64,000 nucleotides of DNA, taken from contig NZ_JAMOIC010000004.1 of NCBI RefSeq assembly GCF_024448895.1, positions 62,001 to 126,000 on the forward strand, in the 5' to 3' direction. This DNA comes from Stutzerimonas stutzeri. Lineage in GTDB: Bacteria; Pseudomonadota; Gammaproteobacteria; Pseudomonadales; Pseudomonadaceae. Positions 1 through 64,000 of this stretch are shown in pieces. The notes below the pieces were generated by a model. It was not told the origin of the DNA and made no database searches. It was given only the letters and a program-made list of their open reading frames with translations. Within the stretch, counting starts at the first letter, position 1, and every line of letters begins with the position of its first letter. Position numbers and translations under genes: made by a program.

Positions 1-459
1 CTCTATAGCAAGCACACCACGTCCAATCTGATTCCCTGCGTGCGTTACCGCGATGTTCCTGCAGCGCTGGAATGGCTTTGCAGAGCTTTTGACTTCGAAC
101 AGCAACGCGTGATTGAAGACGATCAGGTCGGCGTCATCCATGCGCAGCTCAGTTTTGGTAGCGGCATGCTGATGCTCGGCCCCGTCACCGATTCCGCCTA
201 CGGCAACGAGGTCCGGCAGCCGGATGAGGTGGGCGGCATCTCTACCCAGAGCACCTATGTCATCGTCAACAGTGCGGACGGGCTGTACAACCAGGCGAAG
301 GCTGCAGGTGCCGAGATCGTCATTGAGTTGAAGGATGAGGATTACGGCGGTCGCAGCTTCAGTTGCCGCGATCTGGAGGGGCATCTGTGGACCTTCGGGA
401 CGTACGACCCCTGGGCAGAGCCGGTCGCCGAACAGAATGCACCTCGGGAGGAGTTCTGA
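1..459 (+). CDS. VOC (glyoxalase/bleomycin-resistance fold) family protein, 5' end cut by window
   Basis: The reading frame is open from the first base. It reads through a typical VOC start ([18 protein letters not shown]), so the true start codon is probably just left of the window; the GTG at 40 is internal by family comparison. About 150 residues are visible with one betaalpha-betabetabeta pair, ending in the [15 protein letters not shown] region common to glyoxalase-like proteins. VOC proteins bind a metal and small substrates, but the substrate cannot be told here. The stop codon shares one base with the next start (TGATG), so it is probably co-transcribed with the aldo/keto reductase. 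Confidence 0.85.
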
Positions 460-1283
460 TGCGCAGCTTGAAATTGGCCGACGGTGCGGTTGTTCCGGTG
501 ATCGGCCAGGGCACCTGGCACATGGGCGAAAATCCTGCCGAGCGCCAGAACGAAGTTGCAGCGCTGCGGCTGGGCATCGAGTTGGGCATGACCCTCATTG
601 ATACGGCAGAGATGTACGGCGAGGGCGGAGCGGAGGACGTGGTGGGGGAGGCCATCCGCAATCGTCGCGATCGAGTATTTCTGGTGAGCAAGGTCTATCC
701 CCATAACGCCAGCCGCGCAGGCGTGCCAGAGGCCTGCGAGCGCAGCCTGCGCCGGCTAGGCACCGAGTGCATCGACCTCTATCTGCTGCACTGGCGGGGT
801 CAGTATCCCCTGGTGGAAACGGTTGAAGCCTTCGAGCGATTGAAGGATCAGGGCAAGATCCGCCGATGGGGGGTATCGAACTTCGATCTGGATGACATGC
901 ATGAGCTGGGCTCACCTGACTGCGCGACCAATCAGGTGCTCTACAACCCGGCCGAACGAGGAATCGAGTACGACCTGCTGCCTTGGTGTCAGGCGCAGGG
1001 CATGCCGATCATGGCGTACTGTCCGTTGGGGCAGGGCGGCGATCTGTTGCGCAATACGGCTGTCATCAATGTTGCTCGCCGCCATGGCGCACAGCCGGCG
1101 CAGGTCGCTCTGGCGTGGGCGTTGCGCCAGCCCGGTGTGCTGGTGATACCCAAGGCAGCCAGTCCGGCTCATCTGCGTGCGAATGCATCGGCTGCCGATT
1201 TGATGCTCACGGCAGAGGATCTGCAGCTGCTCGACCAGGCATTTCCACCACCGACGGGGCGGCAGGCATTGCAGATGGTGTGA
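459..1283 (+). CDS. aldo/keto reductase
   Basis: A 274-residue NADPH-dependent aldo/keto reductase. The start at 459 is preceded by GGGAGGAG and overlaps the upstream stop; an in-frame start at 363 lies inside the previous gene and is unlikely. The AKR catalytic tetrad is visible: Asp and Tyr in [10 protein letters not shown], Lys in VSKVYPHN, His in LLHWRG. The C-terminal cofactor loop [13 protein letters not shown] is also present. Family knowledge predicts a TIM barrel that reduces aldehydes or ketones in the cytosol. Pairing with a VOC gene and a downstream SDR suggests carbonyl detoxification, but that is inference from context. Confidence 0.93.
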
Positions 1284-1361
1284 CATCGTCCTCTAGGGCA
1301 GGGAATGTTTGTCGTGCCGCGGCTGTCAGCTAAGAACGACAGCCATAACGGAGGAACAGAC

Positions 1362-2333
1362 ATGAGTGAATCCAGACTCGTAGGCGCGGTAGTGGTGATC
1401 ACTGGCGCGTCCAGCGGGATAGGCAGAGCCGCCGCGCAGGCATTCGCTCGGCAGGGGGCCCGCTTAGTGCTGGCTGCACGGGACGATGAGGCGTTGCAGG
1501 AAGCGGCGCAGGAGTGCCGGGCGCTGGGCGGCGAAGCCTTGGTGGTGCCGGCCGACATGACACTCAGCGACTCCGTCGAGCAATTGGCTAGCGCCGCCGC
1601 CGAATTCGGTCGGGGTCGCATCGATATCTGGATAAATAACGCGGGTGTGGGAGCGGTCGGCGCATTCGACGAAACACCACTGGATGCCCATGAGCAGGTG
1701 GTCCAAACCGATCTGATCGGCTATCTGCGCGGCGCCCATGTGGTGCTGCCTTACTTCAAGCAGCAGAATGCCGGCATCCTGATCAATACTTTGTCGGTCG
1801 GCAGCTGGGTGCCGCAGCCCTTCGCGGTCGCTTATTCAGCCAGCAAGTTCGGCTTGCGCGGCTTCTCGCATGCTTTGCGCGGCGAACTGGCGCAGTGGCC
1901 CGATATACATGTTTGCGACGTTTATCCTTCGATGGTAGATACCCCAGGCTTCCGCGATGGCGGCAACTACGCAGGCCGCTCGCTGCAGCCGCCGCCACCG
2001 CTCTGTGATCCCCGGCAGGTTGCCAAGGCGATGGTGAGTTTGGCGTTGCATCCTCGCCACACCACATCCGTGGGCATCACGGCGACACTGCTACGGCTGG
2101 CGCATTTCATCACGCCGGGATTCGAACAGCTGTCTGGGTTGCTGACGGGAGTTGCGCTGCGCAGTGCAGACCGGGTTGCACCGTCTTCCGGAAACCTGTT
2201 CCACCCTGCGCTGGGTGAGCGTCGAATCGATGGCGGTTGGCGCAGCAAGGATTCCAGACAGCGCAACCTGCTGGTTGCCGGTGGTGTCGCTGCGGGACTG
2301 GTGGGCTTCTTGTTGTGCACCCGTAAACGCTAG
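1362..2333 (+). CDS. SDR family oxidoreductase with C-terminal membrane anchor
   Basis: A 323-residue short-chain dehydrogenase. The start is set by GGAGGAACAGAC just upstream. The Rossmann nucleotide-binding motif TGASSGIGRA is near the N-terminus, NNAG marks the fourth strand, and YSASK carries the catalytic Tyr and Lys. After the catalytic fold there is an extended tail ending in a hydrophobic segment (NLLVAGGVAAGLVGFLL) followed by CTRKR. This looks like a single C-terminal transmembrane anchor with the enzyme on the cytoplasmic side. Family knowledge gives NAD(P)H-dependent redox on an alcohol or ketone; the substrate is unknown. Confidence 0.92.
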   Translation: MSESRLVGAVVVITGASSGIGRAAAQAFARQGARLVLAARDDEALQEAAQECRALGGEALVVPADMTLSDSVEQLASAAAEFGRGRIDIWINNAGVGAVGAFDETPLDAHEQVVQTDLIGYLRGAHVVLPYFKQQNAGILINTLSVGSWVPQPFAVAYSASKFGLRGFSHALRGELAQWPDIHVCDVYPSMVDTPGFRDGGNYAGRSLQPPPPLCDPRQVAKAMVSLALHPRHTTSVGITATLLRLAHFITPGFEQLSGLLTGVALRSADRVAPSSGNLFHPALGERRIDGGWRSKDSRQRNLLVAGGVAAGLVGFLLCTRKR

Positions 2334-2368
2334 CCCGCAGACCTCTCGGGCGCCTCGATTGTGACGAG

Positions 2369-2395
2369 CAGATCGACGTCTACAGCGTCGATCTG
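2369..2395. terminator. perfect 10-bp inverted repeat between convergent genes
   Basis: CAGATCGACG and CGTCGATCTG form a perfect 10-bp stem around a 7-nt loop. It sits between the SDR stop and the convergent lipoprotein stop. There is no clear U-tract on either strand, so it may be a factor-dependent or weak bidirectional terminator. Confidence 0.5.
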
Positions 2396-2403
2396 TTCTG
2401 CGA

Positions 2404-3279
2404 TCAGTGAGGCTTAGGCAAGCAGTCGAGCGAACCTAGATCCTTGCGCAGGTCCTCCAATTGGCCATCGAGATGGCGCCGCTGCTTTGCGTCGGAACTT
2501 GCGAAAAGGTCTACGGCGAGGTTTATGCCTGCTTGCTCCGCGCGCGCAAAGGCAGCTTGGTATTCAGCTGACCATAACGATTCCCTGTCCTGCAGCAGCT
2601 TGGCGACCTGCTCTTCGAAGCCTTGCTCGTCCCGCTTCTCGAGCGCTGCGACCAGCGCGCGCTGCCATTGGGCTCGATTGTCCAGCCAGAGCTGATTTTG
2701 CGGTCCAAGCGTGTGGGCCCATTCACGAATACGTTGCCGTTGCGATGCGCTTGTGCTCCCCAGCCACTGATCGACACGCTCTTGCATCCGCTCGGCCCGC
2801 TCACTTATCTGCTTCTCCAATGGCGGCTTCAGGTATTTGTCTTCACGCTTGCTCCGCTCATCCTCGAGCGAAGCATTGAGTTGGCGCACCTGCTCATCAT
2901 CCAGATCACGCAACAGGCGAGTCGTTGTCGGTTTGATTTCAAGCACAATAGCGTCGATCGCATCTTTGGCGTCCCGGTAATGCATGCGCAATGCGGCTTC
3001 GTCCAAGTCACCCTGACGGACTTGCTGCTGGAGATGCTCGATCTTGTCGAGGTAGCTCGGCAACTGCGTCTGGCAGTGCCAGCTCAGGTGCTCACGCAGC
3101 TGGCTTCGAAAAGCCTTCTGCTGGTCGCTGTTCATGTCGAGGTAGTCGTTGAGCGACCACGGGATGAGCAAATGCAGGTTGCGGTATGCGAGGTTCATGC
3201 GGCTGCAGCCGGCAACGACCAAGGCGATGGCAAACACCACCAGCCATGTCTTGCAGCGAAGCGTATGACGGATCTGCAT
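2404..3279 (-). CDS. DUF6279-type lipoprotein
   Basis: A 291-residue predicted lipoprotein. The start at 3279 is chosen because MQIRHTLRCKTWLVV begins a signal peptide ending in the lipobox VAGC and a GGGGG-containing ribosome site precedes it; the frame is open further upstream. After the lipid-modified Cys comes the sequence NLAYRNLHLLIPWSLNDYLD, typical of the DUF6279 family. The rest is a highly charged, mostly helical body with runs of Arg, Glu and Gln. Function is not known for this family. It is convergent with the SDR gene. Confidence 0.85.
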   Translation of the reverse strand: MQIRHTLRCKTWLVVFAIALVVAGCSRMNLAYRNLHLLIPWSLNDYLDMNSDQQKAFRSQLREHLSWHCQTQLPSYLDKIEHLQQQVRQGDLDEAALRMHYRDAKDAIDAIVLEIKPTTTRLLRDLDDEQVRQLNASLEDERSKREDKYLKPPLEKQISERAERMQERVDQWLGSTSASQRQRIREWAHTLGPQNQLWLDNRAQWQRALVAALEKRDEQGFEEQVAKLLQDRESLWSAEYQAAFARAEQAGINLAVDLFASSDAKQRRHLDGQLEDLRKDLGSLDCLPKPH

Positions 3280-3465
3280 CGGTGCCCCCGTACTCGTGTT
3301 GCCTGCCAAACGTATGTGCTCGTTCAGTAGAGCTATGGAGCGCTGCGCCAGTTCGTAGCAAAACAGCAACTGCTTGTTTCGCGAGAAGAACCGTCGCCCC
3401 TGTGGTCTCTCATAGTAAGAGGCGCAGACCGCGCTTCGAATTCAGCCAACGATGTGGAGGAAGTC

Positions 3466-3654
3466 ATGCAGACAACGATCAGGCATTTGACCGGAGATGA
3501 AGTACCTCAGGGCTGGCGGCCGACCTGGGTAACCTGCTGGGTAGTGGAGGTGGACGGTAAGACTATCGCTGGACCCTACGCCACCCGCGAAGAGGCGCAG
3601 GCGGTGATGGATGGGGATCAGGAGCCCAGAATCTCGCAAACGCCGACGCCCTGA
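3466..3654 (+). CDS. small hypothetical protein (62 aa)
   Basis: A short orphan gene whose ATG at 3466 is preceded by GTGGAGGAAGTC, a good ribosome site. The product has a central segment (TCWVVEVDGKTIAGPYATREEAQAVMDG) that looks like a small beta-hairpin plus helix, as in DUF2188-like or single-strand annealing small folds. I cannot place it in a family with confidence. It stops 6 bases before the convergent lipoprotein stop. No signal peptide or membrane segment is seen. Confidence 0.7.
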   Translation: MQTTIRHLTGDEVPQGWRPTWVTCWVVEVDGKTIAGPYATREEAQAVMDGDQEPRISQTPTP

Positions 3655-3660
3655 CGACCG

Positions 3661-4200
3661 TCAGGGGCAGCGGTCGACGCAGGGATCGAATCGTTCAGGA
3701 AGCGGAGGCGGAGGCTCGACGAGCTGGGAAACCAGCTCCAGGGCCTTGTCGAACGACGGGTAACCGCTCTGAGCGACGTCCAGCTTCGAATATGCCTCGC
3801 GATATCCTTCTGCCCTAGCTTCGTCACGCTTATCCAGCAGGTAGGGTTCCTGGTAAACCTTGTACAGCAGGGCCATGGCGTGCGGATGGCCTTTGGCGCT
3901 TGCTTGTTCCAACAGGTTCGTCACCTGCTCCGGCTGCGGACCCTGACGAATCAGCAGCAGGGCCTGATAGAACTCGATCTCACCACGTTCATCGAGTGCC
4001 GCGCTGCGTTTGAGTAGCGCGTCGGCGAGCTCATAGCCGTCTTCATCGCCTATCGCGATGAGAATCTTCGCTTGCAGCAGGTCATTCTGATAGAGCAGCC
4101 GCTCCGCGCGACACGTGCCGTCGCTGCCATTCTGATCACATGGCTGGGAGGCGCAGCCGCCCAGTACAACGAGCAGTCCGATCACCAATGCGTTCTTCAT
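3661..4200 (-). CDS. lipoprotein with Sel1/TPR-like helical repeats
   Basis: A 179-residue predicted lipoprotein. The signal peptide MKNALVIGLLVVL ends in the lipobox GGCAS. The body is helical: AEDLLYQ-like, ALLLIRQGPQPEQVTNLLEQASAKGHPHAMALLYKVY resembles a Sel1-type repeat (alpha-helical, with the AxxG-A pattern). Such repeats usually hold protein contacts in the envelope. The Pro-rich tail LVEPPPPLPERF and a Cys pair at the end (DPCVDRCP) may form a disulfide. The specific role is unknown. Confidence 0.78.
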   Translation of the reverse strand: MKNALVIGLLVVLGGCASQPCDQNGSDGTCRAERLLYQNDLLQAKILIAIGDEDGYELADALLKRSAALDERGEIEFYQALLLIRQGPQPEQVTNLLEQASAKGHPHAMALLYKVYQEPYLLDKRDEARAEGYREAYSKLDVAQSGYPSFDKALELVSQLVEPPPPLPERFDPCVDRCP

Positions 4201-4275
4201 TGCTGCCTTGTTCTCTTGATTATTTAATGTGCCAGCGCCTCGTCTGACAGGCGACGTTCAGTTCTGTTCATCCTT

Positions 4276-5037
4276 TCATTGCTCGGTGGCGATTGGCTTG
4301 AGTCCGTAACGAAAGAGCAGAATCTGCCACTCGGGGTTGCCATCCAGTGCCTCGATGCATTCGGCGAGATAGGCGCTGACGGCCTCGCCGACTGCATCCG
4401 TGACGAGCAAGTGCCGGGCAAATTGATACAGCGGCGTGTCCGATACGTACAAATCCCTGTGCTGTGCGTTTTTAAGATAGTAGAGCAGGGTGGAGCGAGG
4501 GATCAGAAGCGTGTCGATGTGGCCGGACATAAGCTGGGCGAAGTTATCCAGATCGGTCTGGGCATCCTGGCGTATGATCTTCCCGTTCTCGATGTCCGCG
4601 CTAAGCGCGTTGTAGCGATGCCCGACGATTCCGCCGAGCACCATGCCGTGCAGTGTTTCTGGTTCTTCGTAATCGAAAGGCGCGTCAGGGAGCGAGACGA
4701 AAACCTGTTGATCCATCAATAGCGGCCGTGACCATCTGCCGTTATTGGCCTGTGCGGCTGTGAAGAAGCTGGGGGTGGCCCAGAGCAGCACGCCGGGGCG
4801 CTTTTGTGAAAGGCGTTCGTCTATACCATTTCGAGGAATTCGCACCAGCTCGAATCTGAAGCGTCCCTGGTTGCCAGGGTCATTGTTGAGCAGCTCGACG
4901 AAGTCGTGCGAAAGCCCTTGGGTATCGTCAACGATGAACGGTGGTGAGAGATGATAAGTCCAGACCTCGACTCTTTGCTGTGCGCCGCAGACTAGAGGCA
5001 GCACAGCGAACATCAACAACAGTGCAAGTCGCTGCAT
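4276..5037 (-). CDS. periplasmic substrate-binding-like protein (SBP_bac_3 type)
   Basis: A 253-residue secreted protein. The start at 5037 is chosen because MQRLALLLMFAVLPLVCGA is a clean signal peptide preceded by AAGGG; the frame extends 23 codons further upstream without a good start. The mature part begins VEVWTYHLSPPFIVDDTQGLSHDFVELL, the strand-loop-helix opening of amino-acid-binding type periplasmic proteins. No transporter permease or ATPase gene is adjacent. It could therefore be a stand-alone sensor or transporter-like binding protein, as is common in Pseudomonas. The ligand is unknown. Confidence 0.82.
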   Translation of the reverse strand: MQRLALLLMFAVLPLVCGAQQRVEVWTYHLSPPFIVDDTQGLSHDFVELLNNDPGNQGRFRFELVRIPRNGIDERLSQKRPGVLLWATPSFFTAAQANNGRWSRPLLMDQQVFVSLPDAPFDYEEPETLHGMVLGGIVGHRYNALSADIENGKIIRQDAQTDLDNFAQLMSGHIDTLLIPRSTLLYYLKNAQHRDLYVSDTPLYQFARHLLVTDAVGEAVSAYLAECIEALDGNPEWQILLFRYGLKPIATEQ

Positions 5038-5182
5038 GATGAACCCTTGCAACAGGATTACCGACGCCCGGCTCGCGATCTGCTGTATCTGGCCTGTGGA
5101 CAGCATCTATCCAGTCAGGCTCCAGCATGATCGGGCGGACACCAGCGAGAACATTCAGCGCTGGTGCAGACAGGGTAGCTGG

Positions 5183-5905
5183 CTAGAAGCGCTCGTGCTC
5201 GCCGAGAAATCGCCATTGACCGACAGGCAGCTTCGCCATCGACAAGCGACCGATGCGGATTCGCTTGCAGCCGACCATCTTCAGACCAATCGCTTCGCAT
5301 AGTTGCTGCAGATCGCCTGCTTGCGGAGCCTTGAGCACCATTCTCAGGCGGGTTTCGTTCTGCCAGCTGGCCTTGGCCTTTGGGAGAACCCTGCCGCGGT
5401 GTCCGATGCCCTTGGCCAGCAAAGCCAGTCCGCCATCCTCGGGCTCACCTTGCACTTTGACGACATATTCCTGCTCGAGCTTGCCGCGCGGATCGTCCAG
5501 CGCGCGGATGATTTCGCGCTGCTGGCTGAATACGACAAGCCCGGATGCATCCTGCTCGAGTGGCATCAGTGCTGTCTGACGCGCGAAGTGCCGCTCACGG
5601 GGCGTGAGGCGGGCATCGTCGCTGCCCCAATGGCTTGCTTTGGCAAGCTGCAGCTGCGCGTTGGCGGGGTCCGCAGCAGTGGGGTCACCGGAAGGTTTGT
5701 GAAACAGCAGCGTGACGGGTGGCAATTCAGCTGCCGTGGCGCCGGGTAGAAGCTCGATCCGCTGATCGCCGACCTTGTGATACGGCGCTTCAATCACCTC
5801 GCCGTCGACCCGGACCCAGCCGCCTTCGATATAAAGCTCGGCCTCGCGCCGGGAACAGCCGAGCTGCTCGGCAAGGCGTTTGGACAAGCGTATCGGGTCG
5901 GTCAT
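5183..5905 (-). CDS. RsuA/RluF-type rRNA pseudouridine synthase homologue with degenerate active site
   Basis: A 240-residue protein with an N-terminal S4 RNA-binding domain (residues about 5-50: RLSKRLAEQLGCSRREAELYI) and an RsuA/RluF-like catalytic fold. Where active enzymes have GRLDxDxxGL, this one reads MPLEQDASGL: the catalytic Asp aligns with Glu and the preceding Arg with Pro. The family's Arg-rich RQIRR segment aligns with GDLQQLCEAIG, so it is also lost. The end (KRIRIGRLSMAKLPVGQWRFL) still matches RluF. It may bind rRNA without making pseudouridine. Confidence is high for the family and low for catalysis. Confidence 0.85.
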   Translation of the reverse strand: MTDPIRLSKRLAEQLGCSRREAELYIEGGWVRVDGEVIEAPYHKVGDQRIELLPGATAAELPPVTLLFHKPSGDPTAADPANAQLQLAKASHWGSDDARLTPRERHFARQTALMPLEQDASGLVVFSQQREIIRALDDPRGKLEQEYVVKVQGEPEDGGLALLAKGIGHRGRVLPKAKASWQNETRLRMVLKAPQAGDLQQLCEAIGLKMVGCKRIRIGRLSMAKLPVGQWRFLGEHERF

Positions 5906-6000
5906 GGTGTTCTCAGGTGCTTCGGAAGGGGAAACCTGGCGAGCCGTCGCAGAAGGCTGAAGTAGCGGAGGCTCGCTTGCTAGGTTAGGTGTTGCGGATG

Positions 6001-6186
6001 TTACTTCTTGCTGATGGTGATCTGACGCGATGGGCCCTGGGTCTGGCCACTGACCCCGTTGGGGATCTTCTGGACTTCGCCGCCGGACTTCAGGAATGCA
6101 GCCATCTGGTTGGCTAGGGATTCGCTGGTTTCGCTTGCGGGTTCTGGTTTGCGTTTGGCGGTGGTGGTTTTAGCGGCCATCGTCAT
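6001..6186 (-). CDS. small basic protein with SutA-like motif (61 aa)
   Basis: The start at 6186 is preceded by AAAGGAACCAG. The N-terminal third is Lys/Thr/Ala-rich and probably disordered (MAAKTTTAKRKPEPASE). The remainder has the pattern LANQMAAFLKSGGEVQKIPNGVSG, ending GPSRQITISKK. From memory this resembles the conserved helix-turn of Pseudomonas SutA (LAxxMxxFLxxGGxVQxI), a small RNA-polymerase-binding protein, but it lacks SutA's long acidic N-terminus. Homologous short genes of this type seem common in Pseudomonas. Function unproven. Confidence 0.75.
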   Translation of the reverse strand: MTMAAKTTTAKRKPEPASETSESLANQMAAFLKSGGEVQKIPNGVSGQTQGPSRQITISKK

Positions 6187-6467
6187 CTGGTTCCTTTGAT
6201 CAGTCGAACCGGACATTATACAGATCTGGCTAATTTTTGTTCGATTTTCTATAGGCTATGTTTAATGTGGCCGGGCCGTCGGCCCCAGCCAGAGCGTATA
6301 CAGGCTTTTTCCCGTTCCGTGGGGAGCGTTCGAGCCGACCGCCGGTCCACTGCTCTGTCGCCTGATCAGGTAATCAGCCGGCGACACAAGTATTCCGGCA
6401 GAGATGCTCGGCGGCTGCGGCCCTGTTTCGTCATCTCCGGCGCCTAAAACAAGAAAAGGAGCGGAAA

Positions 6468-8810
6468 GTGGCGGTCGTCATCACTGCAGTTCTATCGATC
6501 ATCCTCGGCCTGACGCTTGCGGTCGGAGGATGGAAAGTTATTAGCCTGGGCGGCACCTGGTATTTTGCGGCGCTCGCTGCAGGGTTTCTGCTGACCGGTG
6601 TGTTGTTGCTTGCGAGGCGCCGTGCTGCGCTCTGGGTCTACGCACTGGTGATGCTCGGTGCGTTGGGCTGGGCTATCTACGAAGTGGGCTTCGATTGGTG
6701 GCAGCTGGCGCCGCGTGGCAGCATCATCGCTCCGCTGGGTCTGTGGATGCTGTCGCCCTGGATTGCTCAGCGTCTGGGTTGGCAGCATTTTGGCGCACGA
6801 GCCTGGAGCGGCAGTGCCATTCCATTGCTGATCGCCGTGGTGCTATGGGGGGCAACTGCCTTCCATGCGATTACCACCGACACAACCGACATCAAAGGCA
6901 TGCTCCCGCCGTCCCTGGCTTCCGTACCGGCGGCAGGAGGTTCAGGTGCGGAAGATATGCCGGACGGTGATTGGCACGCCTACGGTCGTACCCAGCACGG
7001 CACCCGCTATTCGCCGCTGGCGCAAATCACGCCCAGCAATGTCGATCGGCTGGAAAAAGTCTGGCATTACCAGACGGGCGACATGCGCCGCCCCGGCGAT
7101 CCTGAAGAAACCACGTACGAAGTTACCCCGCTCAAGATCGATGACAGCCTTTATATCTGCACGCCGCACAATCTGGTCATCGCGCTGGATGCCGAGACTG
7201 GCGAAGAGCGCTGGCGCTTCGATCCGCAGGTGCCGGATTCGGCCAACCGGCAGCATCTGACCTGTCGCGGGCTGTCCTACCACGCCAGCCAGACGCCGAC
7301 CGTCGGTCAGTCCTGCCAGCAGCGTCTGTTCATGCCAACCGCCGATGCGCGGCTGATCGCATTGGACCCGAAAACCGGTCAGGTCTGCCCTGCGTTCGGC
7401 GACAACGGCGCAGTGAATCTCTGGGAAAACATGCCGCACGTCACCGAGGGGTTTTACTACTCGACCTCGCCGCCCGTTGTGGCCGGCGGTCTGGTGATCG
7501 TCGGCGGAGCGGTGAATGACAACGTGTCGACCACCGAGCCGTCTGGGGTGATCCGTGCGTATGACGTCATGACCGGCGAGCTGAAATGGAACTGGGATCC
7601 GGGCAACCCGGAACAGACCGATCCCATTGCGGCAGGGGAAACCTACAGCGAGAGCACGCCCAACAGCTGGAGCATTTCCAGCGCCGACGAGGAGCTGGGC
7701 CTGATTTATGTGCCCTTGGGTAATCAGGTCCCGGACCAGTGGGGCGGAAATCGCAGCGAGAACAGCGAGCGATTCTCCTCGTCGATCGTCGCTCTGGATC
7801 TGCAAACCGGACAATTGCGCTGGGTGTTCCAGACGGTGCACCACGATCTCTGGGATATGGATGTGCCGGCCCAGCCCAGCCTGGTCGATATCCAAACCGA
7901 GTCCGGCATGGTTCCCGCTCTGGTGGCCCCAACCAAGCAGGGCGATATCTATGTACTGGATCGTCGCACCGGCAAACCAGTACTACCCGTTCGTGAGGTT
8001 CCTGCGCCACAAGGTGCGGCGGAGGGTGATTACGTAGCCGCGACCCAGCCAGTTTCGGCTCTGTCCTATGAGCCGCCGAAGCTACGTGACACCGATCTCT
8101 GGGGCGCGACCGTCGTCGATCAGATGATGTGCCACATCCAGTTCAACTCGCTTCGTTACGAAGGTCGCTACACGCCGCCTTCGACCCAGGGATCACTGAT
8201 CTACCCTGGCAACTTCGGCGTCTTCAACTGGGGCAGTGTCGCAGTTGATCCGGTTCGGCAGATGGTATTCAGCGCGCCTTCCTACCTCGCATTTACCTCC
8301 AAACTGATACCGCGCGAGGACGATGACGCAACTTATGTGTCCGACAGCGAGCCTCACCTGAACGAGAACTTCGGTGCGCCTTTCGCGGTGGAGTTGAAGC
8401 CGTTCGTATCGCCCATCGGTCTTCCTTGCACCGCGCCGCCATGGGGTTATGTGGCAGGTGCGGACCTGCGTACCGGCAAGACTCACTGGCTGCGCAAGAA
8501 CGGTACGGTTCGCGATCGCGCGCCAGTGCCGTTGCCTTTCGAGATGGGTGTGCCGAGCCTTGGCGGCCCGGTGGTTACAGCAGGCGGCGTGGCGTTTCTT
8601 TCCGGCACGCTGGATTACTACCTGCGGGCCTATGACGTCACGACGGGCAAGCAGCTGTGGCGATCACGCCTGCCGGCCGGCGGCCAGGCTACGCCGATGA
8701 CCTATCAGAGTCGCTCGGGGCGGCAGATGGTAGTGGTCGTCGCGGGCGGACATGGCTCCTTGGGCACCAAGGCGGGTGACTCGATCATCGCCTATGCACT
8801 GCCACGTTAA
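6468..8810 (+). CDS. gcd: membrane-bound PQQ-dependent glucose dehydrogenase
   Basis: A 780-residue quinoprotein. It starts at a GTG preceded by AAAAGGAG. Residues about 1-150 contain roughly five membrane segments (for example LSIILGLTLAVGGWKVISLGG and VLWGATAFHAI). The rest is an eight-bladed PQQ propeller with family signatures DGDWHAYGRTQHGTRYSPL, DLWDMDVPAQPSL and GLPCTAPPWGY. It oxidises D-glucose to gluconolactone in the periplasm and passes electrons to ubiquinone. Length fits the Gcd family (about 780-810). It needs PQQ made elsewhere, since no pqq genes are in this window. It stands alone as a single transcription unit. Confidence 0.95.
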   Translation: MAVVITAVLSIILGLTLAVGGWKVISLGGTWYFAALAAGFLLTGVLLLARRRAALWVYALVMLGALGWAIYEVGFDWWQLAPRGSIIAPLGLWMLSPWIAQRLGWQHFGARAWSGSAIPLLIAVVLWGATAFHAITTDTTDIKGMLPPSLASVPAAGGSGAEDMPDGDWHAYGRTQHGTRYSPLAQITPSNVDRLEKVWHYQTGDMRRPGDPEETTYEVTPLKIDDSLYICTPHNLVIALDAETGEERWRFDPQVPDSANRQHLTCRGLSYHASQTPTVGQSCQQRLFMPTADARLIALDPKTGQVCPAFGDNGAVNLWENMPHVTEGFYYSTSPPVVAGGLVIVGGAVNDNVSTTEPSGVIRAYDVMTGELKWNWDPGNPEQTDPIAAGETYSESTPNSWSISSADEELGLIYVPLGNQVPDQWGGNRSENSERFSSSIVALDLQTGQLRWVFQTVHHDLWDMDVPAQPSLVDIQTESGMVPALVAPTKQGDIYVLDRRTGKPVLPVREVPAPQGAAEGDYVAATQPVSALSYEPPKLRDTDLWGATVVDQMMCHIQFNSLRYEGRYTPPSTQGSLIYPGNFGVFNWGSVAVDPVRQMVFSAPSYLAFTSKLIPREDDDATYVSDSEPHLNENFGAPFAVELKPFVSPIGLPCTAPPWGYVAGADLRTGKTHWLRKNGTVRDRAPVPLPFEMGVPSLGGPVVTAGGVAFLSGTLDYYLRAYDVTTGKQLWRSRLPAGGQATPMTYQSRSGRQMVVVVAGGHGSLGTKAGDSIIAYALPR

Positions 8811-8899
8811 CGGCCTGCCATGTATGCGCCCTCTGCGGCGCACGCTGCAACGCGGACGGCCTGCTAGAATCGCCGCCTTCGACTCAGAGGATTAGTGAC

Positions 8900-9736
8900 A
8901 TGGCTGCAATCGGGCGCTTCAACAGCCTGCAAATCGTCAAGCACACCGGTTTCGGTCTCTATCTCGATGGCGGTCCGGATGGCGAAATTCTGCTGCCCAA
9001 TCGTTACATCCCGAAGAACACACCCACCGAGGTCGACGATTGGCTGAACGTGTTCATCTATCTCGACAGCGAAGACAAGCTCATCGCAACCACCGAGAAG
9101 CCGAAGGTCCAGGTGGGGGAGTTTGCCAGCCTCAAGGTTGTCGAAATCAATCGCATCGGTCTGTTCCTTGACTGGGGCCTGCCGAAGGACCTGCTGCTGC
9201 CTCACTCGGAAGAGAAACGGCCGCTCAACGAGGGCGACTACTGCGTCGTTCACGTTTATCTCGACAAACACACTCGCCGCATCACCGCCACTGCGCGCCT
9301 GGATCGATACCTCGACAAGACGCCCGCGCGATACAAGGTGGGCGAGGCTGTTGAGCTGCTGGTCGTCGAACCGACTGACCTCGGCTACAAGGCAATCATC
9401 AACGGCAAGCACTGGGGCCTCATTCACAAGAACGAGGCATTCAAATTTCTGCGCGGTGGGATGAATGAGAAGGGCTTCATCAAGGAAGTCCGTGCGGACG
9501 GCAAAATCAGCCTGAGCCTGCAGCCTGTCGGCAGCGAAGCCGGAGATGCTTTGCAGGCGTTGATCCTGCAGAAGCTTCAGGAAAACGATGGCAGCCTGTC
9601 GGTCGGCGACAAGACGCCAGCGGACGAGATTGCAGGGCTGTTCGGCGTGAGCAAGGGAAACTTCAAGAAGGCCATTGGCGGCCTGTACAAGCAGGGTCGT
9701 ATCGTCATCCACCCGGATCGTATCGAACGCGCCTGA
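8900..9736 (+). CDS. CvfB-like S1-domain RNA-binding protein
   Basis: A 278-residue protein with three S1-like beta-barrels in series followed by a winged-helix C-terminus, the CvfB/YitL layout. S1-1 begins MAAIGRFNSLQIVKHTGFGLYLDGG, S1-2 begins VQVGEFASLKVVEINRIGLFLDWG, and the third covers KVGEAVELLVVEPTDLGYKAIINGKHWGLIH. The final segment IAGLFGVSKGNFKKAIGGLYKQGRI is the helix-turn-helix. The family binds RNA and affects virulence genes in staphylococci; its role in Pseudomonas is not established. A GC-rich hairpin follows the stop. Confidence 0.88.
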   Translation: MAAIGRFNSLQIVKHTGFGLYLDGGPDGEILLPNRYIPKNTPTEVDDWLNVFIYLDSEDKLIATTEKPKVQVGEFASLKVVEINRIGLFLDWGLPKDLLLPHSEEKRPLNEGDYCVVHVYLDKHTRRITATARLDRYLDKTPARYKVGEAVELLVVEPTDLGYKAIINGKHWGLIHKNEAFKFLRGGMNEKGFIKEVRADGKISLSLQPVGSEAGDALQALILQKLQENDGSLSVGDKTPADEIAGLFGVSKGNFKKAIGGLYKQGRIVIHPDRIERA

Positions 9737-9743
9737 CTGGCGA

Positions 9744-9764
9744 GGCAGGAGGCAATCTCCTGCC
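9744..9764. terminator. 8-bp stem hairpin after the CvfB-like gene
   Basis: GGCAGGAG and CTCCTGCC pair perfectly around a 5-nt loop just after the stop. There is no U-tract, so this is a weak terminator or an RNA-stabilising hairpin. The rest of the 310-bp gap up to rfaH shows no gene I can support; a promoter for rfaH is expected there but no clear -35/-10 pair stands out. Confidence 0.5.
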
Positions 9765-10046
9765 GCGTGCCTGAATACTGCGGCGTCGCCTCAGTGCCGT
9801 TCCCCTCCCGAAGCTTGCAGCTCTCTGCACCACCGAAAGTCAATTGCACGCTCTGTCTGGATGCGCTTCAGGCAGATCGCTGTCAGCGCTCAAAGGCTCC
9901 AAACCCGACCGCCCGTCATTTCCAGAATGTTGCCAGTTGTTACGGGCGGGAACTCTGCTGGATCGATCTGGGTCCAGAGAGGGCGCTTGATATCCGATAA
10001 GGAAAGTCGGCTCAGTTATTTCACCGGATGTGTACTCGGAGAAGCT

Positions 10047-10577
10047 ATGGAAAGTGAAACGGGATTGCCGGCGAAATTCTGGTATCTGCTGCAGTGCAAG
10101 CCTAGGCAGGATGCACGTGCACTGGAGCACCTGGAGCGACAGGGTTTCGAATGTTACGCACCGGTGTACCAGGTCCAGGCGATCAGCACCGGAAAGTTGC
10201 GAGTAAAGGAACAGCCATTGTTTCCGGGCTATGTATTCATTCGCATGGGGATCGAAGACAGCTGGCTGGCGTTGCGCTCCACGCGCGGAGTCAATCGTGT
10301 CGTCGCCTTCTGCGGTCAGCCTTGTCAGGTGCAGGACGCCATCATTGATCACCTCCAGCGCCGCTGTGCGATTGCAGGCACGCAGCGAATGTTGAGCCCT
10401 GGTGATCGAGTGAATATCCAGATAGGTGAGTTCGCAGACATGGAAGCGATTTTCCTGTCCATGGAAGGAGAAGAGCGGGTGATGTTGCTGTTGAGCGTCC
10501 TCAATCGCCAGCAACGAGTTCAGGTGCGCCTGGCCCATATCCAGCCCGTCTCACAGGGCGCTGTTACGCCTCTCTAA
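10047..10577 (+). CDS. rfaH: transcription antitermination factor RfaH
   Basis: A 176-residue NusG paralogue. The ATG at 10047 is used because WYLLQCK, the universal RfaH start, follows within a dozen residues; the frame is open 124 codons further but that part is non-coding in character. The NGN domain shows EHLERQGFECYAP, QPLFPGYVFI and TRGVNRVVAF. The C-terminal KOW domain shows SPGDRVNIQIGEFADMEAIF and EERVMLLLSVLN. All are close to E. coli RfaH. RfaH binds RNA polymerase paused at an ops site and suppresses Rho termination. An exact ops lies about 120 bp downstream of its stop, in the leader of the EPS operon. Confidence 0.96.
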   Translation: MESETGLPAKFWYLLQCKPRQDARALEHLERQGFECYAPVYQVQAISTGKLRVKEQPLFPGYVFIRMGIEDSWLALRSTRGVNRVVAFCGQPCQVQDAIIDHLQRRCAIAGTQRMLSPGDRVNIQIGEFADMEAIFLSMEGEERVMLLLSVLNRQQRVQVRLAHIQPVSQGAVTPL

Positions 10578-10678
10578 CAAGAAATCAGTGATCCCGTTTT
10601 CCTAGCTATACCTGCCAGCGCCGACCGGTTCGTCGAGCGTGAGGATAGTTGCGTTTTTGCACTGCCAACAATTCATTA

Positions 10679-10692
10679 CAGGGGGCTCCCTG
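10679..10692 (+). promoter_or_regulatory. leader hairpin abutting the ops element
   Basis: CAGGG and CCCTG pair perfectly around GGCT, ending one base before the ops element begins. A nascent RNA hairpin here would form just as polymerase reaches the pause site. Confidence 0.6.
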
Positions 10693-10693
10693 G

Positions 10694-10705
10694 GGCGGTA
10701 GCGTG
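10694..10705 (+). promoter_or_regulatory. ops element for RfaH recruitment (JUMPstart core)
   Basis: The sequence GGCGGTAGCGTG matches the enterobacterial ops pause element exactly, preceded by CTGGG, close to the CAGGG found before ops in JUMPstart leaders. It lies 188 bp upstream of the first EPS gene, on the same strand, and downstream of rfaH. RfaH binds the exposed non-template ops hairpin. The remaining leader to 10881 holds no supportable gene; the ORF running through it has no ribosome site and no family likeness. Confidence 0.9.
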
Positions 10706-10881
10706 CCTGAAGCGCTGACTACGAGGGACTTTCCAGCCATTTTTGAAGCGGACCATTCATCGATTCTGCAACTGTCCGGGATATTTGCGGTCTGTTGCGT
10801 GTCTATGCCACCTCACAGAAGCCAGCGTCGCGGCCGGAGTCGAGGCATGAACAATAATTTATCTCCGAGAAGGGATTCCAT

Positions 10882-12039
10882 ATGAGGAAGATCACACTTC
10901 CAGGTGTATCGCTACTGTGCGTCGTGTCCACCAACAGTTGGGCCGTGAACGAACCACAGGACATTCGCATCGGTAATTTCGAATTCACGCCTACGCTGAT
11001 CGTGCGCGAAAGTTACGACGACAACTACCGTGGGCTGGCGGATAACGAGCAGGCGTCCTGGGTGACGGGGATTAACCCGACCTTTCTGCTAGGGACCGGC
11101 AATCGCAACAGCGAGTACGAGCTCGAGTACTCCTTCAATAGCGACATCTTTCATTCGGACTCCGAAGCCAGCAACACCGACCACCACCTCAATCTCAGAA
11201 GCGTCATGGAGTTCAACTCCCGCAACCGCCTGAGCTGGGGGCTAGGCTATCACCGCGTCGAAGAGACGGCCGACACCGAAGACAACACCGAGAACGACAA
11301 GTACAGCAGTGCCATTGCCCGCGCAGCGTACCGTTTCGGTGCTCAAACGGCGCGCAACCAGCTTGAGTTCGGTACTCATTACGAGCAGCGGCGCTACCAC
11401 AACAGCGGCAACATCAACGCGTCCGAAGAGCGCGACAGCCTGATGTTCAACTCGATCTGGTTCCATCGTCTGGGGGCCAGAACGCGTTCGCTGGTGGAAG
11501 TGCGCCACACCGATCACGACTACAAGCTTTCCAGCGCACTGCGCGACAGTACCAACGTGGCTTTGCTTGGAGGCGCGACCTGGAACGCTACTGCCAAAAC
11601 ATCGGGCAGCTTCAAGGTGGGTGCCGAACGCAAAGATTTCGACAGCGATCAACGTGAGGACTTCACCAGCCCGATGTGGGAGGCGAATGTCACCTGGAAA
11701 CCTCGCACCTATTCGGCTTTCAACCTGACGTCACGTCGCGCGTTCGACGAAGGTAACGACGGTGCCAGCACCATCAATGACTGGACGACACTGGCCAGCT
11801 GGGAACACGAGTGGACTTCGCGCATCGCGACGGAGCTTAAGTACCGCTTCTCCGACCGGGAGTACGAAGGCATTAATCGGGACGATGAAAGAACGGCCTA
11901 TGGTGCCGGGCTGATCTGGTCACCGGACCGCTGGATCGACGTAACGCTGTCGTATCTCAGAACGGAAAACGACTCCAGCCTGGCCTCGGAGAATTACGAC
12001 AGAAACGTTTACCTGCTGAGTTTCGACCTGAGCCTCTGA
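10882..12039 (+). CDS. outer-membrane beta-barrel protein, EPS export porin (BBP2-like)
   Basis: A 385-residue protein with a signal peptide (MRKITLPGVSLLCVVSTNSWA) followed by repeated amphipathic strands with alternating aromatic and polar residues, typical of an outer-membrane barrel of about 16-18 strands. The C-terminus ends in NVYLLSFDLSL, an aromatic/Leu-ending beta signal. It begins the ops-led operon and sits just ahead of a Wza-like protein that lacks a membrane-crossing end. This suggests it forms the outer-membrane pore for the polysaccharide, as beta-barrel partners do in some myxobacterial and methylotroph EPS systems. Function is inferred from fold and position. Confidence 0.85.
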   Translation: MRKITLPGVSLLCVVSTNSWAVNEPQDIRIGNFEFTPTLIVRESYDDNYRGLADNEQASWVTGINPTFLLGTGNRNSEYELEYSFNSDIFHSDSEASNTDHHLNLRSVMEFNSRNRLSWGLGYHRVEETADTEDNTENDKYSSAIARAAYRFGAQTARNQLEFGTHYEQRRYHNSGNINASEERDSLMFNSIWFHRLGARTRSLVEVRHTDHDYKLSSALRDSTNVALLGGATWNATAKTSGSFKVGAERKDFDSDQREDFTSPMWEANVTWKPRTYSAFNLTSRRAFDEGNDGASTINDWTTLASWEHEWTSRIATELKYRFSDREYEGINRDDERTAYGAGLIWSPDRWIDVTLSYLRTENDSSLASENYDRNVYLLSFDLSL

Positions 12040-12082
12040 GGCCAGGAAGGACGTAAAAACAGTGCCTAAGGAGGAGCCGAGC

Positions 12083-12616
12083 ATGCGCATCCCAAACATC
12101 TACAAAATTTTTTCCCTGTTGATTCTATTGGTCTTCAGTGCCGCTGCCACTGCCGCTCAATATGAGTTGGGTTCTGGCGATGTGGTACGCATCAGCGTGC
12201 ACGGCGAGCCGGATCTGTCTTTCGATGAGATACGCCTGACCGATGCCGGGACCTTCACCTTTCCGTTCATTGGTGAAGTCGACGCGAACGGCAAAACGGC
12301 TGGGCAGGTTCGGGCGCTGCTGACCGAAAAACTCAAGGACGGTTATCTGATCGATCCGCGCGTCTCGGTTTCGGTAGTTAATTACCGCGAGTTCTACATC
12401 GCCGGTGAGGTCAAGCTTCCTGGCGGCTATCCCTATCAGCCGGGTCTTACCCTGGATCGGGCGATCGCCCTGGCTGGTGGGTTGACCGAACGCGCTTCAA
12501 CCAAACGCATGACAATTGTGCGTGGCTCCCAAGGAAGCCGAGCCGAAGAAAAAGCCACCATGAACACTCTTGTTCGCCCTGGTGACACGATCAACATCGA
12601 CGAAGGATTCTTCTGA
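12083..12616 (+). CDS. periplasmic polysaccharide export protein (short Wza-like, PES/SLBB)
   Basis: A 177-residue export protein. The start at 12083 follows TAAGGAGGAG. It has a Sec signal peptide (KIFSLLILLVFSAAATAA) but no lipobox Cys, then a PES domain (YELGSGDVVRISVHGEPDLS) and one SLBB-like domain (REFYIAGEVKLPGGYPYQPGLTLDRAIALAGGL). E. coli Wza is twice as long, is a lipoprotein, and ends in the amphipathic helix that crosses the outer membrane. All three features are missing here. It probably stacks under the preceding beta-barrel. The stop overlaps the Wzc start (TGATG). Confidence 0.9.
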   Translation: MRIPNIYKIFSLLILLVFSAAATAAQYELGSGDVVRISVHGEPDLSFDEIRLTDAGTFTFPFIGEVDANGKTAGQVRALLTEKLKDGYLIDPRVSVSVVNYREFYIAGEVKLPGGYPYQPGLTLDRAIALAGGLTERASTKRMTIVRGSQGSRAEEKATMNTLVRPGDTINIDEGFF

Positions 12617-14814
12617 TGAATAGCCCAGTTCGCCCGGATCGTCCGTGGCAGCGCCCCGTAGGGCCAGCAACGGATAGCGACTTTATAGACCTGAAAAAAA
12701 TCTGGCATGCGATCTGGTCGCGCAAGTGGGGCATCATCCTGCTAGTGGCCGTAATCGGCTTGTTGGCTGCCTTCTTCGTGTCCCGCATTACGCCGACTTA
12801 CCAAGCTGTGGGCACGGTATTAATCGAGACCAAAGGTACGCCGGTACTTTCTTTCCAGATGCCGGATGCGCCTAAAGAGATCAGCGAATACCTGCAGACC
12901 CAGCTCAGCCTCATGCAGAGTCGAGGTGTGGCGCAGCGTGTTGTTCGTGACCTGACTCTTATCGAGCACCCTGAGTTCGACCTGCGTCAGCAGCCCAAGC
13001 CACTGATCGACACCGGCGCCATCAAGCGGATGTTCACGGGTAAGGAAGTTGAGCCGCCGACTGAAGCAGAACTCATGGACTACGCAACCCAGCGGTTCAT
13101 GGACAGCACCAGCGTATGGGTAGAAGGTAAAAGTCAGCTGGTCTATCTGTCGGTTTCCATGGCCGACAGCCTGACCGCTGCACAGGCGACTAATCAGCTG
13201 GCGCAGGCTTATATCGAGGCGCAGCTGGAAGCCAAGGTCGATATGTCCATGACCGCGGCCAGCTGGATGAATGATCGTCTGGTGTCCCTGCGTGAAAATC
13301 TGCAGGCATCTGAAGACCGTTTTCAGGCCTATTTGGACGCTGAAGGTCTGGTAGATCTGGATGGCGTGGGCACCATCAGTGCCAACGAACTTTCCCTTAC
13401 CGGAGACCGCATGATCGATGCGCGTCGTCAGCGCGCCGAGGCTGAAAGCCAGTACCGTCAGGTTGAGTCCATGCGCAGTCAGGGTTGGGAGCGTCTGGCC
13501 AGTGTGCCGGCTGTTCTGGGTCACCCCTTGATTCAACAGTTCAAAGCCGATCAGGCTCATGCCCGGTCGCGCGTAGAAGATCTGTCGCGTCGTTACGGCG
13601 ATCGTCACCCGTCAATGGCTTCGGCACGTTCCGACCTCAATGCCGCAACGGCGAGCTTGCGTCAGCAAGTCGAGCAAGTTGTCGCGAGCATCGAGCGTAA
13701 CTATCAGTTGGCCTTGGCCAATGAGAACTCGCTGCGTGCTTCGTTTGATGAAAACAAGGACCGCATCCAGGATATTTCCCGCAAGGAATTCAAGGTGCGC
13801 GATCTGCAGCGCCAGGTCGAAAGCGACCGCGCGCTGTATGAAACCTTCATGACCCGACTGCAGGAAACCACAGCGACTTCGGACCTGAGCACGACCAACG
13901 CGCGCATTGTCGACGCGGCTATCCCGCCGACTGTCCCCGCGGCGCCCAATGTGCCGCTGATCATGGCTGTGGTGCTGTTCCTTGCACTGATCCTGGGTAT
14001 CGCTCAGGCAATCATCCGCGAGATTCTGGACAACACCTTCAAGAGCTCCGAAGAGGTTGAAAGCAAGCTGAACCTGCCAGTGATGGGCATCGTTCCTCAG
14101 GTGCCTCGCAAGTTGCGCAAAGAAGTCAGTCACTTGTTCGAACGCAGCGGTGACAAGCGCTTTTGCGAGGCGGTACGCACCATCCGTACCAACCTGCTGT
14201 TGAGCGAAACCGGCCAGCCGCGCCAGGTACTGGTGATCACCTCAACCGCTCCCGGTGAAGGTAAGAGTTCGGTATCGGCCAACCTCGCCTTTGCGATGGG
14301 TCAGCTGCACCGCGTTCTGCTGATCGATGCGGACCTGCGTCGTGCAACGCTGGACAAGGCATTCGACTTCAAGCCGGGCACCCCGGGGCTGGTCAACCTC
14401 ATCGCTGGCAACGCCAAGCTTGAGGATTGCGTTCACACCGTGGGCAATGTCGACATGATCGCCGCCGGCGCCGTGCCGTCCAACCCGTTGGAGCTGCTGT
14501 CCTCGCCACGCTTCGCCAAGCTGCTCGAAGTGGTCAAGGGTCGCTACGACCGCATCATCATCGACTCTCCGCCAAGCCAGGCGGTCAGTGATGCTGCCGT
14601 ACTCTCGACGCTCGCCGATGCCGTGATCTACGTCGTCAAATCCGACAGCACATTGATTCCGCACGTGCAGAAGGGCGTAAGCCAGCTGCAGAACAGTAAC
14701 GCACCGGTAACAGGTGTCGTGCTCAATCATGTCGATATCGATAAAGCCAAGAAGAACGGTCAGTTCCGTGGCTACTACGACCATTACGGATACAGCGAGC
14801 AACAAACGGTCTGA
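12616..14814 (+). CDS. polysaccharide co-polymerase / BY-type tyrosine autokinase (Wzc-like)
   Basis: A 732-residue inner-membrane protein. An N-terminal membrane segment (GIILLVAVIGLLAAFFV) leads to a Wzz-type periplasmic domain with long coiled coils, and a second membrane segment (NVPLIMAVVLFLALILGIAQ) precedes the cytoplasmic kinase. The BY-kinase motifs are Walker A near residue 545 (APGEGKSSVS), Walker A' (LLIDADLRR) and Walker B (RIIIDSPPS). The tail YYDHYGYSEQQ is the expected tyrosine cluster for autophosphorylation. It sets polymer length and drives export with the PES protein. Adjacent PES, barrel, ugd and wzx make a Wzx/Wzy-dependent system. Confidence 0.95.
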   Translation: MNSPVRPDRPWQRPVGPATDSDFIDLKKIWHAIWSRKWGIILLVAVIGLLAAFFVSRITPTYQAVGTVLIETKGTPVLSFQMPDAPKEISEYLQTQLSLMQSRGVAQRVVRDLTLIEHPEFDLRQQPKPLIDTGAIKRMFTGKEVEPPTEAELMDYATQRFMDSTSVWVEGKSQLVYLSVSMADSLTAAQATNQLAQAYIEAQLEAKVDMSMTAASWMNDRLVSLRENLQASEDRFQAYLDAEGLVDLDGVGTISANELSLTGDRMIDARRQRAEAESQYRQVESMRSQGWERLASVPAVLGHPLIQQFKADQAHARSRVEDLSRRYGDRHPSMASARSDLNAATASLRQQVEQVVASIERNYQLALANENSLRASFDENKDRIQDISRKEFKVRDLQRQVESDRALYETFMTRLQETTATSDLSTTNARIVDAAIPPTVPAAPNVPLIMAVVLFLALILGIAQAIIREILDNTFKSSEEVESKLNLPVMGIVPQVPRKLRKEVSHLFERSGDKRFCEAVRTIRTNLLLSETGQPRQVLVITSTAPGEGKSSVSANLAFAMGQLHRVLLIDADLRRATLDKAFDFKPGTPGLVNLIAGNAKLEDCVHTVGNVDMIAAGAVPSNPLELLSSPRFAKLLEVVKGRYDRIIIDSPPSQAVSDAAVLSTLADAVIYVVKSDSTLIPHVQKGVSQLQNSNAPVTGVVLNHVDIDKAKKNGQFRGYYDHYGYSEQQTV

Positions 14815-14838
14815 TCCGGCTCGCTCCTTTGGTCACTT

Positions 14839-14869
14839 GATCAGGTCCCGCCTCAGTGCGGGCCTGATC
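14839..14869 (+). terminator. strong intra-operon hairpin between wzc-like and ugd genes
   Basis: GATCAGG-TCCCGC pairs with GCGGGC-CTGATC around a short loop. The following bases are only moderately T-rich (GGTTTGATTCT). It could be a partial terminator inside the operon that RfaH-modified polymerase reads through, or an RNA processing/stability hairpin. The rest of the 154-bp gap shows only the ugd ribosome site region. Confidence 0.55.
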
Positions 14870-14968
14870 CGGTTTGATTCTGCCAAGCAAGAGAATTCTG
14901 TGCCGCCGGCCACCGAAAGGGCCGCGTCGAGGCACGCCTGTATTAATGTCTAAATCGAGGATCCTGCT

Positions 14969-16315
14969 ATGAACATCACCGTCGTTGGAAGCGGCTACGT
15001 TGGGCTGGTAACCGGTGCCTGTATTGCGGAAATGGGCAACACGGTTTACTGCGTCGACGTCGACAAGTCCAAGATCGAGAACCTCAAGCAGGGCATTCTG
15101 CCGATCTATGAGCCGGGCCTCGAAGAAATCGTCACCGAGAATCATGCCTCCGGCCGTCTCCTGTTCACTACCTCGCTGAGCGAGGCCGCAGAGCAGTCCG
15201 AGGTCTACTTCATCGCCGTCGGCACGCCGCCTGGCGAGGACGGTTCAGCTGACCTGCGCTATGTCCTGGAAGTCGCACGCCAGATTGGCGACACCATGAC
15301 TGGCCCTGCCATCGTGGTGAACAAGTCGACTGTTCCGGTTGGCACGGCAGATCTGGTGCGTGCAGCGGTAACCGAGCGGCTCGAAGCTCGCGGTGCCGAC
15401 ATCGCGTTCTCGGTTGTCTCGAACCCGGAATTTCTAAAGGAAGGTGCAGCGGTCAATGACTTCATGCACCCGGACCGTATCGTCATCGGTGCGGACAACG
15501 AGCACGCCCGTCAAGTCATGAGCGCGCTGTACGCCCCCTTCATTCGTAATCGTCCGCGCACCATGTTCATGGGCATCCGCGATGCGGAAATGACGAAGTA
15601 CGCCGCCAACGCCATGCTGGCGACGAAGATCTCTTTCATGAACGAGATTGCCAGTCTCTGTGAGCGTCTGGACGTGGACGTTGAGAATGTTCGTCTGGGT
15701 ATCGGCTCGGACGAGCGAATCGGCTACCACTTCATCTATGCCGGTTGCGGCTACGGTGGTTCTTGCTTCCCGAAGGACGTCAAGGCGCTGATCAACATCG
15801 CCCACCAGAACGACTTCGAACCCAAGTTGCTGCAGGCCGTGGAATCCCGCAACGATCAGCAGAAGCATTCGCTGTTCAACAAGATCAACGCGCATTTCAA
15901 TGGTGATCTCAAAGGCCGCACCTTTGCCGTCTGGGGTCTGGCGTTCAAGCCCGGCACCGATGACATGCGCGAGGCGCCGAGCGTCGTGCTGATCAACAGT
16001 CTGATCAATGCGGGCGCCAAAGTTCGCGCATTCGACCCGGTTGCCCGTGAAACCGCGCGCAAGGAATTCCCGGAAAGCTGGTTTGCCGATGGTCGTCTGC
16101 AGATCGTCGAAGGCCAGTACGAAGCGGCGATCGATGCCGATGCACTGTTCCTGGTCACTGAATGGAAGCCGTTCCGCCGTCCGGATTTCCGCGCGCTCAA
16201 GCGTCTGCTGAACACCCCGCTGATCGTCGATGGCCGTAACCAGTACGACCGTGAGCAGGTGAAGCAGGAAGGCTTCAGCTACTACGGCATCGGCCGTCAG
16301 CCGGTTCACGCCTGA
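14969..16315 (+). CDS. ugd: UDP-glucose 6-dehydrogenase
   Basis: A 448-residue cytosolic enzyme that oxidises UDP-glucose twice to UDP-glucuronate using two NAD+. The N-terminal NAD motif GSGYVGLVTGACIAEMG is present, the catalytic Cys is at residue 266 in GYGGSCFPKDV, and the C-terminal domain carries GLAFKPGTDDMREAPS. All are canonical. It supplies an acidic sugar to the EPS, or a precursor for its derivatives. It lies in the same direction as the export genes, separated from them by a hairpin-bearing 154-bp gap, and is followed after 14 bp by the flippase. Confidence 0.97.
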   Translation: MNITVVGSGYVGLVTGACIAEMGNTVYCVDVDKSKIENLKQGILPIYEPGLEEIVTENHASGRLLFTTSLSEAAEQSEVYFIAVGTPPGEDGSADLRYVLEVARQIGDTMTGPAIVVNKSTVPVGTADLVRAAVTERLEARGADIAFSVVSNPEFLKEGAAVNDFMHPDRIVIGADNEHARQVMSALYAPFIRNRPRTMFMGIRDAEMTKYAANAMLATKISFMNEIASLCERLDVDVENVRLGIGSDERIGYHFIYAGCGYGGSCFPKDVKALINIAHQNDFEPKLLQAVESRNDQQKHSLFNKINAHFNGDLKGRTFAVWGLAFKPGTDDMREAPSVVLINSLINAGAKVRAFDPVARETARKEFPESWFADGRLQIVEGQYEAAIDADALFLVTEWKPFRRPDFRALKRLLNTPLIVDGRNQYDREQVKQEGFSYYGIGRQPVHA

Positions 16316-16329
16316 GCGAGGGGCTGCGA

Positions 16330-17697
16330 GTGAGCGCCATCGACCAGCCCAGCGTGACACGCGGTGCGTCCTCGTTTCGAGAACGGCTGACCGCTCTATT
16401 GCAGGGAAGCATACGCAGCAAGCTGTTGCGCAATATCGTCACCGTGGTAAGCGGGACCGCCGGCGCGCAGGCGCTGACGCTGGCGTTCATGCCGGTGATC
16501 ACGCGCATCTACGGTCCGGAAGCGTACGGGATACTCGGCACCTTTCTCAGCGTCACCATGATGCTGATTCCAGTGGCGGCGCTGACATATCCGATCGCTA
16601 TCGTGCTGCCCAAGCGCGATGGTGATGCGCGCGGGCTGGTTCGGTTGGGGCTGGCCATCGCGTTGTCGTTGTCGATCGTGGTGGCGCTTGGGCTGCTGTT
16701 CTTCGGCGATCAGCTGGCAGCAACGCTGGAAATCGAGATCATCCAGCCGTACCTGATGCTGATTCCGTTCGTGATGTTCTGCGGTGCCGCGTTGGAAATA
16801 TGCCAGCAATGGCTGTTTCGTACACAGCGGTTCCGTATCACGGCAAGCGTGGCGGTAGGGCATTCGCTGCTGTTCAACACGATGCGGACGGTGGCCGGTC
16901 TGCTGCAATCGTCGGCGCTGGTTCTGGTCTGCACCACTGCGCTGCAGCAGGCCTTGCATGCCGCCATGCTGGGGCTTGCAATTCTGCGGGCGAAGCCGCG
17001 TGTAGAAGAACATACCGACGAGGCACAACAGCCCGAGCCGGGCATGCTCGAGATGGCACGTCGGTACAACGACTTTCCCCAATATCGTGCGCCAGTGATG
17101 CTGATCAATGCGATCTCGCAGCATCTGCCAACTTTGGTGCTGGCGGCTTATTTCGGTCCCGCGGCGGCAGGATTCTTCGCACTGTGCAAACAGGCGCTGA
17201 CCATGCCCACCAACCTGATCGGCAAGTCTGTTGCAGACGTCTATTACCCGCGTATCAGCCGTGCAATCCATGACCGTGAGCCCGTAGCAGCAATGTTGCT
17301 GAAGGCAACCACTGCGCTTGGGCTTGTCGGCCTGGTTCCGTTCGCCATCGTCGCCGTTTTCGGCCCCTGGCTGTTCGCGACGGTGTTTGGCGAGCAATGG
17401 CAGGTAGCGGGGGAGTACGCGCGCTGGTTGGCGCTGGCTGAATTCGCGGTGTTCATCTCGCGTCCTTCAGTGGTGGCTGTGCCGGCTCTTTCTCTACAGG
17501 CACGTTTCCTGCTGTTTGAAGTCTTCAGCACCAGCCTGCGCCTGGTTGCGCTGTTTGGCGGCGCTGTTTTGCTGGGTGATGCCCTGGCCACGGTTCAGGC
17601 GTTCGCGGCCGCCAGTATCGTGATTTATCTGTCGCTGGTGGTAATTGTCATGATCGCGGCGCGACGCTGGTATGCGCGCCAACAAGGGCCTGTCTGA
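16330..17697 (+). CDS. lipid-linked repeat-unit flippase (Wzx-like)
   Basis: A 455-residue integral membrane protein with 12-14 predicted helices. It begins at a GTG preceded by GCGAGGGG. The opening after a short cytoplasmic tail, IVTVVSGTAGAQALTLAFMPVITRIYGPEAYGILGTFLS, is typical of the Wzx/polysaccharide-transporter families. It is expected to move undecaprenyl-PP-linked repeat units across the inner membrane. Close to ugd upstream (14 bp) and a glycosyltransferase downstream (33 bp). One of three flippase-like genes in the window and the most likely partner of the Wzy-like protein. Confidence 0.92.
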   Translation: MSAIDQPSVTRGASSFRERLTALLQGSIRSKLLRNIVTVVSGTAGAQALTLAFMPVITRIYGPEAYGILGTFLSVTMMLIPVAALTYPIAIVLPKRDGDARGLVRLGLAIALSLSIVVALGLLFFGDQLAATLEIEIIQPYLMLIPFVMFCGAALEICQQWLFRTQRFRITASVAVGHSLLFNTMRTVAGLLQSSALVLVCTTALQQALHAAMLGLAILRAKPRVEEHTDEAQQPEPGMLEMARRYNDFPQYRAPVMLINAISQHLPTLVLAAYFGPAAAGFFALCKQALTMPTNLIGKSVADVYYPRISRAIHDREPVAAMLLKATTALGLVGLVPFAIVAVFGPWLFATVFGEQWQVAGEYARWLALAEFAVFISRPSVVAVPALSLQARFLLFEVFSTSLRLVALFGGAVLLGDALATVQAFAAASIVIYLSLVVIVMIAARRWYARQQGPV

Positions 17698-17729
17698 GAC
17701 GGCTCGCAATCTAATTCTGTTCGAGTGGT

Positions 17730-18902
17730 ATGGATTCACCTATGACAGCAAACCTCCCCACCATTGTCGTCATCGGCTACAACAGGCCGAAGAGCCTCAC
17801 GCGTCTACTGGATTCCTTGAGCAAGGCCCACTATCCGGAGGGCGAGATTCGTCTGGTCATAAGCCTGGACAACTCCGGCACGCTGGAACCGCTAAGGGTT
17901 GCCGAAGCCTATCCATGGACGCATGGTGAGAAGCGCGTCATCCATCGCGAGAAGCGTATGGGGCTTCGCAATCACGTACTGGCCTGTGGCGACCTTACCG
18001 AGGAGTACGGCGACGTCATCGTGCTCGAGGATGACCTGTTCGTTTCGCCATTCTTCTACGAATACACGGCGCAGGCGTTGAGCTTCTACGCCAGCGATTC
18101 GCGCATTGCCGGCATCAGCTTGTATAGCCAGCAATTCAACCAGACTGCCAATCTGCCGTTCACGCCCATCGATGACGGGAACTCGGACATCTATTTCATG
18201 CAGCTGGCGGCGTCATGGGGGCAGGCCTGGTCGCGCTCGCATTGGCAGGGATTCCGCCAGTGGCTTGAAGCCAACGGCACCGACATCAGTCGTGTCGATG
18301 GCATTCCTGGCGATATTCGCAGCTGGCCGGAATCATCGTGGCTCAAGCTCTACAACGCTTACATCATCAGTCACGACCTGTACTTCGTGTATCCCTATCG
18401 CTCGCTGACCACGAACTTCGGTGATCCGGGCGAGCATTTCTACATTGCTTCATCGCGCTTCCAGGTAGCGATCCAGCAGCAGCGGATGGACTACCACTTT
18501 CCGTCCTCCAGTGAATCGCTGGCCATCTACGACGCTTTTTGCGAGCTGTTGCCGGCTACGGTCAAACGCCTGAATCCCAAGCTCGCCAGCCATGACTTCA
18601 CCGTCAACCTCTTTGGCTGCAAGGAATGTCGCAGCGGGCTGCAATTGACCCGCACGACCAAGCCAGGCTTGCACAATTTCAGCCTGTCAATGAAGCCGAT
18701 GGAGCTGAGCGTCCTGCACGACGTGGTGGGTGAGGGCATTGCCCTGATCGATACGGCCGAGGTGGATACCGCAGCGCTCAACGCAGCGCGTACGCAGTAC
18801 GACACGTACCGTTTCTTCTACAAGTTTCCGTCTGTGCCGGTGATCTGCGTCGGCTTCCTTGAGCGCCTCCAGATGATGATCAAGAGCGCTCGGTCGAGCT
18901 GA
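17730..18902 (+). CDS. glycosyltransferase (GT-A fold, GT2/GnT-I-like)
   Basis: A 390-residue enzyme. The N-terminus TIVVIGYNRPKSLTRLLDSL is the nucleotide-sugar strand-helix of GT-A enzymes, and DVIVLEDDLFVSPFFYEY contains an EDD motif like the DxD metal site of GnT-I type enzymes. The middle has SWGQAWSRSHWQGF, as seen in glycosyltransferases of bacterial glycan loci. No membrane segment is predicted. A second possible start is ATG at 17742. It sits between wzx and gmd, so it is likely to use GDP-fucose, GDP-mannose or UDP-glucuronate, but the donor is not readable from the sequence. Confidence 0.87.
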   Translation: MDSPMTANLPTIVVIGYNRPKSLTRLLDSLSKAHYPEGEIRLVISLDNSGTLEPLRVAEAYPWTHGEKRVIHREKRMGLRNHVLACGDLTEEYGDVIVLEDDLFVSPFFYEYTAQALSFYASDSRIAGISLYSQQFNQTANLPFTPIDDGNSDIYFMQLAASWGQAWSRSHWQGFRQWLEANGTDISRVDGIPGDIRSWPESSWLKLYNAYIISHDLYFVYPYRSLTTNFGDPGEHFYIASSRFQVAIQQQRMDYHFPSSSESLAIYDAFCELLPATVKRLNPKLASHDFTVNLFGCKECRSGLQLTRTTKPGLHNFSLSMKPMELSVLHDVVGEGIALIDTAEVDTAALNAARTQYDTYRFFYKFPSVPVICVGFLERLQMMIKSARSS

Positions 18903-18952
18903 CCTTCGACCTGGACCCACTCTTCTCAACAGCCTTGAACAGGTAAACGAAT

Positions 18953-20077
18953 ATGGAACGAAAAAAAGCGTTGATCACCGGTATTACCGGTCAGGACGGG
19001 TCCTATCTGGCCGAGTTCCTGCTGGAGAAGGGCTACGAAGTGCATGGCATCAAGCGCCGCGCTTCGTCGTTCAACACCCAGCGGGTCGACCACATCTATC
19101 AGGACGCCCATGTCGACAATGAGAACTTCGTTCTTCACTACGGCGACCTTACGGATTCGTCCAACCTGACCCGCATCATCAAGGAAGTGCAGCCCGATGA
19201 GGTGTACAACTTGGGCGCGCAATCCCACGTAGCAGTGAGCTTCGAGTCGCCCGAGTACACGGCCGACGTCGATGGTATGGGTGCGTTGCGCATCCTCGAG
19301 GCCATCCGCCTGCTGGGCCTGGAAAAGAAAACCCGCTTCTACCAGGCCTCCACCTCCGAACTCTACGGTCTGGTTCAGGAAACACCGCAGAAGGAAACCA
19401 CGCCGTTCTACCCGCGCTCGCCTTACGCAGTGGCCAAGCTCTACGCCTACTGGATCACCGTGAACTACCGCGAAGCCTATGGCATGTACGCCTGCAACGG
19501 CATCCTGTTCAACCACGAATCGCCGCGTCGCGGCGAGACGTTTGTGACGCGCAAGATCACCCGTGGCCTGGCGAACATCGCCCAGGGTCACGAGAAGTGC
19601 CTGCACATGGGCAACCTCGATGCGCTGCGCGATTGGGGCCACGCCAAGGACTACGTCCGCATGCAGTGGATGATGCTGCAGCAGGAGACCGCTGAAGACT
19701 TCGTCATCGCCACCGGCGTGCAATATTCGGTTCGCGAGTTCATCAAATGGTCGGCTGCTGAACTTGGCGTCCAATTGAGCTTCGAAGGCAGCGGAGTGGA
19801 TGAGCGTGCGATCGTCGCCAGCATCGAAGGAGACAAGGCACCGGCGCTGAGCGCTGGTGACGTCGTCGTTCGCATCGATCCGCGCTACTTCCGTCCGGCG
19901 GAAGTGGAAACACTGCTCGGCGATCCGAGCAATGCAAAGAACAAGCTGGGCTGGACACCGGAAATCAGCGTGCAGGAAATGTGCGCCGAGATGGTTCGCG
20001 AAGACCTGAAGGTCGCCCAGCGCCACGCCCTGCTCAAAGAGCACGGCTTTGAAATTCCAGTGAGTGTGGAGAACTGA
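18953..20077 (+). CDS. gmd: GDP-mannose 4,6-dehydratase
   Basis: A 374-residue SDR-superfamily enzyme that turns GDP-D-mannose into GDP-4-keto-6-deoxymannose with bound NADP. Clear signs are the glycine-rich start [19 protein letters not shown], the STSELYG segment with catalytic Thr/Ser and Glu, [10 protein letters not shown] carrying Tyr and Lys, and [21 protein letters not shown], which is a Gmd hallmark. Length is normal. The downstream Fcl start follows after 2 bp, so the two steps to GDP-L-fucose are translationally linked. GDP-mannose itself must come from genes elsewhere. Confidence 0.98.
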
Positions 20078-20079
20078 AT

Positions 20080-21048
20080 ATGAATCGTGACGCACGTATT
20101 TTCGTTGCGGGACATCGTGGAATGGTGGGCTCGGCAATCGTCCGCCGCCTGGAAGCGTTGGGTTACACCAATCTCATCACCCGCGGCCGTGAAGAGCTTG
20201 ATCTGGTCGATCAGGCCGCGGTGAATGCCTTCTTCGCCGAGAACAAGATCGATCAGGTCTATATGGCCTCTGCCAAGGTGGGCGGTATCCACGCCAACAA
20301 CACCTATCCGGCCGAGTTCATCTACCAGAACCTGATGGTCGAGGCGAACATCACCCACGCTGCGCACATGAATGACGTGAACAAGCTGTTGTTCCTCGGC
20401 TCATCGTGCATCTATCCCAAGTTTGCCGAGCAGCCGATGAAGGAAGAGGCCCTGGTGACCGGCGTACTCGAGCCGACCAACGAGCCGTACGCGGTCGCGA
20501 AAATTGCCGGCATCAAGCTTTGCGAGAGCTACAACCGCCAGTACGGACGCGACTACCGCAGCGTGATGCCGACCAACCTCTATGGTCCCAACGACAACTT
20601 TCATCCGGAAAACAGCCACGTAGTACCGGCGCTGCTCAAGCGTTTCCACGAAGCGACGCAGCGTGGCGACAACGAAGTCGTGATCTGGGGAAGTGGCAAG
20701 CCGCAGCGTGAGTTCCTGCATGTCGACGACATGGCGGCCGCTTGCGTGCATGTGATGGAACTGGATGATCAGACCTACCAGGCGCACACCCAGCCAATGC
20801 TTTCGCATATCAACGTAGGCACTGGCGTTGACTGCAGCATTCGTGAACTCGCCGAAACCATCGCTCGGGTCACCGAGTATCAGGGCGAGCTGAAGTTCGA
20901 CAGCACCAAGCCGGATGGCACGCCACGCAAGTTGATGGATGTCTCCCGCCTCAAGAAGCTGGGTTGGCAATCGACCATCAGCCTAGAAGATGGTTTGCGC
21001 GACGCTTACCGTTGGTTTGTCGAGAACCAGGACAAAGCCCGGCACTGA
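20080..21048 (+). CDS. fcl: GDP-L-fucose synthase
   Basis: A 322-residue bifunctional epimerase-reductase that converts the Gmd product to GDP-L-fucose using NADPH. The N-terminal motif is [18 protein letters not shown], and the signatures [32 protein letters not shown] and [15 protein letters not shown] (with the catalytic Tyr and Lys) are all present. It follows gmd after 2 bp. Together they predict fucose, or another 6-deoxy sugar from the shared intermediate, in the EPS. After this gene the composition becomes more AT-rich. Confidence 0.98.
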
Positions 21049-21347
21049 CACATCGCAGCGACGTGCCTATCGCGCGTCGCTGCCATTGGAGCTGGTCAGG
21101 TTCATACGGATTATGAGTACCTCGAACTCTTCCTCAGCACCAAAGGTTGTGCATAAGGATGCATGGATTGCAGCGCAATGATCGTAGGGGGCAGCACCGC
21201 TAGGCTTCCGAAGAAGGGACTTTTTCGGGCTTCGTGTTGTCCATCCATGGCACGAATATCCTGGGCGGCGCGATCCGCCTGGGGAGGCCGCGGCCCTGCG
21301 GGTCATTTCGTTCTTAGCTACGTCAACTAGGATATTGGAGATAGCGC
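21049..21347. other. 299-bp intergenic module boundary with gene-fragment-like sequence
   Basis: No full gene is found. A 22-codon frame at 21113-21181 encodes PKVVHKDAWIAAQ, which recalls the start of DUF899 (thioredoxin-like) proteins, then stops; it may be a remnant or chance. A GGCGG-CGCGAT-CCGCC hairpin lies near 21272. Base composition changes across this gap from GC-rich to more AT-rich. Confidence 0.4.
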
Positions 21348-22631
21348 TTGTTAAGGAAAGTTCTGGCGTACAAGAATCTACTGTTCATCCTGTTTCTGCT
21401 CAACTCCGCCTGCTTCTTTTTGACGGATGACAAGCGAGCCGGGATTCCGTATCTGCGCGAATTGTTTTTGCTTGTGGTGCTTGCAGCCACTGCTTGCCTA
21501 TTCGTTGCGTGGCGATATGTTTATCAGTCCAAAACGTCGCTGTGGATCATCTTCATGGGGGTTGCGCTCCCGCTCATTTCAGCGACGCTTGCATACCTCA
21601 ACTTTGGTCAGCCACTTGCTTATGGGCTGTTGGAAGAGCGCCGGTTTTTCGAATACCTGGTGTTTTTCCCGACACTGTTTCTTTTGATAATGGCAAAACC
21701 CACCGAAGAAGAGGTAGGGAACTACTTTTTATACGTTGCGCTGATTTGTGCGACGGTTGGCTTCATGTATTACCTCGGTATTATTCCGACAAATACGGTG
21801 GCGTCCTTTACGGTAGATGACTGGACTCAATACGAAGATCTATTGCGACCTGATCGTTATCGGATTGGTTCTGCATTCGTCACGATTTCGGCATTCATGT
21901 TGATGTACAAAATGAAGGAGCGTATCACTGCTGCGCACTTCTTCATTCTTCTCTATTTCGTAGCTTATTTGTGGCTGGTCATGCAGACCCGTCAGACCAT
22001 GCTGGTCTGGGGCGTAGCGGGCCTGTGGATATTCCGCAAGCGCATCGATTCGCTGATGAAGATGACCGTTCTCGGCATCATTATGCTGGTGGTTTCTTAT
22101 TTCCTGATGCCAGAGTTTTATGTCGCCCAATATGAACGCTTCCACGCTTTGCTCTTCGAGGCAACGTCGGGCCCCGGCGTAAGGGATGTAACGGTCGCGA
22201 CGATTATTGAAGCGATCAGCAACAATAATTACATAGGCATGGGGGCACTTTCACTTCAATGGAATGGCGGTTTCTCCACCATATATAACTCGCATTTCTA
22301 TCTGTCCGACGTTGGTATCTTTGGTGTGTATTACCGGTACGGCTTCATGGCGCTTGCTGTATTGATGATCTATTACGGTGGTTACCTGTGGATCATGAGT
22401 CAGTGTCGAGACAAAGGAAGCCTGCTCTCGGCGATACGAATAGCGTTCATATTTGGCATGATGAACTTCATGCTATCCAACGGTCTGACGTTCGCAGGTG
22501 ATCTGTACGGGATGGCTGCTGCGATCTTCCTTTATTACGCCAAACTGCAAGCTGCGGATTCAACTTTGTCGAATAACTTGGAGCAGGTGAATTATGATCA
22601 ATTTCAGTATCGTAACTATAAACTGGAATAA
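21348..22631 (+). CDS. O-antigen ligase/polymerase-like membrane protein (Wzy candidate)
   Basis: A 427-residue polytopic protein with about 10-12 hydrophobic helices and one larger periplasmic loop (residues about 260-320) before a late pair of helices, the usual Wzy/WaaL layout. The start is a TTG at 21348 behind GGAG; no better ATG is near. Sequence is poorly conserved, as is usual for Wzy. It sits with wzx and a Wzc-type protein, so polymerase fits better than lipid A ligase. It is more AT-rich than gmd/fcl. Its last 38 bases overlap the next glycosyltransferase gene. Confidence 0.78.
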   Translation: MLRKVLAYKNLLFILFLLNSACFFLTDDKRAGIPYLRELFLLVVLAATACLFVAWRYVYQSKTSLWIIFMGVALPLISATLAYLNFGQPLAYGLLEERRFFEYLVFFPTLFLLIMAKPTEEEVGNYFLYVALICATVGFMYYLGIIPTNTVASFTVDDWTQYEDLLRPDRYRIGSAFVTISAFMLMYKMKERITAAHFFILLYFVAYLWLVMQTRQTMLVWGVAGLWIFRKRIDSLMKMTVLGIIMLVVSYFLMPEFYVAQYERFHALLFEATSGPGVRDVTVATIIEAISNNNYIGMGALSLQWNGGFSTIYNSHFYLSDVGIFGVYYRYGFMALAVLMIYYGGYLWIMSQCRDKGSLLSAIRIAFIFGMMNFMLSNGLTFAGDLYGMAAAIFLYYAKLQAADSTLSNNLEQVNYDQFQYRNYKLE

Positions 22632-23358
22632 TCTAGACGGCCTGAAGGACACTTACCGCAGTCTGCAAAAACAGACTTGCCGTAACTTTCGCTGGATCGT
22701 TATCGACGGCGCCTCCAAGGATGGCAGCGGGGAATGGTTGAGAGGCCTGGATGACCCCCAGGCTGAAATCACCATCGAACCGGACAAGGGTATTTACGAT
22801 GGCATGGAGAAGGGGCGCCTGCGTGCGGTCGAGGCTCCCGGTTATACGCTGTTCCTGAATAGCGGTGATGCGCTTGCTGACGCGAACGTGCTCGAGCGCA
22901 TTAGTAATGAGTTATCGAGCGCGGCTGTGGCCCCCAAGTTTGTTTACGGTGACTTTTACCGTAAAGACGAGGCCGGGGCATTGAAGCGCGTCGCCGCGCG
23001 ACCTATCGAGCGTGCCCCGCTGGGATTGCCCGCCAGTCACCAGACGATGTATTTCGAGAACGAGCGGCTGCGTCAATTCAAATTCAGATTGAACTACAGG
23101 CTGTCGGCTGATTACTGCCTGCTGCTGGAGTTTCTGCAGGGCCTGGACCTTCAGGCTGAAGTGCTCCAGTTGTCATTCCCTTTGTGTATCTTCGATACCA
23201 CGGGCGTTTCGCACAAGCGTCGTTTCGAGGCGATCCGCGAGGATATGGATATCAGAACCCGGATCTTGAATTATTCAAAGCCAAACGCATTGGCACTTTA
23301 CGTCCTGCACTACGTGCACACTCATACCAAACAATTGCGTGCGTCACTGGGCAGGTAA
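22594..23358 (+). CDS. family 2 glycosyltransferase (WcaE/WcaA-like)
   Basis: A 254-residue cytoplasmic GT-A enzyme. The N-terminus FSIVTINWNNLDGLKDTYRSL, the WIVIDGASKDGSGEWL segment and the EPDKGIYDGMEKGR segment are standard GT2 features also seen in colanic-acid transferases. The sequence FLNSGDALAD supplies the SGD/DxD-like metal site. Translation starts inside the Wzy-like gene (38-bp overlap), so it should be coupled. The donor sugar is unknown. Confidence 0.92.
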   Translation: MINFSIVTINWNNLDGLKDTYRSLQKQTCRNFRWIVIDGASKDGSGEWLRGLDDPQAEITIEPDKGIYDGMEKGRLRAVEAPGYTLFLNSGDALADANVLERISNELSSAAVAPKFVYGDFYRKDEAGALKRVAARPIERAPLGLPASHQTMYFENERLRQFKFRLNYRLSADYCLLLEFLQGLDLQAEVLQLSFPLCIFDTTGVSHKRRFEAIREDMDIRTRILNYSKPNALALYVLHYVHTHTKQLRASLGR

Positions 23359-23416
23359 ACATGAGCGGTTCTAGGATTTACAGAGCCAACAAGAGCTGGG
23401 CACAGGAGCGTGTTCG

Positions 23417-24391
23417 ATGAACTACCGAAGCTTGACTGATCTATCGCGGCTGAGCACTGAGTGCGGCAGCAAAATCCCGAATGATGTCGATCTGGTGGTC
23501 GGCATTCCTCGCAGTGGGATGCTTGTTGCGAGCGTTATCGCGCTCAAACAGAACCTGCCGCTGACTGATCTGTATTCCTTCTTGCGTAACGATGAACTCA
23601 AGAAAGGTAATACCCGCACCTACAAGCATGCGGAGCTCACCAAGCCACAGGACGCGATGAAGATTCTGCTGGTCGACGACAGCATCTCCTCAGCCAAATC
23701 CATGCGAGCGGCTGAAGAGCAGGTGAGAGCTGCATACAAAGGGACAGTCGTGACCATGGCGGTCTTTGCGGAAAAGCACAATCGCCATCATGTGGACCTG
23801 TACCTTGAGCTCGTTGAGCAGCCTCGAGTGTTCGAATGGAACATCATGCACCACCCGCTTCTGGTTCATGCTTGCCTCGATATCGATGGTGTGCTCTGTG
23901 TAGATCCGACTGAGGAACAGAATGATGACGGTCCTATTTATAGAGACTTCATCAGCTGCGCACGGCCGCTTTTTGTTCCCTCGGTAAAAGTAGCGCATCT
24001 GGTCACTAGCCGGCTGGAAAAGTACCGTGCTGAAACTGAGGATTGGTTGCAACGTAACGGCGTGCAGTACGGGACATTGCACATGCTAGATCTTCCAAGT
24101 GCGGAAGAGCGGCGGCGTTTGAATATTCATCATAAATTCAAGGCCGAGGTCTATGCCAAACATCCGCTGACGCGTTTGTTCGTAGAAAGCGAAGTCAGGC
24201 AGGCCATAGAGATCATGCGGATCAGTGGCAAGCCCGTGTATTGCATCGAGACAAATGAGATGTATGTGCCCGGTCAGGCTTATAACCTGAAAGCCAATAC
24301 CCTGCGCAAAACATACAGTCTGAAAGCAAAACTCATGAGGAAGTTGAAATCGGTGGTTGGCAGGCTCGCTCCGGCTGTGCCCATCAAATAG
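23417..24391 (+). CDS. phosphoribosyltransferase-HAD phosphatase fusion
   Basis: A 324-residue two-domain protein. Residues about 1-145 look like a type I phosphoribosyltransferase with the PRPP loop KILLVDDSISSAKSM (82-96) and an upstream VVGIPRSGMLVAS motif. Residues about 150-285 look like a HAD phosphatase with motif I CLDIDGVL (nucleophile Asp155, acid Asp157), motif II LVTSR, a conserved Lys near HHKFKAEVY, and acidic motif IV FVESEV. The tail is basic. It is the last same-strand gene of the ops operon, 58 bp after a GT2. Context suggests work on a PRPP-derived sugar rather than purine salvage; the exact reaction is inference. Confidence 0.85.
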   Translation: MNYRSLTDLSRLSTECGSKIPNDVDLVVGIPRSGMLVASVIALKQNLPLTDLYSFLRNDELKKGNTRTYKHAELTKPQDAMKILLVDDSISSAKSMRAAEEQVRAAYKGTVVTMAVFAEKHNRHHVDLYLELVEQPRVFEWNIMHHPLLVHACLDIDGVLCVDPTEEQNDDGPIYRDFISCARPLFVPSVKVAHLVTSRLEKYRAETEDWLQRNGVQYGTLHMLDLPSAEERRRLNIHHKFKAEVYAKHPLTRLFVESEVRQAIEIMRISGKPVYCIETNEMYVPGQAYNLKANTLRKTYSLKAKLMRKLKSVVGRLAPAVPIK

Positions 24392-24441
24392 CTGATTTGC
24401 GGATTGGCTGCTTTGCATGCAGCCAATCCCAGATGTGATTG

Positions 24442-25488
24442 TCAGGCGTTTGGCCCTATACGGCTGCACTCTCCCTGGCCGACGTACTTGCGCAGAACCT
24501 CCCACTGGGGTTTGTCCTGGCCGTTCTTGGGTTCGACGGATAACTTGTAATTGCCCCATGCAGAGCCCGCAGCCCAGTACGTCATGGGAATGCAATGCTC
24601 TTGTAAGTAGGCCAGCAGGTTATCCATCGCTTCTAACCAGCGGGGATCGTCGGCTGGGATGCCGAATTCACCGATGTGCCCTTGTTTTTCATGCTTGACC
24701 AGCCATTCGATGAAGGGCTTGACCCGCTTGACGCCAAGCATTGTGTCGAAGTCGTCCGGGATCGGTTCCTTGTATTGCCCACTGCTGTGCTTGTCGATGT
24801 ACAGGTGGGCGGAAAATATCAAATTGTCGGAGGGGTCTTTCAGTTGCAGCAGCGGATCATTGAATTTTGGCCAGAGAAAACTGCTCGACCAGAAATTCCC
24901 TTCTATAAGCAAGGGGCGCTGCTTGTCATGTTTCCTGATAGCGTCGATCCCAGCCTGCGCCGCTGCAGGCCAGTATTTATCGGCGCCATGTGGCTCGTTC
25001 ATGATGTCGTAAGCGTAAAGACCTTTCTGATCTTTCCAGCGTTTGGCTATACGTTCGAGCAGGTCCTGATACGCGCTGATTGGCACGGCGTCCGTGCCGA
25101 TTATCTGCTTGTGATAACGGGCATAGTTGTGGATATCGAGGATGACCCGCATATCGTATTTCGCGGCTTGCTGGAATGTCTCTTCTATGCGCTTTGCATA
25201 GTCTTCATCGAGCTCGCCGTTCAATTCCGATTGAAGACGCTCCCACATGATAGGGAAGCGAATGGTCTTGATGCCCTTGTCCTTCCATTGCTCAAGATAG
25301 CCGGGCTTAGGGAAGAAATAATTTGTGTTGAATTTTCCGGGAATGGCATTGCCGGAAAAGGCGGCACCGCCAATGTTCATGCCAACCAGATCAATATTTT
25401 CTGCAGTGCTCGTGGCACTCACGAGCGCAAGTGCGAGTCCGAGGAGTATTCCTTTTGAGCGCCTTGGTTTGTCGCATGTCCCTATCAT
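24442..25488 (-). CDS. secreted glycoside hydrolase family 5 protein
   Basis: A 348-residue secreted glycanase. The start at 25488 (ATG) is preferred over a GTG two codons upstream because GAGG lies 8 bases before it. Signal peptide ends near ATSTAEN. The GH5 fold shows VILDIHNYARYH, the acid/base Glu at about 165 in DIMNEPHG and the nucleophile Glu at about 274 in HIGEFGIP. GH5 enzymes cut beta-glucans, mannans and related chains. It faces the end of the EPS operon, so it probably trims or degrades that polymer in the periplasm or outside. A paralogue lies at 29352. Confidence 0.92.
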   Translation of the reverse strand: MIGTCDKPRRSKGILLGLALALVSATSTAENIDLVGMNIGGAAFSGNAIPGKFNTNYFFPKPGYLEQWKDKGIKTIRFPIMWERLQSELNGELDEDYAKRIEETFQQAAKYDMRVILDIHNYARYHKQIIGTDAVPISAYQDLLERIAKRWKDQKGLYAYDIMNEPHGADKYWPAAAQAGIDAIRKHDKQRPLLIEGNFWSSSFLWPKFNDPLLQLKDPSDNLIFSAHLYIDKHSSGQYKEPIPDDFDTMLGVKRVKPFIEWLVKHEKQGHIGEFGIPADDPRWLEAMDNLLAYLQEHCIPMTYWAAGSAWGNYKLSVEPKNGQDKPQWEVLRKYVGQGECSRIGPNA

Positions 25489-25663
25489 TTTCACTGCCTC
25501 ATTCTGCTATCGGAAAAGCCGCTTTTACAGCTGCTTCGTTTGTCCGGTATTGGCGCGCAATGTTCACTTTTTCTGAATTCGGCACCGCCGGCATTCTACT
25601 CACTCAGATTTCCATGCATATTCGGATTCGGCGACGAATCGAAGAACTGATAGAGAAGCTCAT

Positions 25664-26458
25664 ATGAAAAACCCGCTCGCCAGAAGAACGGATCCTTTGA
25701 TCGCAAAGCTGAAGCTATTGACCGAGGATGACACCGGCACCTTCATGTCTGAGTTGAAGAAGCGTGAGAGTCCTACAATCCTGGGTTTTTTGAATCAACA
25801 CGGCTACAACATCGCCCAGCGTGACCAAGTGATCTTCAAAAGTTTCATGCAGGTTAATTACCTGCTGCGCGATGGAATAGGTATCAAGCTTGCGTGCCTC
25901 TACAACGGCATCGACCCTAAAGCCAATCTCAATGGTTCGGACTTCATCCCTGAGTTGGTCGATGAGTTGGTTGGGCAGTCTGAGGATTGCTGCGAACTGT
26001 TTGCCATGGGCACTCGCGAGCCCTGGCTGAGCGAAGGCGCGCGCAATCTATTCGGCAAGCGCAAGTTCCATGCAATCGATGGCTTTCAGGAAGCCGATGA
26101 TTATTTGAAGTTCTACCAGAAGCACCATGTCCCAGGGCGTTTCCCTATCATCGTGCTGGCCATGGGTATGCCGAAGCAGGAGCAGGTGGCACTGCATCTT
26201 CAGCAGGCAATGGACACGAAAGCGTTGCTGATCTGTGGTGGGGCAATTCTCGACTTCACCGCCGCGCGCTTTCCCCGTGCTCCGCTGTTCTTCCGCAAGT
26301 TCGGTTTGGAGTGGGCGTTCCGCATGCTGATCGAGCCCCGCCGTCTGTTCAAACGTTATGCGATCGGCATTCCAGTGTTCTTTTATTACCTCTTGCGCAA
26401 TGCATTTTCAGGTAAACACCAGGTCGCCGGCTGGAATGCCGTCAAGCGCGAGCAGTAA
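25664..26458 (+). CDS. WecG/TagA/CpsF family glycosyltransferase
   Basis: A 264-residue enzyme of the TagA fold (GT26). Signatures are GIKLACLYNGIDPKANLNGSDFIPEL, CELFAMGTREPW, IIVLAMGMPKQE and the C-terminal RFPRAPLFFRKFGLEWAFRMLIEPRRLFKRY, which is the membrane-binding basic tail of this family. Members add ManNAc, ManNAcA or GlcA-type sugars to lipid-linked acceptors at the inner membrane. It is transcribed away from the divergent GH5 gene (176-bp gap). It probably adds a sugar early in a repeat unit, perhaps of the same EPS. Confidence 0.93.
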   Translation: MKNPLARRTDPLIAKLKLLTEDDTGTFMSELKKRESPTILGFLNQHGYNIAQRDQVIFKSFMQVNYLLRDGIGIKLACLYNGIDPKANLNGSDFIPELVDELVGQSEDCCELFAMGTREPWLSEGARNLFGKRKFHAIDGFQEADDYLKFYQKHHVPGRFPIIVLAMGMPKQEQVALHLQQAMDTKALLICGGAILDFTAARFPRAPLFFRKFGLEWAFRMLIEPRRLFKRYAIGIPVFFYYLLRNAFSGKHQVAGWNAVKREQ

Positions 26459-26476
26459 CCCAGCAGATACTGAGCC

Positions 26477-26498
26477 CGTCGCCCTAATCTGGGCGACG
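26477..26498. terminator. bidirectional hairpin between convergent genes
   Basis: CGTCGCCC and GGGCGACG form an 8-bp perfect stem around TAATCT. It sits between the WecG-type gene and the converging flippase gene. There is no U-tract, so termination may be weak or factor-assisted. Confidence 0.55.
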
Positions 26499-26524
26499 TC
26501 ATTAGCGGCTCGAGTGGCCTTGAA

Positions 26525-27832
26525 TCAGCGCGGGATCACCCGCAGCGACATCAGCAAGCTGAACAGGTAGTGCGCTGAGAGCGTGATCGAGTACAGCAGC
26601 ACCACCGACGTGATAGGTAGATCAAGGAAGTGTGCTGCGGTAAAGCAGGCAACCGTCAGAGCGGTTCGCTGAATGTTCAGCATCAACAGCAGGCGCTGTC
26701 GCTCGAACAGTGACAGCAAGTGGGATGCTGGTGCGTGGATGAACTGGAACAGCAGGTAGATGGCCAATATCGCCGCCAGCTGACCAGCCAGCTCCCACTG
26801 CGCCCCGAAGGCCAGGGCAAACAAGCCTTCTCCGAAAGCCAGCAATACCAGTGCCGGCGCGATGGACAGCGCCAGCAGCCGCTTGATCACCGAATGGGTA
26901 ACTGCGCGGATCTCCTTTGGGCGTTTGCGCCCAAGCGAAGCGATCTCCGCGTAATAGGCCTTGCTTGTCGTATACCCCAGCAGGTTCATCGGCAGCGCCA
27001 GGGTCATCAACGCGAGTCCGAGCTGCCCGGTTGTTCCGGCGTCATAGATGGCAGCCGTCAGCAGCAGGGGAGACTGGCTCGAAAATATCTGCAGCAACTG
27101 TGCAGGCAGGCGGTAAATCGGGAAACCGCGGTAGTGCCGCAGCATTGTCCGCGCGCGGTGCAGCGTGACGTGACGCCAGAAGTGTCTGACGTCACCGTGA
27201 AATGCACGCACCACAGCCATCATGCCCGCGCCTGCTCCTATCACGTGGCCCAATAGAAGCCCCAGCGGCATCAGCCCTGCCACGCCCAGACCAATCTTCG
27301 CGACCGCTCCGACGACGCTCTGTTGAAGCTGAGTGCGGGCGATTATTGGATAAGCACGTCGACGAACTGCCCAGATCTGCAGCACTTCATAGAGTGCTGT
27401 GAGAAACAGTGCGATCACGAGCAGGCCGCGATAGGGAATTACCGCATCCATCGAGATCAGCGAGAGCAATGTGGGGCCGGCCAACCATAGAACCGTGCCC
27501 ACAACGAACGTCATCAATACGAGAAGGGCGCTTGATAAAGCCATCAGCGTCATTGCCGCGCCATCCCTGCTCGGCAGCGGGACCGCGAGTTCATAGCGAA
27601 GCGTCATCAGCGGCGTGAGGATGAGCAGCATCGCCGTGAAAACCGACAGCAGTCCGAAATCTTCTGGACTGTAGATTCGGGTCAGAACCTGAATGGAAAG
27701 CAGCCCGATGATTTTCGCCATGCCGCTGCCAAGTGCCAGCGTAGCCATGCCTTTGAAAACACTTCCGGACGACCCTCCGGAGAGGCGTTGCTTGGCGGCG
27801 AGAAGCTTTGCTGAAAGGTCGAGGCTCGGCAT
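26525..27832 (-). CDS. second Wzx-like oligosaccharide flippase
   Basis: A 435-residue membrane protein with about 12 helices. The start is preceded by GGAGGG. It opens with a soluble 40-residue tail, then MATLALGSGMAKIIGLLSIQVLTRIYSPEDFGLLSVF, which is the polysaccharide-transporter signature. It is on the opposite strand from the EPS operon and converges on the WecG-type gene. It may serve a different glycan or be a paralogue with altered specificity. Substrate cannot be read from sequence. Confidence 0.9.
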   Translation of the reverse strand: MPSLDLSAKLLAAKQRLSGGSSGSVFKGMATLALGSGMAKIIGLLSIQVLTRIYSPEDFGLLSVFTAMLLILTPLMTLRYELAVPLPSRDGAAMTLMALSSALLVLMTFVVGTVLWLAGPTLLSLISMDAVIPYRGLLVIALFLTALYEVLQIWAVRRRAYPIIARTQLQQSVVGAVAKIGLGVAGLMPLGLLLGHVIGAGAGMMAVVRAFHGDVRHFWRHVTLHRARTMLRHYRGFPIYRLPAQLLQIFSSQSPLLLTAAIYDAGTTGQLGLALMTLALPMNLLGYTTSKAYYAEIASLGRKRPKEIRAVTHSVIKRLLALSIAPALVLLAFGEGLFALAFGAQWELAGQLAAILAIYLLFQFIHAPASHLLSLFERQRLLLMLNIQRTALTVACFTAAHFLDLPITSVVLLYSITLSAHYLFSLLMSLRVIPR

Positions 27833-27997
27833 CTGAGGGTCCCTCCTTGTGAATGCGCCGCTCTATGAAGCGGGGCAGTCCATGCGGGTTGTCATCCACC
27901 AAGCTGAACGTCGGCGCGGATACTGACGTAGATGAATAGGTGCGTGCGCGTATATGAAGCTTTTAAGGCAGAAAAGTTTCTAATTGTTGCGTATGAA

Positions 27998-28017
27998 GGC
28001 ATCAGGTTCCTGATGCC
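27998..28017. repeat. near-perfect palindrome GGCATCAGGTTCCTGATGCC
   Basis: GGCATCAG and CTGATGCC pair perfectly around GTTC. It lies in the 212-bp gap between the flippase start and the DUF488 stop (both minus strand). It could be a terminator stem for the DUF488 operon or an operator for the flippase; no U-tract is present. Nothing else is seen in this gap. Confidence 0.5.
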
Positions 28018-28044
28018 GTACCTACGGACGCATCGTCATAGGCG

Positions 28045-28620
28045 TCATTTGCTGCCCGAGTCAGTAGTTGCCTTGAGCGACTCGCCCGCTCCCTCGTCGT
28101 AGCTCAAGCAGCCATCTACCTGCCGTGCCGGAGATGTATATGGATGAATGGTCACTCGTTGCTCGTCCAGAATGTGCAACACCTCGATGCCCTTGAACTT
28201 CAGCACATCGGCCACCATCGAGCGGTGACACCGCCACCAGAGCACTTCCGCGCACATCATCGCAGTACGCCGCTGCGTCGCCAGAGTCAGCAGTTGCTGC
28301 AACCCAATGGCGAATTCCTCACTCCGCAAATGCTCTGCATATCCCCTGAACGACGCGTTTCGCCATGCGCTGGTGCTTGCGCCGGGCGACGCTTTTCGTC
28401 GGCCCCCCAACGCTTCTATCCACTCATACCCGATGCCGTGCTCGGCGAGCGATGCCTGGAGTGTTTCAGACAGGTATTGCGGTAACCGCCGAGACCCCGG
28501 GAAGCGCCTGACATCCGCGATCGTCTGGATGCCGTACTGCTCAAGCAACTCGATAAACGAGTGACTGCTGCGGATCGAGTGGCCAACCGTCCAGATCTGT
28601 AGCGGTTGGGCCTCGATCAT
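28045..28620 (-). CDS. DUF488 family protein
   Basis: A 191-residue protein with the DUF488 pattern: IWTVGHSIRSSHSFIELLEQYGI, TIADVRRFPGSRRLPQY and a conserved Cys segment MMCAEVLWWRCHRSMVAD. The fold is unassigned enzymatically; homologues occur widely in bacteria near stress genes. Its start overlaps the stop of the upstream DUF2945 gene by four bases, so both are co-translated. Confidence 0.9.
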   Translation of the reverse strand: MIEAQPLQIWTVGHSIRSSHSFIELLEQYGIQTIADVRRFPGSRRLPQYLSETLQASLAEHGIGYEWIEALGGRRKASPGASTSAWRNASFRGYAEHLRSEEFAIGLQQLLTLATQRRTAMMCAEVLWWRCHRSMVADVLKFKGIEVLHILDEQRVTIHPYTSPARQVDGCLSYDEGAGESLKATTDSGSK

Positions 28621-28832
28621 CTGATTTTCTTCAGTGCGCTGCCCTTGTGCATTGCTACGTGATCCGTCTTGTCACTTTTGATCTCGTATTGAGGTTCTTC
28701 GGGGCTGGCCCGGCGGAGGTGCCCTTTGTAGTCGGTGTCTTTGGTGTGCACAGCCTGAATATGGCCCGTCACGTGCCCTGCCTCTGAATTCCAACGCACG
28801 TGTTCACCTACGTTGAATCGTTCTTCGGTCAT
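28617..28832 (-). CDS. DUF2945 (Tudor-like, hypervirulence-associated) small protein
   Basis: A 71-residue protein starting at 28832 after GGAGGAAAA. It has the family pattern FNVGEHVRWNSEAGHVTGHIQAVHTKD, and PQYEIKSDKTDHVAMHKGSALKKI near the end. This family is a small SH3/Tudor-like barrel of unknown role. It is the first gene of a two-gene unit with DUF488. Confidence 0.9.
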   Translation of the reverse strand: MTEERFNVGEHVRWNSEAGHVTGHIQAVHTKDTDYKGHLRRASPEEPQYEIKSDKTDHVAMHKGSALKKIR

Positions 28833-28875
28833 TTTTCCTCCGCGGCAGCTGCGATTGGTTAGAAATTGATCAGGC

Positions 28876-28904
28876 ATAGGAGGAAAAAATGTTTCCCCTC
28901 CTAT
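28876..28904. repeat. inverted repeat upstream of DUF2945
   Basis: ATAGGAGG and CCTCCTAT are perfect 8-bp arms separated by 13 bases. Placed between the DUF2945 start region and the long leader of the GH5 gene, it could be an operator or an RNA hairpin holding a ribosome-like site. Confidence 0.4.
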
Positions 28905-29143
28905 CTCCGGACCGGAAAAAAGCCTTCCCTACGCCTACCGTTCGTCGGCTAGATAGATAGCCTCATATCTATTTCCCTAATAAAGATATTCAAAAAAATG
29001 ACGCTGGTATTGACCTATCTTCCCGAGTTAAAGGGGGCGAGAGGCTATTGAGGGAGATGGCCTATCGCCACAAACTAATAGCGCATTAATGGCCGGTCAA
29101 AATTGTGACGTAGGATTGGCGATCTAAACCCGTCAAATAAATT

Positions 29144-29171
29144 TTGAGTCTTTTTAGAAACCTATTATAAA
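29144..29171 (+). promoter_or_regulatory. candidate sigma-70 promoter of the secreted GH5 gene
   Basis: TTGAGT, a 16-bp spacer, and TATAAA lie 180 bp upstream of the GH5 start in an AT-rich patch. The start site would fall near 29178, giving a roughly 170-nt leader. Confidence 0.45.
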
Positions 29172-29325
29172 GACGCCACGCAACGGATTGCCGGGTTCCA
29201 CCCAAGGTGATCCGGCGTCCTTTGCAACACGGTTCGTCCGGTTGCGCATAGACAGGAGTCTGCCCAGTAGCGCCTGAACGACTCAACACCAACTCCCGCC
29301 ACTTGTTTAAAGGCTTCGGCCTTTT
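29172..29325 (+). ncRNA. structured 5' leader, candidate cis-regulatory RNA
   Basis: Several nested or serial stems can be drawn. GACGCC (29172) pairs with GGCGTC (29214), enclosing GGAT/ATCC and CACC-CAA-GGTG. GCAAC...GTTGC with an inner CGG/CCG follows (29224-29245). Near the end AAAGGC-TTCG-GCCTTT forms a UUCG-capped hairpin (29309-29325) just before the ribosome site GGAGAG. It does not match the c-di-GMP, SAM, TPP or glycine riboswitch cores I know. The part from 28905 to 29143 shows no gene. Confidence 0.4.
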
Positions 29326-29351
29326 GAAGTATTAAGTTCCGGAGAGACAGA

Positions 29352-31181
29352 ATGTCTATCAATGTATTTGCTGGTGCCCCCAAGGCACTTGTTCGCTCCA
29401 TCGCGCTCGCTGCAGTATTCAGTGCAGTAACTTTTACAGGTCATGTGGCAGCCGCCACTACAGTAAGTGCAACTGCCGCCGCTGCATTTACTTCCCCGAT
29501 TAACAAGTTCACCAGTACCGACTTCCTTAATGGTGTATGGCGCCGCACAGCTGCGGTGTCCGTGCCTGCTACTTCTGCTTCTATCGCTGCTTTCAAGCCG
29601 GGCGTTCAGATCAAGTTTGCAGACGGCCAAGTACGTAAGATCTCCAAGGTCTTCAAAGTCGGTGCAAACCTCAGCATCTATGTAGACGGTGGTCTGCTTG
29701 ATGGTGGCAAGGTCGGTGCACCTCGCACCATCAGCACTGTGGTGCCGGCGGCTGCGACGCCAAGCACACCTGCTGTAACCGCGCCTGTTGCTCCCGCTCC
29801 AGTTGTGACTGCCCCTGTCGTTACTGCGCCGAGCAGCACCTACACAGCGTCGATGAACAGCTTCTCCAATGCTGACTGGGACAACGGTATCTATCGCAAG
29901 GCAGCAGGCTTCTCCATCCCGGATACCACCGCCAACAAGTCTGCTTTCGCGGTTGGGGCTTCGGTGAAGCTGGCTGACGGCCAAGTACGCAAGGTCGCAG
30001 CTGTCTACGACGTCGGCGCTCACCTTTCAGTAATGCTCAGCGGTTCGGTTCTTTCAGCCGCCAGCGTTGGTTACCCGAAGACCATCAGCGTTGTGTCCGG
30101 TACTTCGACCAGTGCTCCGGTTGCACCGGCTCCAGCTCCAGCTCCAGCTCCGACCCCGGCTCCGGCGCCTACTCCAGCCCCAGCACCTACCACTCCAGTG
30201 GTCAGTGATGGCAGCGGCATCGATCTGGTAGGCGTGAACTTCGGTTCAGGTGTGTTTGATCCGGGTACTGTTCCAGGCATCTATAACAAGGGCTACACCT
30301 TCGCCGACGAGTCCTATTACAAGCGTCACTCCGAGCTGGGCTTTAAGTTGGTTCGTCTTGGCTTCCTTTGGGAGCGTATTCAGCCGAAGCTGGGTACTGA
30401 CCTCAATGCAGCCGAACTGGGTCGGATCAAGCAGTCGCTCGATTACGCGCACAAGCACGGAATCAAGATTATTCTTGATATGCACAACTACTATCGCTAC
30501 TACGGGAAGGTTATCAACTCGCCAGAAGTACCACGTGCGCAGTTTGCGGAAACCTGGCGCAAGATCGCAGTCGAGCTATCCCGGCACCCGGCACTGTATG
30601 GCTACGGTTTGATGAATGAGCCGTATAACACTGGCAATAACATGTGGCCGCAAACCGCGCAGGCTGCTGGTCAAGCGATCCGCAAGATTGATCCGAGCAA
30701 GTGGATCATGATTGCAGGTGACCGTTACTCGAGCGCCTTCCACTGGCAGAAGTACAATACCTCGCTGATCAACGATCCCTGGATGCGTGATCCGAAGAAC
30801 AACTTGGTATACGAAGCGCACCAGTATCTCGACTTTGACTACTCGGGTACCTACACCAAGCGGGCTGAAACCTTCGCACCGATGCTGGGTGTCGAGCGGG
30901 TCAAGCCGTGGGTCGAGTGGCTGAAGAAGAACAAGCTGCGCGGTTACATTGGCGAGCATGGTATTCCGGACTTCTCTCCGTCTGCTGTAGTCGCCACTGA
31001 CAACCTGCTGGCTTACCTGAACGAGAACTGCATCCCGAGCAGCTACTGGGCAGCTGGTCCTCGCTGGGGCGAGAACATCATGTCCCTGGATGTTCAAAGC
31101 GGTAAGCACCGTCCTCAGCTGGCGCCCCTGCAGAAGCACGCTAAAGCCAAGAAGACCTGCTCCACGATCGGTCCGCTGTAA
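29352..31181 (+). CDS. secreted GH5 glycanase with duplicated N-terminal module
   Basis: A 609-residue secreted protein. Residues 1-35 are a signal peptide. Residues about 48-129 and 167-247 are two copies of an ~80-residue module (shared pattern: F-N/D-W-R/K-A, FxxGxxxKxADGQVRKxxxVxxVGAxLSxxxxG, PxTIS). They are followed by Val/Thr/Pro/Ala linkers (130-162 and 249-284). The GH5 domain (290-609) has ILDMHNYYRYYG, acid/base Glu423 in LMNEPYNTG and nucleophile Glu535 in YIGEHGIPD. It is a paralogue of the GH5 at 24442. The repeated module may bind polysaccharide; I do not recognise its family. A strong terminator follows. Confidence 0.92.
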   Translation: MSINVFAGAPKALVRSIALAAVFSAVTFTGHVAAATTVSATAAAAFTSPINKFTSTDFLNGVWRRTAAVSVPATSASIAAFKPGVQIKFADGQVRKISKVFKVGANLSIYVDGGLLDGGKVGAPRTISTVVPAAATPSTPAVTAPVAPAPVVTAPVVTAPSSTYTASMNSFSNADWDNGIYRKAAGFSIPDTTANKSAFAVGASVKLADGQVRKVAAVYDVGAHLSVMLSGSVLSAASVGYPKTISVVSGTSTSAPVAPAPAPAPAPTPAPAPTPAPAPTTPVVSDGSGIDLVGVNFGSGVFDPGTVPGIYNKGYTFADESYYKRHSELGFKLVRLGFLWERIQPKLGTDLNAAELGRIKQSLDYAHKHGIKIILDMHNYYRYYGKVINSPEVPRAQFAETWRKIAVELSRHPALYGYGLMNEPYNTGNNMWPQTAQAAGQAIRKIDPSKWIMIAGDRYSSAFHWQKYNTSLINDPWMRDPKNNLVYEAHQYLDFDYSGTYTKRAETFAPMLGVERVKPWVEWLKKNKLRGYIGEHGIPDFSPSAVVATDNLLAYLNENCIPSSYWAAGPRWGENIMSLDVQSGKHRPQLAPLQKHAKAKKTCSTIGPL

Positions 31182-31203
31182 AAGCTGTCGCGATACGAAA
31201 AAA

Positions 31204-31231
31204 CGGGCCCTGCGGGGCCCGTTTTTTTTTG
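31204..31231 (+). terminator. intrinsic terminator after the GH5 gene
   Basis: ACGGGCCC-TGCG-GGGCCCGT forms an 8-bp GC-rich stem with a tetraloop, followed by eight T residues and preceded by an A run. Confidence 0.92.
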
Positions 31232-31340
31232 CGATTAATAGTGTGGCGCGAACAAGCGCTGCAGTTCGTCGGGGTCGTCATGGTGTGCGGCGCCATAAAA
31301 AATAATTGCCATCCCGTTTTACATACAGACAAATCTATTT

Positions 31341-31394
31341 TGCCGTTCCGCTTGTTTTATTGCCGTTCCGCTTGTTTTATTGCCGCTTCGCTTA
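31341..31394. repeat. tandem 20-bp direct repeat in intergenic region
   Basis: Two exact copies of TGCCGTTCCGCTTGTTTTAT (31341-31360 and 31361-31380) are followed by a degenerate third copy beginning TGCCGCTTCGCTT. The surrounding 417-bp gap, after the terminator and before the stress-type operon, holds no supportable gene. Confidence 0.8.
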
Positions 31395-31648
31395 AATGCT
31401 GTAGCCGTGCGGCTTTGCTCCAGAAGTCGGCCAAAGTGCCATGATCCATCGGGAAGATCGCATTCGATTTCTTTTCTTTTTGGATTGCAACTGGGAGTGG
31501 GTGCCGCTTGGTAAAACAATGGAACTCAAAAATTTGCACCCGGTCACCTTATATGTGCGCACCGAAATACACAGGTCGCGGCTCACCGCTCCCGCTGTGT
31601 ACCAACGGACCGTGGTCTTCCGGCCAAGCCATATAAAAGGTGAATCAA

Positions 31649-32545
31649 ATGACTACACCCGACGAAGAAATTACTGGTTACGGTGGCCAACCTAAGACCG
31701 GCCCCAATTCGACTTCTAATACCACTGGATCGAATCATTCGAATTCAAGCTCGAACGGCAATCAATCCGCGAATGTGAATCAAGGTTCCACCACTGGGTC
31801 GAGCTCTACAGGACACACCACGGAAGAGGCCAAAGCCAAGGCAAAAGATGTGGCCGAGCAGGTCAAAAGCCAGGGTAAAACTCAACTGGAAGGCTATCGG
31901 GAGACCGCAGCTGACGGAATTGAGCGAGTGGCACAAAGCGCAAAAGCTGCTGCCCATGAGCTGGAAGGCGATGATCGCCTCGGTCTGTCAGGCTACGTGT
32001 CGGACATGGCCGAGAACATGGTCCATTTCTCCGAAAGCCTGCGCGGCAAAAGCGTTGATGAGCTCTTTCAGGATGTGAACCGTATTGCTCGGAACAATCC
32101 TGCGTTGTTCATCACAGGAAGCATCGCACTTGGCTTCGGCCTGACACGCTTTGCTCGCGCCTCGAGCAAGCGGGCCGCTCAACACGATTACGATCGCCAT
32201 GACAGCTCCAGCAGCTTTGCTGGCGCGACGTCTTCCCATGACTCCAGTCAGCGGGATCTGAATGACAGATTGAGCACCGGGCAAACTGGGACCGTCGGCA
32301 GCGTCAGCAATGCCAGTGGCACTTCCAGCGGTTCACGCCCAACGTCCGGCACTGCCTCGGGTATGGGGGCTGGTATTGGCACGGGTTCAGGAACTGGTGT
32401 AGGCACCGGCCTCAGCGGTTCATCCAGCTCCACAACTGGCGCAAATACCAGTAATGGATTGGGTATCGGCTCGAATCCAAGCTCTGGCTCCGGTTCTACA
32501 TCCAGCCGCGACGGCAAGGGCACTGACGGAGGACTTTTCCCATGA
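31649..32545 (+). CDS. low-complexity hydrophilic protein with one membrane segment
   Basis: A 298-residue protein; the start at 31649 follows AAAAGGTGAATCAA. Residues 1-60 are Ser/Thr/Asn/Gln/Gly-rich and disordered. Residues about 60-125 are helical and charged (EEAKAKAKDVAEQVKSQGK). A short hydrophobic stretch (NPALFITGSIALGFGLTRFA) follows, then another long Gly/Ser/Thr tail. The helix-membrane part recalls YqjD/ElaB-like membrane-tethered stress proteins and 'nutrient deprivation-induced' proteins. Its stop overlaps the next start by four bases, so it forms an operon with the Holin-X and DUF3618 genes. Confidence 0.82.
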   Translation: MTTPDEEITGYGGQPKTGPNSTSNTTGSNHSNSSSNGNQSANVNQGSTTGSSSTGHTTEEAKAKAKDVAEQVKSQGKTQLEGYRETAADGIERVAQSAKAAAHELEGDDRLGLSGYVSDMAENMVHFSESLRGKSVDELFQDVNRIARNNPALFITGSIALGFGLTRFARASSKRAAQHDYDRHDSSSSFAGATSSHDSSQRDLNDRLSTGQTGTVGSVSNASGTSSGSRPTSGTASGMGAGIGTGSGTGVGTGLSGSSSSTTGANTSNGLGIGSNPSSGSGSTSSRDGKGTDGGLFP

Positions 32546-32988
32546 GTGAAGCACGTAAGACAACGACTTCCACCTCGACCACCACTGTCGAGCCCGGGCT
32601 TCGCGCCGAAAATGACACCTCTGTAGGAGGGTTGCTCCGCCAGCTGACTCATGAAGTGCCGTCTTTGATCACCAAGGAGTTGGCGCTGGCGAAGGCTGAA
32701 ATCAGCGAGTCGCTGCGTGCGACAAAGGCTGGTGCAGCAAGCGTCGCTACTGGCGGCGCCGTCCTTCTCGGTGGTTTCATCGTCCTGCTGATGTCCGCGG
32801 TCTATGGCCTGAGCAACGTAGTTGAGCCTTGGCTCGCTGCATTGATCGTTGGTGCGGTTGTTGTGGTCATCGGTTTGGTGATGGTGTCTGCCGGCAAGAA
32901 GAAGTTTGAGGCTTCTTCGTTCAAGCCTGAGCGCACCATTCATTCGGTCAACAAGGACAAAGAAGCAGTCAAGGGGCACACATCATGA
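32542..32988 (+). CDS. phage-holin superfamily (Holin-X/YqjE-like) membrane protein
   Basis: A 148-residue protein with a soluble amphipathic N-terminus (GGLLRQLTHEVPSLITKELALAKAEI) and two hydrophobic helices (GGAVLLGGFIVLLMSAVYGL and WLAALIVGAVVVVIGLVMV). This is the DUF1469/YqjE layout. Four-base overlaps link it to both neighbours. Despite the family name there is no lysis gene nearby, so a phage role is unlikely; membrane stress adaptation is a better guess. Confidence 0.88.
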   Translation: MSEARKTTTSTSTTTVEPGLRAENDTSVGGLLRQLTHEVPSLITKELALAKAEISESLRATKAGAASVATGGAVLLGGFIVLLMSAVYGLSNVVEPWLAALIVGAVVVVIGLVMVSAGKKKFEASSFKPERTIHSVNKDKEAVKGHTS

Positions 32989-33779
32989 GTACACGTAATC
33001 AGATTGATGCCGAAGCGCAGAAGGATCCAGCAGAGCTAGAACGCGAGATCGACCAAAAGCGCGCCGAGATTGGCGATATTGTCCACGCGCTGGAGAACAA
33101 GTTGTCTCCCGGCGAGTTGATTGATACGGCCTTGGGCTATGTGAAAGGTGGCGGCGGAGAATTCTTTGGCAACCTGAGCAATACGGTCAAAGCCAATCCA
33201 GTGCCGACGTTGCTGACGTCCGTAGGCTTGATCTGGCTGATGGCTGGTCAGAATCGCCAGCCTCATTCCAATGTGACGACCAGCCACTACGGCACCGGCT
33301 CTACTGGCCCATCCATGGGTGACAAGCTCTCTGCCAAGACCGAAGGTCTCAAGCAGCAGGGTGCCGGCCTCAAAGAGAAAGCCAGTCAGATGACCCACAG
33401 CGTTTCTGAATCCATCGGCAATGCACGCTCACGGGCGAGTGATTCAAGCCGTCAGGCTTCTACTCGACTGAAAGGGGGTGCGGACCGTGCCCGTGGTGGC
33501 TTCGATCAGTTGCTGCAAGAGCAGCCTCTTGCACTAGGTGCGATCGGCATTGCATTGGGTGCGCTGATCGCTGCAGCTGTCCCGCCGTCGCGTCGTGAAG
33601 ATGAAATGCTCGGCGATGCCAGTGACCGCATGACAGATCAGCTTCGCCATAAGGCTGAAGAGGGTTATCAGAAGGTGTCGGCCAAAGGCGAGGAAGTGGC
33701 GCAGCACGTTAAGCAGGATATGAGCAGTGATGGTAACCGGTCGAATTCCAATTCGACGGGCACCTCCGTTGGCATCTAG
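32985..33779 (+). CDS. DUF3618 family membrane-associated protein
   Basis: A 264-residue protein. The N-terminus AELEREIDQKRAEIGDIVHALENKLSP is the DUF3618 signature and is coiled-coil. A hydrophobic segment TLLTSVGLIWLMAG and a later glycine-rich membrane stretch (LGAIGIALGALIAAAVPPSRRED) surround Lys/Gln/Ser-rich helices. Members resemble YqjD/ElaB-type ribosome-tethering or stress proteins. It closes the three-gene operon, and a long hairpin follows its stop. Confidence 0.9.
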   Translation: MSTRNQIDAEAQKDPAELEREIDQKRAEIGDIVHALENKLSPGELIDTALGYVKGGGGEFFGNLSNTVKANPVPTLLTSVGLIWLMAGQNRQPHSNVTTSHYGTGSTGPSMGDKLSAKTEGLKQQGAGLKEKASQMTHSVSESIGNARSRASDSSRQASTRLKGGADRARGGFDQLLQEQPLALGAIGIALGALIAAAVPPSRREDEMLGDASDRMTDQLRHKAEEGYQKVSAKGEEVAQHVKQDMSSDGNRSNSNSTGTSVGI

Positions 33780-33815
33780 CCTGCGCTGCTGACGATGCGG
33801 TTTAAGTTGAAGATT

Positions 33816-33849
33816 TTCGCCGGTTCGGAGTTGAGTCCGAGCCGGCGAA
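33816..33849 (+). terminator. terminator hairpin after the DUF3618 operon
   Basis: TTCGCCGGTTCGG pairs with CCGAGCCGGCGAA (one G-T wobble) around an 8-nt loop, then TTTCGTT. It also lies just upstream of the tRNA gene. Confidence 0.75.
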
Positions 33850-33871
33850 TTTCGTTAATCCGCGGAATGGC

Positions 33872-33947
33872 GCCGGTGTAGCTCAGTAGGTAGAGCAGCG
33901 CATTCGTAATGCGAAGGTCGGGGGTTCGACTCCTCTCACCGGCACCA
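33872..33947 (+). tRNA. tRNA-Thr (anticodon CGT)
   Basis: A 76-nt cloverleaf. Acceptor stem GCCGGTG pairs with CACCGGC, discriminator A, encoded CCA at 33945-33947. The anticodon loop ATTCGTAAT places CGT at 33905-33907, which reads ACG threonine codons. The GGTTCGACTCC T-arm is canonical. A hairpin terminator follows. tRNA genes are common integration sites, but no repeat of its 3' end was seen in the window. Confidence 0.97.
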
Positions 33948-33955
33948 ATGAGATC

Positions 33956-33983
33956 AAAGGGTTAGCTTCGGCTAGCCCTTTTT
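33956..33983 (+). terminator. terminator after tRNA-Thr
   Basis: AAAGGGTTAGC-TTCG-GCTAGCCCTTT with one G-T wobble, followed by TTTCG. A UUCG tetraloop stem followed by T residues is a standard intrinsic terminator. Confidence 0.9.
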
Positions 33984-34146
33984 CGTTCAAGGCCCCAATG
34001 CGTCAAGTCCGGTGAAGATTCAGCCAACTCAGGTATCGGCAAAAGCCAGGCCGAGAAGTCTTTGGAGCAGTATCGAGGAGCCTGTCTAATTGGATCTAGG
34101 GCTAACCATTCGCTGCGTGAAAAAAACCAATATCTCCAGCCGGATC

Positions 34147-34170
34147 GCCCGCAGTTATACGGGCATTTTT
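34147..34170 (+). terminator. orphan plus-strand terminator with no gene before it
   Basis: GCCCG-CAGTTATA-CGGGC followed by ATTTTT looks like an intrinsic terminator. It ends a ~160-bp stretch after the tRNA terminator that has no convincing ORF, so it may close a small RNA. On the minus strand it lies just past the pyruvyltransferase stop. Confidence 0.5.
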
Positions 34171-34194
34171 CCGGCCTGCTAGACGCGCTCGGCT

Positions 34195-35430
34195 TCAGCT
34201 TGCGACGCGATTCGGCTCAGACATGGTTGCCGCTGCGTCGTCGCTTGTAGAGGCCTCGTCGTAAAGTGAAACCATGTGATCCAGGTTGCCCCGGACCTGG
34301 CTCTTCATGGCCTCCACAACTGCTCGCAACTCAGCTCGCTGGCTATCGCCGAACGAACTGATCAGATTGGTACCAATCTGGCTGATCTGACGTACTTCAG
34401 CGAACCCGCACAGCTGTTTCGGTACCCAGGTTTCGAGAAAGCTCGACAGCTTGATTACGTTTTGTGGGAGCAAGGCGATTTGCGGCACGGCGTATGCCAA
34501 CGCGGTGATAGCGCCATGCAGGCTGGTGCCGCAATACAGTTTGCTGGAGGCGATGCAGCTGATGATGTCTTCGATGTTGCCGCTGTCGACGCGATAGGCT
34601 CGCTCGTCACCCAGGAGACTATGAAGCTTGTCCAAAGGTTCATCGTCGGAATGGCCAGGTGCCTTGCCAATGGTCAGCAGAGCGATCTTGAGCCCGGTAT
34701 TCACATTGAGTTCGGTCAACTGCTGCGCAATTGCCTCAATGCGGCGCTTGGCATGGTGATCGGAGATATGGAACACGATGTGGCCGCGTTCGGTCGGATC
34801 GACCTGCTGCGGGAAAATGTCCGAAATCAGGATTGCGCTGTCCGGCACCAGATTGTGCTCGACATCGATTTTCTCGAGCTCGGCCGACGTCTCGCGATCT
34901 CGCACCGACACGTAGGTGCAATCTTTGAGGTTCTGCTCGATCGCATCATGTATGAGCGGCGTCTTGCTGCTGATCTGATTCCCGCCGACGCTGTTGTACA
35001 TGACCTGGTAACCAGGCAGATCGCGCTCGCCTAGCACCAGAGGCACGTCCGATGGAATGGACGTGAACATTCGGCTTAGGTAAATGAACGCCTTATGGCC
35101 GATCAGATAGGGGCTGGCCTTGATCGGATAGTAAATCGCCTGTGGCGCGAGGTAGCCGATGATGCTTTCCCACTGGGCTGTCAGGCATTCACCGCCAGCC
35201 ACGATAAGCATCGTTTTTGACTGGTCGCTCGTCTCGTCCAGCGCCTGTTTCAGTGGAATGGTGGGCAGTGCGCCATATTCCGAAAGGTCGGACGTCTTGG
35301 TGGCCGCAATTAGTACCGAGAAGCGTCCATCCGCTTCAAGGTAGCGTTTGAGGACTATTGCGAAGAGTAGGTCGCCGTAGTTGTGCCGATCATAGGCTCC
35401 GTATGCGATTACCTTGACTCGATCAGTCAT
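34195..35430 (-). CDS. polysaccharide pyruvyl transferase family protein
   Basis: A 411-residue enzyme. The N-terminus VIAYGAYDRHNYGDLLFAIVLKRYL is the PS_pyruv_trans signature, and the C-terminal half shows KLYCGTSLHGAITALAYAVPQIAL. Family members move pyruvate from PEP onto a sugar hydroxyl, giving an acidic ketal on the glycan. The start follows AAAGGAGT. It begins inside the stop of the flippase gene upstream on this strand (four-base overlap). The pair would modify and flip a repeat unit; whether this belongs to the main EPS is not known. Confidence 0.93.
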   Translation of the reverse strand: MTDRVKVIAYGAYDRHNYGDLLFAIVLKRYLEADGRFSVLIAATKTSDLSEYGALPTIPLKQALDETSDQSKTMLIVAGGECLTAQWESIIGYLAPQAIYYPIKASPYLIGHKAFIYLSRMFTSIPSDVPLVLGERDLPGYQVMYNSVGGNQISSKTPLIHDAIEQNLKDCTYVSVRDRETSAELEKIDVEHNLVPDSAILISDIFPQQVDPTERGHIVFHISDHHAKRRIEAIAQQLTELNVNTGLKIALLTIGKAPGHSDDEPLDKLHSLLGDERAYRVDSGNIEDIISCIASSKLYCGTSLHGAITALAYAVPQIALLPQNVIKLSSFLETWVPKQLCGFAEVRQISQIGTNLISSFGDSQRAELRAVVEAMKSQVRGNLDHMVSLYDEASTSDDAAATMSEPNRVAS

Positions 35431-36698
35431 GCAGTAGGACTCCTTTCAATATTTTTGAACTGTACATACAGCAGGGTGTTTTTCAGCGCGAGCGCAACGG
35501 CTGTGGCAAAACAGGCACCGTTGACGCCGTAGAGCGGAATCAGGATCAGGTTGAGCACGACGTTGATGACGCAGGCCGCAATGTTGTTGTGCAGGTAACG
35601 CCGATGATTGCCCGTCATGGTCATGAAGATGCCGAGCGGCCCTGCGGCCAGCACGAAGAAGTAACCGATGGCCAGAACCAGAAGCGGATACACACCCTGT
35701 TCGCGATATTCCGGGCCGAACACCGCCAGGATGTATTCGCGCAGCACGCCGATGGCGAGAAGGATCATCAGCGCCAGAGCAAGCATGAAGCGCGAGTACT
35801 TACGCACGATCGCGAAGGCGCCGGCTCGATCATGCTGCGCCCAGCGCCTGGAGATGTCCGGTGCGATGGTGCCGTTGATGATGAACAGCAGCGTCGTCGA
35901 CAGAGCTGCGATCTTGGCCGCGATGTAATAGATGCTGACCTCGCTGGCCGAGCGCAAAACGCCCAACAGCAAGGTGTCGGAGAGTTCAATGATGCTGTTC
36001 ATGACCGCGATGAGCATCAGCGGTATGCAGAGGATGAACATGTCCCGCCAACCGAGGGCGGACTCAATGCTGGAAGCTGGGAGGCTGGCGTGAGCACGCC
36101 ATATCGAGCCGATTATCGCCAGGGTGTAACTGGCCGCAAAACAGATCACAACGTTGGTCAGGTCGTTGCCGGTCAGTGCAACCAGCAGCAGCGTCAATGC
36201 CGGTTGGAACGCCGTCTGCCAGAACAGGCCTTCACTGGTCTTGTTCTTGGCCTTCAGGGTTTCGCTGGAAATACTGAGCAGTGACAGGCCGAGCGCAGTG
36301 ACCGCGAACAGTACGGCGGCGTGCTCGAAGTAGTCTTGAGTGGTTTTGGAGAAGTACACCACCGCCAGGCCGATCAGAAAGGCCGGGATGTTCATCAGGG
36401 TGGCCAGCCCCAGCGCACGGTGGAAATAGCGGCGCTGCTGACCTTCGCCAAGCGATGAAATGTTCTTCAGGCAGGCTATGTCGAGCCCAAGCCGCGCCAC
36501 CAGTGACAGGAAGATGCCAAGGGCTACACAAAAGAAAACGGTTCCCGCCAGATCCGGAGCCAGCATTCGCGCCAGCAGGATGTTCAAGCCGAGCGTCGCG
36601 CCAGCGCCGCTGCCTTTGGTAAGGATCAGTCTGGCGTATTTGAGGATGTCGGCTTTCATTCCTGACTCTGGGGCGTCCGTTGCATATGCCGATTTCAT
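35427..36698 (-). CDS. third polysaccharide flippase-like membrane protein
   Basis: A 423-residue protein with about 12-14 hydrophobic helices. The start follows AGGAGC. After a short tail the segment TKGSGAGATLGLNILLARMLAPDLAGTVFFCVALGIF matches oligosaccharide flippases. Translation is coupled to the pyruvyltransferase gene downstream. It is a second, independent glycan-handling unit next to tRNA-Thr. Confidence 0.9.
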   Translation of the reverse strand: MKSAYATDAPESGMKADILKYARLILTKGSGAGATLGLNILLARMLAPDLAGTVFFCVALGIFLSLVARLGLDIACLKNISSLGEGQQRRYFHRALGLATLMNIPAFLIGLAVVYFSKTTQDYFEHAAVLFAVTALGLSLLSISSETLKAKNKTSEGLFWQTAFQPALTLLLVALTGNDLTNVVICFAASYTLAIIGSIWRAHASLPASSIESALGWRDMFILCIPLMLIAVMNSIIELSDTLLLGVLRSASEVSIYYIAAKIAALSTTLLFIINGTIAPDISRRWAQHDRAGAFAIVRKYSRFMLALALMILLAIGVLREYILAVFGPEYREQGVYPLLVLAIGYFFVLAAGPLGIFMTMTGNHRRYLHNNIAACVINVVLNLILIPLYGVNGACFATAVALALKNTLLYVQFKNIERSPTA

Positions 36699-36867
36699 TC
36701 ACTGCTCCTAGCTGCCGCATGTCGCGCGGCGCAAGCCATTTCTGACGTATCCGACGGCGTAAGCCGGCGAGGATGGCTCCTCTCGGAAGCTGGCCTGTTC
36801 CAATTTTCTGGGTCGAGTGGTCGCGTGTTTACAACCTGCGATGACGTCAAAAGAGACTTCATCAAGA

Positions 36868-36900
36868 GCGCCTGAGGCAGGGAAAGTTCCTCATCAGGCG
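36868..36900. repeat. stem-loop in the gap before the YihY gene
   Basis: CGCCTGA and TCAGGCG make a 7-bp stem, with inner GG/CC pairing, in the 352-bp gap between divergent genes. No gene is supportable in this gap. The YihY start is preceded by a GGGGG-rich site (ATTGGGGGTACGCA). Confidence 0.45.
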
Positions 36901-37050
36901 ACGTGCGGGTTTAAGCCTTATCGCTTGGAAATAGGTTTTGGCAGACAGCGGCAGACGCGGCGGCGACGGTTGGGAACGCGGTTGTCGAACTCTTGTAGAG
37001 GCTGGCCGTCCCAATCTGGACGGGATTGATTCTTTAATTGGGGGTACGCA

Positions 37051-37926
37051 ATGGCCTTGCTGGAAACGCGCGGTATCAGCAGCTTCGAATTGTTGAAACG
37101 AACCGTGAAGGAGTTCAGCAACGACGACATGACTACCTATGCGTCTGCATTGGCTTATCGAGGAATCTTCTCGTTGTTTCCCTTTTTGCTTTTTCTCATT
37201 GCCATGCTTGGCATGCTGGATCTGCAGAATTTTTTCACCTGGCTTCGCGAGCAGGTTTCGCTGGTATTGCCACCCGATGCCCTCGATTTGGTCAACCCAG
37301 TGATCGACGAGATGCAAGACCAGAAAAGTGGCGTGCTGTCGGTAGGTATCCTCGTCGCGCTCTGGTCGGCGTCTATCGGGGTCCGCTCACTGATGAATGC
37401 GATGAACAGGGCTTATGACGTGGAGGAAGGGCGGCCCACCTGGAAATTAATGCTGCTTGCCGTGGCGTACACCATCGGTCTGGCTCTCATTCTGCTCGCC
37501 ACAGCCGGCCTGATGATCACAGGGCCGCAAGTGATGGAATGGCTGGCTTCGCAAATCGGGTTGAAAGACATTGTGGTCACGTTGTGGACCTGGCTGCGCT
37601 GGCCGGTGATCGTGATCCTCATGATGTTGGTGGTCGCACTGATTTATTACGTGACGCCGGACGTCGAGCAGCAGTTTCGCTTCATTACACCGGGTTCTGT
37701 GCTGGCAGTCATCGTCTGGATCGCCGCCTCGATAGGGTTCGGTATCTATGTGCAGAACTTCGGCAACTACGACGCCACCTACGGCAGCATCGGCGCCGTC
37801 ATCGTGTTGTTGCTCTACTTCTATATATCGGCCTCGGTGCTGCTCTTCGGCGCTGAGATGAATGCAGTCATCGAACATGCTTCGGAGCAGGGCAAGGACG
37901 ACGGCGATAAGAAAGTCGAGGGGTGA
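37051..37926 (+). CDS. YihY/BrkB family inner-membrane protein
   Basis: A 291-residue protein with six hydrophobic helices. The family signature is ASALAYRGIFSLFPFLLFLIAMLG near the start, and NYDATYGSIGAVIVLLLYFYISASVLLFGAEMNAVIE near the end. The tail is charged. Despite an old name linking it to ribonuclease BN, the family is membrane protein of unclear function. It stands alone on the plus strand. Confidence 0.94.
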   Translation: MALLETRGISSFELLKRTVKEFSNDDMTTYASALAYRGIFSLFPFLLFLIAMLGMLDLQNFFTWLREQVSLVLPPDALDLVNPVIDEMQDQKSGVLSVGILVALWSASIGVRSLMNAMNRAYDVEEGRPTWKLMLLAVAYTIGLALILLATAGLMITGPQVMEWLASQIGLKDIVVTLWTWLRWPVIVILMMLVVALIYYVTPDVEQQFRFITPGSVLAVIVWIAASIGFGIYVQNFGNYDATYGSIGAVIVLLLYFYISASVLLFGAEMNAVIEHASEQGKDDGDKKVEG

Positions 37927-38101
37927 GTTCGCTGGTACGGCCCGCTGTAACCGTGTGTTGCGAACAACGGTCGAAGGCTATGGTCCATTGATTTCATTGC
38001 AGAATCTTTCAGGAGCGAACTACATCGGCACTGGGTTGTGACCCTGCCAAGTAATCGTCTCCTGATGGCGTTGCATCGAGACCTAATGGAGACGCTTCAT
38101 C

Positions 38102-39217
38102 TTGCACATCGCCGACATGACCATGTTTTACGCACCCGCCAGTGGTGGCGTGCGTACCTACCTCGAGGCCAAGCACCGTCGCTTGCAGCTTTATGCGGGG
38201 GTTCGCCACAGCATCCTGGTACCCGGCGACAGTTATAACCACAGCGGAGGGATCTACAGGATTCCTGCACCGGCGCTGCCCTTCGGCAAGGGCTACCGGT
38301 TCCCAGTGCGACGTGCCCCCTGGCGAAATCAGCTGCGCGCATTGCGCCCGGATGTGATCGAGGTTGGCGATCCCTACATGACCGCATGGGCGGCGCTGGA
38401 TGCCGGACGGCGTCTGGATGTCCCGGTCATCGGCTTCTACCACTCGGATCTGCCGCTGCTGGTCAGCAACCGGATCGGCGGCTGGTTGGGCGGCAACCTG
38501 AACGGCTATGTCTCGCGGCTTTACAGCAGCTTCGATCGGGTACTGGCGCCGAGCCGGGTAATGGCGGAAAAGTTGAAAGCACTCGGCGTCGACAACGTCT
38601 TCGTCCAGCCGCTGGGCGTGGACCTTGAAACCTTTCGACCGGATAGGCGCGACCCGCAAGTTCTCCAGGAGCTAGGTCTGGCGGATGACACCCGGTTGAT
38701 GATCTTTGCCGGGAGAGGCTCCAGAGAGAAAAACATCGATGTGCTTTTGGAGACCGCAAGACGTCTGGGCAAGCCATATCACCTGTTGTTGGTCGGTTCG
38801 AGCATGCCGCATCGCGTTCCAGCGAACGTCTCGGTTATCGACCGATTCTGCCCGGCGGCTGATGTGGCTCGTTACATGGCCAGCAGCGATGTGCTACTGC
38901 ACGCCGGCAATCAGGAAACGTTCGGCCTCGTCGCGCTGGAAGCGATGGCCAGCGGCATCCCGGTAATCGCTACACGTGCGGGCGCGCTGCCGGAGCTGGT
39001 GCCGTTTCATACCGGCCGGCTCTGCCGCCCGCTGGACGCTCAGGCCATGGCGCAGACCGTACGCGAACTGTTCGAAGATGACCCTCGCCTGCTTGGGGCA
39101 CAGGCACGGCAACATGTCGAGTCGCACCATGCCTGGGACGCCGTTATTGCGGGCCTGCTGACGCATTACCACGCCGTACTGGGCACTGCCGATCTGCCGG
39201 TAGCCGTACATGGCTGA
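38102..39217 (+). CDS. family 4 glycosyltransferase
   Basis: A 371-residue GT-B enzyme starting at a TTG after ATGGAGAC. The N-terminus IADMTMFYAPASGGVRTYLEAKHRRL is the acceptor-side GT4 start. The C-terminal donor domain has RGSREKNIDVLLETARRLG, and HAGNQETFGLVALEAMASGIPVIAT carries the conserved E(x7)E donor site. It resembles mannosyltransferases of the PimB/MgtA kind. Its end overlaps the next gene by eight bases, so it belongs to a tight three-gene unit. The acceptor is probably a lipid, from the company it keeps. Confidence 0.93.
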   Translation: MHIADMTMFYAPASGGVRTYLEAKHRRLQLYAGVRHSILVPGDSYNHSGGIYRIPAPALPFGKGYRFPVRRAPWRNQLRALRPDVIEVGDPYMTAWAALDAGRRLDVPVIGFYHSDLPLLVSNRIGGWLGGNLNGYVSRLYSSFDRVLAPSRVMAEKLKALGVDNVFVQPLGVDLETFRPDRRDPQVLQELGLADDTRLMIFAGRGSREKNIDVLLETARRLGKPYHLLLVGSSMPHRVPANVSVIDRFCPAADVARYMASSDVLLHAGNQETFGLVALEAMASGIPVIATRAGALPELVPFHTGRLCRPLDAQAMAQTVRELFEDDPRLLGAQARQHVESHHAWDAVIAGLLTHYHAVLGTADLPVAVHG

Positions 39218-39974
39218 GCGCACGTTGATGCTGGTGCTTCATGATGTGGCGCCGGAAACCTGGCCTGACTACAGACCCTTCGTCGAGGCTGTCGATGCGC
39301 TGGGGCAGATTCCGATTTCCTGGCTGGTGGTCCCGGATTTCCACCGTCGTAACCCGCTCGATGCGCATCCCGATTTCCGCCGGATGCTCGATGCGCGCCT
39401 GGCGCGGGGTGACGAGCTGATTCTTCATGGTTGCTACCACGCGGACGAGGCGCCAGCTCCACGCACGCCGAGGGACTGGTTCATGCGCCGCGTCTTCACA
39501 CACGAAGGCGAGTTCTATCCGCTGGATCGGGATGAGTCTGCGCTGCGCCTCGAACAGGGCATGCAGCTGTTCGCGCGTAACCACTGGCCCCTGCATGGAT
39601 TCGTGGCGCCCGCCTGGTTGCTGGGCCCTGGCGCACGGCAGGCGCTGGCAGACACCAATCTGAGCTACACCAGTGATCCCGGGCACTTCTACCTGCTGCC
39701 GGATTACCAGTCGATCGAGGCACCAGGGCTGGTGTGGAGCGCGCGCAGTGCCTGGCGACGGGGCATGTCGCGCCTGGTCAGCGAGAAGTTGCTCGCCCGC
39801 CACAAACAGGCGCCGGTGCTGCGTCTCGGCCTGCATCCGGTCGATATGCGTCATGACTACTCACGGCGCTACTGGCTGAATCTGTTGAGTCGCCTGCTGG
39901 AGGAGGGGCGGCGTCCGTCGACCAAGATCGACTGGCTGAAACGCTATGTGCTGGTACCGAGTGCGGCGGCATGA
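39210..39974 (+). CDS. DUF2334 / polysaccharide-deacetylase-like protein
   Basis: A 254-residue protein with the deacetylase-type barrel opening LMLVLHDVAPETWPDYRPFVEAV, a LILHGCYHAD motif (His-rich metal site) and LRLGLHPVDMRHDYSRRYW near the end. DUF2334 proteins are related to NodB deacetylases and are often found with lipid-glycan genes. No signal peptide is seen, so it may act at the cytoplasmic face. It overlaps both neighbours (8 and 4 bases). Confidence 0.9.
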   Translation: MAERTLMLVLHDVAPETWPDYRPFVEAVDALGQIPISWLVVPDFHRRNPLDAHPDFRRMLDARLARGDELILHGCYHADEAPAPRTPRDWFMRRVFTHEGEFYPLDRDESALRLEQGMQLFARNHWPLHGFVAPAWLLGPGARQALADTNLSYTSDPGHFYLLPDYQSIEAPGLVWSARSAWRRGMSRLVSEKLLARHKQAPVLRLGLHPVDMRHDYSRRYWLNLLSRLLEEGRRPSTKIDWLKRYVLVPSAAA

Positions 39975-40963
39975 GTGGTCGCTGGTGGTTGCTGCTCGGC
40001 GCGCTATTGGTGGCGGGGTCCATTCCGTTATTGCTGGGTGGCAGCGGGCTGTTCGAGCGGCTGCTCCGGTTTCCCTTCTGGCTGCTGCTGACCATGTTGA
40101 GCATGATCATGCTCGGCTGGTATCTCAACGCACTGCGGCTACGCCTGCTGATTGGCAAGCGCCGGCTAGGGCAGAGGCGCGCACTTGGAGTCGTCATCGC
40201 CACGGAGTTCGCGATCTGCGCGACACCCGGCGGCGCCGGCGGGCCGCTGACGATGATGGCCCTGCTGCTGCGGCAGGGCATAGCACCAGCCAAGGGCACA
40301 GCAACTTATGCCGTCGAGCAATTGACCGACCTGCTGTTCTTCGCCTGTGCGCTGGTGGGTGTGTTGATCTACGCCGTCACCCATTCGCTTAACGCCTATA
40401 TCGCGAGCCTGCTTGGATTCAGTGCCGCATTGCTCATTGGCCTTATGGTGGTGCTCGCGCTGCTGGGCCGGTTTCACCGGCAGGTGGTTCTGCTCAACGG
40501 TTGGGTAGTAAGTCGGTTGGGGGTCAAGGGATCGCGTAAGCGCTCCTGGGCGCGCAAAGTGCTGAGCTTTCGCAACGCCTTGCTCGATTGTTTCCGTCTG
40601 CCGCGAGCCATCCTGCTCGGAGTGTTCCTGCTGACCACCTTGCACTGGCTGCTGCGTTACAGCGTGTTGTATCTGACCCTCCAAGGGCTGGGCAGTCAGT
40701 TGGCATGGGCCTGGACGTTCATCGTGCAGCTATTGGCACTGACGGCCGGCCAGTTGAGTTTGCTGCCGGGTGGCGCTGGCAGTGCCGAGTTGGCATCAGC
40801 CGCACTGCTTACGCCATTGGTGGGCAAATCCACTGCGGCTGCGGCGATCCTCATATGGCGCTTCGTGACCTACTACTTCTACCTGATCGTGGGCGCTCCG
40901 CTATTTCTGCATCTGGCTGGCAGGCCACTATTCGATCGACTGATCAAGGCGCGTGAGCGTTGA
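39971..40963 (+). CDS. UPF0104 / lysylphosphatidylglycerol synthase TM-domain protein
   Basis: A 330-residue membrane protein with about eight helices. The pattern is that of the N-terminal flippase half of MprF (AglD2/UPF0104), without the aminoacyl-transferase domain. The start overlaps the DUF2334 stop. With the GT4 and deacetylase it forms a conserved-looking trio that could make and flip a glycolipid. Substrate unknown. Confidence 0.9.
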   Translation: MSGRWWLLLGALLVAGSIPLLLGGSGLFERLLRFPFWLLLTMLSMIMLGWYLNALRLRLLIGKRRLGQRRALGVVIATEFAICATPGGAGGPLTMMALLLRQGIAPAKGTATYAVEQLTDLLFFACALVGVLIYAVTHSLNAYIASLLGFSAALLIGLMVVLALLGRFHRQVVLLNGWVVSRLGVKGSRKRSWARKVLSFRNALLDCFRLPRAILLGVFLLTTLHWLLRYSVLYLTLQGLGSQLAWAWTFIVQLLALTAGQLSLLPGGAGSAELASAALLTPLVGKSTAAAAILIWRFVTYYFYLIVGAPLFLHLAGRPLFDRLIKARER

Positions 40964-40994
40964 GCAGACGCTCTAGGCTCAGGCAGGCCTGCCT
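40955..40994. repeat. hairpin and 14-bp palindrome after the UPF0104 gene
   Basis: GAGCGT-TGAGCAG-ACGCTC overlaps the stop codon; then AGGCAGGCCTGCCT (40981-40994) is a perfect 14-bp palindrome. They may form a terminator pair or a protein-binding site. Confidence 0.45.
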
Positions 40995-41075
40995 ACCGTT
41001 CCTCGGAAATAGGAAACTAACGCCGTCGCCGTCCGGTCAACTTTATGTAACCCATGAAGCCAAGAGGTAAACGCC

Positions 41076-41267
41076 ATGAGCAGTACTGGAGATAAGATGA
41101 AAGGCAATCTCAACGAAGCCGCTGGCAAGGCAAAGCAGGGCGTCGGTGAAGCGACTGACAACGAGCGTATGAAAAACGAAGGCCGTGGCCAGGAGCTGAA
41201 GGGCGACGCGCAGCAGGTCAAAGGCGAAGCCAAGGACACCATCAAGAAGGGCGTAGATCGCACCTGA
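41076..41267 (+). CDS. CsbD family stress protein
   Basis: A 63-residue hydrophilic protein (GDKMKGNLNEAAGKAKQGVGEAT and LKGDAQQVKGEAKDTIKK) typical of CsbD/YjbJ. The family is induced in stationary phase and by osmotic or envelope stress; the mechanism is unknown. Starts at ATG after AAGAGGTAAACGCC. A strong hairpin terminator follows. Confidence 0.94.
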   Translation: MSSTGDKMKGNLNEAAGKAKQGVGEATDNERMKNEGRGQELKGDAQQVKGEAKDTIKKGVDRT

Positions 41268-41280
41268 TGCATGTCCAATA

Positions 41281-41307
41281 AAAATGCCCGCATCTGCGGG
41301 CATTTTT
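41281..41307. terminator. bidirectional intrinsic terminator between csbD-like and fdxA
   Basis: AAAATGCCCGC pairs with GCGGGCATTTT (11 bp) around ATCT. The A and T tracts on both sides let it work in both directions, for the CsbD gene on plus and fdxA on minus. Confidence 0.9.
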
Positions 41308-41323
41308 GTTTCTGGCTGGCGGG

Positions 41324-41647
41324 TCAGCGTTCCAGATGCTGAAGCTTGTCCTTCACGCCGTCCCAGTCTTCCGCGTCCGGAAGGGAATCCTTCTTCTCAG
41401 TGATATTCGGCCAGACTTCCGCCAGATCGGCGTTCAGCTGAATGTATTCCTGCTGATCATCCGGTACCTCATCTTCTGAGAAGATTGCCTGGGCAGGGCA
41501 CTCCGGCTCGCAGAGTGCGCAATCGATGCACTCGTCAGGATGAATGACCAGAAAGTTCGGGCCTTCGTAGAAGCAGTCCACCGGACAGACTTCCACACAG
41601 TCGGTGTATTTGCACTTGATGCAGTTGTCGGTGACGACGAAGGTCAT
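41324..41647 (-). CDS. fdxA: 7Fe ferredoxin FdxA
   Basis: A 107-residue ferredoxin. Start at 41647 follows GAGGAGA; an in-frame extension to 41725 is not needed. The two cluster motifs are [17 protein letters not shown] and [12 protein letters not shown], the Azotobacter-type [3Fe-4S]/[4Fe-4S] pattern. It follows mutS on the same strand, as in Pseudomonas. In P. aeruginosa fdxA is next to rpoS, which is not found here. Confidence 0.97.
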
Positions 41648-41778
41648 TCTAGCTATCTCCTCGGGCGTGTCAGGTGGCGTTGCAATGACGCCCCCGTTCG
41701 GCAGGGCTATGGCGACATCAGGCAAATGCCGCCTATATCCAAAAAATGCGCGCGATTCTAGCAGCTTTTTTGCAGCCG

Positions 41779-44352
41779 TCAGACTCGCGTTTTCAGGTTG
41801 TATAGCAGGTCCAGTGCCTGACGCGGGGTCATATCATCGGGATTGATCCGTCCCAATTCCTCGATGACCGGGTGCGGCAGGCTGGCAAACAGGTCGTTCT
41901 GCATAGGTGGCGCGGGCTGACCGGCGCTCATCTTCGGCGTTTCATGGGACAGGCTGGTGGTTTCCAGCCGCGACAGATGGTCGCGTGCGCGCTGGATGAC
42001 TTCACCGGGTACGCCTGCAAGCTGTGCTACAGCGAGGCCATAACTCTGGCTGGCCGGCCCCGGCAGCACGTGATGCAGGAAGACGATGCGTTCGTTGTGC
42101 TCGGTAGCCGATAGATGCACGTTGGCCACCACCGGCTCGCTTTCCGGCAGTACGGTCAGTTCGAAATAGTGCGTTGCGAACAATGTGAAGGCCCGCGTTT
42201 TGGCCAAGTGTTCAGCGGCGGCCCAGGCGAGGGATAGACCATCGAAGGTGCTGGTGCCGCGACCGACTTCGTCCATCAGCACCAGGCTGAGGTCGCTGGC
42301 GTTGTGCAGAATGTTGGCGGTTTCGCTCATCTCCACCATGAATGTGGAGCGGCCGCCGGCAAGGTCGTCCGAGGATCCGATACGCGTGAATATGCGATCC
42401 ACCAATGACAGCTCACAGGCTTTGGCCGGAACGAAGCTTCCTATCTGTGCGAGCAACACGATCAGGGCAGTCTGACGCATGTAGGTCGACTTGCCGCCCA
42501 TGTTCGGGCCGGTGATGACCAGCATGCGGGTGTCGTCATCGAGATCGAGATCGTTTGCCACGAATGGCGTTTGCAGGACTTGCTCGACCACCGGATGGCG
42601 GCCCTGCTCGATGTGCATGCAGGGATGTTCGACGAAGCGGGGGCGATTGAGGTCCAGCGTAAGCGCCCGTTCGGCGAGGTTGCTGAGGACGTCCAATTCG
42701 GCCAGCGCGGCGGCGCTGTCCTGTAGCGGTGCGAGATGCCCGATCAAGCGCTCCAGCAATTCTTCGTACAGCTGTTTTTCCCGAGCCAGCGCACGACTTT
42801 TCGCTGACAGCGCCTTGTCTTCGAATTCCTTCAGCTCCGGCGTGATGAATCGCTCGGCACCCTTGAGCGTCTGGCGGCGGATGTAGTCAGCGGGCGCGGA
42901 TTCGGCCTGCTTGCTCGGCAGTTCGATGAAGTAGCCATGCACACGGTTGTAGCCAACCTTGAGGTTGGCCAATCCCGTGCGGGCTTTTTCACGGGTTTCC
43001 AGATCCATCAGATACTGGCCCGCGTTCTCCGAGAGGGATTGCAGCTCGTCCAGCTCAGCGTCGTAACCGGTTTTCAGCACGCCACCTTCGCGAATTACCG
43101 CCGGTGGATTGTCGATAATCGCCTTGGCCAGCAATTCGGCCAGCTCGGGATACGTCCGGATGATGCCAGCCAGTTCGATCAGATGAGGCGCAACCAGCTC
43201 CTGCATGCCGACCTGCAGCTGGGGCAGGGCGGCGAGAGCATCGCGCAGTCGTGCAAGGTCACGGGGGCGCGCGTTACGCAGCCCGATCCGCGCCAGGATG
43301 CGTTCGAGGTCGCCGATTTCTTTCAGCTGGGGCTGGATCTGCTCGAAGCGGTAGTGCTCGAGCAGGCACGTGATCGAGTCCTGACGCGCCTCCAGGATGC
43401 TGCGGTCGCGCAACGGGCGGTTGAGCCAGCGACTGAGTAGTCGGCTGCCCATCGCCGTCTGGCAGCGGTCGACCACCGATTGCAGGGTGTTATCACGCCC
43501 TCCGCCAAGGTTGATGTCCAGTTCGAGGTTGCGTCGGGTCGCGCCGTCGAGAATCACTGTGTCGTCGAGGCGCTCATGGCGCAGGCTGCGCAGGTGATGC
43601 AGCGCAGTACGCTGGGTTTCCTTGGCATAGGTCAGCAGGCAACCCGCCGCGCCGATTGCCAGTGTGAGCTTCTCACAGCCGAAGCCTTTAAGGTCCTGGG
43701 TGCCGAATTGCTGACAAAGTCCTTTGAAGCCGCTGTCACGATCAAAGTCCCAGGGTGCTCGGCGGTGTACGCCACGGCGTTTCTCGATCGGCAGACCGGC
43801 TGGCCAGTCATCAGGAATCATCAGTTCTGCCGGGTTCAGGCGCTCCACCTCGGCCAGCAGCGTTTCCCATCCTCCAAATTCCTGCACGCTGAATCGGCCG
43901 CTGGTGATGTCCAGCACCGACAGCCCGAACAGTTTCTCGTCGCCCACCACTGCTGCGAGCAGGTTGTCGCGGTGCTCGTCCAGCAAGGCTTCATCACTCA
44001 CCGTACCGGGCGTGATGATGCGCACGACCTGCCGCTCAACTGGCCCTTTACTGGTTGCCGGATCGCCGATCTGCTCGCAGATCACCACCGACTCGCCGAG
44101 CTTTACCAAACGGCTGAGATAGCCTTCGGCAGAGTGGAAGGGGATCCCTGCCATGGGTATCGCATTGCCACCCGATTGGCCACGGGCGGTCAGCGTGATG
44201 TCCAACAGCTTGGCGGCCTTCTTGGCGTCGTCATAGAACAGCTCATAGAAGTCGCCCATGCGGTAGAACATCAGTTGTTCCGGATGCTCGCGCTTGAGCT
44301 TCCAGTACTGTTGCATCATGGGCGTGTGATGGGACAGGTCTTGTGACGACAT
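41779..44352 (-). CDS. mutS: DNA mismatch repair protein MutS
   Basis: An 857-residue ATPase. The start at 44352 ([20 protein letters not shown]) gives the usual MutS N-terminus; longer in-frame readings are upstream DNA. Mismatch contact motif [12 protein letters not shown] lies near residue 40; Walker [14 protein letters not shown] and the signature [14 protein letters not shown] with DEVGRGTST (Walker B) are in the C-terminal half. It finds base mismatches and recruits MutL. It precedes fdxA on the minus strand and is divergent from the ion channel gene. Confidence 0.97.
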
Positions 44353-44589
44353 ATGGTTCGATACTTTGACTTGAGTTGAAGGCGGGCATGCTTGCGGCTG
44401 CGGCTCGGGACGAAATCCTGTCGCGAGCACAGGCCGGCGATCATGCTTTTGCCGGCCGGATAAAACCGGCAAGGTTAGCATGCGCTGCGGTCGTATCGAT
44501 GGCTCGCCGACGCGTACGGCGTTTGCTATCCAGCGCAGGTGGCAGCGTATTCTTGCGTCAGCCCTATCAGCCACTGTTGGATATCTTTG

Positions 44590-45063
44590 ATGGCAGAATT
44601 CACGCAGGCCCTGGAAACCGCACCCAGCCTGATCATCGTCGGGCTGGTGAACGTGCTGATCGTCGCGACTGTCGTCGGGGTTCACTACGAGTTTCTGTTG
44701 CGCCTATCGAGCCGCAGGGGCAAGCCGCGCTTCAATCATCGAGTCGGAATCGTATTCGGCGTCTGTGGCGCGCTCATGGCGCACGCCGTGGAGGTCTGGA
44801 TTTTCGCCTTCGCCTATTTTTTCATGAGTCGGCTGCCAGGCTGGGGTGAGCTGTCCGGCAACGTCGATGGCGGGCTGATGGACTGCGTCTACTTTTCGTT
44901 CACGACTTTCACCACGCTTGGCTTCGGCGACATCCACCCACTGGGTCCGATCAGATTCCTGACCGGCATCGAGGCGCTGACCGGACTGGTGCTCATCACC
45001 TGGACCGCCTCGTTTCTGTTTCTCGAAATGCAGCGGTATTGGGATGGCAGCGAGCCCCGATAG
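44590..45063 (+). CDS. two-TM potassium-channel-like protein
   Basis: A 157-residue protein starting at ATG 44590. It has a first membrane helix ([21 protein letters not shown]), a pore region [17 protein letters not shown], and a final helix ([18 protein letters not shown]). The filter reads TLGFGD where typical K+ channels have TVGYGD. It matches the Ion_trans_2 fold. It is a short channel without a regulator domain. The 237-bp gap to mutS holds only a small TTGCCGG/CCGGCAA hairpin near 44449. Confidence 0.86.
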
Positions 45064-45153
45064 CTCGACCCGTGATCAGGCTAGAGCGTCGACCAGGCGC
45101 TGAAGATTGCCTGCTAAGGTAGTCGCCTGACATTGCCGCATTGGAGTTTTCTC

Positions 45154-45654
45154 ATGACGTCCACGACCGATCTCGCCGCGCGCCTAGGCGCCGCGCTGCA
45201 AGCACAATCGGCACAGGTAACCACCGCCGAGTCCTGCACCGGTGGCGGGATTGCTGAAGCAATCACGCGTATCGCGGGCAGTTCCGCCTGGTTCGAAGCG
45301 GGCTTCGTCACGTATTCCAACGCGCAGAAGACCCGGCAACTGCAGGTGCCCGAACAGCTTTTTTCCGAAGTGGGCGCCGTCAGTCGTGAGGTGGTGGAAG
45401 CCATGGTGCACGGCGCCCAACAGTCTAGTGGCGCTCGTTACGCAGTGGCTGTCAGTGGTGTGGCGGGGCCTGGAGGCGGTTCGCCAGAGAAACCGGTTGG
45501 AACCGTGTGGCTGGCCTGGGCCTGCGGTGAGCAAGGGTGCGCCCGGCGCTTCCAGTTCAGCGGTGATCGGCAAGCCGTGCGCGAAAGGAGCGTGGAAGCG
45601 GCACTCGTCGGATTGATCCGGCTGGTGTCCGGAGAAAATCCAATTGAGGGCTAG
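45154..45654 (+). CDS. CinA C-terminal domain protein / NMN amidohydrolase
   Basis: A 166-residue enzyme. Start at 45154 after TTGGAG. Signature VTTAESCTGGGIAEAITRIAGSS and AVSGVAGPGGGSPEKPVGTVWLA are the PncC/CinA-C pattern; it deamidates NMN to NaMN. It lacks the N-terminal MoaB-like domain of full-length CinA. In pseudomonads it precedes recA, as here, with an 84-bp gap that contains the LexA site. Confidence 0.95.
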   Translation: MTSTTDLAARLGAALQAQSAQVTTAESCTGGGIAEAITRIAGSSAWFEAGFVTYSNAQKTRQLQVPEQLFSEVGAVSREVVEAMVHGAQQSSGARYAVAVSGVAGPGGGSPEKPVGTVWLAWACGEQGCARRFQFSGDRQAVRERSVEAALVGLIRLVSGENPIEG

Positions 45655-45681
45655 GCGGTCGTTTTTGCCTATGCTCTAATA

Positions 45682-45697
45682 CTGTCTACTTATACAG
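45682..45697 (+). promoter_or_regulatory. LexA (SOS) box ahead of recA
   Basis: CTGTCTACTTATACAG matches the CTG-N10-CAG consensus and lies 41 bp upstream of the recA start, in the expected promoter position. Confidence 0.92.
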
Positions 45698-45738
45698 TTG
45701 TCGTGGCCTCTGGCCCTCTTGATCAAGTGAGGATTGTA

Positions 45739-46782
45739 ATGGACGAGAACAAGAAGCGCGCCTTGGCTGCTGCCTTGGGCCAGATCGAAAAGCAGTTCGG
45801 TAAGGGCGCGGTCATGCGTATGGGCGATCATGATCGCCAGGCTATTCCCTCTATTTCCACTGGTTCGCTGGGCCTGGACATTGCGCTCGGCATCGGAGGA
45901 CTGCCCAAGGGCCGAATCGTCGAGATCTACGGCCCGGAGTCTTCGGGTAAGACCACTCTGACTCTTTCGGTTATCGCCGAAGCGCAAAAGATGGGCGCCA
46001 CCTGTGCCTTCGTCGATGCCGAGCACGCGCTTGATCCCGATTACGCTGGCAAGCTCGGCGTCAACGTCGACGACTTGCTGGTATCCCAGCCAGATACTGG
46101 TGAGCAGGCACTGGAAATCACCGACATGCTGGTGCGCTCCAACGCAGTCGACGTAATCATCGTCGACTCGGTTGCTGCGCTGGTGCCAAAGGCCGAAATC
46201 GAAGGCGAAATGGGCGATACCCACGTGGGTCTGCAGGCGCGTCTGATGTCCCAGGCGCTGCGCAAGATCACCGGTAATATCAAGAACGCCAATTGCCTGG
46301 TGATCTTCATCAACCAGATCCGTATGAAGATCGGTGTGATGTTCGGTAGTCCGGAAACCACCACCGGCGGTAACGCACTTAAGTTCTACGCGTCGGTCCG
46401 TCTCGACATCCGCCGCACTGGCGCGGTGAAAGAAGGCGACGAAGTGGTCGGTAGCGAAACGCGGGTCAAGGTCGTCAAGAACAAGGTAGCGCCACCGTTC
46501 CGTCAGGCTGAGTTCCAGATCCTGTATGGCAAGGGCATTTACCGCAATGGCGAGGTCATCGATCTTGGCGTGCAGCAGGGGCTGGTCGAGAAGTCCGGCG
46601 CTTGGTATGCCTACAAGGGCAACAAGATCGGACAAGGTAAGGCCAATGCGGCCAAATTCTTGGAAGAAAACGTCGAGATCGGTCGCGAAATCGAGCAACA
46701 GATCCGCGACAAGTTGCTGGTCGTTGCGCCGAACACCAAGGCCAACCCGGTTACCGAAGACCTGGCCGAAGCCGATCTCTGA
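45739..46782 (+). CDS. recA: RecA recombinase
   Basis: A 347-residue protein. Start at 45739 ([23 protein letters not shown]); the frame extends 12 codons upstream but those precede the normal start. Walker [10 protein letters not shown] and the C-terminal acid-rich tail are canonical. It catalyses strand exchange and triggers LexA self-cleavage. A LexA box lies upstream and recX follows after 5 bp. Confidence 0.99.
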
Positions 46783-46787
46783 TCCGT

Positions 46788-47249
46788 ATGCCTGTTGTGC
46801 TCGACAGCCCCGCCGCTGTGCGGCGGGCAGCCATGGATTTGCTGGCCCGGCGTGAACATGGTCGTGTCGAGCTTGGGCGTAAGTTGCGACTGCGTGGGGC
46901 GCCTGCCGAGCTTATTGAGCCGGCGCTGGATAGGCTGGCTGAAGAAGGCCTGTTAAGCGACGCGCGCTACCTCGAAAGCTACGTGCGGATGCGGGCGAAT
47001 GCGGGTTATGGCCCCTTGCGCATCCGCGAAGAACTTTCCCAGCGAGGCTTGTCGAGAGAGGCAATAGAGCAGGCCCTGCGAGACAGTGGTTTTGACTGGA
47101 ACGTTCAGCTCTACGATGTATGGCAACGTAAGTTTGGCGAACTGCCTGGTGATCAACGCGAAAGGGCTCGCCAGGGCCGCTTTCTGAGTTATCGGGGTTA
47201 CTCCTTGGAGATGGTGGGCCGCTTGCTGCGAGGTGGCTCTTTCGATTGA
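46788..47249 (+). CDS. recX: RecX regulatory protein
   Basis: A 153-residue protein with three-helix repeats: [20 protein letters not shown] opening, [31 protein letters not shown] in the middle. RecX caps RecA filaments. It begins 5 bases after recA's stop with no clear own ribosome site, so translation is coupled. Confidence 0.96.
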
Positions 47250-47324
47250 TCGGCAAGGGTCTCGCCCGGATAGGCCACCGGCCTTCTCGAGAGTCCGTTT
47301 CACCCTTCCTGGATTTAATCTCTC

Positions 47325-48398
47325 TCAATCCCGCCAGTTTTGTTTTGCATTGATGAAGTCTGTCAGCTCGCGAAGACGTCCATGGTCTCGACCGTTGAAG
47401 ACGAAGCTAAGCCGAGGTAACGGCTGCAGTTCTGGCTCGTCCAGCTCCATCTCGCAGCACGGTTGCTGCTCGAATCGATCCCTCAGACATAGGTCGGCGA
47501 ACGCCTCGTTCATGTGTGCAAGTGCCTGTTCGGTAAGCACGTGATTCATGCGCATGACGAACCTATCTTTTAGCCAGCGGCTGGAGTGGAAGTTGCTGTA
47601 GAAGTGATCGATCTCCGCCGCCGCGTCTTCGGCATTGTCCACCAGTCGCATCAGACGCATATCGGTAGGCAGGATATAGCGATTGCCCTCCAGCTGATGA
47701 CGCATGAAGCTCAGTGCGTCCTTCCAGAAAGTGCCGCCCGGTTCATCAAGCAACACGATTGGCACCAGGGGGCTCTTGCCCGTTTGAACAAGTGTCAGTA
47801 CCTCCAGCGTCTCGTCCAGCGTGCCGAACCCGCCGGGACAAAGGACCAGGCCGTCCGCTTCTTTAATGAAGAACAGTTTGCGAACGAAGAAGAAGTGGAA
47901 GGACAGCAGATGGTCGGTGCCATCCACGGTGGAGTTGGCGCGTTGTTCGAAGGGCAGGGTTATGTTCAGGCCAAGGCTGTTGTCCGTGCCGGCGCCCTCG
48001 TGCGCGGCTGCCATGATGCCACCGCCGGCACCCGTTATGACCATCAGGTCATAACGGGCCAGCGTTTCCCCGAGTTCGCGAGCCAGGGCATATAGCGGGT
48101 GCTCGATAGGGGTGCGGGCCGAGCCGAAAACCGTAACCTTGCGGCGACGCTTGAACTGATCGAGACGGCTGAATGCATGCTCCATCTCGCGCATGGTCTG
48201 TAGCAGGATCTTGGCATCCCAGCGGCTGCGGTCTGCCTGTGCCATGCGCATGACGGTCACCAGCATTTCTCGATACAGCGGAAGGTTCTGGCTGCTGGGC
48301 GGAACGACGAGAGCGATCAGTTCGTCGATCTTCTTGGTCAGCTCCGCGCCACTGGTCTTGAAATGCCGCGACAGATAGTCGTCTGGATCGAAAGGCAT
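47325..48398 (-). CDS. LOG family (TIGR00730) Rossmann-fold protein
   Basis: A 357-residue protein with a long N-terminal helical extension, then VTVFGSARTPIEHPLY and the phosphoribohydrolase-type motif PGGFGTLDETLEVLTL. The LOG/YgdH family cleaves nucleotide 5'-monophosphates to base and ribose phosphate. This is the larger type with extended N- and C-terminal parts. Convergent with recX. Confidence 0.9.
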   Translation of the reverse strand: MPFDPDDYLSRHFKTSGAELTKKIDELIALVVPPSSQNLPLYREMLVTVMRMAQADRSRWDAKILLQTMREMEHAFSRLDQFKRRRKVTVFGSARTPIEHPLYALARELGETLARYDLMVITGAGGGIMAAAHEGAGTDNSLGLNITLPFEQRANSTVDGTDHLLSFHFFFVRKLFFIKEADGLVLCPGGFGTLDETLEVLTLVQTGKSPLVPIVLLDEPGGTFWKDALSFMRHQLEGNRYILPTDMRLMRLVDNAEDAAAEIDHFYSNFHSSRWLKDRFVMRMNHVLTEQALAHMNEAFADLCLRDRFEQQPCCEMELDEPELQPLPRLSFVFNGRDHGRLRELTDFINAKQNWRD

Positions 48399-48630
48399 AC
48401 GGCGTCTCCCATGTAGTGGCAGTTGAGGCTTGCTCTATGCCGCACAGCTATGTGCCCGCATCACGTGAAATCAGGTGTCTGCGTAACGCATCCAGTCCTG
48501 ACACCTTGGCTAAGCCTATCAGCAGAGTGCCCGGGCTGAATGGCTGTCGGGGCGCAGCGCACGACAGCTACGGTCATTGATGGCTGCACCGTGTTTCAAG
48601 GGAGCGAGGTTAGCCCGGGCGTAGACGGCA

Positions 48631-50037
48631 TCAGAGCGCGATGCGGTCGCCGGGTTCCGGGATGTTTGCTTGCCAGTTCAGGCGGTCGCTCAGCACCTGC
48701 TGCAGCGATAGCATCTTTTCTCGTTCACCATGAACAAGGTACAGCTCGGGCATTGGTGTGAAATGGCTGGCCCATTCGATCAATTGTGATTGGCCTGCGT
48801 GCGCTGAGAATCCACCCAGCGTATGGACCTTGGCGTTCACCGCGATGCGCTGATGCAGCAGTTTGACCGTCTTCGCACCATCAACGATGGCACGTCCCAG
48901 GGTGCCTCGCGCCTGGAAGCCAGGGATTATGAGGTGGCACTCGTTTCGCCATAGATTGTGTTTGAAGTGGTGGAGGATGCGGCCGCCGCTGCACATGCCG
49001 CTACCGGCAATGATGATTGCGCCGCTCTTGAAACGATTGATCGACATTGATTCTTCGGGGGTCGGGGTCGCTCGCAATATCGGTAGCCATTTCTCGATGT
49101 GAGCACTACGCCCATCCAGCGCACCTGGCAACATCGCATCTATTTCCAGCTGGTCTCGGAACAGTGAATAGATAGCGTTCGCGCCGATGGCCATTGGGCT
49201 GTCGAGGAAGACGTTCTGCTGAGGGACGCGGCCTTGTTGATAGAGCAGTCCGAGGTAATAGATGAGGTCTTGGGTACGGCCCACTGCAAATGAGGGCATC
49301 AGCACGTTTCCGCCGTCCAGATGGGCCTGCTGGAGGATGTCGGCGAGCTCCTCGATGGTAGCCTCATGATCACGGTGATCGCGATCGCCATAGGTCGACT
49401 CCATGAGCAGAACATCGGCTTTTTGAAGTGGGGTAGGGCGATGCATGAGCGGGGCGGTGGCATTGCCAAGATCGCCGGAGAATACGAGGCGGCGTTTCTC
49501 GCCGAAGTCTTCGACATCGGCTTGCACGATGGCCGAGCCAAGAATGTGCCCGGCATCGAACAGGGTCACGCTTATCCCCGGTGCCGCTTCGAAGGTTTCG
49601 CCGTAGCCATGCGGTTCTCGTAACTTGAGCATGCGTTCGGCATCGATCCGCGTGTAAAGCGGCTCGATCGCAGTTTTGCCGAGCCGGGCTCGCCATTTAT
49701 TCTCCCACTCGGCGTCCTTTTCCTGAATGCTCGCCGAGTCGAGCAGCATCAGCTCGACCAGCTTGCAGGTCGCGTCAGTGGCGTGAATCGGGCCGTCGAA
49801 GCCGGCCGCCACAAGCTTCGGTAACACGCCGCTATGGTCGATGTGTGCGTGAGACAGCACTACCGCATCCAGCGTTTTCGGATCGAAAGCGAAGCCCGCC
49901 CGGTTGCCTTCTTCTTCCTGGCGACGCCCTTGACGCATGCCGCAGTCGAGCAATACACGGGCCCCGGCGTGTGTCTCGATGAGATAGCAGGACCCGGTCA
50001 CCTGTTGTATTGCGCCTAGAAAACTGAGCAGAGCCAT
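48631..50037 (-). CDS. MBL-fold beta-CASP RNA-specificity hydrolase
   Basis: A 468-residue protein. The start at 50037 follows GGAGACGCCGCTC. HAHIDHSG is the metallo-beta-lactamase metal motif, and the middle beta-CASP part carries STYGDRDH, FAVGRTQDLIYYL and GSGMCSGGRI. Members cut RNA or DNA; this resembles the YsxC-unrelated 'MBL fold RNA specificity domain' proteins of Pseudomonas. No accessory domain is seen. Divergent from the phosphoketolase gene. Confidence 0.93.
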   Translation of the reverse strand: MALLSFLGAIQQVTGSCYLIETHAGARVLLDCGMRQGRRQEEEGNRAGFAFDPKTLDAVVLSHAHIDHSGVLPKLVAAGFDGPIHATDATCKLVELMLLDSASIQEKDAEWENKWRARLGKTAIEPLYTRIDAERMLKLREPHGYGETFEAAPGISVTLFDAGHILGSAIVQADVEDFGEKRRLVFSGDLGNATAPLMHRPTPLQKADVLLMESTYGDRDHRDHEATIEELADILQQAHLDGGNVLMPSFAVGRTQDLIYYLGLLYQQGRVPQQNVFLDSPMAIGANAIYSLFRDQLEIDAMLPGALDGRSAHIEKWLPILRATPTPEESMSINRFKSGAIIIAGSGMCSGGRILHHFKHNLWRNECHLIIPGFQARGTLGRAIVDGAKTVKLLHQRIAVNAKVHTLGGFSAHAGQSQLIEWASHFTPMPELYLVHGEREKMLSLQQVLSDRLNWQANIPEPGDRIAL

Positions 50038-50167
50038 GAGCGGCGTCTCCATGCTGGATGTAGAACGGAGTGTGCAGATTTCCGTAAGGGTGCGTCTTGA
50101 TGCATATCAGAGAGAGCGGCAGGAACGCTGACTAGACTGTTGCAACCGCCACTCAATGGAGCGCCAC

Positions 50168-52573
50168 ATGAACCAGTTACTCCCCAGTCTTGCCGAGCTG
50201 GACCGGCACGCTGAAACACAGCCTGAGTTTGCCCGCTGGCGAGCCGGTTACGGTCCGTTCGAGCACGCGCTGGAAACCCAGGCGGCCGTGTTTCGTCTGG
50301 CCCACCAGCTGGTGCAGGCGGGGCATCAGCAAGACGTCGCTGATGTGTATCGGCTGTTGCAAGCTATCGATCGGATCGGTTCGGCTGGTCTCTGGCTCGT
50401 GGTGCACATGACCTATGCCCGTCGCGTAAGGCTCGATGGCGAAGCGCTCGTGGCCGAGGATTTCAAGGCGTCACCCGAAGGGCACACCGGCGGATCGCTG
50501 AATATGGTCCCGGCATACGCCGGCTATCTCGGGCTGAATGCACTGACCGGCAGTACCCGCGCCTGGATGATGGGACAGGGCCATTGCGTGGCGGCGATAG
50601 AGGCGCTGAACGTGCTGACGGACAATCTGCATCCCGAGCAGGCGCAGGCCTATGGCGGCGGTGAGGTTGGTCTGAATCGTTTGCTGGAGGATTTTTACGG
50701 TTACGCTCAGGGCGCTGACGGCAGTCCGTCTGCACCGATCGGTAGCCACGTCAACGCACACACCGGTGGTGGTATCGCCGAGGGTGGCTACCTCGGCTTT
50801 GCTGAGCTTCAATACGCCCATATGCCGCTCCCTGGCGAGACGCTGGTGGCGTTTCTATCTGATGGCGCAGCCGAAGAGCAGCGCGGCAGTGACTGGATCC
50901 CACGCTGGTGGCGCGCTGAGGATTGCGGGGTGGCCTTGCCGATCATGATCGCCAACGGTCGGCGCATCGAGCAGCGAACCCAGCTGGGCACGCACGAAGG
51001 TCTCGAGGGGTTCCGCCAGCACCTGAGTCGTTGCGGGTTTGATCCGATCACCTTCGATGGGCGCGATCCTGCTGCGTTTGTTTGCATTCTCTGGGAAATG
51101 GAACAGCGCCTGGCCCGTCGCATTGAAGAAAAGGCCCGGGGGCTGCTTCGTTATCCGCTACCAATTCCCTACGGCATTGCCGAGACAGTCAAAGGGTTCG
51201 GCTTCTATGGCGCAGGTAGCAACGCGGCGCATAACTTGCCGTTGCCCGGCAATCCACACATAGATGAACGTGCCCGTGAGTTATTCAATAGCCATGCAGC
51301 GCCGCTTTTCGTGCCCAGGGCGGAGCTCGGAGCGGCACGGGACCTGTTGGCGCAGTCCCGGCGTGGGCGCCCGGCCGAGCGTGACAACACGTTGGCCATG
51401 AGGCGACCGGCTGCGCCTGTGATGCCGGCACTCATTTATCGAGACGAGGCCTGCTCGCCCATGAGCGCAGTAGATGACTTCTTCGTCGAATTGGCCCGGG
51501 CCAATCCATCGTTGCGCCCACGCGTAGGTAATCCCGATGAGTTGGCGAGCAATCGCCTCGGTGGCGTGCTCAAGGCGCTAAAGCATCGGGTAGTCGATCC
51601 GGAAAGCGAGTTCGAGGCCGTGGACGGAAAGGTGATCACCGCGCTGAATGAAGAGGCGGTGGTATCGGCCTGCCTGGCCAATCAGGGCGGTTTGAATCTG
51701 GTCGCAAGCTATGAAGCCTTCTGCGTGAAAATGCTCGGCGCGGTCCGGCAGAGCCTCATCTTTTCCCGCCAACAGAAGGAAGTTGAGCGCCCGGCTGGTT
51801 GGCTAGGCTGGCCGATCATCGCTACCTCGCATACTTGGGAAAACGGCAAGAACCAGCAGTCGCACCAGGACACCACCTTTTGCGAAGCCCTGTTGGGTGA
51901 GATGAGCGATATGGCGAGGGTCCTGTTTCCGGCGGACCATAACAGCGCGCTGGCTTTGCTTCCCTCGATCTATCTGGCGCGTGGCACCCTGGCTTGCCTG
52001 GTCATGCCCAAACGGGAGCGCCCAGCGGTATTCAGCCAGGCGCAGGCCGAGCAGTTGGCTCGGGACGGTGCCATCATCGTCGATGAGCGGCTTGGGGTTG
52101 ATCCTCTTCTATTGATCGCCAACGGCAGTTACCAGCTCTCCGAAATGCAACGTGCCGCTGCTCGCTTGAGTGAAGCGGGAGTGGCTTATCGTTTGATATA
52201 CCTGCAAGAGCCTGGGCGTTTCAGGGCGCCGCGGGATCGCTGGGAGATCGACGCGCTGGCGGCGGATGGCGTTGCCGAACGGCTATTCCCGGAACAGATG
52301 GAGATGCGCGTGCTGCTAACGCACATGCGACCAGAAGTGGCGCGCGGTCACCTCTGGCCGATTCTGCCAGATGTGCGGCGGAACTCTGTACTGGGCTACC
52401 GGAATCGTGGCGGCACACTGGATGAAGCCGGTATGCAGTTCGCCAATCGAGCCTCATGGGCCAACGTACTTGCGGCCTGCGCACGACTTCTCGATGTGCC
52501 ACGCACTTCGTTGCTCAAGCCTGACGAGGCCGCTGCGGTTGCAGGAAAAGGCGACCCTCGGGTGTTGCGCTAG
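50168..52573 (+). CDS. divergent thiamine-diphosphate phosphoketolase family protein
   Basis: An 801-residue protein. ATG 50168 follows TGGAGCGCCAC. Features of phosphoketolases are SPEGHTGGSLNMVPAYAGYLG and GIAEGGYLGF; SDGAAEEQRGSDW stands for the ThDP GDG..E motif, with the G replaced by S. The region TSHTWENGKNQQSHQDTTF replaces the more usual NGFSHQDPG. Classic enzymes split xylulose-5-P or fructose-6-P into acetyl-phosphate. This branch is distant, so substrate is uncertain. NCBI sometimes labels such proteins xylulose-5-P 3-epimerase. Confidence 0.85.
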   Translation: MNQLLPSLAELDRHAETQPEFARWRAGYGPFEHALETQAAVFRLAHQLVQAGHQQDVADVYRLLQAIDRIGSAGLWLVVHMTYARRVRLDGEALVAEDFKASPEGHTGGSLNMVPAYAGYLGLNALTGSTRAWMMGQGHCVAAIEALNVLTDNLHPEQAQAYGGGEVGLNRLLEDFYGYAQGADGSPSAPIGSHVNAHTGGGIAEGGYLGFAELQYAHMPLPGETLVAFLSDGAAEEQRGSDWIPRWWRAEDCGVALPIMIANGRRIEQRTQLGTHEGLEGFRQHLSRCGFDPITFDGRDPAAFVCILWEMEQRLARRIEEKARGLLRYPLPIPYGIAETVKGFGFYGAGSNAAHNLPLPGNPHIDERARELFNSHAAPLFVPRAELGAARDLLAQSRRGRPAERDNTLAMRRPAAPVMPALIYRDEACSPMSAVDDFFVELARANPSLRPRVGNPDELASNRLGGVLKALKHRVVDPESEFEAVDGKVITALNEEAVVSACLANQGGLNLVASYEAFCVKMLGAVRQSLIFSRQQKEVERPAGWLGWPIIATSHTWENGKNQQSHQDTTFCEALLGEMSDMARVLFPADHNSALALLPSIYLARGTLACLVMPKRERPAVFSQAQAEQLARDGAIIVDERLGVDPLLLIANGSYQLSEMQRAAARLSEAGVAYRLIYLQEPGRFRAPRDRWEIDALAADGVAERLFPEQMEMRVLLTHMRPEVARGHLWPILPDVRRNSVLGYRNRGGTLDEAGMQFANRASWANVLAACARLLDVPRTSLLKPDEAAAVAGKGDPRVLR

Positions 52574-52618
52574 ATGGGGCGTCGCGGGTAGCGCGTGGCC
52601 GCCCGCGGCTGACGATGC

Positions 52619-53011
52619 TCAGCAGTCGCCTGAACGGTAGCGCTCGGTGGTGATCGGGTTTTTGGTCTCGTACTCCTTGAACTCGAAGCGCAAAACCGCA
52701 CCCTGGGCCATGAGCTGGCGCAGACCGTCATTGCTGCAGACACTGGTGGCTAGCTGAGTGCGAACCTGTGTTGGATTGTCACGCATCTGTGCGGCGTGAC
52801 GCGGTTGGACGCTCAAGTGGTTGACCAGCTCATTGCCGTCAACGCTATAGCCTTCGTCAAGGAGGTCGGAGTTGATGGCGCGCGGCGTGCCTACGCTGCT
52901 TTCGCGGGCAACCTTGTCGAGCAGCGGGCCGAGCGCTTGATCCTGCGCGGACGCGGTATGGGCGAAGGGCAGGGCGAGGCAGAGCGTGAATAGGGTGGTC
53001 AGACGGTACAT
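52619..53011 (-). CDS. PA3611-type secreted protein
   Basis: A 130-residue protein with a signal peptide (YRLTTLFTLCLALPFAHTASA). The mature part ends in ERYRSGDC, and there is an internal Cys (SVCSND), so one disulfide is likely. It resembles the P. aeruginosa PA3611 quorum-regulated secreted protein family, which is also near recA in that genome. Function unknown. Confidence 0.85.
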   Translation of the reverse strand: MYRLTTLFTLCLALPFAHTASAQDQALGPLLDKVARESSVGTPRAINSDLLDEGYSVDGNELVNHLSVQPRHAAQMRDNPTQVRTQLATSVCSNDGLRQLMAQGAVLRFEFKEYETKNPITTERYRSGDC

Positions 53012-53127
53012 AGGTGATCTCCTGATGACTGCCGTCGTTCGACCCGCGGGTTTCTGCGCGGTTCAGCTTGCCCATGGTTTCCGGTCTGGCTGGTAAACTG
53101 CCGCTCCGTCCAGACAGACCTTTTCCC

Positions 53128-53844
53128 ATGCCGCATGCCGTAGCTCGTTTGCGTGAAGCTCGCCTGGCTCAAAGTGCCAAGCCTTTTGTAGCCAGGGGAT
53201 CGCGCGGGGTCCGCTGTGTACGCTGCCGCGTGGCGCCTAGCCATTGTCTGTGCAGCTTGATGCCGCGCGTGTCAGCCAATAGCGCTGTGTGCCTGATCAT
53301 GCACGATGTCGAGCCGCTGAAGCCGAGCAATACTGGATGGCTGATAGCCGATATCGTGAGCGACACCCATGCGTTCACCTGGAAGCGGACTGCTGTGGAT
53401 CCAGCCTTACTGGCGCTGCTGTCCGACCCTCAATATCAGCCCATGGTGGTCTTTCCAGGCGAGTACGCTGAGCCCGATCGAGTGATTTCGCTCGTAGAGC
53501 CGAAGGCCGGCAAGCGGCCACTGTTCATTCTGCTCGATGCGACCTGGACGGAAGCACGGAAGATGTTTCGTAAAAGCCCGTACCTGAACCAGCTTCCGGT
53601 GTTGAGCCTGCAGGCTGATGTGGTCTCCCGCTATCGTCTGCGCCGCTCGACCCGTAGCGAACACCTATGTACTGCCGAAGTGGCCGCGCTCTGCCTGGGA
53701 CTGGTTGGAGACAATCTGGCAGCTGGCGCTCTGGATAATTGGCTCGATGCCTTCACGGACCATTATCTGGGCGCCAAATACCACCGAACGCCTGACATGG
53801 ACGACGCCACCCATCGGGCGCTCAGCGCGCTGGGCCAGCGTTGA
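53128..53844 (+). CDS. DTW-domain tRNA-uridine aminocarboxypropyltransferase (TapT/YfiP-like)
   Basis: A 238-residue enzyme; the start at 53128 is preferred as it begins MPHAVARLREARLAQSAKP. Zinc-type Cys set CVRCRVAPSHCLC precedes the core. DATWTEARKMFRKSPYL holds the D-x-T-W signature, and YRLRRSTRSEHLCTAEVAA completes the family pattern. It makes acp3U at position 47 of some tRNAs using SAM. An upstream in-frame extension lacks support. Confidence 0.92.
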   Translation: MPHAVARLREARLAQSAKPFVARGSRGVRCVRCRVAPSHCLCSLMPRVSANSAVCLIMHDVEPLKPSNTGWLIADIVSDTHAFTWKRTAVDPALLALLSDPQYQPMVVFPGEYAEPDRVISLVEPKAGKRPLFILLDATWTEARKMFRKSPYLNQLPVLSLQADVVSRYRLRRSTRSEHLCTAEVAALCLGLVGDNLAAGALDNWLDAFTDHYLGAKYHRTPDMDDATHRALSALGQR

Positions 53845-53850
53845 GCGTGA

Positions 53851-54774
53851 TCAGTGCCTGGCGGTTGGCGCGATCTCATCTGCCACGACCGCAGGAAGGC
53901 GCTTGCGCGGCCAGAGCTGCGCGATGAGCATGCCGCCGAACATTAACGCACATCCGAGGTAGCCTCGCAGGTCGAGGCTTTCATCGAGCAGCCAGGCGCC
54001 GGCTATTGCTGCGAACACCGCTTCGAGCGACAGGATGATGGCTGCGTGGGAGGCAATCGCGTGCTTCTGCGCCACGACCTGCAGGGTATAACCCACGCCT
54101 ACGGCAAACATCCCTCCGTAGATCAATGCGGGTGCGGCGAGCCAGATGCTGTTCAAACTGGATTGTTCGAAGATGGCTGCCAATACCAGGCTGACGATTG
54201 CGCAGGTGACGAATTGTAGAAAGGCCAGGCGGATTGCGTCATGGCGGCCGACAAAAAAGCTCACCAGCAAGACGTGAACGCCCCACACGAAAGCGCCCGC
54301 TAGCTGAATCCAGTCACCCGACGCGACCTGGAAGTTCTCGTCGATACTGAGCAGCGCCATGCCGAGGACTGCGAGCACCGCGCCCAGCCACGTGCCCGTG
54401 CCGGTCTTTTGTCCAATGGCCAGCCCGAGGAGCGGGACGACGATGACATAGAGGCCGGTGATGAAGCCCGAATTGGTGACGCTGGTGAACATCAGACCGA
54501 CCTGCTGCAGGTTGATGCCGAGGGTCAGCGCCAACCCCATGCTCAGCCCGCCCAACAGCAGTCCGCGCTGTAAGAACGGCTCGTGGCGTGCCGCACCGCG
54601 CCCTTGATGAAGCAACAGCGGCATCAGAACGATCGCCCCCAGTGCGAAACGCAAGCCGGTGAAGAGGAACGGCCCAAGGTTATCCATCCCGATCCGCTGC
54701 GCGACAAATCCGCTTCCCCAGATCATGGCAGTGATGAGCATAAGGGAATCAGCGCGAAGGGCTTGTTTGCGCAT
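53851..54774 (-). CDS. EamA/DMT family transporter
   Basis: A 307-residue protein with ten membrane helices in two EamA halves. The start at 54774 (MRKQALRADSLMLITAMIWGSGFVAQRIGMDN) gives the standard N-terminus; 19 further codons upstream are open but lack charge pattern. Family members export metabolites or amino acids; the substrate is unknown. Convergent with the DTW gene. Confidence 0.92.
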   Translation of the reverse strand: MRKQALRADSLMLITAMIWGSGFVAQRIGMDNLGPFLFTGLRFALGAIVLMPLLLHQGRGAARHEPFLQRGLLLGGLSMGLALTLGINLQQVGLMFTSVTNSGFITGLYVIVVPLLGLAIGQKTGTGTWLGAVLAVLGMALLSIDENFQVASGDWIQLAGAFVWGVHVLLVSFFVGRHDAIRLAFLQFVTCAIVSLVLAAIFEQSSLNSIWLAAPALIYGGMFAVGVGYTLQVVAQKHAIASHAAIILSLEAVFAAIAGAWLLDESLDLRGYLGCALMFGGMLIAQLWPRKRLPAVVADEIAPTARH

Positions 54775-55009
54775 GTCTGGACTCTTTTCGAAAAGCTGCG
54801 GACTGTGCCTCAAAGCGCGGCGCTTGGCCACAGCTTCGCCGCCGCACTAGATAGCTGCCTCATTAAATTCTGAGCGATGATCGAAATTCCGGTGGTGGCG
54901 CGATATCATCACCGCAGTCCACCTCCGAGCATGTTGCAGTTCATTGCCGTCCTGATGTCGGCATTTTGCTCGGTCTGGTGAAAGCGCCAATAAAAACTAT
55001 AGGTCCGCC

Positions 55010-55660
55010 ATGGCTGCTTACGAAATCCTTATCGCCGACGATCATCCGCTGTTTCGCAGTGCCCTTCAGCAAGCGCTGACGCTTGGCTTGGGCGATGGGG
55101 TTCGGTTATCCGAAGCGGCCAGCATCGCTGAACTGGAAGCCCAACTGACCCGCACTACGGATTGGGATCTGGTGTTGCTGGACTTGAACATGCCGGGAGC
55201 CTATGGGTTTTCCGGGCTCGTATTGCTCAGGGGCCAGTACCCCCAACTGCCGGTAGTTATGATTTCCGCTCAGGAAGATGCTGCCGTCGTTGCTCGGTCG
55301 CGCGAGTTTGGGGCCAGCGGTTTCATTCCGAAGTCGAGCTCGCTCGAAACCATTCAAGAAGCGGTTCGAATGGTCCTCGACGGTGACGTCTGGTGGCCAA
55401 GCAATATTGACGATGTGGCCCATGTCAGTCCGGAAGCCAAAGCAGCCAGCGAAGGGCTCGCAAGCCTCACGCCGCAACAATTTCGCGTGCTGACGATGGT
55501 GTGCGACGGGCTGCTGAACAAGCAGATCGCCTATGAACTCAGCGTTTCCGAGGCAACCATCAAGGCGCACGTCACCGCAATCTTCCGCAAGCTTGGGGTT
55601 CGTACCAGAACCCAGGCTGCACTTCTGTTGCAGCAAATGGGCTCCATTCCCAGCAACTGA
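55010..55660 (+). CDS. erdR: NarL-type response regulator ErdR
   Basis: A 216-residue protein with a receiver domain (IADDHPLFRSAL, phospho-acceptor in LLDLNMPGAYG, and FIPKSS with the Lys) and a C-terminal LuxR-type helix-turn-helix (LTPQQFRVLTMVCDGLLNKQIAYELSVSEATIKAHVTAIFRKLGV). It closely follows the Pseudomonas ErdR pattern, a regulator of ethanol oxidation. No kinase is adjacent. Confidence 0.92.
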   Translation: MAAYEILIADDHPLFRSALQQALTLGLGDGVRLSEAASIAELEAQLTRTTDWDLVLLDLNMPGAYGFSGLVLLRGQYPQLPVVMISAQEDAAVVARSREFGASGFIPKSSSLETIQEAVRMVLDGDVWWPSNIDDVAHVSPEAKAASEGLASLTPQQFRVLTMVCDGLLNKQIAYELSVSEATIKAHVTAIFRKLGVRTRTQAALLLQQMGSIPSN

Positions 55661-55691
55661 CGCCAGAACACCGTACGTGCCGGAGGGCGAC

Positions 55692-56618
55692 TCAGGCGAT
55701 CGTCGGCAGCACGATCTCATCACTTCGGCGAACCCCAGCCGTAAGCGCTCGGCATTGCTCGACGAACTCTCGCATTGCCGCCGTCTGGTACTTCAATGAG
55801 TGCCAGATGAAATAGAACTGTCGTGAAAGATCCAGCTCGGGGGTTTCCAGCGCAACCAGGCTGCCACGGCGGAATGCATCCCGAAGGGCCAGTCGAGAGA
55901 TACAGCCAATTCCAAGGCCGGACTCCACTGCTCGCTTGATCGCCTCTGTATGCTCAAGCTCGAGGCGTATGTTCAGCTTGGCCGGATGATGGCGCATGGC
56001 GTGTTCGAACGTCAGGCGCGTGCCAGAACCCTGCTCGCGAAGAATCCAGGCCTCGCGCGAAAGCTGCTCCAGGCTGACCTCGGTATGCACAGCCAGGGCG
56101 TGCTGTGGTGCGCAGAACACAACCAACTCGTCCTCGACCCACGGCACTACCTCGATATCAGGATGTTGGCAGTCGCCTTCGATCAAACCCAGATCAAGTT
56201 CATGTTGTGCGACCTGCTGGACAATGTGCGCGGTGTTCTGCACATGCAGCTTCACTCGGCACTCAGGGTGGTGCTGCATGAAGCTGCCGATGAGCAGGGT
56301 CGCCAGGTAATTGCCGATGGTCAGGGTCGCGCCAACTTTGAGCGACCCGAAACCGGTTTTTCCAGCCAGCAAGTCCTCAATCGCTTTGGCTTGATCGAGC
56401 AGGCTTACCGCTTGGGGCAGGAGCTGGTGACCCAGGGCGTTCAGCCATAACCGCTTACCTGCGCGATCGAACAGTTGGCATCCGGATTGGCGCTCCAGCT
56501 CAGCAAGTGACGTACTGGTAGCAGATTGCGAAAGGGCGAGGCTTTCTGCCGCACGCGAGACACTTTCATGTCGGGCAAATGCGACAAATACTTGAAGTTG
56601 GCGCAGCGTAAAATGCAT
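55692..56618 (-). CDS. finR: LysR-family regulator FinR
   Basis: A 308-residue regulator starting at 56618 (MHFTLRQLQVFVAFARHESVSRAAESL), which gives the winged helix at the N-terminus; a longer open frame upstream runs into the fpr promoter and gene. The effector domain follows. In Pseudomonas FinR activates the divergent fpr gene in response to redox stress, and the gene order here is identical. Confidence 0.93.
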   Translation of the reverse strand: MHFTLRQLQVFVAFARHESVSRAAESLALSQSATSTSLAELERQSGCQLFDRAGKRLWLNALGHQLLPQAVSLLDQAKAIEDLLAGKTGFGSLKVGATLTIGNYLATLLIGSFMQHHPECRVKLHVQNTAHIVQQVAQHELDLGLIEGDCQHPDIEVVPWVEDELVVFCAPQHALAVHTEVSLEQLSREAWILREQGSGTRLTFEHAMRHHPAKLNIRLELEHTEAIKRAVESGLGIGCISRLALRDAFRRGSLVALETPELDLSRQFYFIWHSLKYQTAAMREFVEQCRALTAGVRRSDEIVLPTIA

Positions 56619-56629
56619 ATCTATATAAC

Positions 56630-56668
56630 CGATAACATATATCGTTAATATTCGTTTAACGGATATTA
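56630..56668. promoter_or_regulatory. candidate FinR operator palindromes
   Basis: CGATA-ACATA-TATCG (56630-56644) is a perfect 5-bp inverted repeat. TAATATTCG-TTTAA-CGGATATTA (56646-56668) is nearly perfect over 9-bp arms. Both lie between finR and fpr in the divergent promoter, in a position suited to a LysR-type activator. Confidence 0.7.
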
Positions 56669-56732
56669 GGCGTAGCGGTAAACTGCTCGCAATCATTGAC
56701 GCGCTTATGCGTGCTGAAAGGGGAACACTTAC

Positions 56733-57509
56733 ATGAGCAACCTGAACGTAGAGCGAGTCCTCAGTGTTCATCACTGGAACGACACGCTGTTCAGTTTCAA
56801 GACCACCCGTAATCCGGGTCTGCGCTTTGAGAATGGCCAGTTTGTGATGATCGGCCTCGAAGTCGAAGGGCGACCCCTGATGCGTGCGTACAGCATCGCA
56901 AGCCCCAACTACGAGGAACACCTCGAGTTCTTCAGCATCAAGGTACCGGATGGTCCGTTGACCTCGCGTCTGCAGCACCTCAAGGAAGGTGACTCCTTAA
57001 TGGTAAGCCGCAAGCCAACCGGGACGCTGGTGCTGGATGACCTGCTACCCGCCAAGCATCTGTACTTGCTCAGTACAGGCACCGGGCTGGCGCCTTTCAT
57101 GAGCGTGATCCAGGACCCTGAAACCTACGAGCGCTTCGAGAAGGTCATTCTGGTTCATGGTGTGCGCTATGTGAATGAGGTCGCCTACCGTGAATTCATC
57201 ACCGAGCATCTGCCCCAGAACGAATTCTTCGGCGAGGCGTTGAAGGAAAAACTCATCTATTACCCAACCGTGACCCGCGAGCCTTTCGAAAATCAGGGTC
57301 GCCTCACCGATCTCATGCGCAGCGGCAAGCTATTCGCCGACATCGGGCTACCGCCAATCAACCCTGACGATGATCGCGCAATGATCTGCGGTAGCCCAAG
57401 CATGCTGGCTGAAACCAGCGAAGTGCTGAACAGCTTTGGGCTCAAGGCGTCGCCGCGTATGGGTGATCCGGGGCATTACTTGATCGAACGAGCTTTCGTG
57501 GAAAAATAG
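56733..57509 (+). CDS. fpr: ferredoxin/flavodoxin-NADP+ reductase
   Basis: A 258-residue FAD enzyme. Start follows AAAGGGG. FAD site RAYSIASPNYEEHLEFF, NADP site LLSTGTGLAPFMSVIQDPETY, and the end HYLIERAFVEK are typical of bacterial Fpr. It moves electrons between NADPH and ferredoxin or flavodoxin and helps redox homeostasis. Divergent from finR, its activator. Confidence 0.97.
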   Translation: MSNLNVERVLSVHHWNDTLFSFKTTRNPGLRFENGQFVMIGLEVEGRPLMRAYSIASPNYEEHLEFFSIKVPDGPLTSRLQHLKEGDSLMVSRKPTGTLVLDDLLPAKHLYLLSTGTGLAPFMSVIQDPETYERFEKVILVHGVRYVNEVAYREFITEHLPQNEFFGEALKEKLIYYPTVTREPFENQGRLTDLMRSGKLFADIGLPPINPDDDRAMICGSPSMLAETSEVLNSFGLKASPRMGDPGHYLIERAFVEK

Positions 57510-57527
57510 CGGGCAGTTGATCTAGAC

Positions 57528-57565
57528 AAAAAGGCCGGTAGTTGCGATGCAGCTACCGGCCTTTT
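57528..57565. terminator. bidirectional terminator between fpr and the YchJ gene
   Basis: AAGGCCGGTAG pairs with CTACCGGCCTT around an 11-nt loop, with A and T runs on the outer sides. It serves fpr on plus and the convergent YchJ gene on minus. Confidence 0.93.
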
Positions 57566-57577
57566 CGTTGCTGTTGT

Positions 57578-58063
57578 CTATAAATAGGGTGCGCAGCACT
57601 TCTTGAATTTCTGACCGCTGCCGCAAGGGCAGGGATCGTTCCGGCCGGCCTTGAGCGAGATGGTTGGGTCGATGAAATACCATTGCCCGCCGTGCTGAAC
57701 AAATGCAGAGCGCTCATGCTGGGAGTGCTCGCCTGCCTGATCGTGCCAGCGCGCCGTGAAGCTGACCAGGGCGTGTTCCGGTTGTCCGCCAAGCAACTGA
57801 GTTTGCTCGACCTCCAACCCCAGCCAGACGCTACCCACGCTCCAGTCCTTCATGGACTGCAGGTCAAGCGATGCCTGCTGAGAGGGCAGGGTTGTCGCTT
57901 TCAGATAATCGATCTCGCTCAGGACATACGCGCTATAGCGTGAACGCATGAGTCGTTCGGCGCTTGGTGCCGGGGTACCGGCATGGTAGCGGCCGCAGCA
58001 ATCCTTGAGAGAGTCGCCAGTGCCGCAGGGGCAGCTGGTGTCACCGGGCTCGCGGTTCGTCAT
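57578..58063 (-). CDS. YchJ-family protein with two SEC-C motifs
   Basis: A 161-residue protein (UPF0225). An N-terminal SEC-C motif ([17 protein letters not shown]) and a C-terminal one ([15 protein letters not shown]) each give a zinc site. The middle holds the family's [20 protein letters not shown]. Function unknown. Its start is 4 bases from the stop of the upstream DUF6231 gene (58067). Confidence 0.93.
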
Positions 58064-58066
58064 CGA

Positions 58067-58612
58067 TCACCACCAATATTTGCCGAACATCTGTGGGTTG
58101 GCCCAGAACTTCGCGTTCAGCCAGTCCGGAACCTGCTTGTAATCAAGCAGGTCGTAGGTGAAGAGGGTCAAGGTCTGTTCGTCCCGTTCGAAGCGCCCAC
58201 TGACTTGCAATGCCAGTGCATAGAAGTCGGTGGGCTGCCAATCGCATGCATTCAGATCAATCAGAACTGCAACGCGGCTGGCGTTCAGGTTGCGTATGCC
58301 GCCTAGCAATTGCAGGCCGTCATGCTTGGGTAGATGCTCCAGGCAATCGGCGATGAGTGCCATGTCATACCTGCGTCCGGCGAGTTCGTCCGACAGTGGA
58401 GCAGCAGTCGCGCGATCGATCTGACAGTTTTGGTGGCGATCGCCGAAAGCTCTTACCGCAGGTATGTCACTGGCGCCCACGTACAGCAACCGGGACGGGG
58501 CGTGCAGTTCGAGCAATGCGGCAATGGCTTGTTGTGGCGATTGGGATGAGCTGGATGCAACCAAATCGGGATCCTCTAGACAGGATTTATCGGTCGCAGG
58601 AATGCGCTCCAT
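58067..58612 (-). CDS. DUF6231 methyltransferase-like protein
   Basis: A 181-residue protein with a Rossmann-like start (SRLLYVGASDIPAVRAFG), then LIADCLEHLPKHDGLQLLGGIRNLNASRVAVLID and the tail VPDWLNAKFWANPQMFGKYWW typical of Pseudomonas DUF6231. It looks like a methyltransferase fold but has no certain SAM motif. It is closely linked to the YchJ gene. Confidence 0.88.
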   Translation of the reverse strand: MERIPATDKSCLEDPDLVASSSSQSPQQAIAALLELHAPSRLLYVGASDIPAVRAFGDRHQNCQIDRATAAPLSDELAGRRYDMALIADCLEHLPKHDGLQLLGGIRNLNASRVAVLIDLNACDWQPTDFYALALQVSGRFERDEQTLTLFTYDLLDYKQVPDWLNAKFWANPQMFGKYWW

Positions 58613-58736
58613 ATAACCTGTCGAAGCGTAAAGACTAGCGCGGCGACGCGTGCCGTCCTAGTCTCGTTATAACTGGAGTGACTTATGCTGTCTGCATGGC
58701 GCTCTGGCCGATCCCAAAACTAGGAGGTTTTACCCG

Positions 58737-59381
58737 ATGAGTAGCTTACGGACAGCAGTACCCGTGATTTTAATGACCACCTTCCTGGCTGGCTGCGCAG
58801 GGGTGCAGAAGCAGGATTGGCCCAGCTGTGCGGCCGTTGGCGGCGTGACTGGCGCCGCGCTGGGTGCGATTGAAAGCAGTACCTATACAGGTTACGGCGC
58901 TTTGATCGGTGGTGGCATGGCGGCAGCGTACTGCTGGGCCAACGGCACCGAGCAAGAAACCGTTGCAATGGTCGAAACTGCTGAGCCTGCCCCCGCTGCA
59001 GAACCCGTTGCAGAGCCTGAGCCAATGGCAGAGCCTGTTCGCGTAGAGCTGGACGTCAAGTTCGACTTCGATCGTGCTGAGGTCAAGCAGGACAGCATGG
59101 GCGACATTCGCGATCTGGCCGACTTCATGAAGCAATACGGTCAGACTTCGACTGTTGTTGAAGGCCATACCGACTCCGTTGGTACCGACGCTTATAACCA
59201 GCGTCTGTCCGAGCGCCGCGCTCAAGCCGTGCGTGATGTTCTGGTCAACCAGCATGGTCTGGAAAGCAATCGCGTTGAGGCAGTTGGATACGGTGAGGCC
59301 CGTCCAGTTGCGGATAACTCAACTGAGGAAGGTCGCGCGATCAACCGTCGTGTAGAAGCCGAAGTTGAAGCGCGCCCTTAA
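58737..59381 (+). CDS. OmpA-family outer-membrane lipoprotein
   Basis: A 214-residue lipoprotein starting after TAGGAGG. Signal plus lipobox LAGC, a glycine-zipper-like region (GGVTGAALGAIESSTYTGYGALIGGGMAAAYC), a Pro/Glu linker and a C-terminal OmpA peptidoglycan-binding domain with VEGHTDSVGTDAYNQRLSERRAQAV. It anchors outer membrane to peptidoglycan. An intrinsic terminator follows. Confidence 0.94.
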   Translation: MSSLRTAVPVILMTTFLAGCAGVQKQDWPSCAAVGGVTGAALGAIESSTYTGYGALIGGGMAAAYCWANGTEQETVAMVETAEPAPAAEPVAEPEPMAEPVRVELDVKFDFDRAEVKQDSMGDIRDLADFMKQYGQTSTVVEGHTDSVGTDAYNQRLSERRAQAVRDVLVNQHGLESNRVEAVGYGEARPVADNSTEEGRAINRRVEAEVEARP

Positions 59382-59401
59382 AAAGTAGCGCTGGGTAAAC
59401 G

Positions 59402-59426
59402 AGCCGGGCTTTTGCCCGGCTTTTTA
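59402..59426 (+). terminator. intrinsic terminator after the OmpA lipoprotein gene
   Basis: AGCCGGGC-TTTT-GCCCGGCT followed by TTTTATT forms an 8-bp stem and T tract. Confidence 0.93.
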
Positions 59427-59439
59427 TTGGATTATCGAA

Positions 59440-59904
59440 CTAGAACAGCGGGCGGGCGCTGGCCACCGCGATGACAATCAGCCCTATCAGCAGATTGCCG
59501 CCAACCAGCCGCCGGATTTTTCCCAGGGCCGCACTGCCTTCCGGCCAGTTTTCATCAGCAATTGCACGTTTGAGCTCGGGCAACAGTAAAAGCTGGATGC
59601 GCAGAAACAACGCTAGCATCACTAAAAACAGCCCGGCCATGATGTGTACGTAGCGGGGGGCCGCCTCCAGTCCTTCGAAGCGCATGTGCCACATGCCGAT
59701 ACCGCTGATCGGCAATACCAACAGCGTGAGCCATACCCACTTGAAGAAGTGGCGAAACACTTCGGCCCAGAGCCTCAATCGCTCTGGCGCCTGCAGCTGG
59801 GAGACAGCAGCGGGTCGCAGAACCATCCAAGCGAAAAACATGCCACCGACCCAGATCACGGCAGCGAGTACGTGGAGGGAATAGAGTGAGGCGTACGCAG
59901 TCAT
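59440..59904 (-). CDS. CopD family membrane protein
   Basis: A 154-residue protein with four helices. The start TAYASLYSLHVLAAVIWVGGMFFAWMVLRP and the His/Met-containing HIMAGLFLVMLALFLRI segment match CopD/YdbL-type proteins, linked with copper or heme handling. Start follows GGAG. It is divergent from dinG. Confidence 0.9.
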   Translation of the reverse strand: MTAYASLYSLHVLAAVIWVGGMFFAWMVLRPAAVSQLQAPERLRLWAEVFRHFFKWVWLTLLVLPISGIGMWHMRFEGLEAAPRYVHIMAGLFLVMLALFLRIQLLLLPELKRAIADENWPEGSAALGKIRRLVGGNLLIGLIVIAVASARPLF

Positions 59905-59962
59905 TGAAATCTCCGGTGGCGGTTGAGGAATGGCGCGTTATCATAGCCACCCACTCGAAGTA

Positions 59963-59978
59963 CTGAAAATATATACAG
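59963..59978 (+). promoter_or_regulatory. LexA (SOS) box ahead of dinG
   Basis: CTGAAAATATATACAG fits CTG-N10-CAG with an AT-rich core. It ends 11 bp before the dinG ATG, so binding should block transcription or initiation directly. Confidence 0.88.
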
Positions 59979-59989
59979 CTTGCGCGCCC

Positions 59990-62134
59990 ATGCTTAGCAC
60001 TGAACTCAAGTCCCAGATCCAGGGCGCCTATTCTCAATTTCTCGAAGCCAAGGGGCTCAAGCCTCGTTATGGCCAGCGCTTGATGATCGCCGAAATTGCC
60101 AAAGTCCTGGGCGCGATCAAGGCCGACGATGAAGGCCGTCGGGACGGTGAGCCCGCGATTGTGGCCGTCGAGGCGGGCACCGGCACCGGCAAAACGGTTG
60201 CCTATAGCCTGGCCGCTATTCCTACAGCCAAAGCGGCGGGCAAACGCCTGGTGATTGCCACCGCTACCGTCGCGTTGCAGGAGCAGATAGTGCACAAGGA
60301 TCTGCCCGATCTGATGCGCAACAGCGGGCTGAACTTCTCCTTCGCGCTGGCCAAGGGCCGCGGCCGTTATCTATGTTTGTCCAAACTCGACGTGCTGTTG
60401 CAGGAAGGTCAGGCACAAAGTGCCACCGCGCAACTGTTTGAAGAGGAAGGCTTTCGTATCGATGTCGACGAGCGCAGCCAGAAACTGTTCGGCAGCATGA
60501 TCGAAAAACTTGCTGGCAATCGCTGGGATGGAGATCGAGACAGTTGGCCTGAAGAGCTTGCAGATCCCGACTGGGCTCAGCTGACGACCGACCACAGCCA
60601 GTGTACCGGCCGTCATTGTCCTAACTTTCAGCAGTGTGCCTTTTACAAGGCGCGTGAGGGCATGACCAAGGTTGATGTCATCGTGACCAACCATGACATG
60701 GTGCTGGCGGACCTGGCCCTGGGCGGCGGTGCGGTGCTGCCTGATCCGCGGGACACCTTGTATGTGTTCGATGAAGGTCATCATTTGCCGGATAAAGCCA
60801 TCGGCCATTTCGCCCACTTCACTCGCCTCCGTTCAACGGCCGATTGGCTTGCCCAGATCGATAAGAATCTGACGAAGTTGCTTGCTCAGCATCCGCTGCC
60901 GGGCGATCTCGGCCGGTTGATCGAGGCGGTACCCGAGATCGCTCGGGATCTGCGCAGCCAGCTGCAATTCATGTTCAGCGCCTGCGAGCAGTTGGCTGAT
61001 TTCAGAGCCGGTGAAGACATGGAGGGTCGAGAGCGACCGCGCCACCGGTTCGTTGGTGGTGTGGTCCCGGAGCATCTGATCGAGCTGGGTATCGAGCTGA
61101 AAAAGGGTTTTGCCAAACTTAACGACCTGTTCACGCGTCTGACGGAGCTGCTCAAGCAGGCAATGGACGGCGAAACCGGTGTCGGCATTGCCAGCCACCA
61201 GGCCGAAGAATGGTATCCGTTGTTCGGCAGCCTGCTTACGCGGGCGCAGGGCAACTGGGAGCTATGGACGGCTTTCACGGTTGATGATCCCGAAGACAGC
61301 CCGCCAATGGCGCGTTGGTTGACCCTGGCGGAGGGCGGTGCGTTATTCGATATCGAGGTCAACGCCAGTCCCATCCTCGCGGCCGAGACATTGCGACGCA
61401 ATCTCTGGAACGTCTGCTACGGCGCGCTGGTCACCTCAGCGACCCTGACCGCACTGAACAGTTTCGATCGCTACCGCATGCGTGCTGGCCTGCCTCGATG
61501 TGCCGTCACTGCCGTAGTGCCGAGTCCGTTCCACCACGCCGACGCAGGCGTTTTGCGCGTGCCCAATCTCAACGCCGATCCACGCGACGCCGCTGCCCAT
61601 ACGGCGGCGATAGTGCGGGACTTGCCAGGGTTGGTGGAGCAGTCGCGTGGCACGCTCGTACTCTTCTCGTCGCGCAAGCAGATGCAGGACGTGTTTGATG
61701 GGCTGGAACGGGAATGGCGGCGGCGAGTGCTGATTCAGGGCAATCTCTCCAAGCAGGAGACGCTCAACAAGCACAAAGCACGCGTGGACGATGGTGAGAA
61801 AAGCGTGCTCTTCGGCCTTGCCAGCTTCGCAGAAGGTGTCGACTTGCCGGGTGCATATTGTGAGCATGTTGTGATTGCCAAGATTCCCTTTGCAGTACCC
61901 GATGATCCTGTCGAAGCAGCCTTGGCCGAATGGATAGAGGCCCGCGGCGGTAATCCTTTTATGGAGATTGCAGTGCCCGATGCTTCATTGCGCCTGGTGC
62001 AGGCTTGTGGGCGACTGCTGCGCACCGAAGAGGATCGGGGCACCATCACGTTGCTGGACCGTAGAGTGGTTACGCAGCGTTACGGCAAGGCGATACTCAA
62101 CGCACTGCCGCCGTTCCGGCGTGAGATCGGCTGA
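59990..62134 (+). CDS. dinG: ATP-dependent DNA helicase DinG
   Basis: A 714-residue XPD-like helicase. The start at 59990 (MLSTELKSQIQGAYSQFLEAKG) is used; the frame is open 20 codons further but crosses the LexA box. Walker A EAGTGTGKT, an iron-sulfur set of Cys (CTGRHCPNFQQC), a DEGH-type motif (VFDEGHHLPD) and late motifs (GRLLRTEEDRG) are present. It unwinds R-loops and D-loops in SOS response. Confidence 0.96.
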   Translation: MLSTELKSQIQGAYSQFLEAKGLKPRYGQRLMIAEIAKVLGAIKADDEGRRDGEPAIVAVEAGTGTGKTVAYSLAAIPTAKAAGKRLVIATATVALQEQIVHKDLPDLMRNSGLNFSFALAKGRGRYLCLSKLDVLLQEGQAQSATAQLFEEEGFRIDVDERSQKLFGSMIEKLAGNRWDGDRDSWPEELADPDWAQLTTDHSQCTGRHCPNFQQCAFYKAREGMTKVDVIVTNHDMVLADLALGGGAVLPDPRDTLYVFDEGHHLPDKAIGHFAHFTRLRSTADWLAQIDKNLTKLLAQHPLPGDLGRLIEAVPEIARDLRSQLQFMFSACEQLADFRAGEDMEGRERPRHRFVGGVVPEHLIELGIELKKGFAKLNDLFTRLTELLKQAMDGETGVGIASHQAEEWYPLFGSLLTRAQGNWELWTAFTVDDPEDSPPMARWLTLAEGGALFDIEVNASPILAAETLRRNLWNVCYGALVTSATLTALNSFDRYRMRAGLPRCAVTAVVPSPFHHADAGVLRVPNLNADPRDAAAHTAAIVRDLPGLVEQSRGTLVLFSSRKQMQDVFDGLEREWRRRVLIQGNLSKQETLNKHKARVDDGEKSVLFGLASFAEGVDLPGAYCEHVVIAKIPFAVPDDPVEAALAEWIEARGGNPFMEIAVPDASLRLVQACGRLLRTEEDRGTITLLDRRVVTQRYGKAILNALPPFRREIG

Positions 62135-62271
62135 AGGTAGCGCCTCAACCGTCCTGTCCATGTGAGGTCATTCAGGCGATCGATGCTCCGGCAGACGAGG
62201 CCAAGGCTGTTTTCATGTTCAAGCATGGCTGAAACAATGCGGTGAACAATCCACAACCGAGGGGCGCGAGC

Positions 62272-63420
62272 GTGCAGATCCAGGGATATTTCGATCTTCG
62301 TTTCGAGGCGGTCAGAGAAACGTTCGCTGATCTGTTCGAGCAAACCCAGCAGCGTGGTGCTGCGGTTTGCGTGAAAGTCGGTGGTGAAACGGTCGTCGAT
62401 CTCTGGGCCGGCGTGGCTGACAATGCCGGTGAGCAAGCCTGGCAAAGCGATACTCTGGTCAACCTCTTTTCCTGCACGAAGACGTTCACCGCTGTGGCTG
62501 CCTTGCAGCTGGTGGGGGAAGGCAAGTTGCAACTGGACGAGCCGGTAGCGCGGCTCTGGCCTGAATTCGCCGCTAACGGTAAGCAGGCGATCACGCTTCG
62601 GCAACTGCTCAGCCATCAGGCGGGGCTGCCGGCTATCCGTCAGCCGCTCCCTCCCGAAGCCCTCTATGACTGGGATGCAATGGTCTCAGCGCTCGCAGCA
62701 GAAAGTCCCTGGTGGACACCAGGTGACGGTCATGGCTACGCCGCGATCACATACGGTTGGCTGCTTGGAGAGCTGATTCGCCGAACTGATGGGCGGGAAC
62801 CCGGCGAGGCAATCGTTGCGCGTACGGCCCGTCCTCTTGAACTTGACTTCCACATTGGGCTGGCCGAGTCCGAATTTGAGCGGGTCGGTTACCTGACCAG
62901 ACAGAAGAACAACTTTGGCGATGCGGCGGCGCAGCGTGTGTTCAGAGCGCTGATGGAGGATCCGCAGTCACTCACGGCTCGCGCTTTCACTAATCCGCCT
63001 TCGATCATGAATAGCGCCAACAAACCCGAGTGGCGTCGTATGTCGCAACCTGCGGCTAACGGGCACGGCAATGCGCGGTCACTGGCCGGGTTCTATGACG
63101 GATTGCTGCGCGGTGAGCTGCTCGATTATGAGTTACTCACGGAAATGACGCGTGAGCACTGCCGCGGCGAGGACCGTACGTTGCTTACGCGAACTCGCTT
63201 CGCTTTGGGCTGCTGGCTGGATCAACCGGATGTTGCAAACGCTACGTTCGCGATGGGGCCCGCAGCTTTTGGTCATCCAGGTGCCGGCGGATGTATCGGC
63301 TTTGCCGATCCGCAACACGATGTTGCGTTTGGTTATGTAACCAATACGCTGGGACCTTATGTGCTGATGGACCCCCGTGCGCAGGCATTGGCTCAGAGCG
63401 TAAAGGCCTGTTTGGGTTGA
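62272..63420 (+). CDS. serine hydrolase / beta-lactamase-fold esterase (EstB-like)
   Basis: A 382-residue cytosolic protein. The GTG at 62272 with GAGGGG upstream and MQIQGYFDLRF as start is preferred over GTG 62242. The catalytic SxxK is FSCTKTF near residue 73, and the Tyr motif is in AAITYGWLLGEL. No signal peptide. Family VIII esterases hydrolyse esters; the natural substrate is unknown. Confidence 0.92.
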   Translation: MQIQGYFDLRFEAVRETFADLFEQTQQRGAAVCVKVGGETVVDLWAGVADNAGEQAWQSDTLVNLFSCTKTFTAVAALQLVGEGKLQLDEPVARLWPEFAANGKQAITLRQLLSHQAGLPAIRQPLPPEALYDWDAMVSALAAESPWWTPGDGHGYAAITYGWLLGELIRRTDGREPGEAIVARTARPLELDFHIGLAESEFERVGYLTRQKNNFGDAAAQRVFRALMEDPQSLTARAFTNPPSIMNSANKPEWRRMSQPAANGHGNARSLAGFYDGLLRGELLDYELLTEMTREHCRGEDRTLLTRTRFALGCWLDQPDVANATFAMGPAAFGHPGAGGCIGFADPQHDVAFGYVTNTLGPYVLMDPRAQALAQSVKACLG

Positions 63421-63559
63421 ACCGCTCGTCTGTTCGTGGTGGGTGGGCTTTTCATAACAATGACCTGCGTCCACAATTTGAGACAAATCCTTGCTTAAGC
63501 TGAGCATTGATCTCGCTCGGCTTGTAACCCAAACATCCAACTCTCCCGGAATCTGGCTC

Positions 63560-64000
63560 ATGAATCTGCTGAAAAGCACCTCTCTCGTCATCTGCATGGT
63601 CCTTGTCGGCTGTAGCTCAAAAAGCGAAAAGCCGAGCGAAGTGGCGGTTGTGCCGGAACCTGCGATCGATCATGCCTGGCTGGATGAGTACGAGCCGAGA
63701 TTACGCGATGCTTTGAAGGACAGCCGTTTCGAGCTTGAGCGTCGCGATGGCGTATTGGTCGTTACTGCTCCGGTCGATGCATCTTTCAATCCAGACCGCC
63801 CCGGCATGCTGCTGCCGGTAACGCTTGGTCCTATCAGTCGTGTGGCCAAGCTGGTCGAGAATGACGAGAAAACCGCCGTGGTCGTGTTGGGCCACGCCGA
63901 TAGCACCGGGTCGGTTGAAATCAACCGGGATGTCAGCCGCAAGCGTGCGGGTGCTGTTGCGGCAATTTTCCGGCTGAGCGGATTGAAACATGATCGCCTG
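63560..64000 (+). CDS. OmpA-family lipoprotein, 3' end cut by window
   Basis: The frame is open from the ATG to the last base (147 codons visible). It starts MNLLKSTSLVICMVLVGCSSK, a signal peptide with lipobox VGC. The OmpA domain follows, with VVVLGHADSTGSVEINRDVSRKRAGAVAAIF. It would be a peptidoglycan-associated outer-membrane lipoprotein. The end lies outside the window. Confidence 0.85.
   Translation, partial: MNLLKSTSLVICMVLVGCSSKSEKPSEVAVVPEPAIDHAWLDEYEPRLRDALKDSRFELERRDGVLVVTAPVDASFNPDRPGMLLPVTLGPISRVAKLVENDEKTAVVVLGHADSTGSVEINRDVSRKRAGAVAAIFRLSGLKHDRL

Follow-up and report, generated by a model that had tools for sequence, protein, structure and literature searches.

A putative local RfaH–ops circuit at an exopolysaccharide operon of Stutzerimonas stutzeri, and variation of the site, its reader and the leader RNA among the Pseudomonadaceae

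The closest described relative of the locus considered here is the RfaH–ops/JUMPstart system of Escherichia coli, in which RfaH residues K10, H20, R23 and R73 contact ops bases, R16 and Q24 also take part in reading the element, and T68, N70 and A71 are listed among the ops-contacting positions as well (PMC5995543, in the part available to us). E48 is required for autoinhibition of the E. coli protein, according to the available text of PMC7593976 and PMC13015549, and the Rfam JUMPstart element is depicted as a hairpin only in the available part of Weinberg 2010 (PMC2864571). Regulator genes located inside the operon that they control include those of Bacteroides UpxY and Myxococcus TaA, whose mode of recruitment is called unknown in the available text of PMC7593976, whereas the locus described here has a canonical ops site. 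The Shewanella CL7 and other CL2–CL8 RfaH genes also lie near or in polysaccharide or exopolysaccharide (EPS) operons, and the available text of the same paper gives neither ops sites nor variants of them. An RfaH gene is likewise part of, or adjacent to, a polysaccharide locus of Pseudomonas stutzeri 273 (EPS273-M; PMC5532660) and beside LPS/surface loci in Azotobacter (PMC4465626), and the available text of these two papers does not mention an ops or leader element. Literature searches in which RfaH was combined with ops, JUMPstart, Pseudomonas or exopolysaccharide, and which mostly covered journals other than subscription titles, returned no title or abstract opening on the leaders reported here, and the Clade B variant, the Clade C protein–site pair and the covarying pseudoknot described below were not found in the literature searched.

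We analysed a 64-kb stretch of S. stutzeri DNA, referred to here as the window. The locus resembles the E. coli system in having an RfaH family regulator that retains all six ops-reading residues (K10, R16, H20, R23, Q24 and R73) in our alignment, an identical 12-nt ops element, a hairpin in the register of the Rfam JUMPstart consensus and a polysaccharide target. It differs in that rfaH lies next to what appears to be its only target, the two probably sharing a transcript, in the sequence of the hairpin stem (CAGGG/CCCTG), in having a putative AlgU-like promoter, in the substitution of E48 by Q, and in the replacement of T68, N70 and A71 by A, R and S, respectively.

The rfaH gene (10047–10577, + strand, including the stop codon) encodes a 176-amino acid specialised NusG paralogue which scores 163 bits against NCBIfam TIGR01955 (cut-off 144.5) and 139 bits against NF006534 (cut-off 124), while its score against the UpxY antiterminator profile NF033644 (71.6 bits) is under the cut-off of 100. 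The start codon is ATG, with GGAGAAGCT just before it, and both the start and the ribosome site align among relatives, with GTG as the start in the other ten loci of the group that we call Clade A (the eleven genus orthologues, including the window). The protein had been predicted to carry both NGN and KOW domains and to match E. coli RfaH strongly. The NGN domain was recovered (PF02357) and no separate KOW match was found with Pfam, although the TIGR01955 alignment spans residues 12–163 and thus includes the C-terminal domain (CTD); similarity to E. coli RfaH is evident and not very high (92.8 bits, and 34–36% identity in structure alignments). RfaH-like proteins with 32–40% identity to the window RfaH are also encoded on six viral contigs from IMG/VR (L248–L253). 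The profile search identified one RfaH above cut-off in the 5.39 Mb genome from which the window is taken, and the only other match, at 54 bits (C46), is below cut-off and is presumably NusG.

Residues I93, F130 and R138, which are associated with autoinhibition, are kept in the window RfaH, as is L142, and E48 is replaced by Q in ten of the eleven Clade A proteins, that of the window among them. The best AlphaFold2 model, made from an alignment of eight sequences and with a mean pLDDT of 71.6 (the remaining four models score 50–62), places helices in the CTD at residues 130–135 (block pLDDT 75) and 141–151 (82). The nearest PDB structures to this model are E. coli RfaH entries 5ond, 8pfg, 8pib and 2oug (TM 0.54–0.58 by query length), and the titles of 8pfg and 8pib name the autoinhibited state. 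The window RfaH is therefore predicted to be autoinhibited with a helical CTD, a prediction tempered by the shallow alignment of eight sequences and by E48Q. Because the predicted helical CTD is that of the autoinhibited state, the protein looks from the model to be cis-encoded yet ops-dependent, and would need ops even though it is encoded at its own target.

The ops element GGCGGTAGCGTG (10694–10705, + strand) is an exact 12-mer match, as the original prediction had it, located 116 bp after the rfaH stop codon, and is the only exact copy both in the window and in the 5.39 Mb genome. When two mismatches were allowed there were ten sites in the window compared to 8.0 in shuffled sequences, so only the exact copy is informative, which bears out the view that this is the sole convincing ops in the window. 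Across 56 genus genomes the exact 12-mer is no commoner than the reversed word, and the evidence for ops consequently rests in its position. Exact copies of ops lie 0–800 bp downstream of rfaH in 46 of 123 RfaH loci, which together span 2.3 Mb, while the reversed and complemented 12-mers were each found in none of the same loci over the same range. A chance match can be ruled out by position, and the rfaH–ops arrangement is not fortuitous. Within the genus, all ten RfaH proteins with 62–84% identity to that of the window are encoded beside an exact ops (eleven out of eleven with the window included), and in Clade A the site lies 89–119 bp after the rfaH stop. Loss of ops from close relatives with the same operon would have counted against a local rfaH–ops–EPS circuit, and the retention of the site in every orthologue strongly supports this part of the original prediction as far as conservation can.

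Downstream of ops, the remainder of the untranslated leader (10706–10881) is followed by a 13.5 kb run of EPS genes on the same strand as rfaH (10882–24391). The first gene behind ops encodes an outer-membrane beta-barrel protein (BBP2_2; PF10082; 10882–12039), and this is followed by genes for a Wza-like polysaccharide export protein (PF02563, PF10531; 12080–12616), a Wzz/BY-kinase chain-length protein (PF02706, TIGR01007; 12616–14814), a nucleotide sugar dehydrogenase of the UDP-glucose dehydrogenase type (TIGR03026, over cut-off; 14969–16315), a Wzx-like flippase (PF13440; 16330–17697) and a family 2 glycosyltransferase (PF00535; 17745–18902). The run continues with GDP-mannose 4,6-dehydratase (TIGR01472, over cut-off; 18953–20077), GDP-L-fucose synthase (NF047922, over cut-off; 20080–21048), a probable Wzy-like polymerase suggested by its hydrophobic sequence and position and having no family match (21348–22631), a WcaE-like glycosyltransferase (PF00535, with TIGR04009 below cut-off; 22594–23358) and, as the last gene, a phosphoribosyltransferase-domain protein (PF00156; 23417–24391). 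A CvfB-like S1 RNA-binding gene is located upstream of rfaH (8900–9736), and a convergent 350-amino acid ORF without an NCBIfam match (24442–25494) is found at the end of the EPS run.

The leader hairpin, CAGGG-GGCT-CCCTG (10679–10692, + strand), was identified from the Rfam JUMPstart alignment and its 3' arm stops one nucleotide before ops. The match to JUMPstart (RF01707) at 10677–10705 scores 24.6 bits against a gathering score of 35 (E 0.014 in 2 kb), and although it is the best in the genome it is sub-threshold there too (E 0.009), with no second match of E < 1. As in RF01707, a hairpin and then GGGCGGUAGCGUG are present at this site, and the leader would work like JUMPstart while not being an Rfam member by score. 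A hairpin precedes ops in all eleven Clade A loci; counted from ops G1, its best 3' arm ends at –2 in ten of them and at –3 in the other. The higher hairpin score class accounted for 82% of the Clade A loci and 21% of base-shuffled upstream controls, and since short hairpins are this frequent in shuffles, the conserved register is more telling than the stem.

Upstream of rfaH, we found a putative AlgU (ECF sigma) promoter by pattern match and conservation (GGAACT-C-N17-TCCAG; 9949–9977, + strand). This is the one match to the AlgU-like pattern in the window, where 0.06 would be expected, and GGAACT(C/G)-N16/17-TCCAG occurs upstream of rfaH in all eleven Clade A loci as conserved islands in diverged surroundings. 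The same pattern is found in none of 42 Clade B leaders, none of 34 other family loci with a downstream ops and none of the five Clade C and A-prime loci, and over all loci there are 13 occurrences on the rfaH strand (eleven of them the Clade A sites) versus four on the other strand. The AlgU consensus is given as GAACTT-N16/17-TCtgA in the available text of PMC10651043, and the window sequence GGAACTC-N17-TCCAGA is near enough to it for us to infer that this is a putative promoter of rfaH. Consensus scans of 9700–10900 found no sigma-70-type promoter and no intrinsic terminator, the rfaH–ops interval included, and a separate promoter between rfaH and ops may be beyond the reach of such a scan. 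Because the AlgU-like block is conserved and a terminator-like site is absent between rfaH and ops, the promoter, rfaH, hairpin, ops and EPS genes probably form one transcription unit.

RfaH was identified in 204 of 398 family genomes by profile search, and the 123 loci that we compared consist of 63 from the genus (64 matches less the truncated L108) and 60 more from the family (59 from the listed part of the 398-genome search plus L241, which was found separately); it should be noted that this set is not a random draw. An ops-like site lies within 800 bp downstream of rfaH in 50 of these loci, and in 49 an ops or variant is located 7–9 kb upstream with rfaH inside the operon. The remaining 24 have neither layout by the criteria used, and in at least six of them (L210, L219, L222, L234, L238 and L239) the element is 4–5 kb off on the other strand. 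The original prediction had considered an rfaH gene adjoining its own ops to be less usual; this was wrong for the Pseudomonadaceae, given the 46 loci with an exact ops within 800 bp, and judging from these sequences the layout is common in the family. A quick tree of the 123 RfaH proteins and E. coli RfaH separated the downstream-ops from the upstream-ops loci by a single change. Among the order genomes outside the family, those with positions for both RfaH and the leader element (G134, G174 and G236) have both on one strand, the element following the RfaH match after 88–105 bp. Leaders with two tandem ops-like sites 84–120 bp apart were seen at four loci (L131, L184, L185 and L188). Three RfaH genes, or three to four ops-leader elements, are found in seven genomes (G510, G548, G552, G449, G455, G476 and G238), which suggests that such genomes have both local and distant targets.

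Clade B comprises 47 genus loci in which rfaH is within the operon, and in 42 of these an ops-like site is located 7.6–9.3 kb upstream of the rfaH stop; EPS273-M, a gene within its locus, may also be of this inside type. The Clade B sites are GGCGGTAGCTTT (28 loci), the forms ending in CATT (8), the exact ops (2), and those ending in CTTG (2), GTTC (1) and CCTT (1), while among the five loci without a site are two truncated at contig ends and one with GGCGGTAGCTAT. Across the 123 loci, all 40 occurrences of the pattern GGCGGTAGC(A/T)TT on the strand of rfaH are at the Clade B position. A 4-bp hairpin is found at the ops edge of 30 out of 43 Clade B sites. In L115, for example, GGCGGTAGC(A/T)TT precedes the rfaH stop by about 8.3 kb, and a hairpin of the CGAC/GTCG type precedes many of the Clade B sites. 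In E. coli, ops G12 is needed for the U11 pause and not for recruitment (PMC5995543, in the available part), and by analogy Clade B may lean more on its RNA.

Clade C consists of three loci (L105, L106 and L107) with GGCGGGAGCGTG 80–81 bp after rfaH, and the site pattern GGCGG[G]AGCGTG corresponds to ops with T6 replaced by G. In E. coli this T6 flips into a pocket of H20, R23, Q24 and R73 (PMC5995543, in the available part), and all three Clade C proteins have N20 and E23. E23 is present in none of the 97 T6-type rows of our alignment (96 loci plus E. coli). A strict coupling of T6 and R23 can be rejected, as position 23 is N, K or L in eleven of these rows and it is only E23 that accompanies G6; H20N alone was also rejected as a marker of ops type since its distribution does not follow type. 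Clade C is placed with the clade of the window in a group of 15 rows (SH-aLRT 99%), and its branch is long, a situation in which quick trees can be misleading. It represents one evolutionary event with three members in the genus and sampled family, and a scan of 84,980 species returned one member. Because R23 is only loosely tied to T6 and the clade is a single event, we regard the protein–site pair as a candidate for natural altered specificity. We note that members of Clades A, B and C occur together in one genome, G050 (L098, L129 and L105, respectively).

Outside Clades A–C, there are 36 leaders downstream of rfaH that are close to ops, and 30 of them could fold into an H-type pseudoknot abutting ops with the pattern xYGTY - CT - CARGA - loop - RACRx - loop - TCYTG - G - ops (L190, L212 and L217 are examples). 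The alignment of these 30 (A1) was made after dropping L209, L231, L218, L223 and L224 as misfits and L229 as the same site as L194. In A1, 84.5% of the second helix cells pair and 24 cells are changed on both sides, with 0/500 shuffles reaching either value, while coarser measures were unremarkable (double-change pairs were reached by 40/500 shuffles and further pair types by 350/500). A covariance model built with the first helix only, which still carries second-helix sequence, had matches in 100 of the 398 family genomes and 13 of 19 genera, and in 19 of 293 order genomes, 16 of these being outside the family. A held-out set (A4), which shares no member with A1 and comprises 64 matches drawn from 61 sources, L294 and L318 being omitted because they overlap L285 and L309, has 80.9% of second helix cells paired and 34 double changes compared to 13.8 in shuffles (0/500), and these shuffle counts are not probabilities as the sequences are related and the model carries second-helix sequence. 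Further pair types were again unremarkable in this set (143/500 shuffles), one second-helix pair is C-G in 33, A-U in six and U-A in six, and the outermost pair is weak, being unpaired in 39 of 61. RNAalifold indicated that the ops RNA is an alternative partner for the 5' arm of the pseudoknot (98% and 94% of cells are able to pair in this way, and double changes number 0 and 1, respectively), and this pairing may be a later fold. The pseudoknot model had no match in the genome from which the window was taken, where the element is a plain hairpin, and titles returned by a full-text search for JUMPstart and pseudoknot were unrelated, apart from Weinberg 2010.

Taken from its sequence, the locus would probably operate as a self-contained elongation circuit. 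RNA polymerase would start at the AlgU-like promoter and transcribe rfaH first, and 116 bp past the rfaH stop it would reach ops and pause, as might be expected from the E. coli element. The nascent hairpin abutting ops could then stabilise the pause or block backtracking, and RfaH would be recruited with effect on the EPS genes. With a single RfaH above cut-off and a single exact ops, the genome looks to have one regulator and one target. It would be most surprising if RfaH acted mainly in trans on other operons with the EPS neighbourhood being incidental, as the single exact ops, the absence of a second JUMPstart match of E < 1 in the genome and the proximity of ops-like sites to rfaH in 50 family loci all speak against this; in its favour are relatives with extra elements far from rfaH (up to three per family genome, and four in one order genome). 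It is less credible still that the 12-mer is present by chance and that EPS is controlled only at initiation. About one exact copy is expected in a genome of this size and in the genus the exact word does not outnumber the reversed one, but neither control word recurs beside rfaH as ops does, nor would chance account for the hairpin that precedes ops in every Clade A locus.

The remaining alternative is that RfaH acts in cis without reading ops, as a constitutively open (monomorphic) protein loaded as it is made, leaving ops as a pause site or relic. Operon-linked RfaH is tied to monomorphic, ops-independent proteins in the available text of a 2026 preprint (PMC13015549), where seven of ten monomorphic and 17 of 212 metamorphic RfaH are encoded next to an operon, and Q at position 48 of the window RfaH would also fit. 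We nonetheless think this unlikely in view of the predicted helical CTD, the retention of I93, F130, R138, L142 and the six ops-reading residues, and the exact ops after rfaH in all eleven orthologues. Under the preferred reading of an ops-dependent local circuit, the lineage of the window looks like a set of exceptions to the operon-linked monomorphic pattern of that preprint.

For the family as a whole, we offer the tentative and rather doubtful proposal that the Pseudomonadaceae have parallel RfaH–ops pairs, each belonging to a separate polysaccharide operon and kept apart from the others by divergence of the signals (Clade A has the canonical ops, Clade B GGCGGTAGC(A/T)TT, and Clade C GGCGG[G]AGCGTG together with N20/E23), with the hairpin or pseudoknot as the second half of the signal. 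The circuit appears to work like that of E. coli RfaH–ops in a local layout, and its relatives vary in site, reader and RNA. RfaH is little understood beyond the enterics, and in this lineage many species have an apparently autoinhibited RfaH encoded at its target, where the ops is canonical, and the site occurs in natural variants, as does the pocket that reads it. It thereby becomes possible to test how the specificity of RfaH changes and whether encoding in cis and dependence on ops exclude each other, and the RNA pseudoknot, if real, would add an RNA part to a recruitment signal which is read mainly as DNA.
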